Assembly (NCBI GenBank): GCA_000143165.1
Contig: CP002084.1
Coordinates: 372,001 to 436,000 of the forward strand
Length of the DNA: 64,000 nt
From: Dehalogenimonas lykanthroporepellens BL-DC-9
Lineage (GTDB): Bacteria > Chloroflexota > Dehalococcoidia > Dehalococcoidales > Dehalococcoidaceae
Direction: 5' to 3'
Part shown: positions 1-64,000 of the stretch, piece after piece
How the letters are laid out: every line of letters begins with the position of its first letter
How positions within the stretch are numbered: the first letter of the stretch is position 1
Notes under the pieces: generated by a model
The model's database searches: none
What the model was told of the DNA's origin: nothing
Seen by the model: only the letters and a program-made list of their open reading frames with translations
Translations under genes and position numbers: made by a program

Positions 1-708
1 CTGCTGAATGGCAGTAAGCGGTTTATCACCAACGGCGGTGACGCTGAGTTGTACACGGTTATCGCCTGTACTGACCCGGGCAAAGGCGCTCGTGGTCTGT
101 CGGCCTTCATCGTAGAGAAAGGAATACCGGGTTTTACCTTCGGCCGCAAAGAGAAAAAAATGGGAATCAGGGCTTCATCCACCCGTGAGCTTTTGTTCAA
201 TGATTGTCTGGTGCCGGCAGAAAACCTGATCGGTCGCGAAGGTATGGGTTTTTTCCATACCATGAAACTGTTCGAAAAATCACGTCCGGGAATCGGCTCT
301 CAGGCTGTCGGCATCGCCCAGGGCGCCTTTGAGGCGGCCATCGACCATGCCCGGAACCGGGTGCAGTTCGGTGAGCCGGTTTTCAATTTTCAGGCGGTTC
401 AGCACATGCTGGCCAACATGGCCATGGATATCGAGGCCGCCCGGGCTCTGGTTTACGCCAGCGCCCGAACCATAGATTCCGGTTTGCAAAAAAGCGGCAA
501 TCTGGAATCGGCGATGAGCAAGGTTTACGCTTCGGACGTTTCCATGCGGGTAGCCACCGATGCCGTTCAGATTCTGGGTGGGGTCGGTTATATGCGGGAT
601 TATCCGGTAGAAAAGTTCATGCGGGATGCCAAAATAACTCAGATTTATGAAGGAACCAACCAGGTTCTGCGCAACATTATCGCCAGCGAATTACGAAAAA
701 AATACTAA
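1..708 (+). CDS. Acyl-CoA dehydrogenase, C-terminal part (5' end outside window)
   Basis: The frame is open from base 1 and gives 235 residues of a protein that would normally be about 380. It begins in the middle beta-domain (LNGSKRFITNGG) and contains the C-terminal helical domain. Near the end YEGTNQVLRN carries the Glu that is the catalytic base in short-chain/butyryl-type acyl-CoA dehydrogenases. The enzyme is an FAD-dependent alpha,beta-dehydrogenase of acyl-CoA esters that would pass electrons to an electron-transfer flavoprotein. The substrate cannot be told from this part. A strong terminator follows 20 bases after the stop, so this is the last gene of its transcript. Confidence 0.93.
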   Translation: MLNGSKRFITNGGDAELYTVIACTDPGKGARGLSAFIVEKGIPGFTFGRKEKKMGIRASSTRELLFNDCLVPAENLIGREGMGFFHTMKLFEKSRPGIGSQAVGIAQGAFEAAIDHARNRVQFGEPVFNFQAVQHMLANMAMDIEAARALVYASARTIDSGLQKSGNLESAMSKVYASDVSMRVATDAVQILGGVGYMRDYPVEKFMRDAKITQIYEGTNQVLRNIIASELRKKY

Positions 709-728
709 AACCTGGGTGGCAATGACAG

Positions 729-757
729 AGGGCCGGTTCATTACCGGCCCTTTATTT
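729..757. terminator. Rho-independent terminator between convergent genes
   Basis: An 8-bp stem (AGGGCCGG / CCGGCCCT) with a 7-base loop is followed by TTATTTT. It lies between the convergent acyl-CoA dehydrogenase and purF genes and could serve both strands. Confidence 0.85.
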
Positions 758-775
758 TAGGTTTTTACCGAGGAA

Positions 776-2260
776 TCAGTAGTTGACCGCTGGTACTTCC
801 TCGGCGTCAAAGGTGTCATCCAATCCCGAAGGTTTCTTTTTGCGGGAGGCCATGTTTTCCAGAGCCAGCTTGTCCATTTCCAGCTGAACGGGAACCGGGT
901 ATTCTCCGGTAAAACAGGCCAGACAGAAATGGTCTTTGGGAGCGCCGACGGCCCGAATCAACCCGTCTGTTGAAAGATAGCCCAGCGAATCAGCGCCGAT
1001 ATATTTGCTGATTTCCGGAACGGTCATCCGGGCGGCAATCAGTTCCCGGCGCGTGGCCATATCCACACCGAAGAAACAGGGATGACAGATGGGCGGGGCG
1101 CAGACCCGCATGTGAACTTCTTTGGCCCCGGCTTTTTTCAGCAGGCTGATTACCTTGGGGGTGGTGGTACCCCGGACGATGGAATCATCCACCAGCACCA
1201 CTCTTTTCCCTTCCAGAATGGATTTCAGGGGATTGAATTTTAACTTGACTCCCAGGTCGCGCATCCGCTGGGTCGGTTCGATGAAAGTACGGCCCATGTA
1301 ACGGTTCTTGATCAGACCTTCCGCCGGGGGAATGCCGCTTTCCAATGCATAACCGGCGCCGGCCGCGGTGGCCGAGTCAGGCACTCCGACTACCAGATCC
1401 GCTTCGACCGGGTGCTCCTTGGCCAGTTCAGCCCCCATGGCTTTACGGGCGGAATAAAGTAGCTGGTCATTCATGACGGAATCGGGACGGGCAAAATAAA
1501 TATATTCGAAAATACAGAGGGCTCGTCTACCGCAGTCTTCCTTGTAGCTTTCCAATCCATTGGCGTCAATTCGGATGATTTCCCCCGGTTCGATTTCCCG
1601 GACGAATTCGGCGCCGATATGCCCCAGGGCGCAGGTTTCCGAGGCTACCACCCAGCCGTCTCCGCCGATAGTGCCCAGGCACAGCGGCCGCACTCCCAGC
1701 GGATCACGCATGGCGTACAGAGAATCCTTGGTCAGGATGGTACCGGAATATGCGCCGTGAAGCCGGCCCATGGCATGACGGATACGTTCGGTCAGATCGG
1801 AATAGGGGGCGGCTATTATCAGGTTGGCGATTACTTCGGAGTCGGTAGTGGTATGGAATTCGTAACGGAGGTCTTCAAGTTCCCGGCGGAGCTCTTCGGC
1901 GTTGGTGATGTTGCCGTTATGAGCCAGTGCCATCCGATTGTCGCCCTCACCGACCAGAATCGGTTGCGCGTTGTGGGAACAGCTCGAACCTGAAGTGGAA
2001 TACCGGTTATGGCCGATGGCGATATGCCCCTTGAGCCTGTTGAGATCATTTTCGGTGAATACCTGGGACACCAAGCCCATTTTGGAGTGGAAATGGATGG
2101 TTTTGCCGTCGGCGGTGGCTATTCCGGAAGATTCCTGCCCCCGGTGTTGCAGAGCAAACAGGGCAATAAAAGAGATCCGGGAAACATCCTCATTGGGGGC
2201 GTATATGCCAAAGACACCGCATTCTTCGCGGGGTGATTCCGGTAGTAAAAGCCCTCTCAC
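776..2260 (-). CDS. purF: Amidophosphoribosyltransferase (glutamine PRPP amidotransferase)
   Basis: The 494-residue product catalyses the first committed step of purine synthesis: PRPP plus glutamine to phosphoribosylamine. The N-terminus has a short propeptide ending before Cys14 (EECGVFGIYAP), the Ntn-hydrolase nucleophile. The glutaminase domain (GHNRYSTSG) is followed by a phosphoribosyltransferase domain with the PRPP loop VVLVDDSIVRGTTT. Cys residues in ALCIFEY, RVCAPPICHPC and FCLACF match the Fe-S cluster ligands of the Bacillus-type enzyme, as expected in an anaerobe. The start is read as GTG at 2260. It stands alone; no other pur gene lies in the window. Confidence 0.96.
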   Translation of the reverse strand: MRGLLLPESPREECGVFGIYAPNEDVSRISFIALFALQHRGQESSGIATADGKTIHFHSKMGLVSQVFTENDLNRLKGHIAIGHNRYSTSGSSCSHNAQPILVGEGDNRMALAHNGNITNAEELRRELEDLRYEFHTTTDSEVIANLIIAAPYSDLTERIRHAMGRLHGAYSGTILTKDSLYAMRDPLGVRPLCLGTIGGDGWVVASETCALGHIGAEFVREIEPGEIIRIDANGLESYKEDCGRRALCIFEYIYFARPDSVMNDQLLYSARKAMGAELAKEHPVEADLVVGVPDSATAAGAGYALESGIPPAEGLIKNRYMGRTFIEPTQRMRDLGVKLKFNPLKSILEGKRVVLVDDSIVRGTTTPKVISLLKKAGAKEVHMRVCAPPICHPCFFGVDMATRRELIAARMTVPEISKYIGADSLGYLSTDGLIRAVGAPKDHFCLACFTGEYPVPVQLEMDKLALENMASRKKKPSGLDDTFDAEEVPAVNY

Positions 2261-2432
2261 TTCATAAATTATACGGGCTTAAGCCTGACGGGTCAATCAG
2301 CTGTCGTTTTACCGTCTTGGACGGTACGAGGGAACTTGTAATTGAAAGGTGATTGATAATCCTGCCGCTTTTTCATAATACTGTCACCGCTGTAAGAGAT
2401 AACCTCAATATTGGGGATGTGCAGATTGTCCT

Positions 2433-2567
2433 GGCAAAATCCTGTCCACCATGGTCGGTTTCGGCTCTCTGATGTTCGGCGAAGCCGTCCCGATGCGCCA
2501 AATGGGAATGTTCGTTACTTCCGGTATCGGCTATGCCGGACTGCTATCCACCTTTTCCTTTCGGTAG
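2433..2567 (+). pseudogene. RND/MMPL-type transporter remnant
   Basis: One frame reads as a stretch typical of the C-terminal membrane domain of RND/MMPL exporters (STMVGFGSLMF, then MRQMGMFVTSGIGYAGLL) and stops at 2567. An adjacent frame continues with hydrophobic residues (FLSVVLADF), which suggests a frameshift. No start codon with a ribosome site and no upstream domains are present. The rest of 2261-2688 shows nothing coding. This is a decayed C-terminal fragment; the family call rests on the pattern alone. Confidence 0.5.
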
Positions 2568-2688
2568 TACTGGCGGACTTTCGTCTGTCAGCAGGTCCCG
2601 ATCCGTCCGGCTCGAAGGCCATAGTGAATACTTCATCTGGGCTGGTCGCCGTTGCCGGCTGGTGACCGTCGGCGTTGCTATCGTAAGA

Positions 2689-2718
2689 TTGAAACCAGAG
2701 GCCTTAAACGGCTATAAT
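2689..2718 (+). promoter_or_regulatory. Promoter for the tRNA-His/tRNA-Arg pair
   Basis: TTGAAA and TATAAT are separated by 18 bases; the -10 box ends 12 bases before the mature tRNA-His 5' end. Confidence 0.65.
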
Positions 2719-2730
2719 CATTCTCTGCGC

Positions 2731-2807
2731 GGTGGGTATAGCCGAGTGGTTAAGGCGTCAGGTTGTGGCCCTGAAGATCGTGGGTTCGATCCCCACTACC
2801 CACCCCA
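2731..2807 (+). tRNA. tRNA-His (GTG)
   Basis: The cloverleaf folds with acceptor GTGGGTA/TACCCAC, the extra G-1 at 2731 that pairs with C73 (a tRNA-His signature), anticodon GTG in loop TTGTGGC, and an encoded CCA at 2805-2807. Confidence 0.95.
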
Positions 2808-2819
2808 TCCAGCTTCCCC

Positions 2820-2895
2820 GCGCCTGTAGCTCAGTGGATAGAGCATTGGTCTTCGGAACCAAGGGTCGTGGGTTCGAATCCCTCCAGGCGCGCCA
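2820..2895 (+). tRNA. tRNA-Arg (TCG)
   Basis: Acceptor GCGCCTG/CAGGCGC, anticodon stem TTGGT/ACCAA with loop CTTCGGA (anticodon TCG), T-loop TTCGAAT, discriminator G and encoded CCA. It lies 12 bases after tRNA-His and is probably co-transcribed with it. Confidence 0.95.
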
Positions 2896-3077
2896 AACTC
2901 CAAATATTTTGACAAGGAATATCAGAGACTCCCTGTCAATCGTAACTTTCAGTACCACTGGCGACACCAAGTTGTTCTTCCTGGAGTCAGGAATGAATGA
3001 CAGCGTGCTGCTGCCCCTTTGAATTCTCTGCCTGAGGCGTGTCCGGACTTCTGTTCATAATCGGCGAATTGATTTCT

Positions 3078-3106
3078 TTGACCACGCAATCCTTCAAGGA
3101 TATAAT
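3078..3106 (+). promoter_or_regulatory. Sigma-70-type promoter for the radical SAM gene
   Basis: TTGACC, 17 bases, TATAAT; the -10 box lies 38 bases upstream of the ATG at 3145. Bases 2896-3077 hold nothing recognisable. Confidence 0.75.
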
Positions 3107-3144
3107 CGGAAAACATCCGATAGAACTTATTGATTGGGGAAGAT

Positions 3145-4422
3145 ATGAACCTGGTACTGGCACGGGCCTGCACCAACTCCTGCCCTTACTGCTTCGAGTC
3201 CGGAGAACGTGAAAAGGGCAAAGACAATCTGATATCGATGGAAAACGTGACCAAGCTGGCTTTGTGGGCGCGGCAGACCAACCTGCCGTATCTTTCATTG
3301 CTGGGGGGTGAACCTTTCCTGCATCCGGAGCTGGCCGCTATCGTGACTTTGTTTCGACGTACCAGCCCGGGTACCGGTTTGCGCATACTGACCGGCGGCA
3401 TCTTCAAGAACCGGTTGCTGGAAAACATCGATCCGGAAGATGCCGGTATCATTTTCAACGTCAACGAACCGCGGGATTATCGAAATCCCAAGCATTACAA
3501 CAAGGTGTTGAACAATGTAGAAGCCGCCATTCGCCGGGGATTCCGTGTCATCCTGGGATTCAACGTCTGGCGGCCTGACTTTGATCCGAAGTTCATGCCG
3601 GAGCTGGCGCGTCGGTTTGGGCGCTCCAATTTCCGATGGACGATGGCCAATCCACAGCGTGGCTTTCCGTCGACGGTAGTCACTCCGGAGCTCTTCCGGC
3701 AAACCGCCGACCGGTGTTTCGAGATGTTGCAGGAAGCCGCCGCTCTGGAAATCGAGGCTTTGCTGGATTGCCCCCTGCCGTTGTGTTATTTTACCGATGA
3801 CCAGCTGTCCTGGATTACCCAGTATCATTCGGGTATGGCTTCCCGTCTGGGCGTCTGTGAGCCGGTCATGGATGTCACTCCTGAATTGGAAGCGGTTCGT
3901 TGTTTCGCCCTGTCCAAAACTCCTCGGGTCAAGGTCACCGATTTCGGCAGTGAGCAGGAGATGTGTGACTGGTTTCGGTTGAATACCGACTATCAGTTGT
4001 TGAATTCCGGGGTCTTTCCTCATTGCGCTGAGTGTGAACATTTTCGAAAAGGGCGGTGTTATGGCGGGTGTCTGGCCTGGCACCAGGATGAAATTCGGGA
4101 AGACGCCGAACCCCCCGGCACCGCTTTGGCTTTGGAGTTGCAGGAATTACTTGATGCCGGCAACCCTGAAGAAGTAATTAGCCGCTACGAATCCGCCGGA
4201 TTCTGGGCCCGTACAGTGGTGCCGATGATTGTCGCCGCCATGGCGGCGGCTCAATTGGAGAAGTGGAACCTGGTGGTCAGATATGCTTCCGCGGCCCACG
4301 ACCAGACTGAGGAACCGGACGTCAAGCGGGTGGCGGCTCAATTGCTGGCCAGGGTTCCTGCCGGTAAATTCAGCGATGATCAAATCGACGGCAAATCACC
4401 GCGGTTTGTCGCCTGTCAGTGA
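3145..4422 (+). CDS. Radical SAM protein of unknown substrate
   Basis: The 425-residue product has the radical SAM [4Fe-4S] motif C-x3-C-x2-C at residues 9-16 (CTNSCPYC) and the GGEP motif (LLGGEPFLHPE) near residue 60. A C-terminal Cys cluster (HCAECEHF, then CYGGC) resembles a SPASM/Twitch-type auxiliary cluster region. The last 100 residues are helical and repeat-like without a recognised domain. The ATG at 3145 is preferred over a TTG at 3130, because GGGGAA lies just before the ATG and the family motif then starts at the usual position. It has its own promoter and is followed 63 bases later by an ABC exporter, so the two may be linked. No peptide precursor is visible nearby. Confidence 0.8.
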   Translation: MNLVLARACTNSCPYCFESGEREKGKDNLISMENVTKLALWARQTNLPYLSLLGGEPFLHPELAAIVTLFRRTSPGTGLRILTGGIFKNRLLENIDPEDAGIIFNVNEPRDYRNPKHYNKVLNNVEAAIRRGFRVILGFNVWRPDFDPKFMPELARRFGRSNFRWTMANPQRGFPSTVVTPELFRQTADRCFEMLQEAAALEIEALLDCPLPLCYFTDDQLSWITQYHSGMASRLGVCEPVMDVTPELEAVRCFALSKTPRVKVTDFGSEQEMCDWFRLNTDYQLLNSGVFPHCAECEHFRKGRCYGGCLAWHQDEIREDAEPPGTALALELQELLDAGNPEEVISRYESAGFWARTVVPMIVAAMAAAQLEKWNLVVRYASAAHDQTEEPDVKRVAAQLLARVPAGKFSDDQIDGKSPRFVACQ

Positions 4423-4485
4423 CAGGAGGACGGTTGGGCTTGATGATCGATAATTACCCAGTCGGACAGGAGTAGGTACCTTTCT

Positions 4486-6426
4486 ATGTCTATGGGGCAT
4501 GGTTTTCCTTTTTTTTATGCCAATATCGAAGGTAAAGCCCGGATAACCCAGGGCCTGATTCGGCGCATCATGGGCTATGCGCGCCCTTATCTGAAATGGA
4601 TTGTGGTCATGATTATCGTGACCCTGGCCGTTACCGGACTCTCGCTTCTGACGCCGCTGATTCTGCGTGATCTCATAGATGTCACCATTCCTGCAGCTGA
4701 CCTGGGCCGTCTTGGCTGGCTCATCGGAGCCTTGATACTGGTGCCTATCGCCACCAGCGCCCTGAATGTTGTTCAGCGTTGGCTGAATGCCAAAGTAGGT
4801 GAGGGTGTAGTATACGATTTACGGGTGGCCCTGTTCGGCCATCTTCAGCGGATGTCGCTGGCCTTTTTCACCAACACCAAGGTCGGTGAGTTGATGAGCC
4901 GGCTCAACAATGATGTGGTCGGCGCCCAGAACGCTATCAGCAACACCTTTGTCAGTATCTTCTCCAGTCTGGTTCAGACCACGGTGCTTTTGTCCGTCAT
5001 GATGGTGCTGGAATGGCGGCTGACACTGGTGGCCGTAGTCGTTCTGCCGTTCTTTCTGGTTGCCGGCAGAAAACTGGGTCGAAGACTTCAGGCCATCGCC
5101 CGTGAGCAGATGGACCTGAACGCCCGGATGAACGCGGTAATGCATGAACTGTTGAATATCTCCGGAGCCTTGCTGGTCAAGCTCTTCGGTCGGACTTCGG
5201 TCGAGGACCGACGCTTCGAGGAGCGGGCCGCCTCCGTGCGTGACGCTGGTATCCGGCGGGCGGTGACCGGCATGATATTCTTTGTCAGTATCGGTCTGTT
5301 GTCAGCACTCGGCATAGCTCTGGTGTACGGCGTCGGCAGTTACCTGGTTATACAGGGGTCACTGACCGTCGGTACCATTGTCGCCCTGGCCGCCTATCTG
5401 GGGTCGCTGTATACCGCTCTTCAAACCCTGACCAATGCCCCGGTGGATTTCGCAACCTCCATGGTCAGCTTCGAGCGGGTATTCGAGGTGCTGGACCTGC
5501 CCCATGAAATACAGGAAAAGCCGCAAGCCAGGATACTTGGGGATGTTCACGGCGCTCTGACCTTCGACAACGTCAGTTTCCGGTATCAGATAAACGAAAA
5601 AGCCCTGCTTTCCGATGTCAGGCGGGTAGGTGACATGCAGAACGTCGATGCGGTTCTGTCCAACGGTAGCCGAATGTTGAAACCCGTCCCCGTTACCGAT
5701 GGGAAAGCCGCTGAAAACAGTCAGGCTCGTGACTGGGTACTGGAAAACATTTCTTTTACTGCTGAGCCCGGGCACCTGGTTGCCCTCGTCGGGCCTTCTG
5801 GTGCCGGCAAAACCACCATGACTTATCTTATTCCCCGGCTTTATGATCCTGTCGCCGGTCGCATTCTGCTGGATGGAACCGATATTCGGGAGGTGAACCT
5901 CACTTCCCTGACCGAGCAGATCGGCATGGTAACCCAGGAAACCTATTTGTTCCACGATTCCATACAGGTCAATCTGTTATACGCCCGGCCGGACGCCACC
6001 CAGGAACAGATCGAGGCCGCCGCCCGCGCCGCCAATATTCATGACTTCATCATGGGCTTGCCGGCAGGCTACGACGCTGTCGTCGGTGAACGGGGCTATC
6101 GTCTGTCGGGTGGGGAAAAACAACGTCTGGCTCTGGCCAGGGTCATCTTGAAAGACCCCCGCATTCTGGTTTTGGACGAAGCTACCAGTTCGCTGGATTC
6201 TCAGTCGGAAGCCCTTATCCAGGAAGCGCTGAAACGGGTTATGGCTGGACGTACCAGCATCGTGATAGCTCACCGTCTGTCGACGGTTCTGGCGGCTGAC
6301 CAGATACTGGTAATCGACAAGGGGCGAATTGTCGAACGTGGCACTCATTCGGTACTTCTGGAAAAACAGGGACTGTATGCGGCTCTCTATGAAACTCAGT
6401 TCCGACGACGGCCGGTTGAGGAATGA
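4486..6426 (+). CDS. ABC exporter, fused permease and ATPase (MsbA/LmrA-like)
   Basis: The 646-residue half-transporter has about six membrane helices in residues 35-320, followed by a nucleotide-binding domain. Walker A is GPSGAGKTT from residue 436, the signature LSGGEKQR from residue 540, and Walker B ILVLDEA around 565. It would work as a homodimer in the cytoplasmic membrane; the substrate (lipid, drug or peptide) is unknown. Oddity: some 50 residues (about 368-417) separate the first NBD strand (VSFRY) from LENISF, where typical exporters have only a few. A weak AGGAG lies 13 bases before the ATG. Its position after a radical SAM gene leaves export of a modified product possible, but nothing proves it. 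Confidence 0.9.
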   Translation: MSMGHGFPFFYANIEGKARITQGLIRRIMGYARPYLKWIVVMIIVTLAVTGLSLLTPLILRDLIDVTIPAADLGRLGWLIGALILVPIATSALNVVQRWLNAKVGEGVVYDLRVALFGHLQRMSLAFFTNTKVGELMSRLNNDVVGAQNAISNTFVSIFSSLVQTTVLLSVMMVLEWRLTLVAVVVLPFFLVAGRKLGRRLQAIAREQMDLNARMNAVMHELLNISGALLVKLFGRTSVEDRRFEERAASVRDAGIRRAVTGMIFFVSIGLLSALGIALVYGVGSYLVIQGSLTVGTIVALAAYLGSLYTALQTLTNAPVDFATSMVSFERVFEVLDLPHEIQEKPQARILGDVHGALTFDNVSFRYQINEKALLSDVRRVGDMQNVDAVLSNGSRMLKPVPVTDGKAAENSQARDWVLENISFTAEPGHLVALVGPSGAGKTTMTYLIPRLYDPVAGRILLDGTDIREVNLTSLTEQIGMVTQETYLFHDSIQVNLLYARPDATQEQIEAAARAANIHDFIMGLPAGYDAVVGERGYRLSGGEKQRLALARVILKDPRILVLDEATSSLDSQSEALIQEALKRVMAGRTSIVIAHRLSTVLAADQILVIDKGRIVERGTHSVLLEKQGLYAALYETQFRRRPVEE

Positions 6427-6563
6427 TTCTCCAGCCGGCCATATCCGGTGCCTCACTGAGACGAATTGACCGGGGCGCTGGCCGAACTGGAAGTCGACGA
6501 GGACAGCGGTACTTGTAAAGTCCGGGTCTTCGCGGAATAAGCTTAATTCCCTCGATGCCTCTG

Positions 6564-6600
6564 ACGGCGGAAAGTCTTGAAATTTTCCGCCGTTTTTTTT
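6564..6600 (+). terminator. Rho-independent terminator
   Basis: The stem ACGGCGGAAA / TTTCCGCCGT is followed by eight T. It ends the transcript of the ABC exporter region. Confidence 0.9.
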
Positions 6601-6844
6601 ATAGACAGCGGCATCCCGCTTATTGTACACTTTGCCCATTCAAAAACTTACAATAGGAGGGACAATGTTGAAAAGGAAGTTGACCGTTCTGCTTCTGGCG
6701 CTTTCCCTGGTCGTCGCCGTGGCCTTGCCCGGTTGTACCAGTGACAGCGAAGACCCGGACCCGACCAATACTGTAACCAAGATCAGAGTAGCTACCGACG
6801 CTACCTGGCAGCCTTTTGAGTATGTCGATACCACAAACAATAAA

Positions 6845-8035
6845 GGAATCTCTGAACAAGTCACGTTTGATGAGGTATAATTAGTCATCCATAAACGAAG
6901 GATGGCGAAGTTAATGAAGACCTTGTCATTTGCCAGTCTGGCTTATGCTAACAAAAAGAAACAGACGCGACGGGAAGTATTCCTTCAGGAAATGGATCGG
7001 GTAATTCCCTGGAAAGAACTACTGGAAATCATAGTTGAGTATTACCCCAAAGCCGGTAATGGTCGACATCCAATGCCGCTGGAGCGCATGCTACGGATAT
7101 ATTTCATGCAACAGTGGTACGGTTTATCGGATCCGGCGATGGAAGACGCGCTTTACGATATAGAATCGATGAGACGATTTGCCGGAATCGATATCCAATC
7201 TGACCCTGTACCGGATGAAAGTACTATACTGCATTTTCGTCATCTGCTGGAGAAGCACAATCTGACCATGGCGTTATTTGAAAAGACAAGGAATTATCTT
7301 TCAGACAAAGGTTTATTGTTAAAAGAAGGGACAATAGTCGACGCTACGATAATCAATGCGCCATCTTCGACCAAAAACCGGGATAAGGCCCGAGACCCAC
7401 AGATGCGACAGACCAAAAAGGGGAATCAGTGGTATTTTGGCATGAAGGCTCATATAGGCGCAGACACCGGCAAGGGACTGGCGCATACGATAGTGGTGAC
7501 CGATGCCTCAGTTCATGATTCACAGGTCATGGATAAGTTACTGCACGGAGAGGAAAAGGCGGTCTATGGAGATAAAGCCTATACCAGTGAGGAAAGGCAA
7601 AGACGTTACGAATCCCGAGGCATTGATTGGCGGGTAAAACGCAAAGCCAGCCGGCACTATCAACTGACACCGGAAGACGCCGAGTTTAACCGAAGACAAG
7701 GCAAAGTTCGAGCCAAGGGTGAGCATGCGTTTCTGGTGGTCAAGCATCTATGGCGATACCGGAAGGTCAAATACAAAGGCCTCCACAAGAATATGGTGCA
7801 GGTCTTCAGCCTGTTCACGCTGGCTAATTTATATCTGGTACGCCGGGAATTAAGCATGATGGCAACCTGAAGGGTGAATTGCGCCCAATAACCGGAAAAC
7901 CGCTCCTTCAGGGTGGAGCAAACCGGATAAAGGCCGGTGTAACCTGCCAAAAACACTGCGGTTTCGCTTCGTGGGCGCAAGATATCACCAACAATATCAC
8001 CGAAACTTTACAACTATGTGTTTTTCAGAGGTTCC
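6845..8035 (+). mobile_element. IS5-family insertion sequence, 1191 bp
   Basis: The ends are imperfect inverted repeats: GGAATCTCTGAA on the left and GGAACCTCTGAA (reverse complement) on the right. The 4-bp target duplication TAAA lies at 6841-6844 and 8036-8039. One transposase gene occupies most of the element. The intact duplication and restored host frame point to a recent, simple insertion. Confidence 0.93.
6902..7870 (+). CDS. IS5-family transposase
   Basis: The 322-residue product has the N-terminal domain of IS5-type transposases (MPLERMLRIYFMQQWYGLSD) and a DDE catalytic core: Asp in GTIVDATIINAP, Asp in VYGDKAYTS, and Glu late in KGEHAFLVVKH with the downstream YRKVKYKGL. It appears full length and undamaged, so the element may still move. 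Confidence 0.94.
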   Translation: MAKLMKTLSFASLAYANKKKQTRREVFLQEMDRVIPWKELLEIIVEYYPKAGNGRHPMPLERMLRIYFMQQWYGLSDPAMEDALYDIESMRRFAGIDIQSDPVPDESTILHFRHLLEKHNLTMALFEKTRNYLSDKGLLLKEGTIVDATIINAPSSTKNRDKARDPQMRQTKKGNQWYFGMKAHIGADTGKGLAHTIVVTDASVHDSQVMDKLLHGEEKAVYGDKAYTSEERQRRYESRGIDWRVKRKASRHYQLTPEDAEFNRRQGKVRAKGEHAFLVVKHLWRYRKVKYKGLHKNMVQVFSLFTLANLYLVRRELSMMAT

Positions 8036-8647
8036 TAAAATTGTAGGGTTCGACATCGACCTGATGAACGCCATCGCCGAAAAGGCCGGTCTTGAAGTAG
8101 AGTTCGTCAATGTCGAGTGGGACCCCTTGCTGGCCGGTGTAGCTCAGGGTACCTACGACGCGGCTATTTCTTCTATTACCATAAAACCCGATCGCCTGGA
8201 AGCGATGAATTTCTCTGACCCGTACTTCGTGGCCGGCCAGATTATCGTTGTTAGAAGCTCGAATACTACCATAAACAGCTCCGATGATCTTGTCGGTAAA
8301 AATGTTGGGGTGCAATCTGGCACCACCGGAGATGATGAGGTTTCCGCAATCAATGGTGTTACTCGGACTCCTTTCGATGAAATAGGTCTGGCTTTCGTGG
8401 CTCTTAGAAACAACCAGATTGACGCCGTCGTCTGCGATACTCCGGTCGCCCAGGGTTACGTCAGCAAGTACAGCACTGAATTGAAAACAGTCGGCGAAGT
8501 TCTGACAACCGAGGAATACGGTATCGCGTTACCCAAGAGCAAGACCGACCTGCTGGCCAAGATCAATCAGGGATTGGCGGCTGTGAAAGCCGAAGGCTTG
8601 ATTGAGGAACTCGTCCAGAAGTGGCTGGTTGAATAAACAAGACATGA

Positions 8648-8682
8648 TGATAGGGGGGGGCTTGAAAAAGCCCCCCCTATCA
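8648..8682 (+). other. Intercistronic hairpin between binding protein and permease genes
   Basis: TGATAGGGGGGGGC pairs with GCCCCCCCTATCA across an 8-base loop, with one bulged G. No U-run follows, so it is more likely an mRNA-stabilising or attenuating element than a full terminator. Such hairpins commonly set high binding-protein to permease ratios. Confidence 0.75.
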
Positions 8683-8692
8683 GGTTTTCAAG

Positions 8693-9520
8693 ATGAATAA
8701 AGCTAACGATTCCCTGAATACTCAGGAAGAACTGAGTTACGTCACCGGCGGCGAAGTTAACGTTCGGCACGACACCTGGTGGTGGCTGGTGGGTGCTGTT
8801 GTCGGCCTCGTGATTTTGCTGGTGGTTGTTCAACCCGATCCGTTTCGGGATCTGGTCGTCTTTGCCCGCGATGGTGTTGCCGTCACCATACTGGTCACCA
8901 TTTCGGCTTACCTCCTGATGCTGGTTGTTGGCCTGTTCGGCGGTCTGGGGCGGCTGGCCAAAAACAAGTTTATTTTCGGTCTGGCTACCATCTATGTCGA
9001 GGTCATCCGGGGCATTCCCCTGCTGGTTCAGCTTATCGGCTGGTATTTCGCGTCGCCGGTTGTCATTCAGGCCGTTGGAGAATGGCTGAATTTTGCACCG
9101 CTGATGGAATACCGTGCCAATCCTATTGTGACGGCCATCATCGCCATCACGGTTTGCTACGGCGCCTATATGAGTGAAATCGTTCGCGCCGGCATTCAGT
9201 CAGTACCTAAAGGTCAGATGGAGGCCGCTCGTTCACTCGGCATGAACCATTTTCAGGCGATGCGTTTTGTGATACTGCCCCAGGCTTTCAGGGTAATCCT
9301 GCCGCCGATGGGCAATGAGTTCATTGCTCTGCTGAAGGACTCATCCCTGGTCAGCGTGGTGGCCGTCGCCGATTTGACCCGTCGCGGTCGGGAATTCATG
9401 TCCGCGCACTTCAATCCCATTGAAACCTGGACCATGGTCGCCCTGCTTTATCTCATCATGACTCTTTTCGCCTCACGGCTGGTGTCCTATATCGAGAAAA
9501 AGACCAAATACGAGAGATAA
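8693..9520 (+). CDS. Polar amino acid ABC transporter permease
   Basis: The 275-residue product is of the His/Glu/Gln/Arg/opine family (GlnP/HisM-like). The first ~40 residues are a cytoplasmic extension, followed by about five membrane helices. The inner-membrane permease signature (EAARSLGMNHFQAMRFVILPQA), which contacts the ATPase, is at residues 180-201. It begins 56 bases after the split binding-protein gene and ends 3 bases before the ATPase gene. It would form the membrane channel of the importer. Confidence 0.93.
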   Translation: MNKANDSLNTQEELSYVTGGEVNVRHDTWWWLVGAVVGLVILLVVVQPDPFRDLVVFARDGVAVTILVTISAYLLMLVVGLFGGLGRLAKNKFIFGLATIYVEVIRGIPLLVQLIGWYFASPVVIQAVGEWLNFAPLMEYRANPIVTAIIAITVCYGAYMSEIVRAGIQSVPKGQMEAARSLGMNHFQAMRFVILPQAFRVILPPMGNEFIALLKDSSLVSVVAVADLTRRGREFMSAHFNPIETWTMVALLYLIMTLFASRLVSYIEKKTKYER

Positions 9521-9523
9521 TTC

Positions 9524-10264
9524 ATGCCTGAACCGATTATTAAAATACAGGACATTCACAAGCGCTTCGGGCATGTTCATGCTCTGCGTGGAGTCAGCCT
9601 GGACGTTGAGGCCGGCGAAGTTGTGGTCATTATCGGGCCGTCGGGTTCGGGGAAATCCACTTTGCTTCGGTGTATTAACCGTCTGGAAGAATACAATTCC
9701 GGTAGTATCGTCGTTGATGGCATGGCGCTGGATTCGGCCCAGAACATCAACGCCGTGCGCCGTGAAGTGGGGATGGTTTTCCAGTCATTCAATCTGTTTT
9801 CTCATCTGACGGTACTGGATAATATAACCCTGGCTCAGTTGCAGGTGCGTAAAAGAAACAAGGCCGAGGCCCAGGAAACCGCCCGTGCCCTGTTGCAGAA
9901 GGTAGGTATTCCGGAAAAAGAAAAAGCCTATCCCGGTCAGCTCAGCGGCGGCCAGCAACAGCGGGTCGCCATTGCCCGCGCGCTGGCGATGAACCCCAAG
10001 GTTATGCTGTTCGATGAGCCAACCTCGGCGTTAGACCCTGAAATGATTAAGGAAGTTCTGGATGTCATGGCCGCTTTGGCCACCGAAGGTATGACCATGG
10101 TGGTCGTTTCCCATGAGATGGGTTTTGCCCGGGCCGCGGCCAACCGCATGATATTCATGGATGAAGGTCAGATAGTGGAAATGGCCTCACCCCAGGAATT
10201 CTTCACCAATCCACGGCATGAAAGGTCCAAGGCTTTCCTGTCCAAGGTTCTCCATATCCACTAA
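9524..10264 (+). CDS. Polar amino acid ABC transporter ATP-binding protein
   Basis: The 246-residue GlnQ/HisP-type ATPase carries Walker [10 protein letters not shown], the Q-loop VFQSFNLF, signature LSGGQQQR, Walker [13 protein letters not shown] and the switch His in VVSHEMG. It energises uptake by the permease encoded just upstream. The gene is intact although the binding protein of the operon is disrupted by the IS. Confidence 0.95.
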
Positions 10265-10347
10265 CAGGCCCTTGCAGAGAAGATTTTCGGCATCGCCGTT
10301 CTCAATATCCCCGCTATTATACACACCAACCTTGCCATGCATGCTTT

Positions 10348-10806
10348 CTATATCTCAGCCTCATACAGCAGATAGTGGCTCCGTGTCATACCCAGTGCCT
10401 GGTAGGTACGCTGGGCGGTGCGGTTGTGCTGGTCCACGTACAGACGGATTTCCCTGACGTTTCCATCTTCCTGAGCGGCGGTCTTGACCCACTCGTACAA
10501 CCGGCGATACAGACCCCGCCGGCGGTATTCCGGCGCCACGTAGACGCTCTGAATCCACCAGATGACCCCGTTGCGCCAGTCGCTCCACTCGTAGGTAATC
10601 ATCGTCTGTGCGGCGGGATATCCGTCGATTTCAGCGATGATATAAAAGCCGTAGGAAGGGTGGCTCAGGAAAAAACTGACGCCGGCGCTGACAGTGGCTT
10701 CGTCCAGAAGACGGTTCTCGGTTTCCTTAGCCAGTGCGCGGTTGTAGCCGGTGATGATGGGGATATCTTTCGACCCGGCGCGGCGGATGTTCGGGGTATT
10801 GGTCAT
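10348..10806 (-). CDS. GNAT-family N-acetyltransferase
   Basis: The 152-residue product fits the GNAT fold. The acetyl-CoA pyrophosphate loop is seen as VAPEYRRRGLYRRLYEW (R/Q-x-x-G-x-G/A-like), and the C-terminal TAQRTYQALGM is typical of the last strand. The substrate is unknown. It is a single gene with no operon partner; the intergenic stretch to 11002 holds a weak promoter (TTGACA at 10874) for the next gene on the other strand. Confidence 0.85.
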   Translation of the reverse strand: MTNTPNIRRAGSKDIPIITGYNRALAKETENRLLDEATVSAGVSFFLSHPSYGFYIIAEIDGYPAAQTMITYEWSDWRNGVIWWIQSVYVAPEYRRRGLYRRLYEWVKTAAQEDGNVREIRLYVDQHNRTAQRTYQALGMTRSHYLLYEAEI

Positions 10807-11002
10807 ATTCTTACCTCTTTGCTGGATTGATATTACGATTGTAACCCAAAGGGAAACAATGACGCCAGCCGTATTGACAACGGCTAACGGATGCTATATG
10901 CTGAGCGCCAGTTGTTCGGTTCGTGTCATTAGTACCACGCCATCAGCCCGAGTATGGATGACCGTAACTCTCACAACGAGTATAAAGAGAGGAGGTCATC
11001 GT

Positions 11003-11302
11003 ATGGCGTTTCAGGACAAAGAAATCCAGTGTTCCGACTGCGGAACCACCTTCACCTTCAGCGCCGCGGACCAGGAATTCTACCAGTCCAAGGGCTACAC
11101 CAATGAACCCAAACGTTGCGCACCCTGTCGGTCAGCCCGAAAGGCTGAACGTGGTGGGGGATTCGGCGGCGGTCGTCCGGCCCAGATGTTCCCGGCGGTT
11201 TGCGCCGAGTGCGGCCAGGAAACCCAGGTTCCCTTCCAACCCCGCGGCGACAAGCCTGTTTATTGCAGTGATTGTTTCCGAAAAGTCAGCCCCGGCAGAT
11301 AA
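11003..11302 (+). CDS. Small zinc-ribbon protein
   Basis: The 99-residue product has CSDCGTTFTFS, then PKRCAPCR, then a second pair, CAECGQE and YCSDCF. These are two four-Cys zinc sites separated by a Gly/Arg-rich linker (ERGGGFGGGRP). It resembles the bacterial 'probable zinc-ribbon' and cold-shock-associated zinc finger family. The linker suggests nucleic acid binding, but no function is assigned. The start is fixed by AGAGGAGG 8 bases before the ATG. A terminator follows. Confidence 0.8.
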   Translation: MAFQDKEIQCSDCGTTFTFSAADQEFYQSKGYTNEPKRCAPCRSARKAERGGGFGGGRPAQMFPAVCAECGQETQVPFQPRGDKPVYCSDCFRKVSPGR

Positions 11303-11322
11303 GACCGGAAAAGACCAACAAC

Positions 11323-11354
11323 AAAGAGGCGGCTATTTAAAGAGCCGCCTCTTT
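11323..11354. terminator. Hairpin terminator between convergent genes
   Basis: The perfect 12-bp stem AAAGAGGCGGCT / AGCCGCCTCTTT has an 8-base loop. A-rich and T-rich stem ends could give a short U-tract on either strand. Confidence 0.8.
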
Positions 11355-11377
11355 GGCATTATCCGCCCGAGGTAATC

Positions 11378-11683
11378 CTATTTTTTCTGAGATGGCGGCG
11401 CCAGTTTGTCCTGCAATACTCCGGACGACTCCAGCAGGGCGGCTCGAATCTGTTTAACCAGAGCCAAGGCTTCGTCGGCGACCGATTCGACTTTGGCGAT
11501 ATGCTCGGCGGCAACTCTGGCCGCTTCGTTGGCCGCTTTTTCACCGGCCTTCTGGGCTTCCAGCGCCGCGTCCCGGGCGTTCTGGGCGGCGGCATCCGCC
11601 AGACGAATACTGTCGTCGATTTCGTCCAGAATCTGAGGCAACGGTTTGGACATGATTTTACTGGTAATCGGTTGGTCAGCCAT
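11378..11683 (-). CDS. Small alanine-rich coiled-coil protein, function unknown
   Basis: The 101-residue product consists mostly of Ala, Glu, Lys and Asp in a heptad-like pattern from residue 25 to 85 (AAAQNARDAALEAQKAGEK), with no signal or membrane segment. A GGAGGTT ribosome site lies 6 bases before the ATG. It probably forms a long helix or oligomer; no family was recognised. It has its own promoter. Confidence 0.7.
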   Translation of the reverse strand: MADQPITSKIMSKPLPQILDEIDDSIRLADAAAQNARDAALEAQKAGEKAANEAARVAAEHIAKVESVADEALALVKQIRAALLESSGVLQDKLAPPSQKK

Positions 11684-11720
11684 GAATAACCTCCGTTAAT
11701 TTTGTTGATTATCTAATCTT

Positions 11721-11749
11721 ATTATAGTCCTGTTGGTCATTCAGTGTAA
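11721..11749 (-). promoter_or_regulatory. Promoter for the coiled-coil protein gene
   Basis: Read on the minus strand: TTACAC, 17 bases, TATAAT, about 40 bases upstream of the ATG at 11683. Confidence 0.65.
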
Positions 11750-11793
11750 CCGGTTTCGGCCATTTTGATATGACATAATAAATAAATCAGTCG

Positions 11794-12996
11794 TTAGTCC
11801 AGAACCGCCGGTATTATTCGGTTGGTCAAATCGGCGGAATCCCGGCGGCTTACTCTCAGGTAATTGTCGGTGTAGCCTTCCCATTGTCCGTTGCGCTTGC
11901 CTTCGAATAATACATCAAAACTCCGGCCGGACATCGAGCGGCGAAACTCGGCTTCACATTCCACGGCCAGTGCCAATAGGCGGTCGGTTCTTTGACGTAC
12001 TGTCCGGCGGTCCACCTGTCCTTCCATGCCGGCGGCCGGGGTTCCGGGGCGGGCCGAAAATGGAAATACATGAAGGCGGGCAAAGCCGCATTTTTCGATG
12101 AACTTCAGGCTGTCTGCGAATTCAGAGTCGGTCTCACCGGGGAATCCGGCGATGATATCGCTGGTGACGGCGGCTTCCGGAACGACCTGGCGGATAGCCA
12201 CCAGCGCTTCAGCGTATTCGGCGGTATTGTACCGGCGGCGCATTCGGCGCAATACCGGATCACTGCCGCTTTGCAGTGAGAGATGAAAGTGACGGCACAT
12301 CCGGGGATTACGCCAGCAGGCCATCAGTTCCGGTGTTATCTCTCGGGGCTGAAGGGAAGATATACGCAGTCGTTCGATATCGGTTTCCTTCAATACGGCG
12401 TCGATAAGTCCCGCCAGGGCAGTATTGCCGGTACGGTATTCACCGATCTCAGTGCCGGTCAGAACTACTTCCCGACAGCCTTCTCTTCGCCGTGCCCGGA
12501 TTTCATCAATGACTTTCTCGACCGGTACGGCGCTTTTGCGTGGTCTGACCGTCGGGACGATGCAATAGGCACAGCGATAGTCGCATCCGTCCTGGATCTT
12601 GATGAATGAGCGGGTACGCCCGGTGGCGATGGCAGTTCCAACCGTTGCCGGCGGGAAACCGAGCTCGTGTAGTATTTCCGGAATGATGTCTTTCTCCGAC
12701 ATGGCCACTACCTTAGCCACCTCCGGCAGGGCACCGACCGATTCGGCCTGCCGTTCAGCATAACAACCGGTGACGATGACCTTGATTCCAGGTTTGACCC
12801 TTCCGGCTGATCTGATAGACTGCCTGGCTTTGCGGTCAGCCAGATTGGTAACGGTGCAGGTATTGACTACCATGATATCGGCGTCCTTCGCCGTATCCGT
12901 CAACAGATATCCGACTGCTTCCAGTCCCCGTCGCAATGATTCAGATTCTGCCTGGTTGAGCTTACATCCCTGGGTGGCCAGATATACGCGTGTCAT
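11794..12996 (-). CDS. mtaB: tRNA t6A37 methylthiotransferase MtaB
   Basis: The 400-residue radical SAM enzyme would convert t6A to ms2t6A at position 37 of tRNAs reading ANN codons. The N-terminal UPF0004 domain supplies three Cys for the auxiliary cluster (TQGCKLNQ, NTCTVTN, VTGCYAER). The radical SAM motif is CDYRCAYC, followed by the GTEIGEY segment. NTCTVT rather than NTCAVR, and the overall length, favour MtaB over MiaB. The C-terminal TRAM-like region (DVLFEGKRNGQWEGYTDNY) is present. Confidence 0.92.
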   Translation of the reverse strand: MTRVYLATQGCKLNQAESESLRRGLEAVGYLLTDTAKDADIMVVNTCTVTNLADRKARQSIRSAGRVKPGIKVIVTGCYAERQAESVGALPEVAKVVAMSEKDIIPEILHELGFPPATVGTAIATGRTRSFIKIQDGCDYRCAYCIVPTVRPRKSAVPVEKVIDEIRARRREGCREVVLTGTEIGEYRTGNTALAGLIDAVLKETDIERLRISSLQPREITPELMACWRNPRMCRHFHLSLQSGSDPVLRRMRRRYNTAEYAEALVAIRQVVPEAAVTSDIIAGFPGETDSEFADSLKFIEKCGFARLHVFPFSARPGTPAAGMEGQVDRRTVRQRTDRLLALAVECEAEFRRSMSGRSFDVLFEGKRNGQWEGYTDNYLRVSRRDSADLTNRIIPAVLD

Positions 12997-13043
12997 ACGG
13001 CAACATTATACCAGAATCATCCCGAAACGTACCTGTGCCCGCG

Positions 13044-13097
13044 TTGACCGGAATGGGGTATTGACCTATAATGGCAATATAAACTTATTATATTGCC
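13044..13097 (+). promoter_or_regulatory. Promoter with overlapping palindromic operator upstream of nrpR
   Basis: TTGACC (13044-13049), 17 bases, TATAAT (13067-13072). Immediately downstream a perfect 10-bp inverted repeat, GGCAATATAA / TTATATTGCC (13073-13082 and 13088-13097), has a 5-base spacer and covers the expected transcription start. This is the classic layout of a repressor site. It probably binds the gene's own product; the assignment is inference. Confidence 0.8.
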
Positions 13098-13116
13098 GTA
13101 TTAAAAGGGGGATAGG

Positions 13117-14127
13117 TTGGCTAAAATCGATAGTCGGGAAGTTGAGCGGGAGAAACTGGCCATCCTTCGAGTTCTGGGCAGTGCCTCCGGGGCTGTCGGC
13201 AGTCAGGTTATCGCCCGTCGGCTCCGGGATGAATACGGTATCAAGCTTTCCGAACGCGCTGTCCGCTATCACCTGGGCCTGCTGGACGAACAGGGCTGGA
13301 CCGACAAGGTGTCCCGCCGCTCCGGGCGGGTGATTACCCCGGCGGGCCTGGAAGAATTGGGGAACGCCCGGGTGACCGACAAGGTCGGCTTCGTTTCCGA
13401 CAAGATCGAACTTCTGGCCTACCAGAGCACCTTCGACGTCAACCGCCAGGAAGGATTGATTCCGGTCAATATCTCGCTGTTTCCGGGAAACCAGTTCGGT
13501 GACGCCATGAAAGTGATGGCTCCGATATTTCGCGCCGGTATCTGTGTCTCCGACCTTATCGCTGTGGAGCAGGCTGGCGGTAATCTCGGCGGTATGCCGG
13601 TGCCGGAAGGCTATATCGGGCTGGCCACGGTCTGTTCCATTACCATCAACGCTACGCTCCTCAAATCTGGGGTGCCCATGGATTCCCGTTTCGGCGGTAC
13701 CCTGCAATATCGGCAGAACCGTCCCTGGCGTTTCACCGACCTGATTCATTACACCGGGTCCTCGCTGGATCCGTCCGAAATATTCATCGCCAGTCGCATG
13801 ACCGGGGTGACCGAAACCGCTCGGCGGGGATCGGGAAAGATTCTAGCCAACTTCCGGGAGGTGCCGGCCATGAGCCTGCCTATGGTGCGTGACCTGATGT
13901 TCGGGCTGGAAAAGGCCGGCATCCGAGGGCTGGTGGATATCGGAGAAAGCGGCAAACCGGTATGTGAAGTCCCGGTCGGGCTGAACAAGGTGGGGCTGAT
14001 ACTCTGCGGCGGCCTGAACCCGGTCGCCGCGGCGGCTGAAGCCGGCATCGCCACCCGCAACCGGGCTATGAGCGGCCTGATGGATTTCCATCGCCTGCGC
14101 CGGTTCGCTGAATTCGCCAGGAAGTAA
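13117..14127 (+). CDS. nrpR: NrpR-type transcriptional regulator (HTH plus one NrpR/DUF128 domain)
   Basis: The 336-residue product has an N-terminal winged helix (residues 10-75, KLSERAVRYHLGLLDEQGW) and one NrpR domain (about 85-330). In methanogenic archaea NrpR represses nitrogen-assimilation genes and releases DNA on binding 2-oxoglutarate; many archaeal forms have two such domains. The start is read as TTG at 13117, preceded by GGGGG. A palindrome on its promoter suggests autoregulation. No glnA, amtB or nif gene lies in the window, so its targets are elsewhere. It is divergent from mtaB. Confidence 0.87.
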   Translation: MAKIDSREVEREKLAILRVLGSASGAVGSQVIARRLRDEYGIKLSERAVRYHLGLLDEQGWTDKVSRRSGRVITPAGLEELGNARVTDKVGFVSDKIELLAYQSTFDVNRQEGLIPVNISLFPGNQFGDAMKVMAPIFRAGICVSDLIAVEQAGGNLGGMPVPEGYIGLATVCSITINATLLKSGVPMDSRFGGTLQYRQNRPWRFTDLIHYTGSSLDPSEIFIASRMTGVTETARRGSGKILANFREVPAMSLPMVRDLMFGLEKAGIRGLVDIGESGKPVCEVPVGLNKVGLILCGGLNPVAAAAEAGIATRNRAMSGLMDFHRLRRFAEFARK

Positions 14128-14163
14128 TCCATCAGCCGAAAGCGGCCTTGGCTTGGCGGCGGA

Positions 14164-14640
14164 TTATAACTGTGTCTTAATAGCCGCCAGTTGTCGCAGG
14201 TGGGCTTTCTCCTCGGCGATGATACCGGCTATGGCCTCACCGGCGTCACCGGAGACGATATCGCGGAGTTGCTCGTAAAACAGGATGGCGTCTTTCTCCG
14301 CTTCGATGCCCACCTCGACAGCTTGCCGGTCAGTATCGACTTTGGTTACCAGGTCGGAAGTTGCCAGGTCATCGTTGAAGACGGCTGATTCCACCAGAGC
14401 CTTGAAATAGTCGGCATATTCCTCCGCTTCGGCGCCTTCTCCCAGCGTATCGGGAGCTTCGGCCGCCAGGCGCTGAAAGGTCTGAATATGGGCGTGTTCC
14501 ATGGCCGCCAGTACCACGAAAGCCTCTCTGGTCTCCTCGGATGAACAGGTGCGGGCCAGCGTGTCGTAAAACGCGGCACCGCGCCGTTCGACAGCGATGG
14601 CGATGTCATATAGTTCTGTCGGGCTGAAACCGATAGTCAT
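14164..14640 (-). CDS. Ferritin-like (rubrerythrin-type) diiron protein
   Basis: The 158-residue four-helix protein has metal-binding Glu/His patterns: ERRGAAFYDTL near residue 18, AMEHAHIQTF near 51, and EKDAILFYEQL then EEKAHLRQL in the second half. It lacks the C-terminal rubredoxin domain of full rubrerythrin. The likely role is peroxide reduction or iron handling. It lies 36 bases downstream of the SOD gene in the same direction, which suggests an oxidative-stress operon. Confidence 0.87.
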   Translation of the reverse strand: MTIGFSPTELYDIAIAVERRGAAFYDTLARTCSSEETREAFVVLAAMEHAHIQTFQRLAAEAPDTLGEGAEAEEYADYFKALVESAVFNDDLATSDLVTKVDTDRQAVEVGIEAEKDAILFYEQLRDIVSGDAGEAIAGIIAEEKAHLRQLAAIKTQL

Positions 14641-14676
14641 GTTTTTCTCCTGTCCTCTTTTTTCAAGGGGTAACCG

Positions 14677-15255
14677 TTATGCCAGCCGTTTTTCACAGAC
14701 AGACCAGTTGATATTTTTGAAGAAAGCGGCAATGTAATCCGGGCGTTTCAGGCCGTAGTCCAGCATGAAGGCGTGTTCCCAGACATCCATCACCAGAATC
14801 GACCGGCAACCCGCCAGGTGGCCTGATTCGTGCTGATCTACCCAGACATTGAACAGCCGACCGTTTTCTGTGTCCTGATAAAGCACCGCCCAGCCGACGC
14901 CCCGCAGACTGCCGGTGGCGCGGAATTCGGTTTCCCAGGCATCGAAACTGCCCCATTGTTCGGTCAGTTCCTTGACCAGACGACCGCCTGGAATGGGGGT
15001 GCCGTTGCCGCCGAGATTACCGAAGTACAGCTCATGAAGTCTGAGGCCGTTCCATTCGAAACCGAATCTCCGCTTGAGTTCGGCGTATTCCGGGGTGCCG
15101 CCTTTGGCCTCGCCGGCCAGCGACTGCAAGGTCTCCAGCAATTTATTGACGTTTTTGACATAACCCTGATAGAGAGTGAAATGATTGGATAAGAGCTTGT
15201 CCGAAAAACCGGGCATGCCCGTTAGACCGCTGAAATCTTTGGCTTCGTAACCCAT
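14677..15255 (-). CDS. Superoxide dismutase, Fe/Mn type
   Basis: The 192-residue product shows the four metal ligands in family positions: His25 (NHFTLYQGYV), His in GLRLHELYFGN, and Asp and His in VMDVWEHAF. The WVDQHESGHLAG region is also present. It disproportionates superoxide in the cytosol. Metal preference cannot be decided by eye. It precedes the ferritin-like gene and probably shares its transcript. Confidence 0.94.
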   Translation of the reverse strand: MGYEAKDFSGLTGMPGFSDKLLSNHFTLYQGYVKNVNKLLETLQSLAGEAKGGTPEYAELKRRFGFEWNGLRLHELYFGNLGGNGTPIPGGRLVKELTEQWGSFDAWETEFRATGSLRGVGWAVLYQDTENGRLFNVWVDQHESGHLAGCRSILVMDVWEHAFMLDYGLKRPDYIAAFFKNINWSVCEKRLA

Positions 15256-15317
15256 ATCAATCCCCCTGTATAGTGATTAGCAACATTATAACCCAGCCGG
15301 GGACGGGTTCAAACCGT

Positions 15318-15824
15318 TCAGCCGTTCCTGTGGTCGGGAATGCCGGCGGCTTCAAGCACCAGTTCGGTCAGTCGCGGCATGGCCGCCGCCACCGCCGGAG
15401 TGAATTCCAGCGACGGTTCCAGACTGCCGGGCTCTACTCCAAAGAAGGTAAAGTCCTCGGGCAGTTCTCCGGTCAGGCTGAGAAAGAAAACCGCCTCGGT
15501 CACCCCCATGTCGTGGGCGGAACGCATGGAACCGGCGGCCGCCTGCAAGTCGGCGACGCCGAATTTGTACAGCGTGCCTGGCGACCCGTCGCCACAGATG
15601 GCATCGACGATGATAACCTTTCTGCGGCCGCGAATCAGATCGACGATGACCAGTTGGGAAGTCCCGCCGTCGATGACCTCAGTATCATCGGGCAGGGGGT
15701 ATTCCATGATTTTTTCAGCTACCCGCACGCCGACACCCTCATCGCCCAGCAGTATGTTGCCGACGCCCAGCACCAGTACCGGTTTCGGTGGTTGTTCGTC
15801 AGGTAATTCCGGTGTTTCAGTCAT
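15318..15824 (-). CDS. Hydrogenase maturation endopeptidase (HyaD/HycI family)
   Basis: The 168-residue product begins its domain with VLVLGVGNILLGDEGVGVRV, which includes the nickel-sensing Glu/Asp. The second acidic site (EVIDGGT) and the His in RSAHDMG follow. The family cleaves the C-terminal tail of the [NiFe]-hydrogenase large subunit after metal insertion. No hydrogenase structural gene is in this window, so the target is elsewhere. It starts 9 bases after the SHOCT gene and is probably co-transcribed with it. Confidence 0.9.
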   Translation of the reverse strand: MTETPELPDEQPPKPVLVLGVGNILLGDEGVGVRVAEKIMEYPLPDDTEVIDGGTSQLVIVDLIRGRRKVIIVDAICGDGSPGTLYKFGVADLQAAAGSMRSAHDMGVTEAVFFLSLTGELPEDFTFFGVEPGSLEPSLEFTPAVAAAMPRLTELVLEAAGIPDHRNG

Positions 15825-15833
15825 GTATCTATG

Positions 15834-16082
15834 TTATTTGCTTTTAGTCAGGTTGTGTTTGATCTCCTCGAACTGCTCTAGTGAAAGCTCACCACGAGCG
15901 TACCGCTGGCGGGCAATGTCCAGAGCGCCATCGGCCGAGTTGTCAGTCGGTGAAGAAGGCCGGCGAGTGATCTGATTGACGCCCCAGATGACCAACAGCA
16001 CCAGCCCGACCAGAAAGGCCAGACTGAACAGTCCGCCGAAGACCATCATCCATCCCATTCCTTCGTTCCAGCCGTACCACAT
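15834..16082 (-). CDS. Small SHOCT-domain membrane protein
   Basis: The 82-residue product has an aromatic N-terminus (MWYGWNEGMGWMM), one membrane helix at about residues 13-36, and a C-terminal SHOCT motif (ARQRYARGELSLEQFEEIK). The function of such proteins is unknown; SHOCT motifs are thought to mediate oligomerisation. It is first gene of a pair with the hydrogenase maturation protease. Confidence 0.85.
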   Translation of the reverse strand: MWYGWNEGMGWMMVFGGLFSLAFLVGLVLLVIWGVNQITRRPSSPTDNSADGALDIARQRYARGELSLEQFEEIKHNLTKSK

Positions 16083-16319
16083 GATATCTGCCTCCCATTG
16101 TTCAGAGTTACCCGGATTATAACATAACCGGTTTCGTTGATGACTCTATTGACGCCTCGGGAGCTTGTGCCACAATAAACCTGTCAGCCTCCAGCTGATG
16201 AATTCACCGCAGGCTACTCGGGCGTAATGATAGGCAATGCCGCTGGCGATAATCATCAGTTAACCGTTGCCTTGAACAGGGTTGTTACAAACAGCGGTAC
16301 TGTCTTATTCGGCCAGTCG

Positions 16320-16653
16320 GGACAGTCATTCCATTGTCAGGGGCCAGCTCCAGGCATGGCACCCGGCCCAGTCAGGCATAATTGCGGGGACACTGTTCGT
16401 TTTGAGATGAAGGGATGCCTGGATTGTCCGCGGCGATAATGACCAGCCAGCCACGGACGCGGGTAGACCAGAAGCCGGTGGATACCTCGACCGCTTCTTT
16501 GGAGGTCCACTCTATATAAATACCCGGAAACCGGGCCACGGCTTCCAGTATTTCGGTGGACGGTGTGCCTGGATACGTCGCGGCGGCGGCCATGCCGGCG
16601 TGCGCCGCGCCCAGGGCAATAGCTTCGTTACCGGACAGCAGTTGTCGATCCAA
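16320..16653 (-). pseudogene. Indolepyruvate:ferredoxin oxidoreductase alpha subunit (iorA) remnant
   Basis: The N-terminus matches IorA (LLSGNEAIALGA, AAATYPGTPSTEILE, FPGIYIEW). It then jumps from SKEAVEVS directly to a sequence equivalent to about 50 residues further on (RGWLVIIAADNPGIPSSQNEQ), so an internal block is deleted. After a stop, another frame continues with RVPCLELAPDN, as expected in the family, which shows a frameshift. Bases 16083-16319 show nothing else coding. The full enzyme makes arylacetyl-CoA from aromatic 2-oxoacids; this copy cannot. Confidence 0.75.
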
Positions 16654-16839
16654 GGCAACCTCTCAATAAATGGATGTTCAATGATGGATTAAGCCGTAAA
16701 TCATGTCAAACTACGCCATGGTTTCAGAAGGGATATGGTCGAGGAAAGGGGAAAAATCCGAATAACATTAGCTAATACTATTGACTATTATGGTAAAATA
16801 GAATATTAGGAGCGGCTTGAGTTAAGCCGAAACCGTGAT

Positions 16840-17478
16840 TTGGATTTAAGCTGTATTGTGTTGGCCGGGGGCCGGGGGTTGCGGCTCGGCCGTAACAAAG
16901 CGCTTGAGAAGATAAACCAGCAGACCTTGATACAACGTTCTGTCTCAAGCCTTCTTTTTTTGCAAAGCGAAATCATCGTAGTTACCGGGCCGCATAACAC
17001 TGACCTGGGTCTTGAAGATTTCGACAACGTGCGCATGGTCATCGACGCTTTTCCAGGTCGCGGTCCGCTGGTCGGTATTTATACCGGGTTATTGAATTCC
17101 AGGTCGGACAAGAACCTGGTGGTGGCTTGCGATATGCCGTTTCTGAATCCGGCTCTGTTGCGTTACCTGGCTGAACAGGCCACCGGATATGATGTGGCGG
17201 TACCCAGGACGGGGCGGGAGGTAGAGCCTCTGCACGCCGTCTACGGCCGCAAATGCCTGATTCAGGCCAAGTATCTGCTGGACGAAGGTATTTACAGCGT
17301 TAACGAACTGTTCCGCCGGGTGCGGACGCGCTATGTAGATACCGCAGAAATAGAAAAATACGACCCGGAGCGGCGTTCGTTTTTCAATATTAACGATGAA
17401 AACGACCTCGACCTGGCCCGGCGGACAGCCGCCGGAACGCCGGTGGTACCGATTACCTCCGGGAAATCGAATGAATGA
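16840..17478 (+). CDS. mobA: Molybdenum cofactor guanylyltransferase-like protein
   Basis: The 212-residue product has the nucleotidyltransferase motif (IVLAGGRGLRLGRNKAL) at residues 6-22, the GRGPLVGIYTGL segment and VACDMPFLNP, as in MobA. The family links GMP to molybdopterin to make the bis-MGD cofactor. This fits the molybdopterin oxidoreductase 25 kb downstream. The start is read as TTG at 16840, placing the motif at the usual distance; the ribosome site is weak. Confidence 0.83.
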   Translation: MDLSCIVLAGGRGLRLGRNKALEKINQQTLIQRSVSSLLFLQSEIIVVTGPHNTDLGLEDFDNVRMVIDAFPGRGPLVGIYTGLLNSRSDKNLVVACDMPFLNPALLRYLAEQATGYDVAVPRTGREVEPLHAVYGRKCLIQAKYLLDEGIYSVNELFRRVRTRYVDTAEIEKYDPERRSFFNINDENDLDLARRTAAGTPVVPITSGKSNE

Positions 17479-17508
17479 ACGAAATTCCGATTCGAGAAGG
17501 GAAATAAA

Positions 17509-18237
17509 TTGATACACGATGCCGCTCAGTTCGAGTTCAAAGCGCCGGAGTCCATCTCCCGCGCCCGCCGGGTTCTTATCAAACCCTGCGCTCACCATCC
17601 TGCCGGTTATCCGGTGTCCACCAGCCGTGAGCTGATGGCTAAAATAATCAAGGGTATTCGCTGGATCAGCGATGCTGATATCATCATTCTGGAGGGTACG
17701 CCCACCGGTGCGCCTATTCAACAGGTCTATCAGAGCCTGACTTATGATTTTCCGCGGGTGTTGATGCTTGACGTCAAGGACTCAAACTGGGTGGAAGTGG
17801 ATAATCCGCTGACCAAACCGTTTATAATTCCCACCTTCTGGGTGCCCAACATCATACTGGCCTCCGATTATCTTATCAGCGTGTCACCGCTCAAAGTAGT
17901 CAAGGGACAGGGTCACATGACAATTGCCAACCTGATGTCACTCTTGCCGGTAGTGAAATACGGCGGGTTACGCGACGGCTGGAATAATCTGTACGCCATG
18001 GGGCTGGATAAGGTACTGGCCGATCTTTACTTCACGCTTCCGTTCGATATGGGCATAACCGAAGCGCGGCAGAAGTTCGTTTCCGACGGTGACCCGGTAC
18101 ATGGCACGGCTGAAGACGTCGGCAAGATATTCATCGGCAAGCCTTTTGACGTTGATCTGGAAGTGACCGAAAGTCTGGGTATCAAGGCCGATTACATCGA
18201 AAATATCAAGCTCGGTCGAGAAGAAGTCGAATTCTAG
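17509..18237 (+). CDS. DUF362-like protein
   Basis: The 242-residue product resembles DUF362 proteins (RRVLIKPCAHHPAGYPVSTS; later GQGHMTIANLMSLLP), but no Cys cluster is seen. There is no signal peptide or membrane helix. The function is unknown. The start is read as TTG at 17509 with AGGGAAAT upstream. It lies 30 bases after mobA and may share its transcript; a terminator follows the stop. Confidence 0.65.
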   Translation: MIHDAAQFEFKAPESISRARRVLIKPCAHHPAGYPVSTSRELMAKIIKGIRWISDADIIILEGTPTGAPIQQVYQSLTYDFPRVLMLDVKDSNWVEVDNPLTKPFIIPTFWVPNIILASDYLISVSPLKVVKGQGHMTIANLMSLLPVVKYGGLRDGWNNLYAMGLDKVLADLYFTLPFDMGITEARQKFVSDGDPVHGTAEDVGKIFIGKPFDVDLEVTESLGIKADYIENIKLGREEVEF

Positions 18238-18255
18238 ATTTACCGAATCTGTGAA

Positions 18256-18282
18256 ACAAAAAAGCCGGATCTCCGGTTTTTT
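18256..18282 (+). terminator. Rho-independent terminator
   Basis: A-rich arm plus CCGG stem, 4-base loop ATCT, CCGG and TTTTTT. It separates the DUF362-like gene from the convergent acyP. Confidence 0.8.
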
Positions 18283-18300
18283 ACGGCAATCAGCCCGAAA

Positions 18301-18573
18301 TCAAATAGTCTTGAAATCGTCATGTCCGCCGGTCGGCGGGACGGTGGTTGTGCGCAACCGGTCGACCCTGGCCATCGGTGGGCCTTGTTTCATTGCCGTC
18401 AGGAACGCGGCAACGGCTTCTTCGGTGCCCTCGGCTATTATCTCCACCGAACCGTCAGGTAAATTGGCGGCGTATCCGGTGACCCCCAGGCGGGAGGCTT
18501 CCCGCGCGGCGAACAACCGGAAACCGACGCCCTGAACCCGCCCTTGGACAATGGCCTTAACGGCGGTATTCAT
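18301..18573 (-). CDS. acyP: Acylphosphatase
   Basis: The 90-residue product has the family signature [17 protein letters not shown], which includes the phosphate-binding loop and catalytic Arg. A second motif, [17 protein letters not shown], contains the catalytic Asn. It hydrolyses acyl phosphates in the cytosol. It lies just downstream of a small basic protein gene on the same strand. Confidence 0.93.
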
Positions 18574-18584
18574 GAAAGAGGGTG

Positions 18585-18722
18585 CTATTCCTTGATTTTC
18601 TTACCTTTTTTGATAACCTCGACCGGAGGAGGCGGCGCGATGAATTCGCTCGTTACCGACGGCTTTTTGGCGTCTTTCCTGGCTTTCTTGGTTTCCCGAC
18701 CACCCTTGTCTCTCTGTCCCAT
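18585..18722 (-). CDS. Small basic protein of unknown function, 45 aa
   Basis: The frame starts [20 protein letters not shown] and ends [12 protein letters not shown]; a short Pro-rich stretch (APPPPVEV) lies in the middle. AGAGGA precedes the ATG by 8 bases. Its Lys/Arg-rich head and short length suggest a ribosome- or nucleic-acid-associated protein, but this is inference. It ends 11 bases before acyP and probably shares its transcript. Confidence 0.7.
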
Positions 18723-18770
18723 AGTTTCGGTCCTCTTTTAGATACGAATTGTCTTCAATGTTAGCAAAGC

Positions 18771-19475
18771 CTATTCCAGGTGTAAAGTGTTTCTGAAGTA
18801 TTCCAGGGCTTCCTGGGCGGCGGCGGTTTCAGCATCTTTTTTACGGGAGCCCCGTCCGGTGCCGCGTACCTGGCCGTTTACAATCACTTCCGCGGTAAAC
18901 GACTGGGCGTTATCAGGACCGTTTTCTTCGATAATCCGGTACTCCGGCGGGGTGTGATATCGTCCCTGGACAATTTCCTGGAGATGACTTTTGCTGTCAG
19001 CCGCCGCCGCCATGCCGGGCAGGTCGGCGAAATGTCTCTCGAAGAGACGGTCTATTACCTGACCGGTAGTATCATATCCCCGGTCCAGATAAACAGCCGC
19101 GATAACCGCTTCCAGCGCCCGGGACAGGTTAGCCGGCTTGCGGCGCCCCCCGGAACGTATCTCACCGCGCCCCAGGTACAACGCCTCCCCCAACTGCAAT
19201 TCGTCCGCGATGAAGGCCAGGGTTTCCCGGCGCACCAGCAGGGACCGGTAGCGGGTCAGGGTTCCTTCCGGCTCATCGGGGAAATCCCGGAACAGCCGCT
19301 CGGCAATCCACATACCCAGTACCGCGTCGCCTAAAAACTCCAGACGCTCGTTATGGCTGATAGACTGGTCGGCGGTTTCATTCACAAAGGAACTGTGAAT
19401 CAGCGCCGTTTCCAGAATTGCCGGGTTTGCAAACCGCACACCCAGCCGTGCCTGTATTTCTTCGTAATCGCTCAT
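18771..19475 (-). CDS. rnc: Ribonuclease III
   Basis: The 234-residue product has the RNase III signature (NERLEFLGDAVLGMWIAE) at residues 42-59 and the second catalytic acidic site (ALEAVIAAVYLDRGYD). A C-terminal double-stranded RNA-binding domain (residues 162-230, SHLQEIVQGRYHTPPEY ... GRGSRKKDAETAAAQEAL) follows. It cleaves double-stranded RNA in rRNA processing and mRNA decay. Confidence 0.96.
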   Translation of the reverse strand: MSDYEEIQARLGVRFANPAILETALIHSSFVNETADQSISHNERLEFLGDAVLGMWIAERLFRDFPDEPEGTLTRYRSLLVRRETLAFIADELQLGEALYLGRGEIRSGGRRKPANLSRALEAVIAAVYLDRGYDTTGQVIDRLFERHFADLPGMAAAADSKSHLQEIVQGRYHTPPEYRIIEENGPDNAQSFTAEVIVNGQVRGTGRGSRKKDAETAAAQEALEYFRNTLHLE

Positions 19476-19546
19476 CAGAGTTTAGAATAGACCGTGAACC
19501 TTCAGGTGTCAATTCCAGCCGGTACTAGTCCCTCCGCACTAAATCC

Positions 19547-19575
19547 TTGACTAATCGGCCGGGAAGGATTATCAT
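19547..19575 (+). promoter_or_regulatory. Promoter for a small membrane protein gene
   Basis: TTGACT, 17 bases, TATCAT; the -10 box lies 28 bases upstream of the TTG start at 19604. Confidence 0.65.
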
Positions 19576-19603
19576 AGGTAAAAATCGATTCTGGAGGCGG
19601 GAA

Positions 19604-19720
19604 TTGAAAGGTTTACTTGACAATCTGGTTGCTCTGGCTGTCGTTGCCGGTACGGCTTTCGTCGTTTTCGGTCTTTCCTACGTCATTTTCTGGGGTTTCA
19701 TGACCCACAACCCTGTCTAA
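19604..19720 (+). CDS. Single-helix membrane microprotein, 38 aa
   Basis: The frame TTG...TAA encodes MKGLLDNLVALAVVAGTAFV followed by VFGLSYVIFWGFMTHNPV. Almost the whole chain is one membrane helix with a short polar tail. GGAGGCGG lies 4 bases before the TTG, and a good promoter lies just upstream. A hairpin follows. This full expression unit makes it more than a chance frame. No known family was recognised; a subunit or regulator of a membrane complex is possible. Confidence 0.65.
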   Translation: MKGLLDNLVALAVVAGTAFVVFGLSYVIFWGFMTHNPV

Positions 19721-19749
19721 ACCATAACGGCACAACGTAAAAACCGGGC

Positions 19750-19790
19750 CCGGCCTGACTTTCGCGGTTGCGTGAGTCTGGCCGGTTTCG
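19750..19790 (+). terminator. Hairpin downstream of the membrane microprotein gene
   Basis: CCGGCCTGACT pairs with AGTCTGGCCGG (one mismatch) across a 14-base loop and is followed by TTTCGTT. The same stretch leads into TATAAT at 19792-19797, the probable -10 box of the tRNA pair. Confidence 0.55.
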
Positions 19791-19810
19791 TTATAATGGC
19801 CTTCGCGCGT

Positions 19811-19884
19811 TGGGGATTCGTCTAGCGGTAGGACAGCAGACTCTGAATCTGCATACCCAGGTTCGAATCCTGGATCCCCAGCCA
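19811..19884 (+). tRNA. tRNA-Gln (CTG)
   Basis: Acceptor TGGGGAT/ATCCCCA, anticodon stem GCAGA/TCTGC with loop CTCTGAA (anticodon CTG), T-loop TTCGAAT, discriminator G and encoded CCA. Confidence 0.95.
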
Positions 19885-19893
19885 CCTCTTCAC

Positions 19894-19970
19894 GGCGCAT
19901 TCGTCTAGCGGCCCAGGACGCTGCCCTCTCAAGGCAGAAATCACGGGTTCGAATCCCGTATGCGCTACCA
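19894..19970 (+). tRNA. tRNA-Glu (CTC)
   Basis: Acceptor GGCGCAT/ATGCGCT with a G-U first pair, anticodon loop CTCTCAA (anticodon CTC), T-stem ACGGG/CCCGT, discriminator A and encoded CCA. It lies 9 bases after tRNA-Gln. Confidence 0.94.
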
Positions 19971-20134
19971 CTATGCTCAACAGCAGGCGACGCCTTAAGA
20001 ACTTTAATTCCTTGTCAGTGCCGTTGATATGGCTATTTTCTTTCACTAACCCAATATGTGACCGAGCGGGCGGTTCATTCTCCCTGAGTGTTATACTAAT
20101 AACCTGAAGTTAAGACAAAGGCGTTTATTTGCGT

Positions 20135-20548
20135 ATGAAAACATTGACCGAATACCTTTGGTTCGAAACCCGCCACCGGCGTGAATACATCAACATCACC
20201 GACCAGGTTGAACAACTGGTCGTCAAAAGCGACATACGGGAAGGTTTCGTTCTGGTTTCAGCCATGCACATTACTGCCGGCGTCTATGTCAACGACGCTG
20301 AATCGGGACTCATCGCCGATATCGATGAATGGCTGGATAATCTGGCGCCTTATCGGTCGGATTACTGTCACCATGCCACGGGCGAAACCAACGGTGACGC
20401 TCACCTCAAAAGCCTGCTGGTACATCACCAGGTGACCATTCCGGTGACCGATGGCCGGCTTGACCTTGGTCCCTGGCAACAGGTTTATTACGCGGAATTC
20501 GACGGTTGTCGGCGTAAGCGGGTCGTGCTCAAGGTCATGGGTGAGTAA
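20135..20548 (+). CDS. yjbQ: YjbQ/UPF0047 family protein
   Basis: The 137-residue product has the family signature: [13 protein letters not shown] (with His), then [17 protein letters not shown] and [22 protein letters not shown]. The family can show secondary thiamine-phosphate synthase activity; its true role is unsettled. An ATG at 20135 is used; a TTG two codons earlier is possible. The FetAB-type genes follow on the same strand. Confidence 0.92.
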
Positions 20549-20614
20549 GACGGCAGGGCAGGTCTGTTGCCGGATGTTCTGCCAGGAAAAGACATTCCGG
20601 AGACGATAATACCA

Positions 20615-21256
20615 ATGTTTACCTTCGATAATATCGAATATGGCGGATTTCTGAAAATCCCGGCGCTCGATATCGAAGAGCGGCGGATAACCACGCTTAT
20701 CGGCCCCAGCGGCAGTGGTAAAACCACCATTCTCAGGCTTTTGAACAAAATGATATCCCCCACCCGTGGCCGTATAAACTGGAACGGACAGGATTTGGCT
20801 CTTCTGGATTCCGTGGCACATCGCAGGCGGGTAGTTCTGCTGTCCCAGAACCCGGCAGTCTTCCCGGGTACGCTGGAGGAAAACTTGAATGCCGGGTTGG
20901 TGTTACGCCGGGAACAACCAGCGAATGAAAGCCGGTTGAAAGGGGTTCTGGAACAGGTCGGGCTGGATAAACCGCTTGACGCCCCGGCCGGTAAGCTGTC
21001 AGGCGGCGAGAAACAGCGCATGGCTCTGGCCCGGGTACTGCTTCTCGACCCGGAGGTCTGCCTTCTGGATGAGCCTTCTTCTTCCCTGGATGAGGAAACA
21101 GCTGTCGCCCTGCATGATATGCTGGCCAGGTATATAAAAGAATCCGGAAAAACCATGGTGCTTGTCACTCACTCCGGGACGGTAGCTGAAAAATACTCGG
21201 ATGTCATCATCGATGTCACCCCGGGCGGCCTTATCGGCGGGGTCAGCCGGCTATGA
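20615..21256 (+). CDS. fetA: ABC transporter ATP-binding protein, FetA-like
   Basis: The 213-residue ATPase has Walker A GPSGSGKTT, the Q-loop LLSQNPAVF, signature LSGGEKQR, Walker B CLLDEPSSSLD and the switch His in VTHS. It pairs with the following UPF0014 permease as in the E. coli FetAB (YbbL-YbbM) iron exporter. The ATG at 20615 (GGAGA upstream) is preferred over a TTG at 20567, because the domain begins at once (MFTFDNIEYGG). The stop overlaps the permease start. Confidence 0.85.
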   Translation: MFTFDNIEYGGFLKIPALDIEERRITTLIGPSGSGKTTILRLLNKMISPTRGRINWNGQDLALLDSVAHRRRVVLLSQNPAVFPGTLEENLNAGLVLRREQPANESRLKGVLEQVGLDKPLDAPAGKLSGGEKQRMALARVLLLDPEVCLLDEPSSSLDEETAVALHDMLARYIKESGKTMVLVTHSGTVAEKYSDVIIDVTPGGLIGGVSRL

Positions 21257-22029
21257 ACGGAATCATTGAACTGACGTTGTGGCAGGTTGCCGCCGCCTAT
21301 ATCTTCGTCGTCGTCGTTCTTTTTATTGTCCGTAAAAGAGGCATCGGCCGGGAGCAGGAAATCGTCCTGGCTACCCTGCGAATGACACTGCAACTGGTGC
21401 TGGTCGGCTACGTACTGGTTCTGGTTTTCGATAATCCCCACCCCGCCATCACCCTCGGTATCATCGTGTTGATGGAACTATTCGCCATCTATACGGTTAT
21501 CAGGAAGTTCAGGGGATACTTATCGCCGTATCTTCAGCGGGTTATCGCTCTGGCTATGATTGCTGGAACTTCGGTCTGTCTGGTGTTCTTTCTGCTGGTG
21601 GTGATTGGCGTCACCCCCTGGTACAACCCGCAGTATTTCATTCCCATCGCCGGTATGTTCATAGGCAATTCGATGACAGCCCTGTCCCTGGGAGTCAAGT
21701 CACTGACCGAAAATATGGAAAGTCAGCGACACTTGATAGAAGAAGCGCTTATTTTGGGCGCGACCCCTAAAAACGCCACCGGTAAGATTATCGACAGTAC
21801 CTTCGACTCGGCCATAATGCCCACCATTAACTCCATGCTCGGCATGGGTATCGTGTTTTTGCCGGGGATGATGACCGGTCAGATACTGGCGGGAGTCACG
21901 CCGACCACGGCAATCGCCTATCAGATAGCCATGATGCTGGGTATCCTGGGGGCGGTCGCCCTTTCGGTAATAATCGTCCTGCAGATGGGATATCGTTCGT
22001 TTTTCAACGAGCAGGCTCAGCTCAGGTAA
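21253..22029 (+). CDS. fetB: UPF0014 family permease, FetB-like
   Basis: The 258-residue membrane protein has about seven helices and the family landmarks ATLRMTLQLVLVGYVL, PIAGMFIGNSMTALSLGV and PGMMTGQILAG. In E. coli the pair exports iron and adds resistance to oxidative stress. The ATGA overlap with fetA implies translational coupling. Context (SOD and ferritin-like genes 6 kb away) fits iron or oxidant stress, but this is only suggestive. Confidence 0.88.
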   Translation: MNGIIELTLWQVAAAYIFVVVVLFIVRKRGIGREQEIVLATLRMTLQLVLVGYVLVLVFDNPHPAITLGIIVLMELFAIYTVIRKFRGYLSPYLQRVIALAMIAGTSVCLVFFLLVVIGVTPWYNPQYFIPIAGMFIGNSMTALSLGVKSLTENMESQRHLIEEALILGATPKNATGKIIDSTFDSAIMPTINSMLGMGIVFLPGMMTGQILAGVTPTTAIAYQIAMMLGILGAVALSVIIVLQMGYRSFFNEQAQLR

Positions 22030-22118
22030 CTCTCCCTGTTCATCGGCTCGCTTAAGAGGGCAGTGTTCTCCGCCGTCGAGTAGAGAATGTTATTCATAAC
22101 AGGGTAGGCCTGATGTGG

Positions 22119-23207
22119 TTACTGCCCTGCCGTCGCCCGGGTCAGCACTTCGACGTTACTCCTGGTGAAGAAGCCGTCGAAAGCACCATAACGGTGGATG
22201 TATTCGGTTACCAGCAAGGTATGGGGCGACGGTTGGGTGAAGGTCTGCTTCAATCCTTCCGATTCCGACCCGGCCAGGTTCAGCATGAACTCGACACCTT
22301 GGTTCCTGAGTCCGGTGAAGGTTTCCTCAATATCGCTGGTATCGAAAGCCATGTGATGAGCGCGTTTGCCGTAATTCCTGACGAACTGCTCGGTGGGGCC
22401 GGGAGTATCGGACGGGGATTCGCCGGGGATACCGGAAGTGAACACCAGGGCGAAATCGGTCGGCGATACGCGGGTGACCGAAGTGATGGAGTTCAGGCTT
22501 CTGACATAAATAGCGAAGCTGAAACGATACCCGGTCAACTCCATGAATTCGGTGATGGCGGCAGTTCTTTCGCCGGCGGTTACCCGCAGGGCAACGTGGT
22601 CCAGACGGCCGATACTGGGCAGATACGGCAGGTCAGGCTTTGACGGAAGGGGGAGTTCAGTCGCCTCGGCTGGCTGATACCGGTGTCGGGCGACGCTTCG
22701 CTCAATGAAGCCGGTCGAAATACCGGTGCAGGCTGATGGTACCGTTTGAATGAATCTCGAATTATTACCCGGAAAGCTTTCCCCGGAGAGGAACCGAACT
22801 CCCCGGGCACCGGCGATTGCCGTATATTTTTTCAGGTCGGCGCAACTGAAAACCAGCGTTTCCAGACGCGTGTCCGGCAGGTGGCGGGCTTTCGGCGCTT
22901 GATTGAAATGACGGAAGGGTTTGTCGGCCTTGCGGGCTCTCAGGAGGAAGTCGGCCGACCCGGGCCGGGTCAGCACATAGGTTGTTGCTGATTCATCTTC
23001 GAAAGCCTCGGTACAGACAAGTCCGGTGGTTGCCAGCAGTTCGGTTACGGCGTCATTCAGTCGGTCCGGCTGGGTGTTGATTATCACATGGTCCAAACCG
23101 CCGGTCAGTCCCCGGAGACCTGATTTCGCCTGATCTTTATCAATCCTGGCCGAAGCCTCCAGCAGTTCCCAATCCTGGCTGTCGATTCGTGACTTGTCGA
23201 AGGTCAT
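22119..23207 (-). CDS. VOC-superfamily dioxygenase-like protein (HPPD-like)
   Basis: The 362-residue product has two VOC-type halves. The second half carries the 2-His-1-Glu pattern seen in 4-hydroxyphenylpyruvate dioxygenase: LDHVAL, KRAHHMAFDT, and LLVTEYIHRYGAFDGFF. The first half also starts with a LDHVII-like strand. True HPPD uses O2 to make homogentisate, which is unexpected for an organism with anaerobic gene content. No hmgA or maiA gene is nearby. It may be a different Fe(II)-dependent enzyme of the same fold. Confidence 0.72.
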   Translation of the reverse strand: MTFDKSRIDSQDWELLEASARIDKDQAKSGLRGLTGGLDHVIINTQPDRLNDAVTELLATTGLVCTEAFEDESATTYVLTRPGSADFLLRARKADKPFRHFNQAPKARHLPDTRLETLVFSCADLKKYTAIAGARGVRFLSGESFPGNNSRFIQTVPSACTGISTGFIERSVARHRYQPAEATELPLPSKPDLPYLPSIGRLDHVALRVTAGERTAAITEFMELTGYRFSFAIYVRSLNSITSVTRVSPTDFALVFTSGIPGESPSDTPGPTEQFVRNYGKRAHHMAFDTSDIEETFTGLRNQGVEFMLNLAGSESEGLKQTFTQPSPHTLLVTEYIHRYGAFDGFFTRSNVEVLTRATAGQ

Positions 23208-23287
23208 GTCAGTATCCTTTTTGTTTCCGGCTTGTTGCCATTATGATATCATTCCCGAAAGCCGAAATATAAACAGAGGTGCCGAAT

Positions 23288-23665
23288 ATGCAAACCAAAC
23301 GCAAGCTGGGGCAAACCGGCCCGGAGGTATCCGCGGTTGTATTGGGGAGCTGGCAGTTGTCCGGGCGTCTCATCGGTACCTCTTACTGGCGGAGCCTCAG
23401 ACAGGATGACATAAATAAAACAGGTAGACAGCCCTCAAAGGCGGCATAGACTGGTTCGATACCTCTGAACTGTACGGCTTCGGTCGTTCTGAAAAAGCCC
23501 TGGCTTCTGCTCTGGTAGAAGCCGGCCGGAAAAACGATGAGGTGACCATTGCCACCAAATGGTTCCCGGCATTGATGGCCGGCTGGTTCCATCCGGCGCA
23601 CCATGGACAACCGTCGGCAAAACCCTTACCCGTTAGTGTTGCCGGTTGTGCCATTTCCCCGTTGA
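23288..23665 (+). pseudogene. Aldo/keto reductase remnant
   Basis: It begins with a good N-terminus (MQTKRKLGQTGPEVSAVVLG) and then stops. Another frame continues IDWFDTSELYGFGRSEKAL, with the catalytic Asp and Tyr of aldo/keto reductases, and NDEVTIATKWFP. A further frame shows SIRRTMDNRRQNPYPL. At least two frameshifts and loss of the C-terminal two thirds are evident. Confidence 0.8.
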
Positions 23666-23922
23666 CATTACGTTAATAAGAGCGCTAGAATCAGTCTTGT
23701 TATTACGAACATATATACGTCATTCAGCAAAATCCCGGCAACGCCATTCCCGTTCCGGATGCCGGACAACTTAGGCGGATTGTTTGAATTGTTTCTTAAA
23801 AATGTCGCTACGTTTGAGGCATCTGCCGTCAAAGCTGAAAATAGGGTATTCGTTTCCTTCGCTTTTATCAGTAAGTCGAATCAATCACGATGCCCCTAAA
23901 AAGCTGAAAACCAAAAATACCC

Positions 23923-23961
23923 CGTCCTTGCGAGTCAGCCGCAGGCCGCGAAGCAATCTCG
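23923..23961. repeat. Possible degenerate REP-like dispersed repeat
   Basis: The stretch CGTCCTTGCGAG...GAAGCAATCTCG resembles a short dispersed repeat common in many bacterial genomes, with partly complementary ends. Only one copy lies in the window, so the call is tentative. The rest of 23666-24058 holds nothing recognisable. Confidence 0.35.
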
Positions 23962-24058
23962 GTTGCCCATGCCACTTCGTCTCTTGGGAAGGCTGTGCCT
24001 GCTTTCTTTGTCCCGGTCATCCGATCCCAAGAAGTACTCAAAGCCGGATGAAAGGTCA

Positions 24059-24295
24059 TATCAATCCCGGTTGCAGTATCTGTATCAGGTCTCGGGCGTT
24101 GTGGGGCGCATAAGCCTGCCAGTGATTGTTGAAAAAGGCGTATACTGTCCGTCCGGCGGTTGCGGCTCCACCGACCCTGACCGCCGCAAAACCCCAGCTC
24201 GTTGCGGGTGCCGGGCGGATAAAAATATCCTTTCCAGGTGCCTTCTCCCCGGGGGTAACTCCACCCCGAAGTCCTATATGAACAGCTCCCGTCAT
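24059..24295 (-). pseudogene. DUF72 (YecE-like) remnant with internal deletion
   Basis: On the minus strand the first codons read MTGAVHIGLRG. After a one-base loss the next frame reads GWSYPRGEGTWKGYFYPPG, the N-terminal signature of DUF72. Soon after, the original frame resumes with TVYAFFNNHWQAYAPHNARD, the C-terminal signature. A protein of about 250 residues has thus been reduced to its two ends. Confidence 0.75.
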
Positions 24296-24354
24296 AGTCC
24301 TTCCATTATAACCATCCGTCCGGGTCGGTGACAGCAGGATTTTCAAAAAAACTG

Positions 24355-24405
24355 TTGACAATCCCCCGGGCATAGTATAACATATGTAATATATAACATT
24401 TGTTA
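24355..24405 (+). promoter_or_regulatory. lexA promoter with two 12-bp palindromes (candidate SOS boxes)
   Basis: TTGACA (24355-24360) and TATAAC (24376-24381) form a promoter with a short 15-base spacer. TAACATATGTAA (24378-24389) and TAACATTTGTTA (24394-24405) are related palindromes with centres 16 bp apart, the first overlapping the -10 box. This is the expected layout for LexA autorepression. The boxes differ from the E. coli (CTGT-N8-ACAG) and Bacillus (GAAC-N4-GTTC) sites. Confidence 0.7.
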
Positions 24406-24417
24406 TAGAGGTGGGTC

Positions 24418-25050
24418 ATGTCAGCCCTTTCGGAAAAACAACGGAAAGTCCTGGATTATCTCCGCCGGTTCATGGAGAGCCATGGCTATGCGCCCTCGGT
24501 GAGGGATATCGCTGACGGGTGCGGCCTCAAGTCGGCCCCGGTGGCGCAGTATTACCTGGATGTTCTGGAGAAGAAAGGCTTTATCGCCCGCATGAAAGGG
24601 GTGTCGCGGAGTATCACTCTGCCGCTTCGCGCCGGCGGGTCGCTGAAAGCGGTGCCTTTGCTCGGCATCATCGCCGCCGGCGTGCCTATCGCCTTGCCGG
24701 AAAACGATACCTGGAATCTGACTCCGGAGGAAATGGTGGAGGTTTCCGACGATATCCTGCGCGGGCGCACCAATGTCTTCGCGCTCAAGGTGCGCGGTAC
24801 TTCCATGATAGATGCCCTGGTGGATGACGGCGATACCGTTCTGCTGACCCAGACCGGTACTGCCGAGGACGGCGCCATGGTGGCGGTCTGGCTTCAGGAT
24901 CGCAACGAGGTGACTCTCAAGAAGATTTACCGTGAAGGCAATCGCATTCGCCTTCAGCCGGCCAATCGCTATATGGAGCCCATTTTCTGTGACCCCGGCA
25001 ATGTCGAGATTCAGGGTCGGGTCATCGGCATCATCCGCAAGCTGGACTGA
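24418..25050 (+). CDS. lexA: LexA repressor
   Basis: The 210-residue product has an N-terminal winged helix (residues 1-65, SVRDIADGCGLKSAPVAQYY) and an S24 peptidase domain. The self-cleavage site is Ala87-Gly88 (IIAAGVP), catalytic Ser129 lies in RGTSMID, and Lys168/169 lies in TLKKI. RecA filaments would trigger cleavage and derepress the SOS genes. GAGGTGGG precedes the ATG. It heads a four-gene mutagenesis operon: imuB starts 20 bases later. Confidence 0.95.
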   Translation: MSALSEKQRKVLDYLRRFMESHGYAPSVRDIADGCGLKSAPVAQYYLDVLEKKGFIARMKGVSRSITLPLRAGGSLKAVPLLGIIAAGVPIALPENDTWNLTPEEMVEVSDDILRGRTNVFALKVRGTSMIDALVDDGDTVLLTQTGTAEDGAMVAVWLQDRNEVTLKKIYREGNRIRLQPANRYMEPIFCDPGNVEIQGRVIGIIRKLD

Positions 25051-25070
25051 GCTTTTCACCGGGTAGGATC

Positions 25071-26252
25071 ATGAAACTGTGCTGTGTTCTGCTGTCTCAT
25101 TTCGCCTGGCGCTGTGAATTACAGCGTCGCCCTGATCTGGCCGGTCGCCCGGCGGTGATTACCTGTGCTTCCGGTTCCCGGAAGACGGTATTTGATTACT
25201 CACCGGGAATCGACGGCGTGGAACAGGATATGCCGTTACAACAGGCGCTGTCCCGCCAGTCGGAAACGGTCATTCTTCAGGCCGATATGGCCTTTTATCG
25301 GGAGATTTTCGGACGCGTCATGGACAGGCTGGAGCAGGTCAGCCCGCTGGTGGAAGGCAATTTGCCGGGTGATATCTACATCGGCTGTGATGGCCTGGAT
25401 CGGCTTTATCCCGAAGAACGATTGTTGATACAGGCGGTACGGCGGGCGCTACCGGAAACCTTCGAGGCCCGGTTCGGCATCGCCGATGGCAAATTTCCTG
25501 CCAGACTCATGGCCATGGCCGTCGCTCCCGGCGCTTTTAAGTCGGCCGCGTTCGGGGATATCGCCGCCGGAATCGCTGACTTGTCATGTGATGTTCTGCC
25601 GGTGTCACCGAAGATAAAGAGCCGTCTGCGGGATTTCGGTCTGCGGCGTCTGGGGCAGGTGGCTACGCTGACCCGGCCGCAACTCGAAGCCCAGTTCGGG
25701 CCGGAAGGACGACGGATATGGGAACTGGCCTGCGGCCGGGACGATACGCCGCTTTATCCGCGCCTGCGGGAAGAAAGCATAGAAGAAAGCACCTTGTTGC
25801 CGGCGCCGGCGATATCCCTCGAGGTGATAATGCTGGCGGTGGAAGCCCTGCTGGGGCGGGCTTTCGCCCGCTTCGGTCCCGCCCGGGTCGGTATTCGTTG
25901 TGTGGAGCTGTGGAGCCGTACCGCTGGCGGGGAATACTGGCAGAAAGCGGTTCATTTCAAGGAACCGGCTATGACCGCGGCCGGCGCGCTCAAGCGTATC
26001 AGGCAGGTGGTAGAGTACTGTGTTCAGCCCGGTCCGGTGGAGGAACTGGGGCTGAAGGTCGTCCGGCTGGGACGGCCGGGCGGTCACCAGGGCAGTATCT
26101 TCACCGAAGTCCGGTCATCGGACAAGCTGGAAAGCGATATTCAGCAGTTGGAACTCAGGATGGGGACGCCCCCGTTGTTCAGGGTAGAGGAGGTGGAACC
26201 GTGGTCACGGATTCCGGAAAGACGTTACACGTTGATACCCTTAGGGCGGTAA
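25071..26252 (+). CDS. imuB: ImuB-like Y-family polymerase homologue
   Basis: The 393-residue product has the Y-family palm, fingers and little-finger layout, but the catalytic acids are gone. The N-terminal DMD motif is replaced (CCVLLSHFAW), and the SIDEAYLD motif reads YIGCDGLD at residues 103-110, so Asp-Glu become Gly-Cys. This is the hallmark of ImuB, which bridges DnaE2 and the beta clamp in translesion synthesis rather than copying DNA itself. The helix-hairpin-helix region (LRDFGLRRLGQVATL) is present. No imuA lies beside it. Its last 52 bases overlap the next gene. Confidence 0.85.
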   Translation: MKLCCVLLSHFAWRCELQRRPDLAGRPAVITCASGSRKTVFDYSPGIDGVEQDMPLQQALSRQSETVILQADMAFYREIFGRVMDRLEQVSPLVEGNLPGDIYIGCDGLDRLYPEERLLIQAVRRALPETFEARFGIADGKFPARLMAMAVAPGAFKSAAFGDIAAGIADLSCDVLPVSPKIKSRLRDFGLRRLGQVATLTRPQLEAQFGPEGRRIWELACGRDDTPLYPRLREESIEESTLLPAPAISLEVIMLAVEALLGRAFARFGPARVGIRCVELWSRTAGGEYWQKAVHFKEPAMTAAGALKRIRQVVEYCVQPGPVEELGLKVVRLGRPGGHQGSIFTEVRSSDKLESDIQQLELRMGTPPLFRVEEVEPWSRIPERRYTLIPLGR

Positions 26253-26488
26253 ATCTGCCGGAACCGCTGGAAATCCGGGCCGACGCTGACTATCAGCCGC
26301 TGGCGGTCAGGCGCCATCGCCGCTGGCTACAGGTGGCGGTCATTGAAGATACCTGGCGGCTGGATGACGAATGGTGGCGCCCCGCGCCGCTGTCACGTCG
26401 TTACTACGCCGTCATGCTTGCCGGCGGCCAGCGGTTGACCCTGTTCCATGACCTTGCCGGCGGCGGCTGGTATCACCAGAGCTATTGA
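26201..26488 (+). CDS. DUF6504-like small protein of the mutasome operon
   Basis: The 95-residue product starts at a GTG (26201) preceded by a strong AGAGGAGGT, all inside the 3' end of imuB in another frame. Its core (YQPLAVRRHRRWLQVAVIED, then DDEWWR and the Tyr-rich end) resembles DUF6504. In actinobacteria such genes lie next to Y-family polymerase genes. It ends 42 bases before dnaE2. The position suggests an accessory role in translesion synthesis, which is inference. Confidence 0.72.
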   Translation: MVTDSGKTLHVDTLRAVNLPEPLEIRADADYQPLAVRRHRRWLQVAVIEDTWRLDDEWWRPAPLSRRYYAVMLAGGQRLTLFHDLAGGGWYHQSY

Positions 26489-26530
26489 CTCGGTAGTTCC
26501 GGTCGCCAATAAATATTCAGGCCAGAAATC

Positions 26531-29500
26531 ATGAGCTACGCCGAACTTCACTGCCACAGTTATTATTCATTTCACGACGGGGCTTCCTCACTGGAGGAAC
26601 TTATCACCCGGTCCGGCGAACTGGGTTATCGGGCTCTGGCAATAACCGACCATGACAATCTGTGTGGTGCCATGCGTTTTTCCCACCTGTCGCGGTCGAT
26701 GAACCTGTCCGGCATCATCGGCGCCGAGGTCACTGTTGAAGGCGGCTATCACCTGACACTGCTGGCGGAAAATCAGGAAGGGTACCGTAATCTCTGCCGT
26801 TTGATAACCCTCGGCCATGAAACCGGGGAACGCAATTCCCCGCAGATTCCGTCAGCACGTCTGGCGGCGCACGCCGCCGGCCTGATAGCCCTGTCCGGTT
26901 GTCCGCGGGGAGAGCTGTCGCTACTGGCGACAGCCGGTTGTGATGAGCGGGCCCGGCAACTGGTGCGGCAGTATCAGGAATGGTTCGGCAGTGACAATTA
27001 TTTCATCGAACTCCAGAACAACCTGGTTTTCGGCGATGCTGAGCGCAATCGGCGGCTGGTACGCCTGGCCGGGGAAACAGGAGCTCCGGTGGTAGCCACC
27101 GGTAACGCGCACTATCATCTCCGGGAGCGGCACCGGTTGCAGGACTGCCTGGTCGCTGTCAGGTCATGTAAAAGCCTGGAGGCCTGTCATCATGAGCGGC
27201 GGCCGAACTCCGAGTTTCATCTGCGTCCGTTAGCGGAAATCGAAGCTCGCTTTGCCGGTTGCCCCGAGGCGGTGGCTAATACCGTCCGCATCGCCCGGCG
27301 TTGTGAATTCAATTTGACAGCCCAGTCCGGTTATGACCTGCCGGATTATCCGGCGCCGGCGGGGTTCACTCCGGAAAGCTATCTGGAAAAACTCTGTCTG
27401 GAAGCCGCGGTGCGTCGCTACGGCAGTATAACGGCGGCAGTCAGGGAACGGCTGGACCAGGAGTTTCGGCTGGTGGCCCGTCATCGTCTGGCTGGTTTTC
27501 TTCTGCTTTACCATGATGTCATCCGGCTGGGGCGGGAAATCATGGTAGAGCAGGGGCTGACCACGGCGGATGTACCGTTGGAGGAGAATCCGCCGGGGCG
27601 GGGCCGCGGTTCATCGGTGTCACTGCTCATCGGTTATCTGATAGGGCTGTCTCATATAGACCCGCTCAAGTACGGGTTATCGCTGGAGCGTTTTCTGCCG
27701 GAAGACGCTTTGGGCTGTGTTCCGGATATCGACCTGGACTTTCCCCGCAGTATCCGGGAGGAGCTTATTCTGCGAACCCATCGCAAATGGGGCTGGAAGT
27801 ATGCCGCCCTGACCGGTACCATCGCCACTTACCAGATAAAAGGCGCGGTGCGGGATTTGGGCAAAGTTCTGAGTCTGCCGCCGGAAGAGGTAGACCAGCT
27901 GGCTCGCTATGTGGAATGGGGCAGTGCCGCTAAACTTAAGGAAAAGATGAGCCGGGCGTCGCGTTTTCGGGACAGAGTCGACGCTCCCGGGTGGCGGGAT
28001 TTGATAGCGCTGGCCGCTGAACTGGACGGTTTCCCCAAGTATCTGGGCCAGCATCCCGGCGGCATGATTATCTCTTCGGTCCCTCTGACTGATATCGTCC
28101 CGGTACAGCGGGGCGCCATGGCCGGGCGTTACGTCTGCCAGTGGGACAAGGACAGCATTGATGACGCCGGATGTGTCAAGATAGATTTTCTGGCTCTCGG
28201 AGCTCTGTCTCAGATGCAGGAAGCGGTGGAACTTATCAGACGGCGTACCGGCCGTTTCATCGATATGTCCCGGATCGATTTCGCTGACCCCGCCGTCTAT
28301 GACATGCTGTGCCGGGGCGACACCATCGGTATTTTTCAGGTGGAGTCCGCCGCCCAGATGCAGACCATCACCCGGCTGAAGCCGCGCAACCTGCTGGACA
28401 TGGCCCATGAAGTCGGGGCGGTGCGCCCCGGCGTCGGCGTTAACGGCGGCGTCCAGGAATACCTGGCCCGCCGGGCCGGACGCAAGCCGGTGGTCTATAA
28501 CCATTCGCTGGAGCGGCGGGCGCTGGAGCGCACCCTCGGTATCGTCCTTTTTCAGGACCAGGTCAACCAGCTGGCTATCGACGTGGCCGGTCTGTCGCCG
28601 AGTGTCGCCGACCAGCTTCGCCGGGCCTTCAGTCGCCGGCACAATCAGGAAATGCTGAGTCGTTATCACCGGATGTTCATGAGCGGCGCCGCCGAGCGCG
28701 GCGTCGGGGTATCGGCCGCTGAAGCCGTCTGGCGCAAATTCAACGGGCAGTACATGTTTCCTGAATCCCACGCCTTCGCTTTCGGTGTAACCGCCTACCA
28801 GGCTTCATGGCTGAAACTTTATTATCCGCTGGAGTTCTATGTCGCCATCTTCAATCAACAGCCGATGGGTTTTTACAATCTGGAAACGCTCAAGGAGGAT
28901 GCCGGGCGTCACGGCATCGGAGTGAAGGGCCCGGATATCAATCTCAGCGCGGCGGGATGCACCATTGACGAAGGTGCCATCCGGCTGGGTTTCCGCCAGG
29001 TAACCGGCCTGGGCCAGTCCGCGGCGGAAGCCATTGTGAGCGCCCGGACACGAGGTGGTGACTATCGGGATGTCGGTGATTTTCTGGAGCGTAGCGGAGT
29101 ATTACAGGAAACGGCTCTGGCGCTGGCTGGCGCCGGTGCCTTTGATTCACTGGAAAGTAATCGGCGTCAGGTGAAGTGGGAAATAGGGCTTCGCTATCGG
29201 CCGGTAAATTCCCAGCTGTTTCTGCCTCTGCCGGTGCGTCAGGATATGGTCGAACTGGAAAATCCCGGTCACTGGGAAAAGATGCAGGAAGAGTATCGCA
29301 TTCTGGGGCTGTTCCCGGCCGGCCATATAATGGCCGGTTTGAGACCGCGCTTCGGCGGCTCGGTCAGTACCAGCCGGGAAATCACCGCCATGAAAGATGG
29401 CGCCGAGGTGACGACCGCCGGTCTGGTTATCCGCCGCCAGCGGCCTCATCGCAAGGTGGTGTTCATCACTCTGGAAGATGAGTTCGGCCATATACCGCTG

Positions 29501-29668
29501 ATGGTTTTCCCCGGTGTTTATCATCGCCATGAATCCCGTTTCAAGGCGCCTTTTCTGATAGTCAGCGGTCGGCTGTCACGGCGGGAAGGCGCCTGTAATC
29601 TGGTAGTTGAGCAGGTCAGGTCTTTTACCGCGCTGGAAAAGCCTCCGGCCTCCCGGGACTGGGGTTAG
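26531..29668 (+). CDS. dnaE2: Error-prone DNA polymerase III alpha subunit DnaE2
   Basis: The 1045-residue product has an N-terminal PHP domain (ELHCHSYYSFHDGASS), a C-family polymerase core with catalytic Asp in PDIDLDFP, and the GRGRGSSV and GQHPGGMI motifs. A helix-hairpin-helix and OB-fold (VVFITLEDEFGHIPLMVFP) end the chain. The length and the shortened C-terminus fit DnaE2 rather than the replicative DnaE1. It performs SOS mutagenic synthesis with ImuB. No strong ribosome site precedes the ATG, so translation may depend on upstream reading. Confidence 0.93.
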   Translation: MSYAELHCHSYYSFHDGASSLEELITRSGELGYRALAITDHDNLCGAMRFSHLSRSMNLSGIIGAEVTVEGGYHLTLLAENQEGYRNLCRLITLGHETGERNSPQIPSARLAAHAAGLIALSGCPRGELSLLATAGCDERARQLVRQYQEWFGSDNYFIELQNNLVFGDAERNRRLVRLAGETGAPVVATGNAHYHLRERHRLQDCLVAVRSCKSLEACHHERRPNSEFHLRPLAEIEARFAGCPEAVANTVRIARRCEFNLTAQSGYDLPDYPAPAGFTPESYLEKLCLEAAVRRYGSITAAVRERLDQEFRLVARHRLAGFLLLYHDVIRLGREIMVEQGLTTADVPLEENPPGRGRGSSVSLLIGYLIGLSHIDPLKYGLSLERFLPEDALGCVPDIDLDFPRSIREELILRTHRKWGWKYAALTGTIATYQIKGAVRDLGKVLSLPPEEVDQLARYVEWGSAAKLKEKMSRASRFRDRVDAPGWRDLIALAAELDGFPKYLGQHPGGMIISSVPLTDIVPVQRGAMAGRYVCQWDKDSIDDAGCVKIDFLALGALSQMQEAVELIRRRTGRFIDMSRIDFADPAVYDMLCRGDTIGIFQVESAAQMQTITRLKPRNLLDMAHEVGAVRPGVGVNGGVQEYLARRAGRKPVVYNHSLERRALERTLGIVLFQDQVNQLAIDVAGLSPSVADQLRRAFSRRHNQEMLSRYHRMFMSGAAERGVGVSAAEAVWRKFNGQYMFPESHAFAFGVTAYQASWLKLYYPLEFYVAIFNQQPMGFYNLETLKEDAGRHGIGVKGPDINLSAAGCTIDEGAIRLGFRQVTGLGQSAAEAIVSARTRGGDYRDVGDFLERSGVLQETALALAGAGAFDSLESNRRQVKWEIGLRYRPVNSQLFLPLPVRQDMVELENPGHWEKMQEEYRILGLFPAGHIMAGLRPRFGGSVSTSREITAMKDGAEVTTAGLVIRRQRPHRKVVFITLEDEFGHIPLMVFPGVYHRHESRFKAPFLIVSGRLSRREGACNLVVEQVRSFTALEKPPASRDWG

Positions 29669-30321
29669 ACTTGTGTCGCGAAAAAAAATAGTTTAAGCTG
29701 AAATGGTATTAGTACCACCATGACAACAGAACAGGAGGTAATCGCGTTGAAACGCTTCGGGCGATTGTTGGCGGCTTGTCTGGTCACAGTGGGATTATTG
29801 TCCGGGTCTGCCGGGATTGTTATGGCCGCAGATGGTGAAGAAATCACCGGGTATGAGAACGTCACCATCTGGATTTATCCGGAATATGACGATCCGCGCC
29901 TGCTGATTATGGTTGAAGGTGATATCACCGGTACCATCGCCCCGGCTGAGGTGCGTTTTCTGGTACCCGCCGACGCTCAGATGTATTCGGCCGGTTCCAA
30001 GGACGTTCAGGGACGATACAGCGGCGGCCCGCCGAACAGGGAGGCATCGGGGACTCACGGTTGGGATGTTATCAGTTACCTGGTAACCGAGAAGACGTTC
30101 CGGGTAGAGTTTTACACTTCGCAGATAACGGGCTATCCGGATAAATCGATAGATTTTGAATATAGGTTTCTGTATCCGGTATCCGGGCTTGAGGTAATTG
30201 TCCAGGAGCCGCGGGCATCGTCCGAATTCCGTGTGTCGCCGGCTGGAAATACTTTCACCGATTCCGAGGGTTTTCTGTCACATCTGTTTACCTATACAAC
30301 CCTGCCCGAAGGACAGCCGGT

Positions 30322-31696
30322 GGTAGTGTCCCGTCAAGTGGTGTAAATTCATCATTGGTGGTTTCCCGAATAATCAAGCTGGTAAAGCCATGATCAGGGG
30401 TTCCTCCTGCGCCCCTTCCAGCGTTTTCTTCATCGAATCCAAAGAAAAGTAGCGTCGTCCGACCTCCCACTCGTCCTGCTGTTCCATTAACACCGCCCCA
30501 ATCAGCCTGATTACCGATTGGCTGTTGGGAAAGATGCCGACCACATTACTGCGGCGCTTGATTTCCTTGTTCAGTCTCTCCAGGGGATTGGTAGAGTACA
30601 GTTGCCGCCAGTGTTCCCGGGGGAAGGCGGTATAGGCCAGGATATCCGGTTCTGCCTCTTCCAATTGGTCGGCCACAGGACCGAATCGGAGTCTGAGGTT
30701 ATCGGCTACCCGGCGGAGCTGGCTGTAAGCGCTGTCGCGGTCAGGTTGAGCGAAGATGGTCCGGATAGCGGCAGATACCATAGCCTGGGCGCCCCGCGGC
30801 ACTCTGGCCAGCGCATTGCGCATGAAGTGCACCCGGCAGCGTTGCCACGATACCCCGGTGAGTACCGTGCTGATGGCTTCCTTCAGTCCCAGATGAGCAT
30901 CACTGATTACCAGCATCACCCCGCTCAAACCACGGCTGACCAACCCCCGCAGAAACTCTTTCCAGAATACACCGTCTTCACTGGGGCCGACCTCAAGCCC
31001 GATGATCTCGCGTTCTCCGGTTTCACGGACTCCGTAGGCGATAATTACCGCCTGACTGACCACCCGCCCTGAATCCCTGACCTTGACGTAGGTCGCGTCC
31101 AGCCACAGATAGGGATAACGCCATAACAAAGGCCGGTGGCGCCATCGTTCCACTTCATCGTCCAGAGCCCCGCATATTCGCGATACCTCGCTCTTACTGA
31201 CCCCGTTAAGCCCCAGTGACTGAACCAGAGATTCCACCTTGCGGGTGCTGATGCCCAATACATAGGCTTCCTGGATTACCGCCAGCAAGGCTTGTTCCGC
31301 CCGGCGCCGGGGCTCGAGCAAGCTGGGGAAATAACTGCCGTCCCGCAACCGGGGAATCGCCAAGGGTATCGTGCCGGCCCGGGTGTCCCAGATACGCCCC
31401 CGGTAGCCGTTACGGTAGGTTAAACGACCGTTACTGCGCTCATGTTTCTCAGCTCCGGTCTTCTGCTTAACCTCAAGCTCCATGACCGCTTCGGCCAGCA
31501 TCTTCACCCCTTCTCTCAGAAAATCAAGATCACCGTCACTCCCTGACTTGCGTAGCAGTTCCAAAAGTGTCATCCTGTCTTTGGCCATTGTTGTGGTTAC
31601 CTCCTGAAAGTCTTTGTTGTTATTTTCTTTCAAGAAACCACACAATGGCCTGCTTTTTCAATTCCAGGAATTTACACCACGTACGGGGATTCTACT
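30322..31696 (-). mobile_element. IS256-family insertion sequence, about 1375 bp
   Basis: The ends share GTGGTGTAAATTC perfectly (30338-30350 and, inverted, 31668-31680), and outward to 29 bp with scattered mismatches. An 8-bp direct repeat CAGCCGGT (30314-30321 and 31697-31704; 10 bp counting two further matching bases) fits the 8-9 bp target duplication of the family. Excision on paper restores the host frame. Confidence 0.85.
30374..31588 (-). CDS. IS256-family transposase
   Basis: The 404-residue product has the mutator-type DDE domain: Asp in WLDATYVKVRD, Asp in VISDAHLGLK, and the C-H motif WQRCRVHFMRNAL. The late segment STNPLERLNKEIKRR, with the third acidic residue, is present. The ATG at 31588 (MAKDRMTL) follows a GGAGGT site; an upstream extension is open but unlikely. 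The gene is intact. Confidence 0.95.
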   Translation of the reverse strand: MAKDRMTLLELLRKSGSDGDLDFLREGVKMLAEAVMELEVKQKTGAEKHERSNGRLTYRNGYRGRIWDTRAGTIPLAIPRLRDGSYFPSLLEPRRRAEQALLAVIQEAYVLGISTRKVESLVQSLGLNGVSKSEVSRICGALDDEVERWRHRPLLWRYPYLWLDATYVKVRDSGRVVSQAVIIAYGVRETGEREIIGLEVGPSEDGVFWKEFLRGLVSRGLSGVMLVISDAHLGLKEAISTVLTGVSWQRCRVHFMRNALARVPRGAQAMVSAAIRTIFAQPDRDSAYSQLRRVADNLRLRFGPVADQLEEAEPDILAYTAFPREHWRQLYSTNPLERLNKEIKRRSNVVGIFPNSQSVIRLIGAVLMEQQDEWEVGRRYFSLDSMKKTLEGAQEEPLIMALPA

Positions 31697-32186
31697 CAGC
31701 CGGTGGAGTACGCTGTCACCTATACCAAGTCTGACGAACGCCCGTCACTGGCAATTTCACCTTCGGGTTCTTCGGACGCTTTGACGGCGGTACTGGTCAT
31801 CCTGATACTGATACTGGGCGTCGGCGCTTTCTTCTTCTGGATGAACCGGGCCGGGAAAAAGCCGACCGGTCGCGCCGCCAGGCGTCGGCAGGAAAAATCC
31901 GGAAACAAGACAAAGACTAAACTTGTGACTGAGAAAAGGGGGGAGACGACAGTGAGTTCCCGTTTCTGCAGTTATTGCGGACAGCCGTTGAAGGGTTCGG
32001 GCGCTTTCTGTGCCTATTGCGGTGAGTCGACTGGCAAGGGCACCGGGAAAAGTTAAAATAATAATATGGCAACCGCCGGTGATAAATAATAGCACCAGGG
32101 AAACAGTTGGTTCTGCGGCTATCCTGCAATCGGGATTTCTGCCAAACTACCTTCTTGCTCAGGCGATTCGGGCGCATTGAAAAGTG

Positions 32187-32216
32187 TTGACATGGCTGAA
32201 AAGCCTCATGTACTAT
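32187..32216 (+). promoter_or_regulatory. Promoter of the cytochrome/ccm operon
   Basis: TTGACA, 18 bases, TACTAT; 98 bases upstream of the octaheme cytochrome start. The remaining bases of 32057-32314 hold nothing recognisable. Confidence 0.65.
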
Positions 32217-32314
32217 ATCCAAAGAATTAGACCTGGTATCGGTTAAACGCCGAACCAGCATTGACATCCAGACAATCAGGTTCCGAATCAAAATACGATA
32301 AGGCGGATTAACGG

Positions 32315-33433
32315 ATGGCAAATAAAACGGGTAAAAAATTGGCCGCAATTGGCGCTACGGGCCTGTTTCTGAGTTTGATTTTTGTTCTGGCAGGGTGCTC
32401 TCAGGACCTTGACGACCAGGATAAGGGATCGGATGAGGCTACACACGATTCTCTTGGCGCCGAATACGTCGGTTCTGATGCCTGTTTTGACTGTCATCCC
32501 GCGATACATAACGATTTTGTGACGTCCGGCAACCCATGGAAGTTGAAAACTTCAGATGTCGCTCGCAACAATCCTATTCCCATTCCGGCTGGCTATGCCT
32601 GGGATCTTATAAGCTATGTAATCGGCGGCAACACCTGGAAGACTTTGTATGTCGACAATAATGGTTATTTAATTACATCTGCCGGCGGGCGGCCGGGTAA
32701 TAATCAATATAATCTTCTGACCGGAACCTGGTCGAATTATAAACCCGATGAATTGGTGTCTTTCACCTGTGGCGAGTGTCATACCACAGGCTACTCTCCT
32801 GAGGGTAATCAGGGCGGTTTGCCGGGAATCGTCGGTACCTGGGAGTTGGAAGGCGTTCAATGTGAAGCTTGTCACGGCCCGGCCGGCAACCACGTTGAGG
32901 GTAATGGTGAGAAAAAAGAAACCATTGTTATTGATGACAGTGCCGCATTATGCGGAAGATGCCATACCTCCGGCGAAAATCTGAATGTGATACCGGCGGC
33001 CAACGGGTATATTTTAAAAAATGGTCAGTATAATGAGCATCAGGCCTCACCCCATCAATATACCGATTGCGCCAACTGCCACGACCCTCATAAAAAGGGA
33101 GAATTCTCGGTAAAGATTGATTGTGGTGACTGCCATCTCAAGGTGAGAGATGATTTTACCGGTAGTACCATGGATGTCGTCGGAGTCGATTGTGAAGATT
33201 GCCATATGCCCCGGGCTACGCTCTCCGGCCAAAGCCTTGGCCTTTATCAAGGGGATGTCAGAACTCATTTGTTCCGGATAAATACTGATCCGGATGCTTC
33301 GATGTTCACTGATGATGGGAAATTCGCCAAAGACTATGTTACCCTCGATTTCGCCTGTCTGTCGTGCCATCTAAACCGTGACCTTGACTGGGCGGCCGCC
33401 AACGCTGAAGGAATCCACCCGGCAGGTAAATGA
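32315..33433 (+). CDS. Octaheme c-type cytochrome lipoprotein
   Basis: The 372-residue product has a lipoprotein signal (lipobox LAGC near residue 28) and eight CxxCH motifs in order: CFDCH, CGECH, CEACH, CGRCH, CANCH, CGDCH, CEDCH, CLSCH. About 95 residues without heme lie between the first and second motifs (GGNTWKTLYVDNNGYLIT region). It would be anchored on the outer face of the cytoplasmic membrane and carry electrons. Its electron partner is unknown. It begins the operon that encodes the heme-attachment machinery, and its stop overlaps the next gene. Confidence 0.93.
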   Translation: MANKTGKKLAAIGATGLFLSLIFVLAGCSQDLDDQDKGSDEATHDSLGAEYVGSDACFDCHPAIHNDFVTSGNPWKLKTSDVARNNPIPIPAGYAWDLISYVIGGNTWKTLYVDNNGYLITSAGGRPGNNQYNLLTGTWSNYKPDELVSFTCGECHTTGYSPEGNQGGLPGIVGTWELEGVQCEACHGPAGNHVEGNGEKKETIVIDDSAALCGRCHTSGENLNVIPAANGYILKNGQYNEHQASPHQYTDCANCHDPHKKGEFSVKIDCGDCHLKVRDDFTGSTMDVVGVDCEDCHMPRATLSGQSLGLYQGDVRTHLFRINTDPDASMFTDDGKFAKDYVTLDFACLSCHLNRDLDWAAANAEGIHPAGK

Positions 33434-33822
33434 TGATGAAAAGAACCCTGTTTGTAAAGCGCCTGAAACGCACCTTGATTATATTGGCCGTATTTATGGT
33501 AGTCATGGGGCCGGTGACCGTCTGGGTACTGCCTAATATTCAGAACATAATTACCTTTAACGATTTTGACTATACACTGGATTCCGGTATAGTCTCATTA
33601 GCACCTCCAGGACTGGTCCCGTCGCCACCGGCACGCCTGGCTGGAACAGGTGAATCGGATTATGTGAAAACACCTCATTCCCTGGAAGGGCGGATAGGTT
33701 TCTGTTTCGATTGTCACAGCCTTAATGGTAAGATTCCTTCACCGGTAAGTCATCTGGGTAGGCCGCAGGATGACTGTACCGTATGTCATCAGCCAGTGTG
33801 GGTTCTGGCGGACGCCAGTTGA
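33430..33822 (+). CDS. Membrane-anchored diheme cytochrome-like protein
   Basis: The 130-residue product has an N-terminal membrane anchor (residues 13-34) without a cleavage site and two CxxCH motifs (CFDCHS and CTVCHQ) near the C-terminus. It overlaps the octaheme gene by four bases (ATGA), which suggests coupled synthesis. It probably relays electrons between a membrane partner and the octaheme protein; this is inference. No family name was recognised. Confidence 0.85.
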   Translation: MMMKRTLFVKRLKRTLIILAVFMVVMGPVTVWVLPNIQNIITFNDFDYTLDSGIVSLAPPGLVPSPPARLAGTGESDYVKTPHSLEGRIGFCFDCHSLNGKIPSPVSHLGRPQDDCTVCHQPVWVLADAS

Positions 33823-33834
33823 AAGGTGGTGCAG

Positions 33835-34236
33835 ATGGGTAAAAAGAAATTTATAATCGGTGGTATTATCCTGTTTCTGGCGATTGGGTCTCTTGGCTGG
33901 GTAGGTTTTATGAATTCGGCTACGTATTATTATGAGGTAGCTGACTTTCTGGAAAGGCAGGAATTACTGGGTAGCCAGAGCGTTCGCGTCAATGGCACGG
34001 TAGTTCCTGGCTCGGTCAATACCGAAAGCGGGGGGCTGGGCATCAGTTTCACTATCCGGGACGTGAACCTTGGAACCCCCACCATTCCGGTTATCTATCA
34101 GGGGGCGGTGCCCGATACCTTTCAACCAGATACGGATGTAGTTGTCGAAGGCAGGTTTACTTCCGCAGGTGTGTTCGAAGCGACCTCGATTATGACCAAA
34201 TGCGCATCCAAATACGAACCGGCTCTCGAAACTTGA
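33835..34236 (+). CDS. ccmE: Cytochrome c maturation heme chaperone CcmE, CxxxY type
   Basis: The 133-residue product has an N-terminal membrane anchor and the OB-fold of CcmE (VRVNGTVVPGSV ... DVVVEGRF). The heme-binding motif is Cys123-x3-Tyr127 (CASKY) instead of the His-x3-Tyr of proteobacteria. The Cys form is known from archaea and some sulfate reducers. It carries heme from CcmABCD to CcmF. The ATG at 33835 is preferred to a GTG at 33826, because AGGTGGT lies 5 bases upstream of it. Confidence 0.92.
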   Translation: MGKKKFIIGGIILFLAIGSLGWVGFMNSATYYYEVADFLERQELLGSQSVRVNGTVVPGSVNTESGGLGISFTIRDVNLGTPTIPVIYQGAVPDTFQPDTDVVVEGRFTSAGVFEATSIMTKCASKYEPALET

Positions 34237-34252
34237 AACGGGCAAGGCAATA

Positions 34253-36199
34253 ATGGCTGACATCGGATTCATCGCGCTTCTCATTGCGTTTTTGGTTGCT
34301 TTATATTCCTCGGTAGCGTATGTAGTCGGCGGTCGAACTAACAATGCCGCCTGGCTGGCCAGCGCTCGTAATGGTCTCTACGCCGCCTTTGTTCTGGTAA
34401 CCATCGCCGTCGGCGTAATGCTGGTAGCGATAATCACACACCGTTTCGAGATAGAATACGTTGCTCAGTACACCTCCACCGACATGCCCCTGCTCTACCT
34501 GATTTCTACTCTCTGGGCGGGCAATGATGGTTCTCTGCTGTTCTGGGCATGGTTATTGTCTGTTTTTGGAGCGGTCGTCGTCTGGGGCCGGTATCGAGTC
34601 GGCCGTGATTTGGTGCCGTATGCTTCAGCGGTTATTATGGGCACGCTGGCCTTCTTTCTATTACTGATGCTGGTGGTGGCCAATCCTTTCGCCACTTTAC
34701 CTTTCACTCCGGTCGAAGGAAACGGGTTGAACCCCCTACTGGAAAATATCGGTATGGTTATTCATCCACCGACACTTCTGTTCGGGTACGCCGGGTTTAC
34801 CGTTCCGTTCGCTTTCGCTATCGCGGCCCTGGTAAAAGGGAAAAGTGGTGATGAATGGCTGGTTATCTCCCGCCGTTGGGCTCTTATTAGTTGGTTGATA
34901 TTGGGTATCGGGCTGATTATCGGCATGTGGTGGGCCTATGTTGAGCTTGGATGGGGTGGATATTGGGCCTGGGACCCGGTGGAAAATGCTGGGCTGATGC
35001 CGTGGCTTCTGGGTACCGCTTTTCTGCATTCCATCAAGATGCAACGGCGCCGCGGCATGTTCAAAGTATGGAACATGCTCCTGATCATCTTTACCTTTAT
35101 ACTATGCATCTTCGGCACCTTCATGACCCGTAGCGGATTCCTGTCTTCGGTCCATACTTTCGGGGATACCGGACTTGATCCCTTCTTTCTTACGTTCATC
35201 AGCCTGACGATGATATTGTCACTGGGCCTTTTGTTGTATCGAAGCAGGCAATTGCGCAGTGAAAGCGAGATGGAATCCTTTATTTCCCGTGAGAGCACCT
35301 TCCTGCTGACCAACCTGTTGTTTGTCGGAGCGACGATCGCTGTTTTCGTCGGCACCATGTTTCCCGCCATATCGGGTTATTTTGGAGGTTCGGAAGTTAA
35401 TCTGGGAGCCGATTTCTTCAATCAGGTCAACGGCCCCATCTTTCTGGCCATCGTTTGTTTGGCCGGTGTCTGTACGCTAATCGGCTGGCGCAAAGCTTCG
35501 GGTAGCAATTTGATAAAGAACTTCCTGCGGCCTTTGATATTAGCGCTGTTACTGGCTGTTGCATTGTTTGCTTTCGGTGTTCGTGACTTGACTGCGCTGG
35601 TGGCATTCCCATTGGTCGCCTTCGTTTTGGTGACTATTCTCACCGAATGGATTAAGGGAACGGTATCCCGCCAGAAAGTCAAAGGAGAAAATTTCCTGGC
35701 GGCATTCTTCAGGTTAATCTGGTCGAACAAGCCCAGATATGGTGGATATATCGTTCACTTGGGTATTCTGGTGATGACCCTGGGTATTGTCGGTTCTACG
35801 GTATTCGATACCAAGACTTCAACTGTTCTCAGTGAAGGTGATACCGTAACTTTAGAGGAATACAGTTTGACCTTTCAGCAATTGAACTATTACACCACAC
35901 CCAGCCGAGAAGTTATCACTGCCGAAATGACCGTTCAGGTCGACGACCGGAATATCGGCACTATTGTTTCTGAAAAGATATATCACTACAGTTATCAACA
36001 ACCGGTAACGGAAGTCGGTATTATCGGGTCGGCTATTGAAGACCTTTACGTTATCTTTTTGGATTGGGACGAGACAGGAGCCGCCGCTTTCGAAATCCGG
36101 ATTATTCCACTGGTGTTGTGGATCTGGATTGGTGGTATCATTCTGGTTATCGGCGGGACGATCGCTTTCTGGCCCGATCGACGGGCGGTTACCGCCTGA
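34253..36199 (+). CDS. ccmF: Cytochrome c heme lyase subunit CcmF
   Basis: The 648-residue polytopic protein has the WWD heme-handling motif (WGGYWAWDPVENA) around residues 233-245 and about 14-15 membrane helices. Conserved His residues flank this loop. CcmF takes heme from CcmE and joins it to the CxxCH cysteines outside the membrane. It starts 16 bases after ccmE. Confidence 0.95.
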   Translation: MADIGFIALLIAFLVALYSSVAYVVGGRTNNAAWLASARNGLYAAFVLVTIAVGVMLVAIITHRFEIEYVAQYTSTDMPLLYLISTLWAGNDGSLLFWAWLLSVFGAVVVWGRYRVGRDLVPYASAVIMGTLAFFLLLMLVVANPFATLPFTPVEGNGLNPLLENIGMVIHPPTLLFGYAGFTVPFAFAIAALVKGKSGDEWLVISRRWALISWLILGIGLIIGMWWAYVELGWGGYWAWDPVENAGLMPWLLGTAFLHSIKMQRRRGMFKVWNMLLIIFTFILCIFGTFMTRSGFLSSVHTFGDTGLDPFFLTFISLTMILSLGLLLYRSRQLRSESEMESFISRESTFLLTNLLFVGATIAVFVGTMFPAISGYFGGSEVNLGADFFNQVNGPIFLAIVCLAGVCTLIGWRKASGSNLIKNFLRPLILALLLAVALFAFGVRDLTALVAFPLVAFVLVTILTEWIKGTVSRQKVKGENFLAAFFRLIWSNKPRYGGYIVHLGILVMTLGIVGSTVFDTKTSTVLSEGDTVTLEEYSLTFQQLNYYTTPSREVITAEMTVQVDDRNIGTIVSEKIYHYSYQQPVTEVGIIGSAIEDLYVIFLDWDETGAAAFEIRIIPLVLWIWIGGIILVIGGTIAFWPDRRAVTA

Positions 36200-36221
36200 T
36201 TTCGCTTTGCAGGAGGGGAAG

Positions 36222-36650
36222 ATGGTTATAGCCCTGGCGGTTCTGATGACATTAGGGGCTTTCATAGCGATAGTCTATCCGTTTGTTGCTGGTTCAATCA
36301 GACAGCCGGTCATAGCAGGTGATACGGACTTGTTCGAGGCTAATTATCAACGCGACCATATCTACGCTCAACTGAAGGAACTGGAAAATGATTACGCTTC
36401 GGGGACGCTGAGCCGAGAGGATTATGAGCGCCTTGAAGCCCGTTATCGTAACCGGGCGGTGGCGATTCTCCGGGAAATTGATGACATTCAAACTGATTCG
36501 CCTGCCGGTGATGATGAAGAAGATATCGAAGCACAGATAGCCGGACTGCGAGCCAATAAAAAAACTGAAATGTTTTGCGCCTATTGTGGAGCCCGAAGGC
36601 AGAGCGAAGGGATCTTTTGTCCGGACTGCGGTCAGAAGTTCACTCGTTAA
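36222..36650 (+). CDS. CcmI-like membrane protein with C-terminal zinc ribbon
   Basis: The 142-residue product has one N-terminal membrane helix, a CcmI/CycH-like helical segment (LKELENDYASGTLSREDYERLEARY) at about 48-72, and a zinc ribbon (CAYCGARR...CPDCGQKF) at the end. The TPR domain of full CcmI, which binds apocytochrome, is missing. CAGGAGGGG precedes the ATG. Its position between ccmF and ccmA suggests a role in apocytochrome handling. No ccmG or ccmH gene is seen. Confidence 0.75.
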   Translation: MVIALAVLMTLGAFIAIVYPFVAGSIRQPVIAGDTDLFEANYQRDHIYAQLKELENDYASGTLSREDYERLEARYRNRAVAILREIDDIQTDSPAGDDEEDIEAQIAGLRANKKTEMFCAYCGARRQSEGIFCPDCGQKFTR

Positions 36651-36663
36651 GGAGGCATAATAA

Positions 36664-37806
36664 GTGCGAAGCAGAGCGTTAATTCTGATGCTGTTGTTGA
36701 TCGGTCTGATGACGTCCGGGCACCCGGTTTTCGGTGAAGAGAACGGGACGATTTCCGGGAAAGTGGTTAACGGTTCGCCGGGGGCGGAGATAGATGAAGT
36801 CCCTGCGGTAACTCTGGAAGCATACTCTCCTGGCAATCCGCAACCGGTGGTTATTCAGGGGGTAACGGATGAAGAAGGTAATTATCGATTCACCTCGCTG
36901 GATACGGACAGTAATATCTCATACTATATCGCGGCTGAATATAAAGGGGCGATTTATTACAGTGACGAGCTGAATTATTCAGGGGAATCCCCCGACATCG
37001 AGTCCGATATTACTGTGTACGAGCAGACTGAGTCCGATACTGACATAAGCATTGCATTGTCACATACCATTATTACCACCGAATCCGAAGGAATCGTGGT
37101 AACTGAGTTTTTCATTATCGAAAATACCGGTGACTATTCCTTTATCGGCTCTGGGGCAGTAATCGGGACCTCTTCGCTGACCATGCTGTTTCCGATGCCG
37201 GATATTGCCCAGGGGATCGAAGTCGGGGGGGATATCTCCGGGCAGGTCACGTTCACTAATCAGGGGCTGGTATATTCCGGGGCTATTCGCCCCGGTTTTA
37301 TGACTGCCACATATTCATATCATCTGCATGAGTTGGGTTCCAAGTACTCTCTCCAGAGAAATATTGCCTATCCACAGGCTAGATATGAATTGCTGGTTCA
37401 AGGCATCGACAATTTGAGTGCTGATCCCCTTACTCGACAAGACCCGCTTGTAATTGAGAATGTCTCGTATCAGTACTATACCGCTACCGCAATACCCGCC
37501 GGGCAGATAGTCGAAATAGAATTGTCTTTGGGCACAGATGGTACTCAAATCATTCTGGTGGTCGGTGGAGCTTTGATTTTGGCAATTGCCGGTTTTATTC
37601 TGATTTCACGACAAAACAGGAAAGGGCAGGCGGTAGTTCGGGACTCCGGGGATGACTACACGTCTCTGTTGAATCGTATTGCCCGTCTGGATGATCAATA
37701 CGAGGCTGGTGACATCGCTGAGACAGACTATCAAGCGAAGCGAGATGCTTTGAAAAAGGCCGCATTAAACTCAAGAAAACGTAGCGCGTCGGGAGAGGAG
37801 CAGTAG
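36664..37806 (+). CDS. Exported carboxypeptidase-regulatory-like domain protein with a membrane anchor
   Basis: The 380-residue product has a signal peptide (residues 1-24) and a CarboxypepD_reg-like beta domain (GTISGKVVNGS ... GVTDEEGNYRFTSL). A long extracytoplasmic region, a C-terminal membrane helix (IILVVGGALILAIAGFILI) and a cytosolic SHOCT-like helix (RLDDQYEAGDIAETDYQAK) follow. The start is GTG at 36664 with AAGGAGG upstream. It sits between the CcmI-like gene and ccmA, 3 bases before the latter, so it may assist cytochrome assembly. The function is unknown. Confidence 0.75.
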   Translation: MRSRALILMLLLIGLMTSGHPVFGEENGTISGKVVNGSPGAEIDEVPAVTLEAYSPGNPQPVVIQGVTDEEGNYRFTSLDTDSNISYYIAAEYKGAIYYSDELNYSGESPDIESDITVYEQTESDTDISIALSHTIITTESEGIVVTEFFIIENTGDYSFIGSGAVIGTSSLTMLFPMPDIAQGIEVGGDISGQVTFTNQGLVYSGAIRPGFMTATYSYHLHELGSKYSLQRNIAYPQARYELLVQGIDNLSADPLTRQDPLVIENVSYQYYTATAIPAGQIVEIELSLGTDGTQIILVVGGALILAIAGFILISRQNRKGQAVVRDSGDDYTSLLNRIARLDDQYEAGDIAETDYQAKRDALKKAALNSRKRSASGEEQ

Positions 37807-37809
37807 TAA

Positions 37810-38532
37810 TTGCAGTCCGATGATTTGGGGCACTCGGCCATTTTGGTTAGAAGCCTTATTAAGACATTCAATCACCGCCCGGCCTTGAAGGGGATTGATC
37901 TGGAAATTGCCCGGGGAGAGAAGGTTGTCGTTTTTGGGCCCAACGGAGCAGGCAAGACTACTTTGTTGAAGATTCTTTCCACGGTTATGAAACCCAGTTC
38001 AGGGAAGGTTTTCATGCAAGGACTCGATCTGAAGACTGAAGCCGATGCTATTCGACGGCAGATAGGAGTGGTGTTTCACCACAGTTTCTTGTACCCTAAT
38101 TTAACCGCCAGGGAAAATCTGGAGTTCTACGCCAGGTTATACGACATTGATGATTTGGAGCCAAGAGTAGTTGAAAAAGCGGGTTTGGTTGGGATGACCC
38201 GGCGGTTGAACGACAGGGTAGATACTTTTTCCCGTGGCATGCAGCAACGAGTTACCATTGCCCGATCCCTTCTTCATAATCCATCGATTTTATTGATGGA
38301 TGAACCTGAAACCGGCCTGGATCAGCAATCCATAAGCGTTTTGTGGAATATATTACAGGAGCAGGACAGAACGATTTTACTGACAACCCATAACTTCGAA
38401 CGGGGCATGGAAATTGCTGACCGCGTTATTATGCTGAATAGAGGCAAGACAGTATTCGATAGTCCTAAGAGTAACCTGAACGCTTCATCCTGCCGGGAGA
38501 CGTATTATCAATTGACAGGTTTTAAGGTATGA
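37810..38532 (+). CDS. ccmA: Heme exporter ATP-binding protein CcmA
   Basis: The 240-residue ATPase has Walker A GPNGAGKTT, signature FSRGMQQRV, Walker B LLMDEPETGLD and the switch His in TTHNF. With CcmB and CcmC it releases heme-loaded CcmE. The start is read as TTG at 37810 with GGAG upstream. It overlaps ccmB. Confidence 0.92.
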   Translation: MQSDDLGHSAILVRSLIKTFNHRPALKGIDLEIARGEKVVVFGPNGAGKTTLLKILSTVMKPSSGKVFMQGLDLKTEADAIRRQIGVVFHHSFLYPNLTARENLEFYARLYDIDDLEPRVVEKAGLVGMTRRLNDRVDTFSRGMQQRVTIARSLLHNPSILLMDEPETGLDQQSISVLWNILQEQDRTILLTTHNFERGMEIADRVIMLNRGKTVFDSPKSNLNASSCRETYYQLTGFKV

Positions 38533-39203
38533 ATGCGTCTTTGAAAAAGATTTGGGCGGTTTTGTACAAAGATATTATCACTGAAGTCCGTACGCGCGAA
38601 ATAATAGTCTCGGTACTGGTATTCTCACTGCTGGTCATCATCGTCTTCAGTTTCGCTTTCGGTGTAAACCGCGCGGTCATTGAAGCTGTCGCCCCCGGCA
38701 TACTCTGGGTAGCTTTCGCTTTCGCCGGTGTATTGGCTCTCAACCGTCAGTTCATACCTGAAAAAGAAAACGGATGTCTGGAAGGAATATTGGCGTCACC
38801 TATCAGCCGGGAGGCGCTATTCTTCGGGAAAATGTTGTCAACGACGTTGTTTCTGGTTGCGGTAGAAGTCATAATCATACCTGTTTTTGCCCTGTTATTT
38901 GATGTCGCGGTCATTGACCCGAAAATTATCCTGGTAACGATAATGGGAACCATCGGTTTTGCCGCTGTTGGGACCTTGTTTTCCGCCTTAGCTGTCAATA
39001 CCCGGGCCAGGGAAATGGTTTTACCTGTGCTTTTTCTTCCGGTCGTGGTTCCTGTAATAATTGCCGCCGTAAAAGCTTCGGAGTCAGCCCTTTCGGGGGG
39101 CGACTGGGGAGATATATCATCCTGGCTGTTGATCATTGGGGCGTTCGACATTATCTTCATAACGGTACCCTATCTTATATTCAACTATATTGTGGAGGAG
39201 TAA
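38529..39203 (+). CDS. ccmB: Heme exporter membrane protein CcmB
   Basis: The 224-residue protein has six membrane helices and family landmarks (YKDIITEVRTREI near the start, EKENGCLEGILASPISREALFFGK). It forms the channel subunit with CcmA. ATGA overlaps the ccmA stop. Confidence 0.92.
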   Translation: MNASLKKIWAVLYKDIITEVRTREIIVSVLVFSLLVIIVFSFAFGVNRAVIEAVAPGILWVAFAFAGVLALNRQFIPEKENGCLEGILASPISREALFFGKMLSTTLFLVAVEVIIIPVFALLFDVAVIDPKIILVTIMGTIGFAAVGTLFSALAVNTRAREMVLPVLFLPVVVPVIIAAVKASESALSGGDWGDISSWLLIIGAFDIIFITVPYLIFNYIVEE

Positions 39204-39207
39204 GCGT

Positions 39208-39909
39208 ATGCGGATATTGGGGAGTAAGGTGAGTTATGGGTTGCTGGGACTGACTGCGGTTGCTGTCCTGGTAAGTCTGGTCATGATTTTCATTGTAGTA
39301 CCTACCGAGGCGACCATGGGCATAATCCAACGTATCTTTTACTATCACGTTCCGGTAGCCTGGGTCGCTTTCCTCGCCTTTTTCGTAGTACTCATCGCCA
39401 GTATCCTGTATCTGTGGAAACGCAAAAGGAAGTGGGATGTTATCGCCTCTGCTTCAGCCGAACTCGGTGTCATATTTACCTCTTTGGTACTTATAACCGG
39501 GTCAATCTGGGCGAAGCCGATTTGGGGTGTCTGGTGGACATGGGACGCTAGACTGACGACTTCACTAGTTTTATGGCTGATATATGTAGCGTACCTTATG
39601 GTTCGTGCCTCTATCGGGGAAGAAGAAAAAGCGGCTCGTTTCGCGGCGGTGGTGGGAATAATCGGTTTTGTTGATGTTCCCATTGTAGCTTTGGCCATCC
39701 AGTTATGGGGAACCCAGCACCCTGGTGCGGTAATATTCGAAGGTGGACTGGCTCCGGTAATGCTGGCGACACTATTGATAAGTCTTCTCGCTGTAACCAG
39801 TCTTTACGCTCTACTACTGGTACAAAGAGTTTCCCTGAGGAATGATGAGCTAAGGCTGGACGATATCAAACGTCGAATTGAAATGATCAGGGAGGAAGGC
39901 AATGGATAA
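39208..39909 (+). CDS. ccmC: Heme exporter protein CcmC
   Basis: The 233-residue protein has six helices and the tryptophan-rich motif WGVWWTWDARLT, which binds heme outside the membrane. Flanking His residues (YYHVPVAW, TQHPG) are the likely heme ligands. It loads heme onto CcmE. The ATG at 39208 has GGAGGAG 7 bases upstream. Confidence 0.95.
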   Translation: MRILGSKVSYGLLGLTAVAVLVSLVMIFIVVPTEATMGIIQRIFYYHVPVAWVAFLAFFVVLIASILYLWKRKRKWDVIASASAELGVIFTSLVLITGSIWAKPIWGVWWTWDARLTTSLVLWLIYVAYLMVRASIGEEEKAARFAAVVGIIGFVDVPIVALAIQLWGTQHPGAVIFEGGLAPVMLATLLISLLAVTSLYALLLVQRVSLRNDELRLDDIKRRIEMIREEGNG

Positions 39910-40048
39910 TATCGAGTATCTGTTTGCTGTATTTGCCGTCATCTGGATTTTGGTATTTTTCTATATCGCTTTGATGATAAGGCGGCAACAGCGAATTAAA
40001 AAAGAAATAGAGATACTGGAAGAAACTTTGAGCCAGCGCAAAGCATAG
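39902..40048 (+). CDS. ccmD: CcmD-like small membrane protein, 48 aa
   Basis: The frame encodes MDNIEYLFAVFAVIWILVFF followed by a basic, coiled-coil-like tail (RRQQRIKKEIEILEET). One helix plus charged cytosolic tail, and the position overlapping the end of ccmC, identify CcmD. It stabilises the CcmABC complex for release of holo-CcmE. Confidence 0.88.
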   Translation: MDNIEYLFAVFAVIWILVFFYIALMIRRQQRIKKEIEILEETLSQRKA

Positions 40049-40069
40049 TACTTCCAGTATGATAATAGT

Positions 40070-40152
40070 TAGTAACGCACCTGTTACTATATAAAAAGTA
40101 TTAGTACTAATTGCAATAAATCCTTGACAGTACTAATCACCATAAGTATACT
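40070..40152 (+). promoter_or_regulatory. Promoter and candidate operators of the hexaheme cytochrome gene
   Basis: TTGACA (40124-40129), 17 bases, TATACT (40147-40152) is a near-ideal promoter. Upstream lie the inverted repeat TAGTAAC-N6-GTTACTA (40070-40089) and the palindrome TTAGTACTAA (40101-40110). AGTACTAAT occurs at 40103-40111 and again at 40129-40137, beginning on the last base of the -35 box. These repeats are likely regulator sites. Confidence 0.7.
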
Positions 40153-40242
40153 TGGTCCTGTTACTGCCAGCCGGCAGTTGCCCTCACTCAGCTTTATTCT
40201 CTGCCGATGAGCAGAGCCAATAAAGAGAAAGGAGACCCGAAA

Positions 40243-41289
40243 ATGCCAAGAAAAACTCGGGGAGGGGTGGTGACCACATTACTTGGGGCATTGATGTTAC
40301 TGGGATTGTCCCTGGTGTTTGTGGGATGTCAAGGTGAGCAAGGGGTCGCGGGACCGCAAGGGCCTGCTGGACCGCAAGGGCCCCCTGGCGAACCAGGAGA
40401 AGACGCTACGGTAGCCTGTATTGATTGTCATAATGAGACCAACCTCATTACCTCCAAAAGATCGCAGTACAGTTATTCCGTACATGCCAACAGCGCGCCT
40501 CAAACTGCAACGCAAACCGTTTATGACTATGCGGGCGCGCGCGACAACTGTACGGCCTGCCATTCCGGGAGAGGTTTCGTGACCTGGCAGGAACAGGGAG
40601 GCTCTACAAGCGCAGTGGAAGCGGCAGTCAACAACACTCAGATCGACTGCCGGGCTTGCCACGAAATTCATACGACCTATTCCGGAGATGACTTTAAGCT
40701 ACGCACGATAGATCCGGTCGAATTGCTGGTAGACTCCAGCAAGGTCTATGATGCCGGTAGCAGTAATCTGTGTGCTTCATGTCATCAGGCAAGGTCAACC
40801 GCTCCGCAACCTGGCGGCGGTACCACCTCAATCAGTTCATCTCATTACGGCCCTCACCATGGCCCCCAAGCTACGATGTTGCTGAGTGTCAATGGTTATG
40901 GGATGGTTGATGACCCCAATCCACACGCCACTCAAGTGGACGGAGGTTGTGTCACCTGTCATATGGCAGATGATAAGGCGACTCAAGCCGGCGGTCATAC
41001 CTTTAATGCCTCGCTGGCTGGTTGTCAAAGCTGTCATGACGGTTTAACTACCTTCGACCGTCATGGTGTTCAGACTGAGACCAAGGCCCTTTTGGCTCAG
41101 CTTGAAGCGTTGCTGGAACAGCAAGGCGTTATGCATGATGGTCATCCGGTTACAGGCCAGACGTTTACCGAAGATCAGGTAGGCGCTTACTGGAACTGGA
41201 TATACATCTCTGAGGACGGGAGTCTAGGTGTTCACAACTCATACTATGTAAGAGAATTGTTGAAGAAATCAATAGCCGACCTCAGTTAG
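40243..41289 (+). CDS. Hexaheme c-type cytochrome lipoprotein with collagen-like linker
   Basis: The 348-residue product has a lipoprotein signal (lipobox VGC at about residue 28), then eight Gly-x-y triplets (GEQGVAGPQGPAGPQGPPGE), then six CxxCH motifs: CIDCH, CTACH, CRACH, CASCH, CVTCH, CQSCH. His-rich segments such as SSSHYGPHHGPQ may supply distal heme ligands. The ATG at 40243 follows AAAGGAG. The collagen-like stretch could extend the heme domain away from the membrane. It lies just ahead of the molybdopterin oxidoreductase genes and is the likely electron partner of that complex. Confidence 0.9.
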   Translation: MPRKTRGGVVTTLLGALMLLGLSLVFVGCQGEQGVAGPQGPAGPQGPPGEPGEDATVACIDCHNETNLITSKRSQYSYSVHANSAPQTATQTVYDYAGARDNCTACHSGRGFVTWQEQGGSTSAVEAAVNNTQIDCRACHEIHTTYSGDDFKLRTIDPVELLVDSSKVYDAGSSNLCASCHQARSTAPQPGGGTTSISSSHYGPHHGPQATMLLSVNGYGMVDDPNPHATQVDGGCVTCHMADDKATQAGGHTFNASLAGCQSCHDGLTTFDRHGVQTETKALLAQLEALLEQQGVMHDGHPVTGQTFTEDQVGAYWNWIYISEDGSLGVHNSYYVRELLKKSIADLS

Positions 41290-41306
41290 CAGGTCAAAAA
41301 TGATAG

Positions 41307-41354
41307 AAGTTGCGGGGGGAGGTGTTGAATGGATACGTCCCCTCGCAACTTTTA
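41307..41354 (+). terminator. Hairpin after the hexaheme cytochrome gene
   Basis: AAGTTGCGGGGGGA pairs with TCCCCTCGCAACTT (one G-U pair) across a 17-base loop and is followed by TT. It may stop part of the transcription before the molybdoenzyme genes and so raise cytochrome levels relative to the enzyme. Bases 41355-41439 hold no clear promoter. Confidence 0.65.
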
Positions 41355-41439
41355 CACTGTGTAATCTTTTAAAGCAGTCAATACCAGAAGAGTATCTGGT
41401 GTTGCTTGAATGAAAACATAACAGACGGGAGTATCTGTC

Positions 41440-44439
41440 ATGTCCAGGGATATCAACCGCAGAGACTTTCTCAAACTGAGTGGCGGAACTGTAGGGTTGT
41501 TCGCAACCGCAGGACTATTTCGCGGCCCTCTGGAGCCACTGGTCGACAGTCATATCAAACAGGTAGAAATTCGCTGGGGTAAAGAAACGACTACGGTCTG
41601 TCCGTACTGTTCCGGTGGTTGTGGATTGGTCTGCTATACAGAAGATGATGTATTGGTCAGGGTTGAAGGCGATACGGCTCACCCCATCAATCATGGTTCG
41701 GTTTGCCCCAAGGGGGGGGCTTTGGCGCAGATTCGTAATGGCGTAGAAAACAAGAGCATTAATAGTTCGCGATTGCAACAGGTTATGTATCGGGCTCCCG
41801 GGGCAGAAAACTGGGAAATCAAAGATTGGGATTTTGCCTTGGAGCGGATTTCCCGAAGAATTAAGGACACCAGAGACCATTATTGGATGGCTGTCAATAA
41901 TAATGGGAGGCCAGTCAATAGAACTTCAGCTATTGCGTCCCTGGGCGGCGCAACAATAAATAATGAAGAATGCTACTTGCTTTCCAAGATGTTACGCGCT
42001 TTGGGTATTGTCAAGATACAACACCAATCTATCGATGGTCCATTGTCCGGGTCTGTTGGCTTGAATTCTTCTTTAGGTTGCGGAGCCATGACAAATCATT
42101 GGACTGATCTATCCAATTCGGATTGTATCTTGTTTATCGGAGCCAATATAGCGGAGAATCACCCTCCGGTGTTTTTGCATGCCAAAGCTGCTCAGGATAA
42201 AGGGGCGACAATTATTGATATAGACCCCCGTTTCACTCGAACATCGGCTAAAGCCGATATTCATTGCTCTTTAAGGCCGGGAACCGACCTGGCATTATTG
42301 GGAGGTCTGGCTAGGTATGTGCTTGACGATATCGTAGCCCATCCTGACGAATATAATATCGAATATATTACAAAATATACTGATGCTTCTTTCCTGCTCC
42401 GCTCGGAATTTGCTGGCCCGGTTGAATTGAACGGCTTGTTTTCTGGATTTAACACCAATACCGGAGACTATCGAAAAGACAGTTGGAAATTTCAAACAGA
42501 TTCATCGGGTGATCCAATCTCCGACATGTCGTTGCAGAACCCGGCGTGTGTATTTCAACATTTGAAGCGTCATTTTTCTCGATATGATACCCAAATCGTC
42601 AGCGAGATAACAGGTGTGTCAAAAGAGTTATTGGAACAGGTTTACAGGGCTTACGCATCCACCGGAGCCACGGAAAAAGCAGGTTCAGTAACAGCTTCAT
42701 CAGGGGTTGTGCAACAGGTTAATGGAACGCAGACAGTCAGAGCTATCACGATTGTTCAATTGTTACTTGGCAACATAGGGGTAGCTGGTGGTGGTGTGAA
42801 TGTATTTAACCCTGAATTCAACGCTCAGGGGGCATTGGATCACGGGTTGAATTCAGGGCTATTACCCGGCTATCTAGCCGCTCCGGATGATTTGGATGAC
42901 TCTATCTCGACTTATGTTACTCGACATGGTACTCCTTCAGGACTGTACTTCAATTCAGGGCATTCGGCTGATATTATCGGTTTACTTAAATCGTGGTACG
43001 GTGATGGCGCCAGCTTGGAGAATGACTTCAATTTCGGTCTCTTGCCAAAGGTAGATCAAGATGACAGTGGTTCGTTGACCGAGATTATTTCATCGGTCGA
43101 TTCCGGAATGATCAAGGGTATGCTCATCTGGGGTGAAAACCCTTCGGTATCACTGGCTTCTTCGGAGAAAGTCAGTCGCTCTTTTGACAAGCTTGAATGG
43201 ATGGTTGTAACCGATCTCTTTGAAACCGAAACTGCGGCTTTCTGGAAAAGGCCGGGTGTAAATCCAGGGAGTATCAATACAGAGGTTATTCTGTTACCGT
43301 CAGCCGCTTCTTTCGAGAAAGAAGGAAGCGCAACCAATGCCGGCCGCTGGATGCAATGGAGCAATCAGGCATTGGAACCTTTGGGTGATTCCAGACCTGA
43401 GTTGTGGATTATCCAGAATCTTATGTCACGGTTGAAAAGGCTGTACGCTGACGAAGGCGGGCCAAATGAGCTAGCCATTAACGATGCTAGCTGGGACAGC
43501 GTAACAGCTGAATCGGTTGCTAAGGAAATAAATGGACGGTTTATCTCCGATGGGACGTTGATAGATGGAACCCAAACACTTGCTGATAACGGTTCGGTCG
43601 CTTGCGGAAATCGATTATATAAAGGGAGCATGGTCCCCGGTATGAATATGGCATCCAGGCGGGATATCGACCCCGGGGGATTCATAATTAATCTATATCA
43701 CCGCTGGGCTTGGAGCTGGCCGAACAACACCAGAGTTTTGCACAATGGAGCTTCGATAAACGCTAGCGGAAAGGCGTTTAATATCAGCCGTACGGTAATA
43801 GAATGGGACCAGGACAATCACAGATGGATAGGTGATGTGCCTCACGGTTTCACCGATCATAAACCTGGTAGTAAGCCGTTCATCGGAAATGAGCATGGAT
43901 TGGGGAAGATGTTTGCGGGTTCACTAAAGGATGGCCCTTTCCCTGAGTATTATGAGCCATGGGAAAGTCCGGCCATAAATTTAATATCGGCGAGGCAGAA
44001 TAGTCCTTTGCTTAAAACAAATGGCTCTGTTAAAGGAGAGTTCGATGAGTTTCCCATTATTGGTACTACTTTTACTGTCGGAGAGCATTGGGGATCCGGG
44101 AAAACCACTCGCAGAATTCCCTGGCTGTTGGAGATGTCTCCCGAACCATTCATAGAAATCGGGCAACAGCTGGCGGACGTAAAAGGGATTAAAAGTGGGG
44201 ACTTGGTTGTTGTTCGGACAGCCCGAGGACAAATCAAGATGAAAGCTCTGGTCACATTGCGCCTGAAACAGATTCGAGTTCTGAATAAAGATTTACACCA
44301 TATTGCTGCCCCCTCCCATTGGGGGTTTTTAGGGCCTGGGCAAAACGACAGCGCTCAGACGCTGACAGCCATGGTGGCAGACGTGAACTCTGCAGTGGCC
44401 GGTTCCAAAGTTTTCCTGTGTGATGTTACAAGGGGGTAA
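41440..44439 (+). CDS. Tat-exported molybdopterin oxidoreductase, catalytic subunit (FdnG-like)
   Basis: The 999-residue product has a Tat signal (NRRDFLKLSGG), a [4Fe-4S] site (Cys54, Cys57, Cys61, Cys89; then K91), and the DMSO-reductase-family fold. The closest visible match is formate dehydrogenase N: GAMTNHW and IDPRFTRTSAKAD are shared. At the position of the Mo ligand (Sec-His-Gly-Pro in FdnG) this protein has Ile198-Asp199-Gly-Pro. Neither Cys nor Sec is present, and no in-frame TGA occurs there. Asp199 or Ser197 could serve as ligand, or none. The substrate is therefore open. It would act outside the membrane with the next two subunits. Confidence 0.9.
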   Translation: MSRDINRRDFLKLSGGTVGLFATAGLFRGPLEPLVDSHIKQVEIRWGKETTTVCPYCSGGCGLVCYTEDDVLVRVEGDTAHPINHGSVCPKGGALAQIRNGVENKSINSSRLQQVMYRAPGAENWEIKDWDFALERISRRIKDTRDHYWMAVNNNGRPVNRTSAIASLGGATINNEECYLLSKMLRALGIVKIQHQSIDGPLSGSVGLNSSLGCGAMTNHWTDLSNSDCILFIGANIAENHPPVFLHAKAAQDKGATIIDIDPRFTRTSAKADIHCSLRPGTDLALLGGLARYVLDDIVAHPDEYNIEYITKYTDASFLLRSEFAGPVELNGLFSGFNTNTGDYRKDSWKFQTDSSGDPISDMSLQNPACVFQHLKRHFSRYDTQIVSEITGVSKELLEQVYRAYASTGATEKAGSVTASSGVVQQVNGTQTVRAITIVQLLLGNIGVAGGGVNVFNPEFNAQGALDHGLNSGLLPGYLAAPDDLDDSISTYVTRHGTPSGLYFNSGHSADIIGLLKSWYGDGASLENDFNFGLLPKVDQDDSGSLTEIISSVDSGMIKGMLIWGENPSVSLASSEKVSRSFDKLEWMVVTDLFETETAAFWKRPGVNPGSINTEVILLPSAASFEKEGSATNAGRWMQWSNQALEPLGDSRPELWIIQNLMSRLKRLYADEGGPNELAINDASWDSVTAESVAKEINGRFISDGTLIDGTQTLADNGSVACGNRLYKGSMVPGMNMASRRDIDPGGFIINLYHRWAWSWPNNTRVLHNGASINASGKAFNISRTVIEWDQDNHRWIGDVPHGFTDHKPGSKPFIGNEHGLGKMFAGSLKDGPFPEYYEPWESPAINLISARQNSPLLKTNGSVKGEFDEFPIIGTTFTVGEHWGSGKTTRRIPWLLEMSPEPFIEIGQQLADVKGIKSGDLVVVRTARGQIKMKALVTLRLKQIRVLNKDLHHIAAPSHWGFLGPGQNDSAQTLTAMVADVNSAVAGSKVFLCDVTRG

Positions 44440-44442
44440 CAA

Positions 44443-45240
44443 ATGGTCGAACTAGCTGTATTGGTTGATATCACCCGTTGTATAGGTTGTCGGGCATGCC
44501 AGATGTCCTGTAAGCAGTGGTGGAGGTTGGAACCTCATGAAACCAGTTTCAGTCCAACGATTACGAATCCGCCGAAAAGAAATGAGCATAACTACATTAA
44601 TGTCGAATATCATGAAATTATCGATGATACGGGCAACCTGACCTGGAACTTCGTACATAAGCGTTGCTTTCATTGTGTTGACCCGGTTTGTGTTTCGGTG
44701 TGCCCGGTGGCTGCTATGAGAAAAACACCGGACGGTCCAGTAGTCTGGGATGAAGCCAGGTGTATGGGATGTCGTTATTGCGCCCAGGCTTGTCCTTTTC
44801 GTATACCGAATTATCAATACCACAGCACTTGGCCTGAGGTCAGCAAATGCTGGTTTTGCTGGGATAGGATTGCTGAAGGCCTGCAACCAGCCTGCTCCAA
44901 AGCTTGTCCTCCCAAAGCAATTGAGTTCGGTGAGAGAGGAGCAGTATTAGCCGAAGCTCATCGCAGAATTGAAATGCACCCGGACAGGTATGTGGATTAT
45001 GTGTATGGTGAAAAAGAAGCCGGAGGAACATCACTGTTTTACATATCAGGTGTTTCTTTCGATAAACTTGGATTCAACATGGATGTACCGCATGAGCCGT
45101 TGTCCGAATTGACCTGGGACTTCCTGAGTAAGATACCTATGGAAGCCGCCGCAATAATCGGTTCCTTGACCGCAATTTGGTACATCCGGGGAAAAGCGCT
45201 AAAGGAATTTCCGGAGAAAGATGAGGCTGGGCATGAGTAG
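44443..45240 (+). CDS. Iron-sulfur subunit of the molybdopterin oxidoreductase (FdnH/NrfC-like)
   Basis: The 265-residue product has four Cys groups for [4Fe-4S] clusters: CIGCRACQMSC, CFHCVDPVCVSVC, CMGCRYCAQAC and CWFCWDR...CSKAC. A C-terminal membrane helix (EAAAIIGSLTAIWYI), as in FdnH, anchors it. It relays electrons between the catalytic subunit and the membrane subunit. It starts 3 bases after the catalytic gene and overlaps the next by eight bases. Confidence 0.94.
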   Translation: MVELAVLVDITRCIGCRACQMSCKQWWRLEPHETSFSPTITNPPKRNEHNYINVEYHEIIDDTGNLTWNFVHKRCFHCVDPVCVSVCPVAAMRKTPDGPVVWDEARCMGCRYCAQACPFRIPNYQYHSTWPEVSKCWFCWDRIAEGLQPACSKACPPKAIEFGERGAVLAEAHRRIEMHPDRYVDYVYGEKEAGGTSLFYISGVSFDKLGFNMDVPHEPLSELTWDFLSKIPMEAAAIIGSLTAIWYIRGKALKEFPEKDEAGHE

Positions 45241-46444
45241 TCATAATCCACTATACACCCGGTGGGCTCCGTCCAGCGATACTCCTTTGTTCACTCCATG
45301 GAGCGTATTGCTTTTGCTTCTGGCGCTTGGAGCGCTGGCGGTGGCGGCTGGAAAATTTATTTTCGGAATGCACGCTGTTGACAACTTATCCAATGACTGG
45401 CCATGGGGTATCTGGGTTTCATTCAATGTTATGGGTGGCGTAGCGTTGAGTGCGGGCGGCTTTGTGACTGCCGGGCTCGTGTATATTTTTAGGATAAAAA
45501 AATATTGGCCGGTGATCAGACCCGCGGTATTCACCGCATTTATCGGATATGTAATAGCCGGTGCCGGCATCGCAATCGATATCGGTCGTACTCCGCGAAT
45601 TGTCCACCCGCTCTGGATGTGGCAACCAGAATCGGTGATGTTTGAAGTAGCCGTGTGTATGACCGTTTATACAGCAGTGCTGTTTTTGGAGTTCAGTCCC
45701 CTGATTGCGGAACGTTTTCAGATGCGCAAGGTTTTGAAATTTCTTCATGCCATTATGATACCTTTGGTTATACTTGGAATCACCCTGTCTTTCATGCACC
45801 AGTCTTCCCTCGGAGCGGTTCATTTGATAATGCCGCATTTGATGCATCCTTTATGGTACAGTGAATGGATGGGGTACATGTTCTTTGTGTCCGCGATGGC
45901 ATTGGGTTTATGTGTGGTGATTATTGAGTCCACCGTCAGTTCCAAAGTGTTCAAAAAGGGACTGCGCCTTGATTTACTTGGAGGTTTGGGCAAAGGGGCG
46001 GGCTGGATACTGCTAGTTTACCTGGGTTTCAGGATATGGGACTTAAATACTACCGGGCATCTGAACAGTTTCACAACGAGTGACGCTTTTGGATGGTTGT
46101 TCGCTGTAGAGATAGGATTACTTGGTTTGGCTATGCTGATGCTTTTCCTGCCGGGGGTGCGGCGGTCTTCCGGGTGGTTGTTTACTGCTTCTTTGTTAGT
46201 TCTGGTGGGGGTCGTCTTGAACAGGATGAATACGGATCTGATAGCTATGGCTGTGTCTCGCACCACGGCATATATTCCGGCGTGGACGGAAGTGCTCTTC
46301 TCCATTGGGCTAGTCGCCGGCGCCATGTTCATATTCCGCGTCGTAGCCAAGTATCTTCCATTGTTCGAAGGACGTGGTTATGGGCTGGCCAAGGATGAAG
46401 AAGCGGCCAGTTTTACCGCGATATCTGAGGCGGAGAGCACCTAA
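45233..46444 (+). CDS. NrfD/HybB-type integral membrane subunit
   Basis: The 403-residue product has about ten membrane helices and matches the HybB/PsrC/NrfD group (WPWGIWVSFNVMGGVALSAGGF, IDIGRTPRIVHPLWMWQPES). These subunits exchange electrons with the menaquinone pool and bind no heme. It completes a three-subunit quinone-linked molybdoenzyme. The ATG at 45233 overlaps the previous stop (ATGAGTAG). It converges with the stress-protein gene, with 18 bases between. Confidence 0.93.
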   Translation: MSSHNPLYTRWAPSSDTPLFTPWSVLLLLLALGALAVAAGKFIFGMHAVDNLSNDWPWGIWVSFNVMGGVALSAGGFVTAGLVYIFRIKKYWPVIRPAVFTAFIGYVIAGAGIAIDIGRTPRIVHPLWMWQPESVMFEVAVCMTVYTAVLFLEFSPLIAERFQMRKVLKFLHAIMIPLVILGITLSFMHQSSLGAVHLIMPHLMHPLWYSEWMGYMFFVSAMALGLCVVIIESTVSSKVFKKGLRLDLLGGLGKGAGWILLVYLGFRIWDLNTTGHLNSFTTSDAFGWLFAVEIGLLGLAMLMLFLPGVRRSSGWLFTASLLVLVGVVLNRMNTDLIAMAVSRTTAYIPAWTEVLFSIGLVAGAMFIFRVVAKYLPLFEGRGYGLAKDEEAASFTAISEAEST

Positions 46445-46984
46445 GACGATAAGATATTTGACTTAAGCTTTAGGCTTGAGAAGTAACACGGGGCAGGGGG
46501 CTCCAACAATAACGCGCTCAGTCGTACTGCCATAAACCCATTTGTCTTTGCCTGATTGTCCGTGAGTCGACATAACAATAATACTGAAAGGGTTGTTGCT
46601 CGCCAGGTTAACGATCTCTTCAGCGGGTTTGCCGATCAGTACTTTTGTCGTAACATTCTGCCCTTGCTCCGTCAGATTAACTTTAATTTTATCCAGGTAT
46701 TGTTGGGCGTTACTGGTTGAGATCTCCGCCTCACGGGCTTCCTTGTCTCTCCAGATATCCCTCATTTCATCTGTAAAATCGGACGGAATGATCGGTTCTC
46801 GGCAAACATTAGTCAGAATGATCCGGGTATCACCGGCCCCCCAAGCCCTGACAAAATCACCAACGAATGGTAAGATTGATTCTGAGGCAACCGATTCATC
46901 AAGAGGGACGATAACATCTGTTTGAGATAGGATGGATAAAACGGACACCAAAGTCAGGTAAAATAGAGAGACGGAGGTGTCAGG

Positions 46985-47302
46985 ATGGAAAGGATTCCAC
47001 ACGGGAAGTATACGAGGGAGTTCAGGCTGGAAGCGGTGAAGCTGGTGACAGAGGATAAATTGTCTGTGGCGGAAGCTGCCAGGCGGCTGGCACTGCCGTC
47101 AAACACCTTGGACAACTGGCTCAGGAAACACAGAGCCGGCAAGCTTGAAGAAGTGGGCAAGTCATACCGGCCGCTGACAGAAGTAGAGATGGAGCTGGCC
47201 CGGGTAAAGAAGGAAAATGCCGAACTCAAAATGGAGCGGGAAATATTAAAAAAAGCAGCCGCGTACTTTGCCAGGGAGTCGCTGCCCGGTACGCGGCGAT
47301 GA
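46985..47302 (+). CDS. IS3-family transposase OrfA
   Basis: The 105-residue product has a helix-turn-helix (EFRLEAVKLVTEDKLSVAEA) and a leucine-zipper region (LARVKKENAELKMEREILKK). It binds the IS ends. GGAGG lies 8 bases before the ATG. The A7G slippery run sits within the ILKKA codons. Confidence 0.94.
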   Translation: MERIPHGKYTREFRLEAVKLVTEDKLSVAEAARRLALPSNTLDNWLRKHRAGKLEEVGKSYRPLTEVEMELARVKKENAELKMEREILKKAAAYFARESLPGTRR

Positions 47303-48159
47303 AAGAACTGCGGCTCAAATATCCAGTCCCTATTCTCCGGCGAATGCTTGGTGTCTCCGGTAGCGGCTTTTATGCCTGGATGGATAGGCCTTTATCGAAG
47401 CGGGGTCAGGAGGAAGCGCGGCTTGAGTTGGAGATCAAGGCAGCGGATAAGCGGACGCGCCAGACCTATGGGCCGGAGCGACTACAGCGGGATTTGGCAG
47501 CGCACGGCGTGAAGGTGGGTATTTGCCGTATCAAGCGTATCCGGAAAAAGCTGGGGATACGTTGCAAACAGAAGCGTAAGTTCAAGGTTACCACGGATTC
47601 CAGGCACAGGTTGCCGGTAGCCGGAAACCTGTTGGCGCAGAAGTTTGTGGCCTCCAGGCCGAATGATGTATGGCTCACCGATATCACCTATATTTCCACC
47701 GATGAAGGTTGGCTGTATCTGGCAGGCCACAAGGACCTGTGGAATGGCGAAATTGTCGGATATGCCATGGGTAAGCGCTTGACCAGAAACCTGGTCAATG
47801 AGTCTTTGCTTCGGGCGGTGGCCGCTAAACATCCGGCCGAGGGGCTGTTGCACCACTCTGACCGGGGTAGCCAGTATTGCTCCCTTGAGTACCGGCGACT
47901 ACTGGAACGATTTGGCTTGAGAGCTTCCATGAGCCGGAAAGGGAACTGCTACGACAACGCACCTATGGAGAGCTTCTGGGGAACGCTAAAACAGGAACTG
48001 GTGAATCATCGGCGCTATAGAACCAGACAAGAAGCCATCCGGGAGATCACGGAGTATATCGAAATCTTCTACAACCGGCAACGCCGGCAAGCCAGGCTGG
48101 GATTCTTGTCGCCGGCGGCTTATGCTCAACAATTCTACGCAGGACTGGTGGCGGCATGA
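47299..48159 (+). CDS. IS3-family transposase OrfB (integrase core)
   Basis: The 286-residue product has the rve integrase domain with catalytic Asp in WLTDITYI, Asp in LHHSDRGSQYCS and Glu in NAPMESFWGTLK, in order. It is intact. ATG at 47299 overlaps the OrfA stop. Active transposase is expected to arise as a frameshifted OrfAB fusion. Confidence 0.95.
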   Translation: MKELRLKYPVPILRRMLGVSGSGFYAWMDRPLSKRGQEEARLELEIKAADKRTRQTYGPERLQRDLAAHGVKVGICRIKRIRKKLGIRCKQKRKFKVTTDSRHRLPVAGNLLAQKFVASRPNDVWLTDITYISTDEGWLYLAGHKDLWNGEIVGYAMGKRLTRNLVNESLLRAVAAKHPAEGLLHHSDRGSQYCSLEYRRLLERFGLRASMSRKGNCYDNAPMESFWGTLKQELVNHRRYRTRQEAIREITEYIEIFYNRQRRQARLGFLSPAAYAQQFYAGLVAA

Positions 48160-48714
48160 AAGGTTTGGTGTCCGAATTTGACATCCGACCTCAGTTTTTG
48201 TCCAGTCGCAATTTACGGACGCTCCATTTTTTATCAGCCACACAGGTCGGTTGGTTTTTCGGAGGACTTTTAGAGCGACGGATCCCAGAACCCAACGGTT
48301 TAATCCAGAGCGTCCATGTGTAGCCATCAGAATAAAATCGCTGTCAACAGATTCCGAATATTCCACAATGCCCTCATGAGCTCGGCCACTCACCATTACC
48401 GCGGTTGCTTTTATCGGTTTCCCTGTATCAGCCGCTTGCTGTATAAGTTTGTTAGCGGTTGATTCTACATACGCCTCATGCATTGGGCAGTACTGGTCTT
48501 CCGGCTCACACACATAAAGGCAGGTTATTTCCAGATCAAGGCGATGAGCCAATTCGCGTGAAAATGGAAAGATAATTTCTCCTACCCGAGAGCCGTCCAG
48601 GGGAAGTAGCAACCGTTTATACATGGACATGTCTCAAATCCTCCATGTTAGTAGTAAGACTACCGGCCAATTGTAACCTGTGGCGGTATCCGGGGTCAAG
48701 AAAAAATATAGCAA

Positions 48715-48738
48715 AAGTGCTAGTACTTATGATATACT
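48715..48738 (+). promoter_or_regulatory. Candidate promoter/operator of the heme operon
   Basis: AAGTGCTAGTACTT (48715-48728) is a near-perfect 14-bp palindrome (one mismatched pair). It lies just upstream of a -10-like TATACT (48733-48738), in the place of the -35/-10 spacer. No good -35 box is visible, so an activator or spacer-binding regulator is possible. It shares the TAGTACT core with the sites upstream of the hexaheme cytochrome. Confidence 0.5.
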
Positions 48739-48788
48739 ATTGGCGTCTTCTCCAGGGTTCAGCTAATAATAACAGCATGGAGAGTTTC

Positions 48789-49967
48789 ATGATTTCAATT
48801 TCTCGTTTGCTATGTGACAACATCGGGCCCCAGGATTCTTTGCGTTACAAATCTCCTTCCCTTCATCCAGGCCAAAGTTACAAGGTGCAATCTCCTATTG
48901 TGGTTTGGAACTGCACTCGTGCGTGTAACCTGCATTGTATTCATTGTTATGCATCAGCGACCTCGAACTGCTCACCTGAAGAGGTAACTACAGGTCAGGC
49001 CAAGGAATTCATTAAGGGTCTGGCAGAATTCGGGGTGCCGGTTCTACTTTTTTCCGGAGGAGAGCCGTTACTTCGTGATGATCTGTTCGAGCTGGCGTCA
49101 TTCGCTCGGGATAATGGATTGCGAGTGGCTTTGTCAACCAATGGAACATTGATAGACCAGACAACGGCTAGGAAAATTCAACTAGCTGGTTTTGCTGAGG
49201 TTGGTATCAGCCTTGACGGAATCGGTGAAAACAATGATAGGTTCCGAGTCAAGCAAGGCGCTTTCGATGACGCACTACAGGGTATTCGACACTGTGTCGA
49301 GTTGAATCAAAGGGTTTCCCTCAGGTTAACTATTACCAGCCATAACTTCAAAGAAATACCGGCTATATTGGATCTGATAGAAGAAGAGCGTATACCGCGT
49401 GTCTGTTTTTACCATCTAGCCTATACAGGAAGAGGGGATAAGATGGTCAACGATGATCTGTCTCACGAGCAGATTCGGGCGACGGTGGATCTTATATGCG
49501 ACAGAACCGTCGAATGGCACAGCCGAGGGATAAAAAAAGAAATCCTGACCGTCGATAATGCCGCCGATGGTGTCTATCTTTATTTGAGAACACGTGACCA
49601 GCACCCGGATAGGGCGGAAAAAATCTACTCATTACTCAAGCAAAATGGTGGGAACAATTCCGGAATCAAGATTGGGGCCGTAGATGACCGGGGTAATGTC
49701 CATCCGGATCAGTTTACCTGGCACCATACATTCGGCAATATCAAGGAACGGAAATTCGGCGATATCTGGACCGATGTCTCCCATCCATTGATGGCGGGCT
49801 TGAAGAACAGGAAACCACGCTTGTCCGGAAAAAGATGCCCGCAATGTCGTTATCTGGAGGTATGTAACGGGAATCTTCGGGTTCGGGCCGAAGCTGTCAC
49901 CGGCGATTATTGGCATGATGACCCGGCTTGCTATTTGACTGATCAGGAAATAGGGATAGCCACATGA
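48789..49967 (+). CDS. ahbC: Radical SAM 12,18-didecarboxysiroheme deacetylase AhbC
   Basis: The 392-residue product opens with the AhbC-type head (MISISRLLCDN ... DSLRY) and has the radical SAM motif C46-x3-C50-x2-C53 (CNLHCIHC) and FSGGEPLLR. The C-terminal CPQCRYLEVCNGNLRVRAE is a second Cys cluster. In the alternative pathway it removes the acetate side chains of didecarboxysiroheme to give Fe-coproporphyrin III. The ATG at 48789 (GGAG 6 bases upstream) is preferred over upstream in-frame starts. It is the first gene of the heme operon and overlaps ahbD. Confidence 0.9.
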   Translation: MISISRLLCDNIGPQDSLRYKSPSLHPGQSYKVQSPIVVWNCTRACNLHCIHCYASATSNCSPEEVTTGQAKEFIKGLAEFGVPVLLFSGGEPLLRDDLFELASFARDNGLRVALSTNGTLIDQTTARKIQLAGFAEVGISLDGIGENNDRFRVKQGAFDDALQGIRHCVELNQRVSLRLTITSHNFKEIPAILDLIEEERIPRVCFYHLAYTGRGDKMVNDDLSHEQIRATVDLICDRTVEWHSRGIKKEILTVDNAADGVYLYLRTRDQHPDRAEKIYSLLKQNGGNNSGIKIGAVDDRGNVHPDQFTWHHTFGNIKERKFGDIWTDVSHPLMAGLKNRKPRLSGKRCPQCRYLEVCNGNLRVRAEAVTGDYWHDDPACYLTDQEIGIAT

Positions 49968-51109
49968 GCTTAAAGTCGGAAACATCAATGGTATTAACCC
50001 CCCGACTTCAATTGGTCGCCTGGGAATTGACCCGCAGCTGTAATCTGCTGTGTGAACATTGTCGGGCTTCCGCGTTGAAAGGGCCGTACCCCGGGGAGCT
50101 TAACTCTGAAGAATGCTTTCGGCTTATCGATCAGATACATCAAATAGGTCAGCCGATTTTAATTTTGACCGGAGGAGAGCCGTTGCTCCGGGAAGATATT
50201 TTTGAGATTGCCGGATACGCGTCGAAAAAAGGTTTCCGGGTGGTAATGGGTACTAACGGTACCCTTATCGACTCTGAAACAGCGCGCAGGATGAAAGAAG
50301 CTTCTGTTGCCAGAATCGGTGTCGGTCTGGATTTTCCGAATGCCGAATTGCAGGATCAATTCAGGGGGCACCCGGGTGCGTTCGATGCCGCAATAAAGGG
50401 GATAAACAATGCCCGGGAAGCCGGCATCGGTATACAAATCAACGCTACCATTACCAGGAAGAACGTAGATTTTCTTGATGAAATGCTGGAACTGGCCAAG
50501 AATCTCGGTGCTGTGGCTTTTCATCCGTTCATGCTGGTACCCACAGGGCGTGGCAAAGGGTTGGCTGAGGTAGAATTGTCGCCTGAGGAATATGAAAGTA
50601 TTTTGAACTGGATATATGATAAGCAACAGCAGTTGGGTGACCGTGTTTTCTTTAAACCTACCGATGCTCCTCACTATCTTAGAATAGTGCGGCAGAGAGA
50701 AAAACAATCACGCAGTGAGGCAACTACTGAAGATAACCATTATGATAGTTCCTGTCCGGCTCATCAGCAATCTCACGGTCATGGGATAAACTCCTTGAGC
50801 CGGGGTTGTCTGGCCGGTACGGGTTTTTGTTTCATATCTCATCGGGGAGAGGTTCAGGGCTGTGGTTATCTGGACGTCGTCGCTGGTAATATCAGAGACA
50901 ACACTTTTGCCGAAGTTTGGAATGATTCCCAATTATTCTGTGACCTGAGGGACTTGAGATTATATAAGGGCAAATGCGGGGAGTGTGAATACAAGAAGTT
51001 ATGCGGTGGTTGTCGCGCTCGTGCGTACGAAGCCACCGGAGATTATCTTGAAGCAGAGCCTTATTGTGTTCACCAACCTGTAAAAAAGGTGATGAATCAG
51101 GTCCATTGA
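49964..51109 (+). CDS. ahbD: Radical SAM heme synthase AhbD (Fe-coproporphyrin III decarboxylase)
   Basis: The 381-residue product has C26-x3-C30-x2-C33 (CNLLCEHC), LTGGEPLLRED, and SPASM-type Cys (GCLAGTGFCFIS, CGECEYKKLCGGCRARAY). It oxidatively decarboxylates two propionates of Fe-coproporphyrin III to vinyls, giving heme. It overlaps ahbC by four bases (ATGA). With AhbC and the AhbA-AhbB fusion it completes the siroheme-to-heme branch. Confidence 0.9.
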   Translation: MSLKSETSMVLTPRLQLVAWELTRSCNLLCEHCRASALKGPYPGELNSEECFRLIDQIHQIGQPILILTGGEPLLREDIFEIAGYASKKGFRVVMGTNGTLIDSETARRMKEASVARIGVGLDFPNAELQDQFRGHPGAFDAAIKGINNAREAGIGIQINATITRKNVDFLDEMLELAKNLGAVAFHPFMLVPTGRGKGLAEVELSPEEYESILNWIYDKQQQLGDRVFFKPTDAPHYLRIVRQREKQSRSEATTEDNHYDSSCPAHQQSHGHGINSLSRGCLAGTGFCFISHRGEVQGCGYLDVVAGNIRDNTFAEVWNDSQLFCDLRDLRLYKGKCGECEYKKLCGGCRARAYEATGDYLEAEPYCVHQPVKKVMNQVH

Positions 51110-51111
51110 CG

Positions 51112-52107
51112 ATGATAGACGACGTGGGGTTTCTGAAGATGGTTGACGCTACCGACAGGAAGCTCATGGGCCTTCTGCAACGGCGGTTCCCGTTGACGCC
51201 CGAACCTTTTTCCGTTCTAGGTGAAGTGTTGGGAACGACGGATGAGGAAACTATCCGCAGGGTTCGGAGGTTCAAGGAATCAGGTCTTGTCAGGCAGATC
51301 GGGCCGGTTGTAGAAGCCCGTAAAATTGGTCGTCATACGACGCTGGCGGCCTTTAAATTAGACCAAAGTGCCCTCGAAGCCGCAGAGCGTCTAATCCGGG
51401 AGCATCCGGCAATCAGCCATGCTTATCAACGGCAACATGAATTCAATGTCTGGATAACCTTGGCCGGTAATTCGGAGCGGGATGTAGATAATGAACTGAG
51501 GCGATTGAAAAGCCTATTGAAAGCTGACGAGGTGGTCGATTTACCCGTATTAAAATTGTACAAGATAGGGTTCTACCTGGACCTCGAAGAAAGTGATACG
51601 CCAGACGCCTTTCCCCCTGTCATGGATTATTCCCGCATCGAGATGGACCCTTTATCGAAAGAGGTTATCAATGTCCTCCAGACGGATTTGCCATTGGTGT
51701 CAAGGCCATTCGACAAGATGGCGCAGGAGGTCGGACTCAGTACACAGACATTTCTGAATTGTTGCAGTAGTCTGATCGATGCCGGGGTAATCCGGCGGTT
51801 CGGCGCGGCGGTTAACCACAGAAAAGCCGGCTATGTCGCCAATGCCATGACCTGCTGGTCGGTTCCGGAAAAAATGGTGGATAGTGTGGGCCGGTATCTG
51901 GCTTCCTGCCGGGAGGTATCACATTGCTACGAAAGGAAAACCTCATCCGGTTGGGATTATAATATCTTTGCCATGATTCATGGTCGGCGGAAACAAGATT
52001 GTCTGGAGCTGGCGGACGAAGTGACGAACAGGCTGGCATTGGGCAGGTACGAGGCGTTGTTCAGCACCAAAGAAATAAAAAAGGCCAGGGTGAAACATAC
52101 TGTTTGA
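51112..52107 (+). CDS. Siroheme decarboxylase, AhbA-AhbB fusion
   Basis: The 331-residue protein consists of two AsnC/Lrp-like units. The first (about residues 1-160) has TDRKLMGLLQRRFPLTPEPF and IGPVVEARKIG. The second (170-331) has LSKEVINVLQTDLPLVSRPF and IRRFGAAVNHRKAGY. Such pairs (AhbA/AhbB; NirD/L/G/H in heme d1 synthesis) remove two acetate carboxyls from siroheme. They are usually separate genes; here they are one chain. Heme rather than heme d1 is indicated by AhbC/AhbD beside it and the absence of nirF, nirN or nirE. The ATG at 51112 is used; a TTG at 51106 overlaps the ahbD stop. Confidence 0.88.
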   Translation: MIDDVGFLKMVDATDRKLMGLLQRRFPLTPEPFSVLGEVLGTTDEETIRRVRRFKESGLVRQIGPVVEARKIGRHTTLAAFKLDQSALEAAERLIREHPAISHAYQRQHEFNVWITLAGNSERDVDNELRRLKSLLKADEVVDLPVLKLYKIGFYLDLEESDTPDAFPPVMDYSRIEMDPLSKEVINVLQTDLPLVSRPFDKMAQEVGLSTQTFLNCCSSLIDAGVIRRFGAAVNHRKAGYVANAMTCWSVPEKMVDSVGRYLASCREVSHCYERKTSSGWDYNIFAMIHGRRKQDCLELADEVTNRLALGRYEALFSTKEIKKARVKHTV

Positions 52108-52745
52108 GGAATCGTAATTATTATCCGGTGTTTCTTGACCTGACCGGAAAAAAGTGTCTGGTGGTCGGTGGGGGAGCCGTTGCCTGGCGGAAGGTAGAGA
52201 GTCTTCTTGGATCCGGCGCTGAAGTTACGGTAATAAGCCCGAGTCTTATCCCGGAAATCAACCGGTTAGCAGAGCAGAGCCAGGTAACCATAGTAAACCG
52301 GGTATATGCCGAAGGCGACCTGCTTGGGTTTTTCATGGTCATTGCGGCCACCGATGACGTCATGGTCAACGGGGCAGTTTTTCGGGAAGCCTCAAAACTT
52401 GGAATGCTGGTGAATGTCGTAGATGACACGGCCAATTCAAATTTCATTGTGCCTTCGGTGTTGCGCCGGGGCGATATGGCTATTGCAGTGTCAACATCGG
52501 GTTCAAGCCCGGCGCTGGCGCGGCGGATCAAAAGCGACTTGACGGATATTTTCGGCGAAGAGTATGCCGATGTGGTCAGTCTGGTTGGTCAGATTCGAGA
52601 GGAACTGCTGGTAAAAGGCGTCAGTATAGCGCCGGAGAAGTGGCAGACGGTATTGAACTTGAAGCTTCTGGCAGAAAAGGTCAAGACCGGTAATCAGGAA
52701 GAGGCCAGGAACTGGTTACGGCAGAAGCTACTGGAAGATCGATAA
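52104..52745 (+). CDS. Precorrin-2 dehydrogenase (SirC/Met8-like)
   Basis: The 213-residue product has the NAD-binding motif CLVVGGGAVAWRKVESLL and the family stretches VNVVDDTANSNFIVPSVLRRGDMAIAVSTSG and SPALARRIK. It oxidises precorrin-2 to sirohydrochlorin. Met8-type members also insert iron; no separate CbiX/CbiK chelatase is seen in this window, so this enzyme may do both. The start is read as TTG at 52104, overlapping the stop of the previous gene. Confidence 0.88.
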   Translation: MRNRNYYPVFLDLTGKKCLVVGGGAVAWRKVESLLGSGAEVTVISPSLIPEINRLAEQSQVTIVNRVYAEGDLLGFFMVIAATDDVMVNGAVFREASKLGMLVNVVDDTANSNFIVPSVLRRGDMAIAVSTSGSSPALARRIKSDLTDIFGEEYADVVSLVGQIREELLVKGVSIAPEKWQTVLNLKLLAEKVKTGNQEEARNWLRQKLLEDR

Positions 52746-52760
52746 AGGGTGCTTTCTCGC

Positions 52761-54026
52761 ATGCAAATCTGCACGATTGGAATAAACCATCATACCGCGC
52801 CGGTTTCGGTAAGGGAGAAGTTAGCTATCGACCGGGCTCGATTGCCGGAAGCACTGGAACTATTGAGTCGCCATGTGGGATATGGTGTAATACTTTCAAC
52901 CTGCAATCGAACCGAAGTGTATGCCTCTGGTGACGCCGGGAGACCGCTGGAAGAATCGATGATCCAGTTCTTCAACGAGCTGACAGGGGTTTCCTGTGCC
53001 GATTTACTGCCTCATCTCTATCTTAAAAGAAACTCCAGTGCCTGTGGCCATCTGTTTCGGGTGGCCTCCGGACTGGATTCCATGATTATCGGTGAATACG
53101 AAATATTGGGCCAAATCAGCCAGGCACTGGAAGCGGCGCGCGCCGCTGAGACTGTCAATCAGCCGCTGGGCAAATTGTTCGTGCAGGCCGTCAACACCGG
53201 TCGCCGGGTTCGGGATGAGACCGATATCAGCCGTAACGCACTGTCGGTTTCTTCAGTGGCGGTGGATTTGGCCAGAAGCGCTTTAGGACGCTTGGAAAAT
53301 ACCTGCGTTCTGATTGTGGGTGCCGGGGAAGCCGGCAGGTTGGTTGCCAGAGCCGCTATCGAAAGGGGGGCTCAGCGGACCATAATATGTAGCCGGTCCC
53401 CGGAGAAAGCCCGGCGCCTGGCTGGGCTTCTCGACACAGACGAGATTACCGATGACATGCTCTCCGGATTATCCATAGCCGATATCGTTGTCAGCTGTAC
53501 TTCGGCGCCGCATGCGGTTATTGAGTATGATATGATGGCGGAGGCTATGCGGCGGCGCGGCGGACGGGCGATAGTGTTGGTGGATATAGCTGTTCCTCGC
53601 GATATTGAGCCGAAAGTCAAGATGCTTGAAGGAGTCAACCTATACAACCTGGATGATCTGAGCGAGATCAGCAGTGCCAACCGGAGCCGAAGGCAGAAAG
53701 AAAGCCTGAAGGCCATGGAGATTATCCGGGAAGAGGCTGACCGTTATCTGGAATGGTGGCAATCACTGGAGGTAAAACCGACGGTCAGCGCGCTTATTCA
53801 GAAAGCGGAAGATATCCGGAAGAACCAGCTTGAGCTGACCGTGAAAAAACTGCCTCCGATGTCACCTGAGCAATTGCAAAGTCTGGAAGCCATGACCCGC
53901 TCCATAGTCACCCGGGTATTGCACGATCCTATCGCCTATTTGAAACAAGACGCCAGGAACAAGAAGGAATACTCCTCGATGGTCAGCGAGATATTCCGGT
54001 TGAATGGAGAGAAGGTTAAGCAGTGA
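52761..54026 (+). CDS. hemA: Glutamyl-tRNA reductase
   Basis: The 421-residue product has the catalytic Cys in ILSTCNRTEVYA, the head MQICTIGINHHTAPVSVREK, the NADPH domain (VLIVGAGEAGRL) and a C-terminal dimerisation region. It reduces Glu-tRNA to glutamate-1-semialdehyde, the first step of tetrapyrrole synthesis. AAGGGTG precedes the ATG at 52761. It is 15 bases downstream of the precorrin-2 dehydrogenase gene and overlaps or abuts hemC. Confidence 0.96.
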   Translation: MQICTIGINHHTAPVSVREKLAIDRARLPEALELLSRHVGYGVILSTCNRTEVYASGDAGRPLEESMIQFFNELTGVSCADLLPHLYLKRNSSACGHLFRVASGLDSMIIGEYEILGQISQALEAARAAETVNQPLGKLFVQAVNTGRRVRDETDISRNALSVSSVAVDLARSALGRLENTCVLIVGAGEAGRLVARAAIERGAQRTIICSRSPEKARRLAGLLDTDEITDDMLSGLSIADIVVSCTSAPHAVIEYDMMAEAMRRRGGRAIVLVDIAVPRDIEPKVKMLEGVNLYNLDDLSEISSANRSRRQKESLKAMEIIREEADRYLEWWQSLEVKPTVSALIQKAEDIRKNQLELTVKKLPPMSPEQLQSLEAMTRSIVTRVLHDPIAYLKQDARNKKEYSSMVSEIFRLNGEKVKQ

Positions 54027-54028
54027 TA

Positions 54029-54934
54029 ATGAGAAAAATACGTCTGGGTTCACGCTCCAGCCGGCTGGCTCTGGCTCAGGCGGAGTATCTTCAGGCTCGT
54101 CTGCGGGCGGCTTTTCCTGAAGTTGAATTCGATATCGTCAGAATCAGTACTCAGGGAGATCGAAACCGGCTGGTGTCGATGGGGGAACTGCCGGGAGTTG
54201 GATTCTTCGTCAAAGAAATAGAATCGGCTCTGGCCGCCGGGGAGGCGGACATCGCGGTGCATTCGCTAAAAGATGTACCGGTGGAATTGCCGCCGGAATT
54301 CATCCTGGCGGCGGTGCCGGAAAGGGAAGATACCCGGGACGTGTTGATTTCTCGTGGCCGGAAACTGGATCAGTTGCCTGTCGGCGCGGTAGTCGGCAGT
54401 GACAGCTTGAGGCGTTCCTTTCAGATCAGAGCTCGCCGCCCGGATGTGGAGGTACGATCCATCCGGGGTAATATCGAAACCAGGATAAAGGCAGTTGAAG
54501 AAGGCCGGGTTGACGCGGTTATTCTGGCGGCGGCCGGATTACACAGGCTGGGCCTGGAGACAAGAATCGACGAGTATCTGCCGCTGACTGAATTTCTGCC
54601 GCCCCCGGGACAGGCGGCCCTGGGAATCGAAGTAAGGAAGAATGACGATTTCAGTCGTGAGACAGCCGGGGCTGTCAATCATCCGCCGACCTGTCTGGCG
54701 GTTACCGCCGAAAGGTCTTTTTTGAGACGTCTGGGAGGCGGTTGTCGGGCTCCTATTGCCGCTCTGGGAACCGTCGAAGGCGATGTGTTAACATTGCGGG
54801 GCATGGTCGCCGATGAGGCAGGACGGAATATCATCAGCCGGAGCCTGTCGGGTACCGCTTCGGCGGCTGAGGCTGTCGGGGGGGCACTGGCCGAAATGAT
54901 TCTCGAAGCCGGCGCCAATAAATATATCAACTGA
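54029..54934 (+). CDS. hemC: Porphobilinogen deaminase (hydroxymethylbilane synthase)
   Basis: The 301-residue product has KIRLGSRSSRLALAQAE at the start, GELPGVGFFVKEIE, HSLKDVP with a catalytic Asp nearby, and the dipyrromethane-bearing Cys in GGGCRAPIAALG. It polymerises four porphobilinogens to hydroxymethylbilane. The ATG at 54029 or a GTG at 54023 that overlaps the hemA stop could start it. Confidence 0.96.
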   Translation: MRKIRLGSRSSRLALAQAEYLQARLRAAFPEVEFDIVRISTQGDRNRLVSMGELPGVGFFVKEIESALAAGEADIAVHSLKDVPVELPPEFILAAVPEREDTRDVLISRGRKLDQLPVGAVVGSDSLRRSFQIRARRPDVEVRSIRGNIETRIKAVEEGRVDAVILAAAGLHRLGLETRIDEYLPLTEFLPPPGQAALGIEVRKNDDFSRETAGAVNHPPTCLAVTAERSFLRRLGGGCRAPIAALGTVEGDVLTLRGMVADEAGRNIISRSLSGTASAAEAVGGALAEMILEAGANKYIN

Positions 54935-54947
54935 AACAGGAAGCTGA

Positions 54948-56462
54948 ATGCGACAGGGTAAAGTATATCTGGTAGGGGCCGGTCCGGGGGATCCCGGGCT
55001 GATTACTGTCAAGGGGCTGGAATGCCTGAGTAAGGCCGAGGTCATCGTCTATGACCATCTGCTGGATGAAAGCCTGATGGAAGCGGCCGGGACTCAGGCC
55101 GAAAGAATATACGCCGGCAAGAAAGCCGGATGTCATGCCCTGAAGCAGGAAGAGATCAACCGGCTTCTGGTGGAGAAAGCCGCTCAGGGCAAAACTGTCG
55201 TTCGTCTGAAAGGCGGCGACCCTTTCGTTTTCGGCAGGGGTGGTGAAGAGGCAGAAGAATTGAGGGCGGCCGGTTTGCCATTCGAAGTCGTGCCCGGCAT
55301 CACCTCTTCCATTGCCGCACCGGCTTATGCCGGTATTCCGGTGACTCACCGGACGCTGGCTTCTTCATTTTCGGTGGTTACCGGGCATGAAGACCCGACC
55401 AAGGAAACATCCAGCATCGACTGGGCGAATCTGGCCACCGCTACTGATACCCTGGTATTCCTGATGGGCACTGCCAATCTGCCCAATATCGTCGCCCGAC
55501 TGGTTCAGTACGGGCGACCGGCTGAAACTCCGGCGGCCGTTATCATGAACGGCACCCGCCCGGAGCAGAAGGTGGTTACCGGAACGCTGGCGAATATCGT
55601 AGAACGCTCCCGAGAGGCTGACATCAAGCCGCCTTCGATTACGGTTGTCGGGGACGTAGTCAGGATGAGAGACGTCATAAACTGGTTCGACAATCGACCG
55701 CTTCATGGCCGGAAAGTACTGGTGACGCGTTCCCGTCGTCAGGCCAGCGACATGAGCCGTGAACTCAAGGCTCGTGGCGCCTTGCCGGTGGAGTTGCCGG
55801 TTATCAGCATAGAAACCGGTGACGAAAGAGCACTCGATGAGGCTATCAGGCGTGGCGCTTTCGATTGGGTGATTTTTACCAGCGTTAACGGTGTTGAAGC
55901 CTTTTTTAACCGTCTACAGGCGGCGGGCAAGGACGCTCGCTGGTTCGCCGGTGGACGGATTGCCGCTATCGGACCGGCAACCGGGGCGGCTCTCGAGAAC
56001 CGGGGGCTCAGGCCTGATTCTATGCCGGAGCAGTTTACTGCCGCCGCTGTTCTGGCGGCTCTCAGTGATCAGCAGATTGAGGGAATGGATATTCTGCTAC
56101 CCCGGGCCGATATCGCACCTCCCCTTCTGGCGGAAGGGTTGCGTAACATGGGCGGTAAGATTACCGAAATCGCGGCCTACCGAACCCGGGGTGAAGCCGG
56201 TGTTTCCGCTGAAGCAGCCGGTAGAGCGGCCGCCGAATGCCGGGTTATCACTTTCTGTTCATCATCGACCGTCGAGCATTTTCTGAAAAAGGTTTCGGTG
56301 GATGTACTGCCGGCGGATACGATAACGGCCTGCATCGGTCCGGTCACGGCGGCTACGGCGGAAAAACTCGGCTTGAAGGTGGATATTGTAGCCGCGGAAC
56401 ATACCATTCCCGGTCTGGTTACGGCCCTGGAAGATTATTTTAGAACCGGGAGGGGCGCATGA
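54948..56462 (+). CDS. Fused uroporphyrinogen-III C-methyltransferase / uroporphyrinogen-III synthase (CobA-HemD)
   Basis: The 504-residue fusion has an N-terminal SUMT domain (residues 1-245; VYLVGAGPGDPGLITVKG, LKGGDPFVFGRGGEE, GTANLPNI) and a C-terminal HemD domain (255-500; KVLVTRSRRQASDMS, VIFTSVNGVEAF). HemD makes uroporphyrinogen III, and CobA methylates it to precorrin-2, the branch towards siroheme. The fusion channels all uroporphyrinogen III in this operon to the siroheme route, as the Ahb pathway needs. It overlaps hemB by four bases. Confidence 0.95.
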   Translation: MRQGKVYLVGAGPGDPGLITVKGLECLSKAEVIVYDHLLDESLMEAAGTQAERIYAGKKAGCHALKQEEINRLLVEKAAQGKTVVRLKGGDPFVFGRGGEEAEELRAAGLPFEVVPGITSSIAAPAYAGIPVTHRTLASSFSVVTGHEDPTKETSSIDWANLATATDTLVFLMGTANLPNIVARLVQYGRPAETPAAVIMNGTRPEQKVVTGTLANIVERSREADIKPPSITVVGDVVRMRDVINWFDNRPLHGRKVLVTRSRRQASDMSRELKARGALPVELPVISIETGDERALDEAIRRGAFDWVIFTSVNGVEAFFNRLQAAGKDARWFAGGRIAAIGPATGAALENRGLRPDSMPEQFTAAAVLAALSDQQIEGMDILLPRADIAPPLLAEGLRNMGGKITEIAAYRTRGEAGVSAEAAGRAAAECRVITFCSSSTVEHFLKKVSVDVLPADTITACIGPVTAATAEKLGLKVDIVAAEHTIPGLVTALEDYFRTGRGA

Positions 56463-57445
56463 GCGGATTTCCCGAAATCAGATTGCGGCGACTGCGTCGA
56501 ACAGAAGGACTGAGGCGCCTGTTTCGAGAGACGGAACTTCAGGCCGACGATTTTATTTATCCCATATTCGTCACCGAGGGGGAGGGCGGCCCGCAGGCCA
56601 TAGAGTCCATGCCCGGGATTTTCCGGCAGACACTGGATAGCCTGTCGGTTGAAATCGATGAAGTCGCCGGGCTCGGCATTGGGGCGGTGATGCTCTTCGG
56701 TATCCCGGGGGCAAAGGACGAACGTGGTACGTCCGGTCTTGCTCCCGACGGTATTGTTCCCCGGGCGGTCAGGTTCATCAAATCTCGGATTCCGGAGATG
56801 ACCGTAATTACCGATGTCTGCCTGTGCGAGTATACCAGTCACGGCCACTGCGGAATCATGCAAGACGGCCAGGTGGACAATGACGCCACACTGCCTTTGC
56901 TGGCGCAGATGGCGGTGGTTCACGCTCAGGCCGGAGCCGATATGGTAGCGCCGTCCGACATGATGGACGGCCGGGTCGGTGTCATCAGACAGGCTCTTGA
57001 TGACGCCCGACTGTCCCATATTCCCATTATGGCTTATTCCGCCAAGTACGCCTCGGCTTTTTATGGGCCTTTCCGGGAAGCCGCTGGTTCGACGCCCGAA
57101 TTCGGCGACCGCCGGGGTTACCAGATGGACCCGGCCAACGGCCGTGAATCCTTGAGGGAGATAGATGCCGATATTGCTGAAGGCGCCGATGCCGTCATGG
57201 TCAAGCCGGCGCTGGCTTATCTGGACGTCATTCGTCGGGCCCGGGACAGCTATGACCTGCCTGTGGCGGCCTATAATGTTTCCGGTGAATATGCCATGGT
57301 CAAGGCCACTGCCGCTCGTGGCTGGGGCGACGAGCGACGTCTGACGCTGGAGATTCTGACCGCCATCAAGCGGGCCGGAGCCGATGTCATTATTACCTAT
57401 CACGCCAAGGAAGCTACCCGTTGGCTGAGAGGGGGGGGTGTATGA
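56459..57445 (+). CDS. hemB: Delta-aminolevulinic acid dehydratase (porphobilinogen synthase)
   Basis: The 328-residue product has the zinc-type Cys triad (DVCLCEYTSHGHCGI), the Schiff-base Lys residues in AYSAKYASAFYGPF and VMVKPALAYLD, and DMMDGRVG. It condenses two aminolevulinates to porphobilinogen. ATGA overlap with cobA-hemD and with hemL shows tight coupling. Confidence 0.97.
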   Translation: MSGFPEIRLRRLRRTEGLRRLFRETELQADDFIYPIFVTEGEGGPQAIESMPGIFRQTLDSLSVEIDEVAGLGIGAVMLFGIPGAKDERGTSGLAPDGIVPRAVRFIKSRIPEMTVITDVCLCEYTSHGHCGIMQDGQVDNDATLPLLAQMAVVHAQAGADMVAPSDMMDGRVGVIRQALDDARLSHIPIMAYSAKYASAFYGPFREAAGSTPEFGDRRGYQMDPANGRESLREIDADIAEGADAVMVKPALAYLDVIRRARDSYDLPVAAYNVSGEYAMVKATAARGWGDERRLTLEILTAIKRAGADVIITYHAKEATRWLRGGGV

Positions 57446-58749
57446 CTTCTTATCCCCGGTCAGCTGAGTTATTCGATGAAGCCTGCCGGATTCTGCCCGG
57501 CGGAGTCAACAGCCCGGTGCGGGCTTTTAAGGCGGTGGGCGGCCAACCACTGTTTATCGAGCAGGGAGCCGGCGTCTGGCTGACCGATGCTGACGGCAAC
57601 CGCTTCCTGGATTACGTCGGCTCCTGGGGGCCGATGATACTGGGGCACGCTCATCCATCGGTTATCTCAGCCATCAACGCTACCGCCGCCCGCGGTACCA
57701 GCTTCGGTGCTCCCAGCCGGCTGGAAACCGAACTGGCCAGCGCCATTCGGGAAAATATGCCTCATCTGGAGATGGTACGCCTGGTAAGTTCGGGTACCGA
57801 AGCGGTGATGAGCGCTCTGCGACTGGCGCGGGCTTACACCGGCCGCGATAAGGTGGTCAAGTTCGAAGGCGGTTACCACGGGCATTCTGACGGCCTGTTG
57901 GCCAGTTCCGGCTCCGGGCTGGCAACGCTGGGTATTCCTGACTCACCGGGTGTGCCGGCTTCCTTCGCCGGTGAGACGCTCACCGGCAGGTACAATGACC
58001 CGAACTCGGTTCAGGAGCTATTTGAAAAATACCCCGGGCAGATAGCCGCTGTTATCCTGGAGCCGGTAGCCGCCAATATGGGCGTGGTGCCGCCGGCGCC
58101 GGGCTTTCTGGAGTCTCTGAGAAGCCTGACCCGGGAACATGGCGCGCTTCTGGTTTTCGATGAGGTTATCTCCGGTTTCCGCATTGCCGCTGGCGGTGCG
58201 GTCGCCCGCTACGGGGTCACCCCTGACCTGACGACGCTGGGCAAGATTATCGGTGGCGGTTTGCCGGTCGGCGCCTATGGTGGCCGGGCTGATATCATGC
58301 AGATGATCGCTCCCTCCGGGCCGGTCTACCAGGCCGGGACTCTGTCCGGTAATCCCCTGGCTATGGCGGCCGGACTGGAGACATTGAAGGAACTCAGTCG
58401 GCCCGGTGTTTATGAAAGACTGGAAGAAATCTCCGGTCTGATGGCTGAAGGCATCAAGGCCATCATCAGGGAAACCGGTCTGCCGGCCACGCTGAACCGG
58501 GTCGGCAGTCTGATGACCCTGTTTTTCACGCTCGGCCCGGTGACGGAATATGCCAGTGCCCGCCGTTCAGATCTCGAAGCCTTTGCCGTCTTCCACCGCC
58601 GTCTGCTGGAAGATGGTATCTACTGGCCGCCATCCCAGTTCGAGGCCGCTTTTGTGTCGACGGCTCATCAGAGCGGCGATATCCGACGGACACTGGCGGC
58701 TGTCGGTCAGGCAGTTAAACCGGCCGGCGGCCGGACTTCGGGTGTATAA
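57442..58749 (+). CDS. hemL: Glutamate-1-semialdehyde 2,1-aminomutase
   Basis: The 435-residue PLP enzyme has the catalytic Lys in LTTLGKIIGGGLPVGAYGG, plus RLVSSGTEAVMSALRLAR and the N-terminal LPGGVNSPVRAF. It makes 5-aminolevulinate from the HemA product. The GGGGGGGTG run precedes the ATG, which overlaps the hemB stop. Confidence 0.97.
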   Translation: MTSYPRSAELFDEACRILPGGVNSPVRAFKAVGGQPLFIEQGAGVWLTDADGNRFLDYVGSWGPMILGHAHPSVISAINATAARGTSFGAPSRLETELASAIRENMPHLEMVRLVSSGTEAVMSALRLARAYTGRDKVVKFEGGYHGHSDGLLASSGSGLATLGIPDSPGVPASFAGETLTGRYNDPNSVQELFEKYPGQIAAVILEPVAANMGVVPPAPGFLESLRSLTREHGALLVFDEVISGFRIAAGGAVARYGVTPDLTTLGKIIGGGLPVGAYGGRADIMQMIAPSGPVYQAGTLSGNPLAMAAGLETLKELSRPGVYERLEEISGLMAEGIKAIIRETGLPATLNRVGSLMTLFFTLGPVTEYASARRSDLEAFAVFHRRLLEDGIYWPPSQFEAAFVSTAHQSGDIRRTLAAVGQAVKPAGGRTSGV

Positions 58750-58756
58750 TGATCTC

Positions 58757-59644
58757 ATGAATGTCAGGGATATCTACGGCCAGGGTAAGATTGTCTTCAG
58801 CTTCGAGCTGTTTCCGCCGCGCTCGGAAGAAGCATCCGAACGGCTTTTCGCCACTATCAAGGACCTCATACCGCTGGAACCGGCCTGTGTGTCAGTAACT
58901 TACGGGGCCGGCGGCTCTACGCGTGAACTGACTCATGACCTGGTAGTGCGCATTCGCCAGGAAACCGGGCTGACCGTTATCTCTCATCTGACCTGCGTCG
59001 GTTCCTCCAGAGACGAGATTTACCGCATTCTGGAACGCTATCAGCGGAGCGGCATTGAAAACATAATGGCCTTGCGCGGCGATCCGCCGAAAGGGCAGGC
59101 CGACTTTACTCCGGCGCCTGACGGGTTCGCTCACGCCGCTGAACTGGTGGAGTTTATCCGGGAGCATTTTCCCGATATGGGTATCGGTGTGGCCGGTTAT
59201 CCCGAGGGCCATCCGCAGACACCCAACCGGTTGACCGAGATAGAGTATCTCAAGGCCAAGGTGGATGCCGGCGCCGATTATATCTGTACTCAACTGTTCT
59301 TTGATAACCGCGACTTCTACGATTTCCGGGAGCGTTGCGGGCTGGTCGGAATCAGGGTGCCCATCGTTGCCGGCATTGCCCCGGTGACCTCTGAAAGGCA
59401 GTTACGCAAGATGGCCGAAGTGGCCGCCTGCACCCGGTTTCCGGCGGCGCTGTTACGCGCTGTAAGCCGTGCCGGGGATGACGAGGGGGTCCGTGAAGTG
59501 GGTGTACACTGGGCGACCGAACAGGTGCGAGACCTCCTGGATCACGGCGTGGCCGGCATCCATTTCTATACTCTGAACACCTCCGGCGCCACTCTGCAGA
59601 TATACAAGGCGCTGGGAATCAGCAGTTCCCGTCAGTTGGGTTAA
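58757..59644 (+). CDS. metF: 5,10-Methylenetetrahydrofolate reductase
   Basis: The 295-residue TIM-barrel flavoprotein has FSFELFPPRSEEA at the start, VSVTYGAGGST, ENIMALRGDPP, YICTQLFFDN and GIHFYTLN. It interconverts methylene- and methyl-tetrahydrofolate. The ATG at 58757 lies 7 bases after hemL, so it may be read with the heme operon, though it has no role in heme synthesis. Its 3' end overlaps recO on the other strand by 26 bases. Confidence 0.94.
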   Translation: MNVRDIYGQGKIVFSFELFPPRSEEASERLFATIKDLIPLEPACVSVTYGAGGSTRELTHDLVVRIRQETGLTVISHLTCVGSSRDEIYRILERYQRSGIENIMALRGDPPKGQADFTPAPDGFAHAAELVEFIREHFPDMGIGVAGYPEGHPQTPNRLTEIEYLKAKVDAGADYICTQLFFDNRDFYDFRERCGLVGIRVPIVAGIAPVTSERQLRKMAEVAACTRFPAALLRAVSRAGDDEGVREVGVHWATEQVRDLLDHGVAGIHFYTLNTSGATLQIYKALGISSSRQLG

Positions 59645-60413
59645 CCGTCCCGGGAGGGCGCATGATTTCCAGGTGGTGCAACCATGATCCGCTCCTGATG
59701 TCTTTTTCCAGCAGGAAACGCAGGTATGCCCCCAGCAGTTGCCGGATTTCCCGGTTGAGCCCGTCGTCAAGTATCAGCCGCGCCGATTGCTCCAGGGAGT
59801 GGTCATCCAGGAAACGCAACACCTTGAGGGCGTTAACCGATACCGGCGCTACCGGCGCCCGGGAGGCGCATTGCGGACAGAGGACACCGCCCAGGCTGTT
59901 GGCGAAGTAGTTGGTCTCCGTCTTCAAGGCTTTGCCGCAGTCCAGGCAGGCGCCCAGACGAGGCTGATAGCCCAGCGCCGCCAGCAGATTGACTTCAAAG
60001 TAGCGGGCCAGCAGTTCCAGGTTGTCGGCGTCGCAGGCGGCATCCAGAGCCTCGGCCAGCAGGTCGAAAACTCGTCGGTTGGCTTCTTCTTCCGGGGTGA
60101 ACCGGGCTACCAGTTCAGCAAAATACAGCGCGTAGGAAGTCCTTTCCAGAGAGGATCTGAGACACAGATGAGGGTTGAGCGTCTGAGAACCGATAATGGT
60201 CGGCAGAGCCTTACCCATGGCCAGTGTCAGGTCGGTATGATTGAGCGGCTCCAGGTGACCGGCCAGTCTGCTGGAAGGCTTGCGCACCCCGCGGGCCAGT
60301 GCCGACACCCGGCCGAGTTCCCGGGTAAAAAAGGTAATGATCCGGTCGGCCTCCTTCAGCCGAGCCCGGCGGATGACGATGGCCGGTGTCTTGAGTTCCC
60401 GCGGGCCGCTCAT
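59619..60413 (-). CDS. recO: DNA repair protein RecO
   Basis: The 264-residue product has an N-terminal OB-fold (residues 8-80, AIVIRRARLKEADRIITFF) and a C-terminal helical part with the zinc Cys (CLDCGKAL ... CPQCAS). It loads RecA in the RecFOR pathway with RecR (encoded 2 kb upstream). ATGA overlap with the 'alkD' remnant upstream indicates co-translation. Confidence 0.94.
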   Translation of the reverse strand: MSGPRELKTPAIVIRRARLKEADRIITFFTRELGRVSALARGVRKPSSRLAGHLEPLNHTDLTLAMGKALPTIIGSQTLNPHLCLRSSLERTSYALYFAELVARFTPEEEANRRVFDLLAEALDAACDADNLELLARYFEVNLLAALGYQPRLGACLDCGKALKTETNYFANSLGGVLCPQCASRAPVAPVSVNALKVLRFLDDHSLEQSARLILDDGLNREIRQLLGAYLRFLLEKDIRSGSWLHHLEIMRPPGTVNPTDGNC

Positions 60414-60649
60414 GCCTGATGATTCCTGGCGGTCAAGCGGGCCAGAACCGGTTCCGAGGTCAGTTCCCGCAAGGTATCGGCGGCTATCCAGCGGGCGGCT
60501 ATGCCGTCACGCCGGGCGACGCCCCGGAGTACCGGAATCGACACACCCAGGGTGCCGGCTGGATTGATACCGAAACGGGCCATGCCGGCAAAGTTGTCCG
60601 GATTGGCTGTGGCCTTGAGTTCGGTGACAACGGCGGCGCAATCAGTCAT
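60410..60649 (-). pseudogene. DNA alkylation repair (AlkD-like) gene with in-frame internal deletion
   Basis: The 79-residue frame starts like AlkD-type HEAT-repeat glycosylases (NFAGMARFGINPAGTLGVSIPVLRG is the family head). At residue 50 it passes straight into a C-terminal segment (AARWIAADTLRELTSE). Some 130 central residues, including the catalytic groove, are missing. The frame is open and overlaps both neighbours by ATGA, so it may persist as a coupling spacer between csaA and recO. It cannot be an active glycosylase. Confidence 0.75.
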
Positions 60650-60975
60650 AAAAGCCTGGCTCCCGGGGGGACCTCAGCATCCGGGGCGATGAGCACGACG
60701 TCATCCGGTGCCGGGATGACACCCAGTGTCAACACCTCCGACTGGAAGCCAGCGACACGACGGGGCGGCAGATTGGTTACCGCCAGCAGGGTGCGTCCCA
60801 CAAGCTCCTGTGGCCGGTAACGGCGGGTGAGCTGAGCGCTGGACTGGCGGATACCGAATTCACCGAAGTCCAGCCACAGCTTGATGGCCGGCTGTCGGGC
60901 CGAGGGGAAATCTTCGGCCCGGATTACCCGTCCGGCTCGTATCTCAATGCGGGCAAAATCATCATAATTTATCAT
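60646..60975 (-). CDS. csaA: CsaA-type tRNA-binding domain protein
   Basis: The 109-residue product is one OB-fold of the EMAP/tRNA-binding type (FARIEIRAGRVIRAEDFPSA, LLAVTNLPPRRVAGFQSEV). Bacillus CsaA is described as an export-related chaperone; homologues bind tRNA. It works as a homodimer. It starts 3 bases after the corA stop and overlaps the next frame. Confidence 0.92.
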   Translation of the reverse strand: MINYDDFARIEIRAGRVIRAEDFPSARQPAIKLWLDFGEFGIRQSSAQLTRRYRPQELVGRTLLAVTNLPPRRVAGFQSEVLTLGVIPAPDDVVLIAPDAEVPPGARLL

Positions 60976-60978
60976 GTG

Positions 60979-62043
60979 TCAGAGCCAGTTCCTGCGACGG
61001 AAGAAGAACAGCAGGGCGACGGCGACCGTGGCCATGAAGCCCAGCACGATGAAATAGCCAGCCGGCCAGCCCAGTTCCGGCATGTTCTCGAAATTCATCC
61101 CGTAGATGCCGGCGATGAAGGTCAGCGGGATGAAGATACTGGCGAAGATGGTCAGCACCTTCATGACCTCATTAAGCCGGTTGGAAACGGAGGACAGGTA
61201 GATGTCCAGCAGGTCGGAGACCAGTTCACGGGAAGCGTCTACGCTGTCGGTGACCTGAACGAGGTGGTCGTAAACGTCCTGGAAGTACGGCCGGGTTTCC
61301 GGCGCTACCAGCGCCGAATCACCCCGGCGCAGGGAAGCCGCGACATCGCGCATGGGGGCTACATTACGCCGGATATACAGCAGGTCCCGCTTCAGGCTCT
61401 TGATGGTGACCAGCATGGCGGTAGTGGGTGACTCCAGCAGATTTTCTTCCAGGTCTTCGATGATATCAGTGAATCGGTCCAGCACGACAAAGTAGTTGTC
61501 CACGATGGCGTCGATGAGGGCGTAAGCCAGCGTGTCGGCACCCTGGCGACGCAGTTGCCCCTTGGCCTGGCGCAGGCGTTCCCGGACCTTGCCGAATGCG
61601 TCGCCGGCACCTTCCTGAAAAGAGATTACATAATTCGGGCCCAGCACCAGACTGACCTGTTCGGATACCGTTTCGTCTTCCGCCTGGTCATGGTAGAGCA
61701 TCTTGAGAACGATAAACAGGTGCTCCCCGGTTTCTTCGACCTTGGGTCGCTGGCCGGTGTTGGCGATATCCTCCTGGACCAGGGGGTGGAGGTTGAAACG
61801 GCGGCCGATTTGTTCGATGATCGCCGGATCGTGCAGGCCGTCCACGTTGATCCAGCTGACACCGGTGTCCACTGGTAGTTTCAGACACTCATCCACCCCG
61901 GATAGTTCCCGCTCCTCGAAGCGGTCAGGCCCGTAGCCGATGAAGCTCAGCCGGGTGACGGCGGCGCGGCGCCGGCCGACGTGGACGATAGTGCCCGGCG
62001 GCAGACCGGCTTTGTGCGACTGGCTGAGGACTTCCTTGTTCAT
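60979..62043 (-). CDS. corA: Magnesium/cobalt transporter CorA
   Basis: The 354-residue product has a long cytosolic alpha-beta funnel, then two C-terminal membrane helices with the ion-selective GMN motif (GIYGMNFENMPELGW). It forms a pentameric Mg2+ channel in the membrane. It starts 14 bases after the recR stop. Confidence 0.96.
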   Translation of the reverse strand: MNKEVLSQSHKAGLPPGTIVHVGRRRAAVTRLSFIGYGPDRFEERELSGVDECLKLPVDTGVSWINVDGLHDPAIIEQIGRRFNLHPLVQEDIANTGQRPKVEETGEHLFIVLKMLYHDQAEDETVSEQVSLVLGPNYVISFQEGAGDAFGKVRERLRQAKGQLRRQGADTLAYALIDAIVDNYFVVLDRFTDIIEDLEENLLESPTTAMLVTIKSLKRDLLYIRRNVAPMRDVAASLRRGDSALVAPETRPYFQDVYDHLVQVTDSVDASRELVSDLLDIYLSSVSNRLNEVMKVLTIFASIFIPLTFIAGIYGMNFENMPELGWPAGYFIVLGFMATVAVALLFFFRRRNWL

Positions 62044-62057
62044 GCGAAGACCTCCGA

Positions 62058-62669
62058 TTAAAACTCCTGACGGTTCTCCAGCGCCCGGGACAGGGTGACG
62101 TCATCGGCGTATTCTATTTCACCCCCGAACGGCAGTCCGCGGGCCAGCCGGGTCACCCGGATGCCCAGCGGGGCAATTAACCGCTGGAGGTACATGGCTG
62201 TAGTTTCGCCTTCGACATTGGCGTTGGTGGCCACGATGACTTCGGTCACCATGCCGCTTTCCAGGCGGCTCATCAGTTCCGCCAGCCGGATATCGGCGGT
62301 GCCGACCCCTTCCGAAGGCGAGATAGCCCCGTGAAGCACATGGTAGCCGCCTTTGTAAATGCCGGTGTGTTCCAGCGTCAGCATATCCTGAGGCTGTTCC
62401 ACCACGCAGATGCGGCTGGTGTCACGTTCCGGCGAGGCGCAGATGGAACAGGTATCACCATCGGCGATGTTCCAACAGGTACGGCACAGCCGGGTCTGCT
62501 GTTTAACACAGACCAGGGCGTCGGCCAGTTCTCTCACCTGTTCAGCCGAGGCCTTCAGGATATGGTACGACAGGCGCTGGGCGCTCTTGGGGCCGATGCC
62601 CGGCAGACGCCCCAACACTTCGGTCAGACGATTGACTGCCGCGGCGGTGGACTTGGGAGCCTCTTTCAT
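62058..62669 (-). CDS. recR: Recombination protein RecR
   Basis: The 203-residue product has a helix-hairpin-helix ([18 protein letters not shown]), a C4 zinc finger ([16 protein letters not shown]) and a Toprim domain ([15 protein letters not shown] ... [12 protein letters not shown]). It works with RecO in RecA loading. It follows ybaB by 3 bases. Confidence 0.97.
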
Positions 62670-62672
62670 AGT

Positions 62673-62972
62673 TTAGCCCAGTCCGGGCATTCCCATGCCG
62701 CCCATCATGCCGGACATTTCCTTGCTGGCGGCTTTCTTGGCTTTTTCGGTAGCGTCATTAACAGCCTTGATGATGTTATCCTCAAGCTGACGCGTTTTTT
62801 CCGGTTTCATGGCCTCCTGGTCGATGGTAATGGACAGGAGTTTCTGCTGGCCGTTGACGGTTACTTTAACCGGGCCTTTCTCCCCTTCCATTACGATCTT
62901 GTCCAGTTCCTTCTGAATCTTGGAAAGCTGTGATTTGAGTTCCATGGCTTTTTTTACCTGTGAGAAGTCCAT
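62673..62972 (-). CDS. ybaB: YbaB/EbfC nucleoid-associated protein
   Basis: The 99-residue product is of the YbaB family (MKKA-like head KKAMELKSQLSKIQKEL, then GPVKVTVNGQQKLLSITID), with a Met/Gly-rich tail. It binds DNA as a dimer. The ATG at 62972 follows GGAGGAAGA and lies inside the end of dnaX (19-base overlap). The order dnaX-ybaB-recR is conserved in many bacteria. Confidence 0.95.
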   Translation of the reverse strand: MDFSQVKKAMELKSQLSKIQKELDKIVMEGEKGPVKVTVNGQQKLLSITIDQEAMKPEKTRQLEDNIIKAVNDATEKAKKAASKEMSGMMGGMGMPGLG

Positions 62973-64000
62973 TCTTCCTCCACGTTTATTATCTCGGCAC
63001 CGCGACGCTGTGCCTCTTTGACCAGGTGATTGGCGGCAGGGGCGTGAATACACTCGACCTCGCACGGCACGCCCAGGCAGGCCGACAGGATCTTGACCGT
63101 AATCCGCTTGTTTTCCGGCTCGTTTATCTTGTTCATATGAATCGGGAACTTGAAAGACAGAGTGAGCTTGCCGTTCTCGAAGCTGATGGGTTCGACGCCG
63201 GCAGAGCGCATGATGGCCAGCGCCGGTGAACGGCGGAGATCTTTCGGCACCCGCGACAGTATCTGCGGCCAGGCTTCTTTAAGTTCTTCCAGATTGGCGA
63301 CCGGCGCGTTACTGGCCGACTCGACGACGGGCGCGACTTCCGTTGCCGAAGTTTCAGGTGCGGCAGAAGGCGTGTCCACTGGAGTTGCCACAGGACGGGG
63401 AGCCGGTGTTTCCGGCGGCTTCGAATCCGGAACCGGTTTCACCGGCGGCGGGGGCGTAGCCGGGGCCGGGGTCGGCCGAACCGGTGTCCGGGCGGAAGCC
63501 GTCACTGACTTTTGCTGTTCCGGGGCGCCGGTGACCGGGGGCGTCCGGGCGGTCAGCGTGGTTTCGATGATAGCCATTTCCATGGCCAGGGTCGAGTGCA
63601 TATCGGCATTGCCGACCAGCGCGGTAAAGGCTTTAAGGGCCCGTAGAAGATATTCCATGCCGGCGTCGGCGGCGGCATGGCGGGCATTGTCCAGTTCTTC
63701 CGCTGACAGGGTAAGGGAACCGGTAGAGCCCGTTTTTATCAGGAGGGCCTGGCGCAAGACTTCGACCACTTCGCGGTTGAACTGCTTGAGATTAACACCG
63801 TCGTCAGCCACGCCAGCCAGAATCCGTATAGCTTCCACGGTATCGGCGGCGGCTACCGCCCGAACCAGGCGCGCCGCCCGGTCGTCACCGCTCAACCCCA
63901 GGCTGTCCTGCACCTGACGCAGGCTGATTTTGCCCTGACTGGCGGTGGCGGTCTGCTGGAGCAGGTTTTCAGCGTCCCGGAGGGAGCCTCCGGCGGCGCG
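62954..64000 (-). CDS. dnaX: DNA polymerase III gamma/tau subunit, C-terminal part (N-terminus outside window)
   Basis: The frame is open to the window edge. It enters at RAAGGSLRDAENLLQQ, the conserved end of the AAA+ domain III boundary in DnaX, and covers the collar domain, a Pro/Ala/Thr-rich linker (PVRPTPAPATPPPPVKP) and a tau-like C-terminal domain. About 348 residues are visible. It is the clamp-loader subunit that holds the replicase together. Confidence 0.93.
   Translation of the reverse strand, partial: RAAGGSLRDAENLLQQTATASQGKISLRQVQDSLGLSGDDRAARLVRAVAAADTVEAIRILAGVADDGVNLKQFNREVVEVLRQALLIKTGSTGSLTLSAEELDNARHAAADAGMEYLLRALKAFTALVGNADMHSTLAMEMAIIETTLTARTPPVTGAPEQQKSVTASARTPVRPTPAPATPPPPVKPVPDSKPPETPAPRPVATPVDTPSAAPETSATEVAPVVESASNAPVANLEELKEAWPQILSRVPKDLRRSPALAIMRSAGVEPISFENGKLTLSFKFPIHMNKINEPENKRITVKILSACLGVPCEVECIHAPAANHLVKEAQRRGAEIINVEEEWTSHR

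Follow-up and report, generated by a model that had tools for sequence, protein, structure and literature searches.

An FdnG/OmeA paralog without the active-site residues of formate dehydrogenase, probably a non-catalytic subunit of a cytochrome-linked membrane complex in Dehalogenimonas lykanthroporepellens BL-DC-9

One gene of D. lykanthroporepellens BL-DC-9 encodes a 999-residue large subunit of the FdnG/OmeA type from which the formate-oxidising residues have been lost. With somewhat better than even confidence, this inactive paralog is regarded as the large subunit, without catalytic function, of a membrane complex that is Qrc-like and linked to cytochromes. Taken together, the lost residues and the operon context indicate that the protein probably serves for wiring or as a scaffold and not as an enzyme. 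The stretch of DNA analysed (the window, 64,000 nucleotides) corresponds to positions 372001-436000 of one contig of 1,686,510 bp. Its relevant features are listed in Table 1.

Table 1. Features of the locus, in window coordinates
Feature	Position	Strand	Remarks
Octaheme lipoprotein-like c-type cytochrome	32315..33433	+	8 CXXCH
Small membrane protein	33430..33822	+	2 CXXCH
Cytochrome c maturation cluster	33826..39909	+	CcmE, CcmF, two unassigned, CcmA, CcmB, CcmC; upstream of the operon
Sigma-70-like promoter	40124..40152	+	TTGACA-17-TATACT; 11/12 consensus match only; precedes the cytochrome gene
Lipoprotein-like c-type cytochrome	40243..41289	+	6 CXXCH, collagen-like linker; 84% identity to the strain W protein
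FdnG/OmeA-type large subunit	41440..44439	+	999 aa; twin-arginine signal RRDFLKL; without Sec/Cys, His and Arg of formate dehydrogenase
Cys54, Cys57, Cys61, Cys89 and Lys91	41599..41712	+	all retained; the four Cys are the [4Fe-4S] (FS0) ligands, with Lys next to them
Codons of Ser197-Ile198-Asp199	42028..42036	+	align with Ala-Arg-(Val/Ile/Leu) just before Sec
Codons GGT CCA (Gly200-Pro201)	42037..42042	+	occupy the Sec (metal ligand) and catalytic His columns
Asn457	42808..42810	+	catalytic Arg column; Arg in 107/114 homologs
Four-cluster ferredoxin-like subunit	44443..45240	+	16 Cys, C-terminal hydrophobic stretch
NrfD/OmeB-type membrane subunit	45221..46444	+	19/21 published OmeB half-channel and Q-site residues kept
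Two radical SAM proteins (NirJ1/AhbC-like, AhbD-like)	48645..51109	+	siroheme-dependent heme pathway type; both below curated cut-offs; downstream of the operon

A profile search identified the 999-residue protein as an FdnG homolog, with 904 bits against a cut-off of 814 for TIGR01553. Automated annotation based on this curated cut-off leads to formate dehydrogenase-N, with the catalytic residues missing. Among solved structures, D. vulgaris FdhA and E. coli FdnG come closest (35-41% identity), and the AlphaFold2 model (mean pLDDT 81, pTM 0.84) matched both over the full length in a fold search (TM 0.88-0.89, Z 49-54). The sequence also contains GxNxAENHP, DPRFTRTS and RPGTD, motifs usually linked to the pterin dinucleotide. 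Thus, the pterin cofactor may remain bound and some chemistry may be left. At the second FS0 position, Asp replaces Cys (CPYD) in 33 of the 114 homologs (L002, L006-L036 and others), among them the Sec enzyme of Dehalogenimonas and OmeA of Dehalococcoides; the protein described here and its ortholog in strain W still have Cys. A second paralog in the genome (G000:C1:29714-32713) is a normal FdnG whose Sec codon is an in-frame TGA. Dehly_0443, cited as the formate dehydrogenase-like subunit of D. lykanthroporepellens with a quoted identity of 56% (PMC5736913), may be the gene at 41440-44439, judged from the order of the locus tags (a DnaA-like gene opens the genome), but the quoted identity fits the Sec paralog better than the 999-residue protein.

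Positions 42028-42036 read TCT ATC GAT for Ser197-Ile198-Asp199, and GGT CCA for Gly200-Pro201 comes next. An initial annotation of this DNA had named these three residues and had recognized that neither Cys nor Sec is found at the ligand position of this FdnG homolog. Both observations are correct, the Sec column being occupied by Gly200. The placement of Ile198-Asp199 at Sec-His, however, was two residues off. MAFFT aligned the loop gap-free, which puts Gly200 at the position of Sec and Pro201 at that of the His, and the same register was obtained with a profile HMM built from 47 Sec enzymes only. From His195-Gln196 to GAMTNHW, 18 residues are counted in the 999-residue protein, the ortholog, OmeA and the Sec enzymes alike. 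Matching the 'GP' to the 'GP' of FdnG costs two compensating gaps of two residues; the BLOSUM sum is -0.7 for the gap-free register and +16 for the best shifted one before gap penalties of about 24-26 points. This 'GP' is SQ in the strain W ortholog and therefore not conserved, and among the 114 homologs of the family the catalytic His is followed by Gly in 58 and by Ser in 48. The HMM posterior in the loop was about 0.8 for the 999-residue protein and maximal for the ortholog and Dehalococcoides OmeA, so that its local register is less certain than that of the other two. AlphaFold2 models of the protein and of a Sec relative (L071) place a strand at 190-194 and 180-185 and the end of a helix at 212 and 202, respectively. 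The offset stays at 10, and in the 999-residue protein the helix is interrupted right at Gly200-Pro201. These models agree with the gap-free register, but they are not fully independent support, because their input alignments were already in that register. On the grounds of equal loop length, the ortholog, the HMM alignment and the secondary structure of the models, the shifted register was rejected. Cys214, named at the outset as a possible alternative metal ligand, was rejected as well; it aligns with a nearly invariant Arg 14 residues past the Sec column.

Comparison with 114 aligned homologs revealed how unusual these residues are. At the Sec column, 104 sequences have an in-frame TGA, four Cys, four Ser, one Asp and one Pro, and the His that is present in 106 of them is indeed replaced, as had been proposed, though by Pro201. 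The Arg located two residues before Sec in 112 homologs corresponds to Ile198, and the Gly following the catalytic Arg to Pro458. In the loop 197-206, all seven nearly invariant positions are changed; outside it, this holds for 32 of the 170 such positions (p = 1.6e-5 by Fisher's test, calculated once the loop had been seen and for a loop picked because of the finding). Among the 177 positions nearly invariant in Sec enzymes, 138 are kept in the 999-residue protein, 150 in its ortholog, 148 in Dehalococcoides OmeA and 176 in the Sec FdnG of the same genome. Because none of Sec, His and Arg is left, it is very unlikely that the protein oxidises formate in the manner of FdnG, in agreement with the initial annotation. 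The latter's suggestion of Asp199 as metal ligand is not supported, since this residue lies outside the ligand column and is Asn in the ortholog. Likewise, the proposal of a distinct catalytic branch finds no support, given the selective loss of pocket residues and ligand, His and Arg columns that differ between the orthologs, and the operon context indicates an electron-transfer or scaffold role instead.

Other sequences without Sec in this column were L037 (Asp), L076 (Pro) and several Cys forms. L037 (6030-9104, G013) is an OmeA-like protein with Ser at the His column and an adjacent OmeB-like gene in an OmeA-like operon. L076 (7995-10940), an FdnG-like protein of a Spirochaete with Asn at the His column, probably represents, judged by these residues, another inactive member outside the Chloroflexota. 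An operon like that of the 999-residue protein was not found with L037, L076 or the Cys forms.

One ortholog, 58% identical, was detected in "Ca. Dehalogenimonas loeffleri" W. Further members of this Gly/Ser clade were not present among the best loci read in samples of up to 156 order, 393 class and 400 phylum genomes. In the ortholog, the ligand, His and Arg columns hold Ser, Gln and Ser in place of the Gly, Pro and Asn of BL-DC-9, and no ligand chemistry is therefore conserved. The RefSeq record of BL-DC-9 is suppressed with a contamination warning (PMC13390414). Assembly error or contamination at the locus was ruled out by strain W, in which the whole cluster, including the neighbouring genes and the operon order, is collinear. 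Between the two strains, the Fe-S protein, NrfD and the hexaheme cytochrome show 84-89% identity and the Sec FdnG 89%, and dN is 0.35 for the large subunit versus 0.07-0.11 for the compared genes. The divergence of the large subunit is thus some three to five times that of its operon partners. Synonymous sites were saturated; dN/dS was dropped and dN and identities were used alone. As the frame nevertheless remained intact in both genomes (999-1000 codons), constraint on the gene is relaxed, yet real. Judged from these sequences, the relaxation is specific to the large subunit among the operon genes; elsewhere in the cluster, CcmA (60% identity) and one unassigned protein (46%) are also fast. 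The orthologs are most alike (identity 0.80-0.84) over residues 1-100, which comprise the signal and the FS0 region.

The genes for the hexaheme cytochrome, the inactive FdnG, the Fe-S protein and NrfD likely form one operon in that order, with intergenic gaps of 150, 3 and -20 nt. The Fe-S protein is 49% identical to the FdnH of the same genome and 89% to its strain W ortholog. NrfD shows 45% identity over 376 aa to the OmeB of the same genome and 46% over 377 aa to Dehalococcoides OmeB, and two OmeB residues named in PMC10772276 are altered, D68 to Asn and E92 to Lys. At the corresponding site in strain W, no promoter match like that in Table 1 was detected. For the hexaheme cytochrome, no sequence match was obtained in the PDB, and the octaheme cytochrome gave a weak match to PDB 6i5b (E 1e-7); from its sequence, the latter is possibly a surface cytochrome. 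Among eight Dehalogenimonas genomes, CcmF was found only in BL-DC-9 and strain W, and AhbD-type proteins are present in five. Close homologs of the hexaheme cytochrome were likewise limited, within the genus, to BL-DC-9 and strain W. Downstream of the operon, a universal stress protein gene (46463-48630) is split by an IS3-type transposase insertion (46985-48159); it is intact in strain W (301 aa; L034 14846-15751). Searches for quinone synthesis in the genus yielded no match to MqnA/D, MenD only below its cut-off, and one UbiA-family protein. Dehalogenimonas is reported to make no quinones (PMC5736913).

A mixture-model tree built without the active-site and FS0 columns grouped the 999-residue protein and its ortholog with Dehalococcoides OmeA and L037 (support 99/98). 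In AU tests, a clade of the pair and the Dehalogenimonas Sec enzymes was rejected (p = 0.008), as was a clade joining OmeA and L037 to these Sec enzymes (p = 0.010). Branches of the 999-residue protein (0.71) and L037 (1.15) are long, which leaves some doubt, and long-branch attraction may be the source of the grouping. If the tree holds, Sec was lost once, before Dehalococcoides and Dehalogenimonas split, and two Dehalogenimonas species retain both forms. The likeness to a Dehalococcoides formate dehydrogenase-like subunit pointed out in the initial annotation is therefore apt and probably reflects kinship; this subunit, OmeA, carries Ser and is reported to be inactive as formate dehydrogenase (PMC5736913, PMC10772276). 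In another Dehalogenimonas genome (G064; 1,725,728 bp), no full FdnG match was obtained, although the fdn operon is stated to be conserved in all genomes analysed in PMC13390414.

Different explanations for these observations have to be considered. The protein could still be a molybdo- or tungstoenzyme acting on another substrate, for example an oxyanion or a sulfur compound, with a metal bound through an oxygen ligand or lacking a protein ligand as in arsenite oxidase. Such an enzyme would fit the full formate dehydrogenase fold, the retained FS0 cysteines and pterin-type motifs, the Ser in the ligand column of strain W, and the Fe-S/NrfD module, a partner of many reductases. We consider it unlikely, since ligand, His and Arg columns are unlike between orthologs sharing 58% of their residues, selective pocket loss and a divergence far above that of the partners are not what a substrate-specific enzyme would show, and its closest kin is the inactive OmeA (PMC5736913). 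A clearly lower probability is assigned to an alternative OmeA that serves reductive dehalogenases in the organohalide respiration complex, with the cytochrome genes as mere neighbours. The hexaheme cytochrome keeps its place in the gene order in both genomes, CcmF and this cytochrome are confined within the genus to the two genomes carrying the inactive FdnG, and for the dehalogenase-linked role the genome has another OmeA/FdnG, the Sec form, paired with an OmeB of its own, in line with a report on the genus (PMC13390414); these findings outweigh the tree grouping with Dehalococcoides OmeA and the 45-49% identity of the Fe-S protein and NrfD to FdnH and OmeB. Least probable, and hardly to be expected, is a dispensable paralog heading for decay. 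The amino-acid divergence relative to the operon partners and the change of 39 of the 177 nearly invariant positions would agree with decay, yet the frame is intact in both genomes despite saturated synonymous sites, the signal peptide and FS0 region are strongly conserved, and the operon is retained in two species.

According to the preferred reading, a non-catalytic subunit of a cytochrome-linked complex, the inactive FdnG would be an exported structural core or scaffold and could act as a relay through its [4Fe-4S] cluster (FS0). We infer that it forms a membrane complex with the hexaheme cytochrome c, the four-cluster Fe-S protein and NrfD; inclusion of the cytochrome is suggested by gene order, with 150 nt separating its gene from that of the inactive FdnG. 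Electrons, in whichever direction, would be exchanged between multiheme cytochromes and the Fe-S chain adjoining NrfD, and NrfD could couple their transfer to proton movement, as proposed for OmeB. The lipoprotein-like nature of the multiheme cytochromes suggests that electron exchange might be extracellular. A more far-reaching version, which is tentative and in our view rather doubtful, sees in some Dehalogenimonas a relative of the organohalide respiration complex that is quinone-independent and linked to cytochrome c. An inactive FdnG/OmeA subunit would form the core of this complex, and electrons would pass to or from an extracellular partner via surface multiheme cytochromes.

To our knowledge, Dehalococcoides is described as cytochrome-free. 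Nonetheless, two Dehalogenimonas species possess a full c-type cytochrome system, and if the quinone-independent version were true, cytochrome-based respiration would exist in this lineage, in which Dehalogenimonas is described without alternative acceptor pathways. A survey of Dehalogenimonas respiratory modules reported no such pathways and left BL-DC-9 out of the pangenome (PMC13390414). The kind of protein is known, as OmeA is already a Ser-bearing inactive FdnG-like subunit (PMC5736913, PMC10772276); a prior description of a cytochrome-linked FdnG paralog was not found in the literature examined. OmeA raises the question of what a ligand-less formate dehydrogenase-like subunit does in respiration, and this locus is a second such case. 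Its neighbour is a hexaheme cytochrome, not a dehalogenase, and with the Sec paralog in the same cell the two roles are directly comparable. In addition, automated annotation will give an inactive protein the name of an enzyme.

Compared to known systems, the protein resembles FdnG of E. coli (1KQF) and FdhA of D. vulgaris in fold, length, Tat signal and FS0, but it lacks Sec/Cys, His and Arg, and NrfD replaces the cytochrome b subunit. With the Sec FdnG of the same genome it shares the parallel gene order large subunit-Fe-S-NrfD; the Sec gene, in contrast, has all three catalytic residues, lies away from cytochromes and is followed in strain W by an FdhE-like gene. Dehalococcoides mccartyi OmeA (DET0187/CbdbA195 type), the sister in the tree, is likewise an FdnG-like, Tat-exported protein with neither Sec nor Cys in the ligand column, with His and Arg lost and with an NrfD-type partner, OmeB. 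OmeA, however, has Ser in the ligand column, an Asp in place of one FS0 Cys (CPFD) and lacks a cytochrome partner, whereas the 999-residue protein has Gly and four FS0 Cys, and its operon supplies both an Fe-S subunit of its own and a hexaheme cytochrome. The Qrc complex of sulfate reducers (QrcABCD) combines the same kinds of subunits, a hexaheme cytochrome c (QrcA, six hemes; PMC8076601), an inactive molybdo-type subunit, an Fe-S protein and an NrfD protein (PMC8076601, PMC10772276). Differences are again apparent. The models for QrcB, QrcC and QrcD scored far below their cut-offs (63/440, 66/400 and 143/570 bits), QrcB is described without bis-MGD and Fe-S cluster (PMC10772276) while the four FS0 Cys are kept here, and quinones are reported absent in Dehalogenimonas (PMC5736913). 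Because the make-up is that of Qrc, the Qrc models failed by a wide margin, the sequences stand nearer to FDH-N/OmeA subunits and no quinones are reported, a convergent complex is proposed, in which a Qrc-like architecture would have been reached from OmeA/FDH-N parts.
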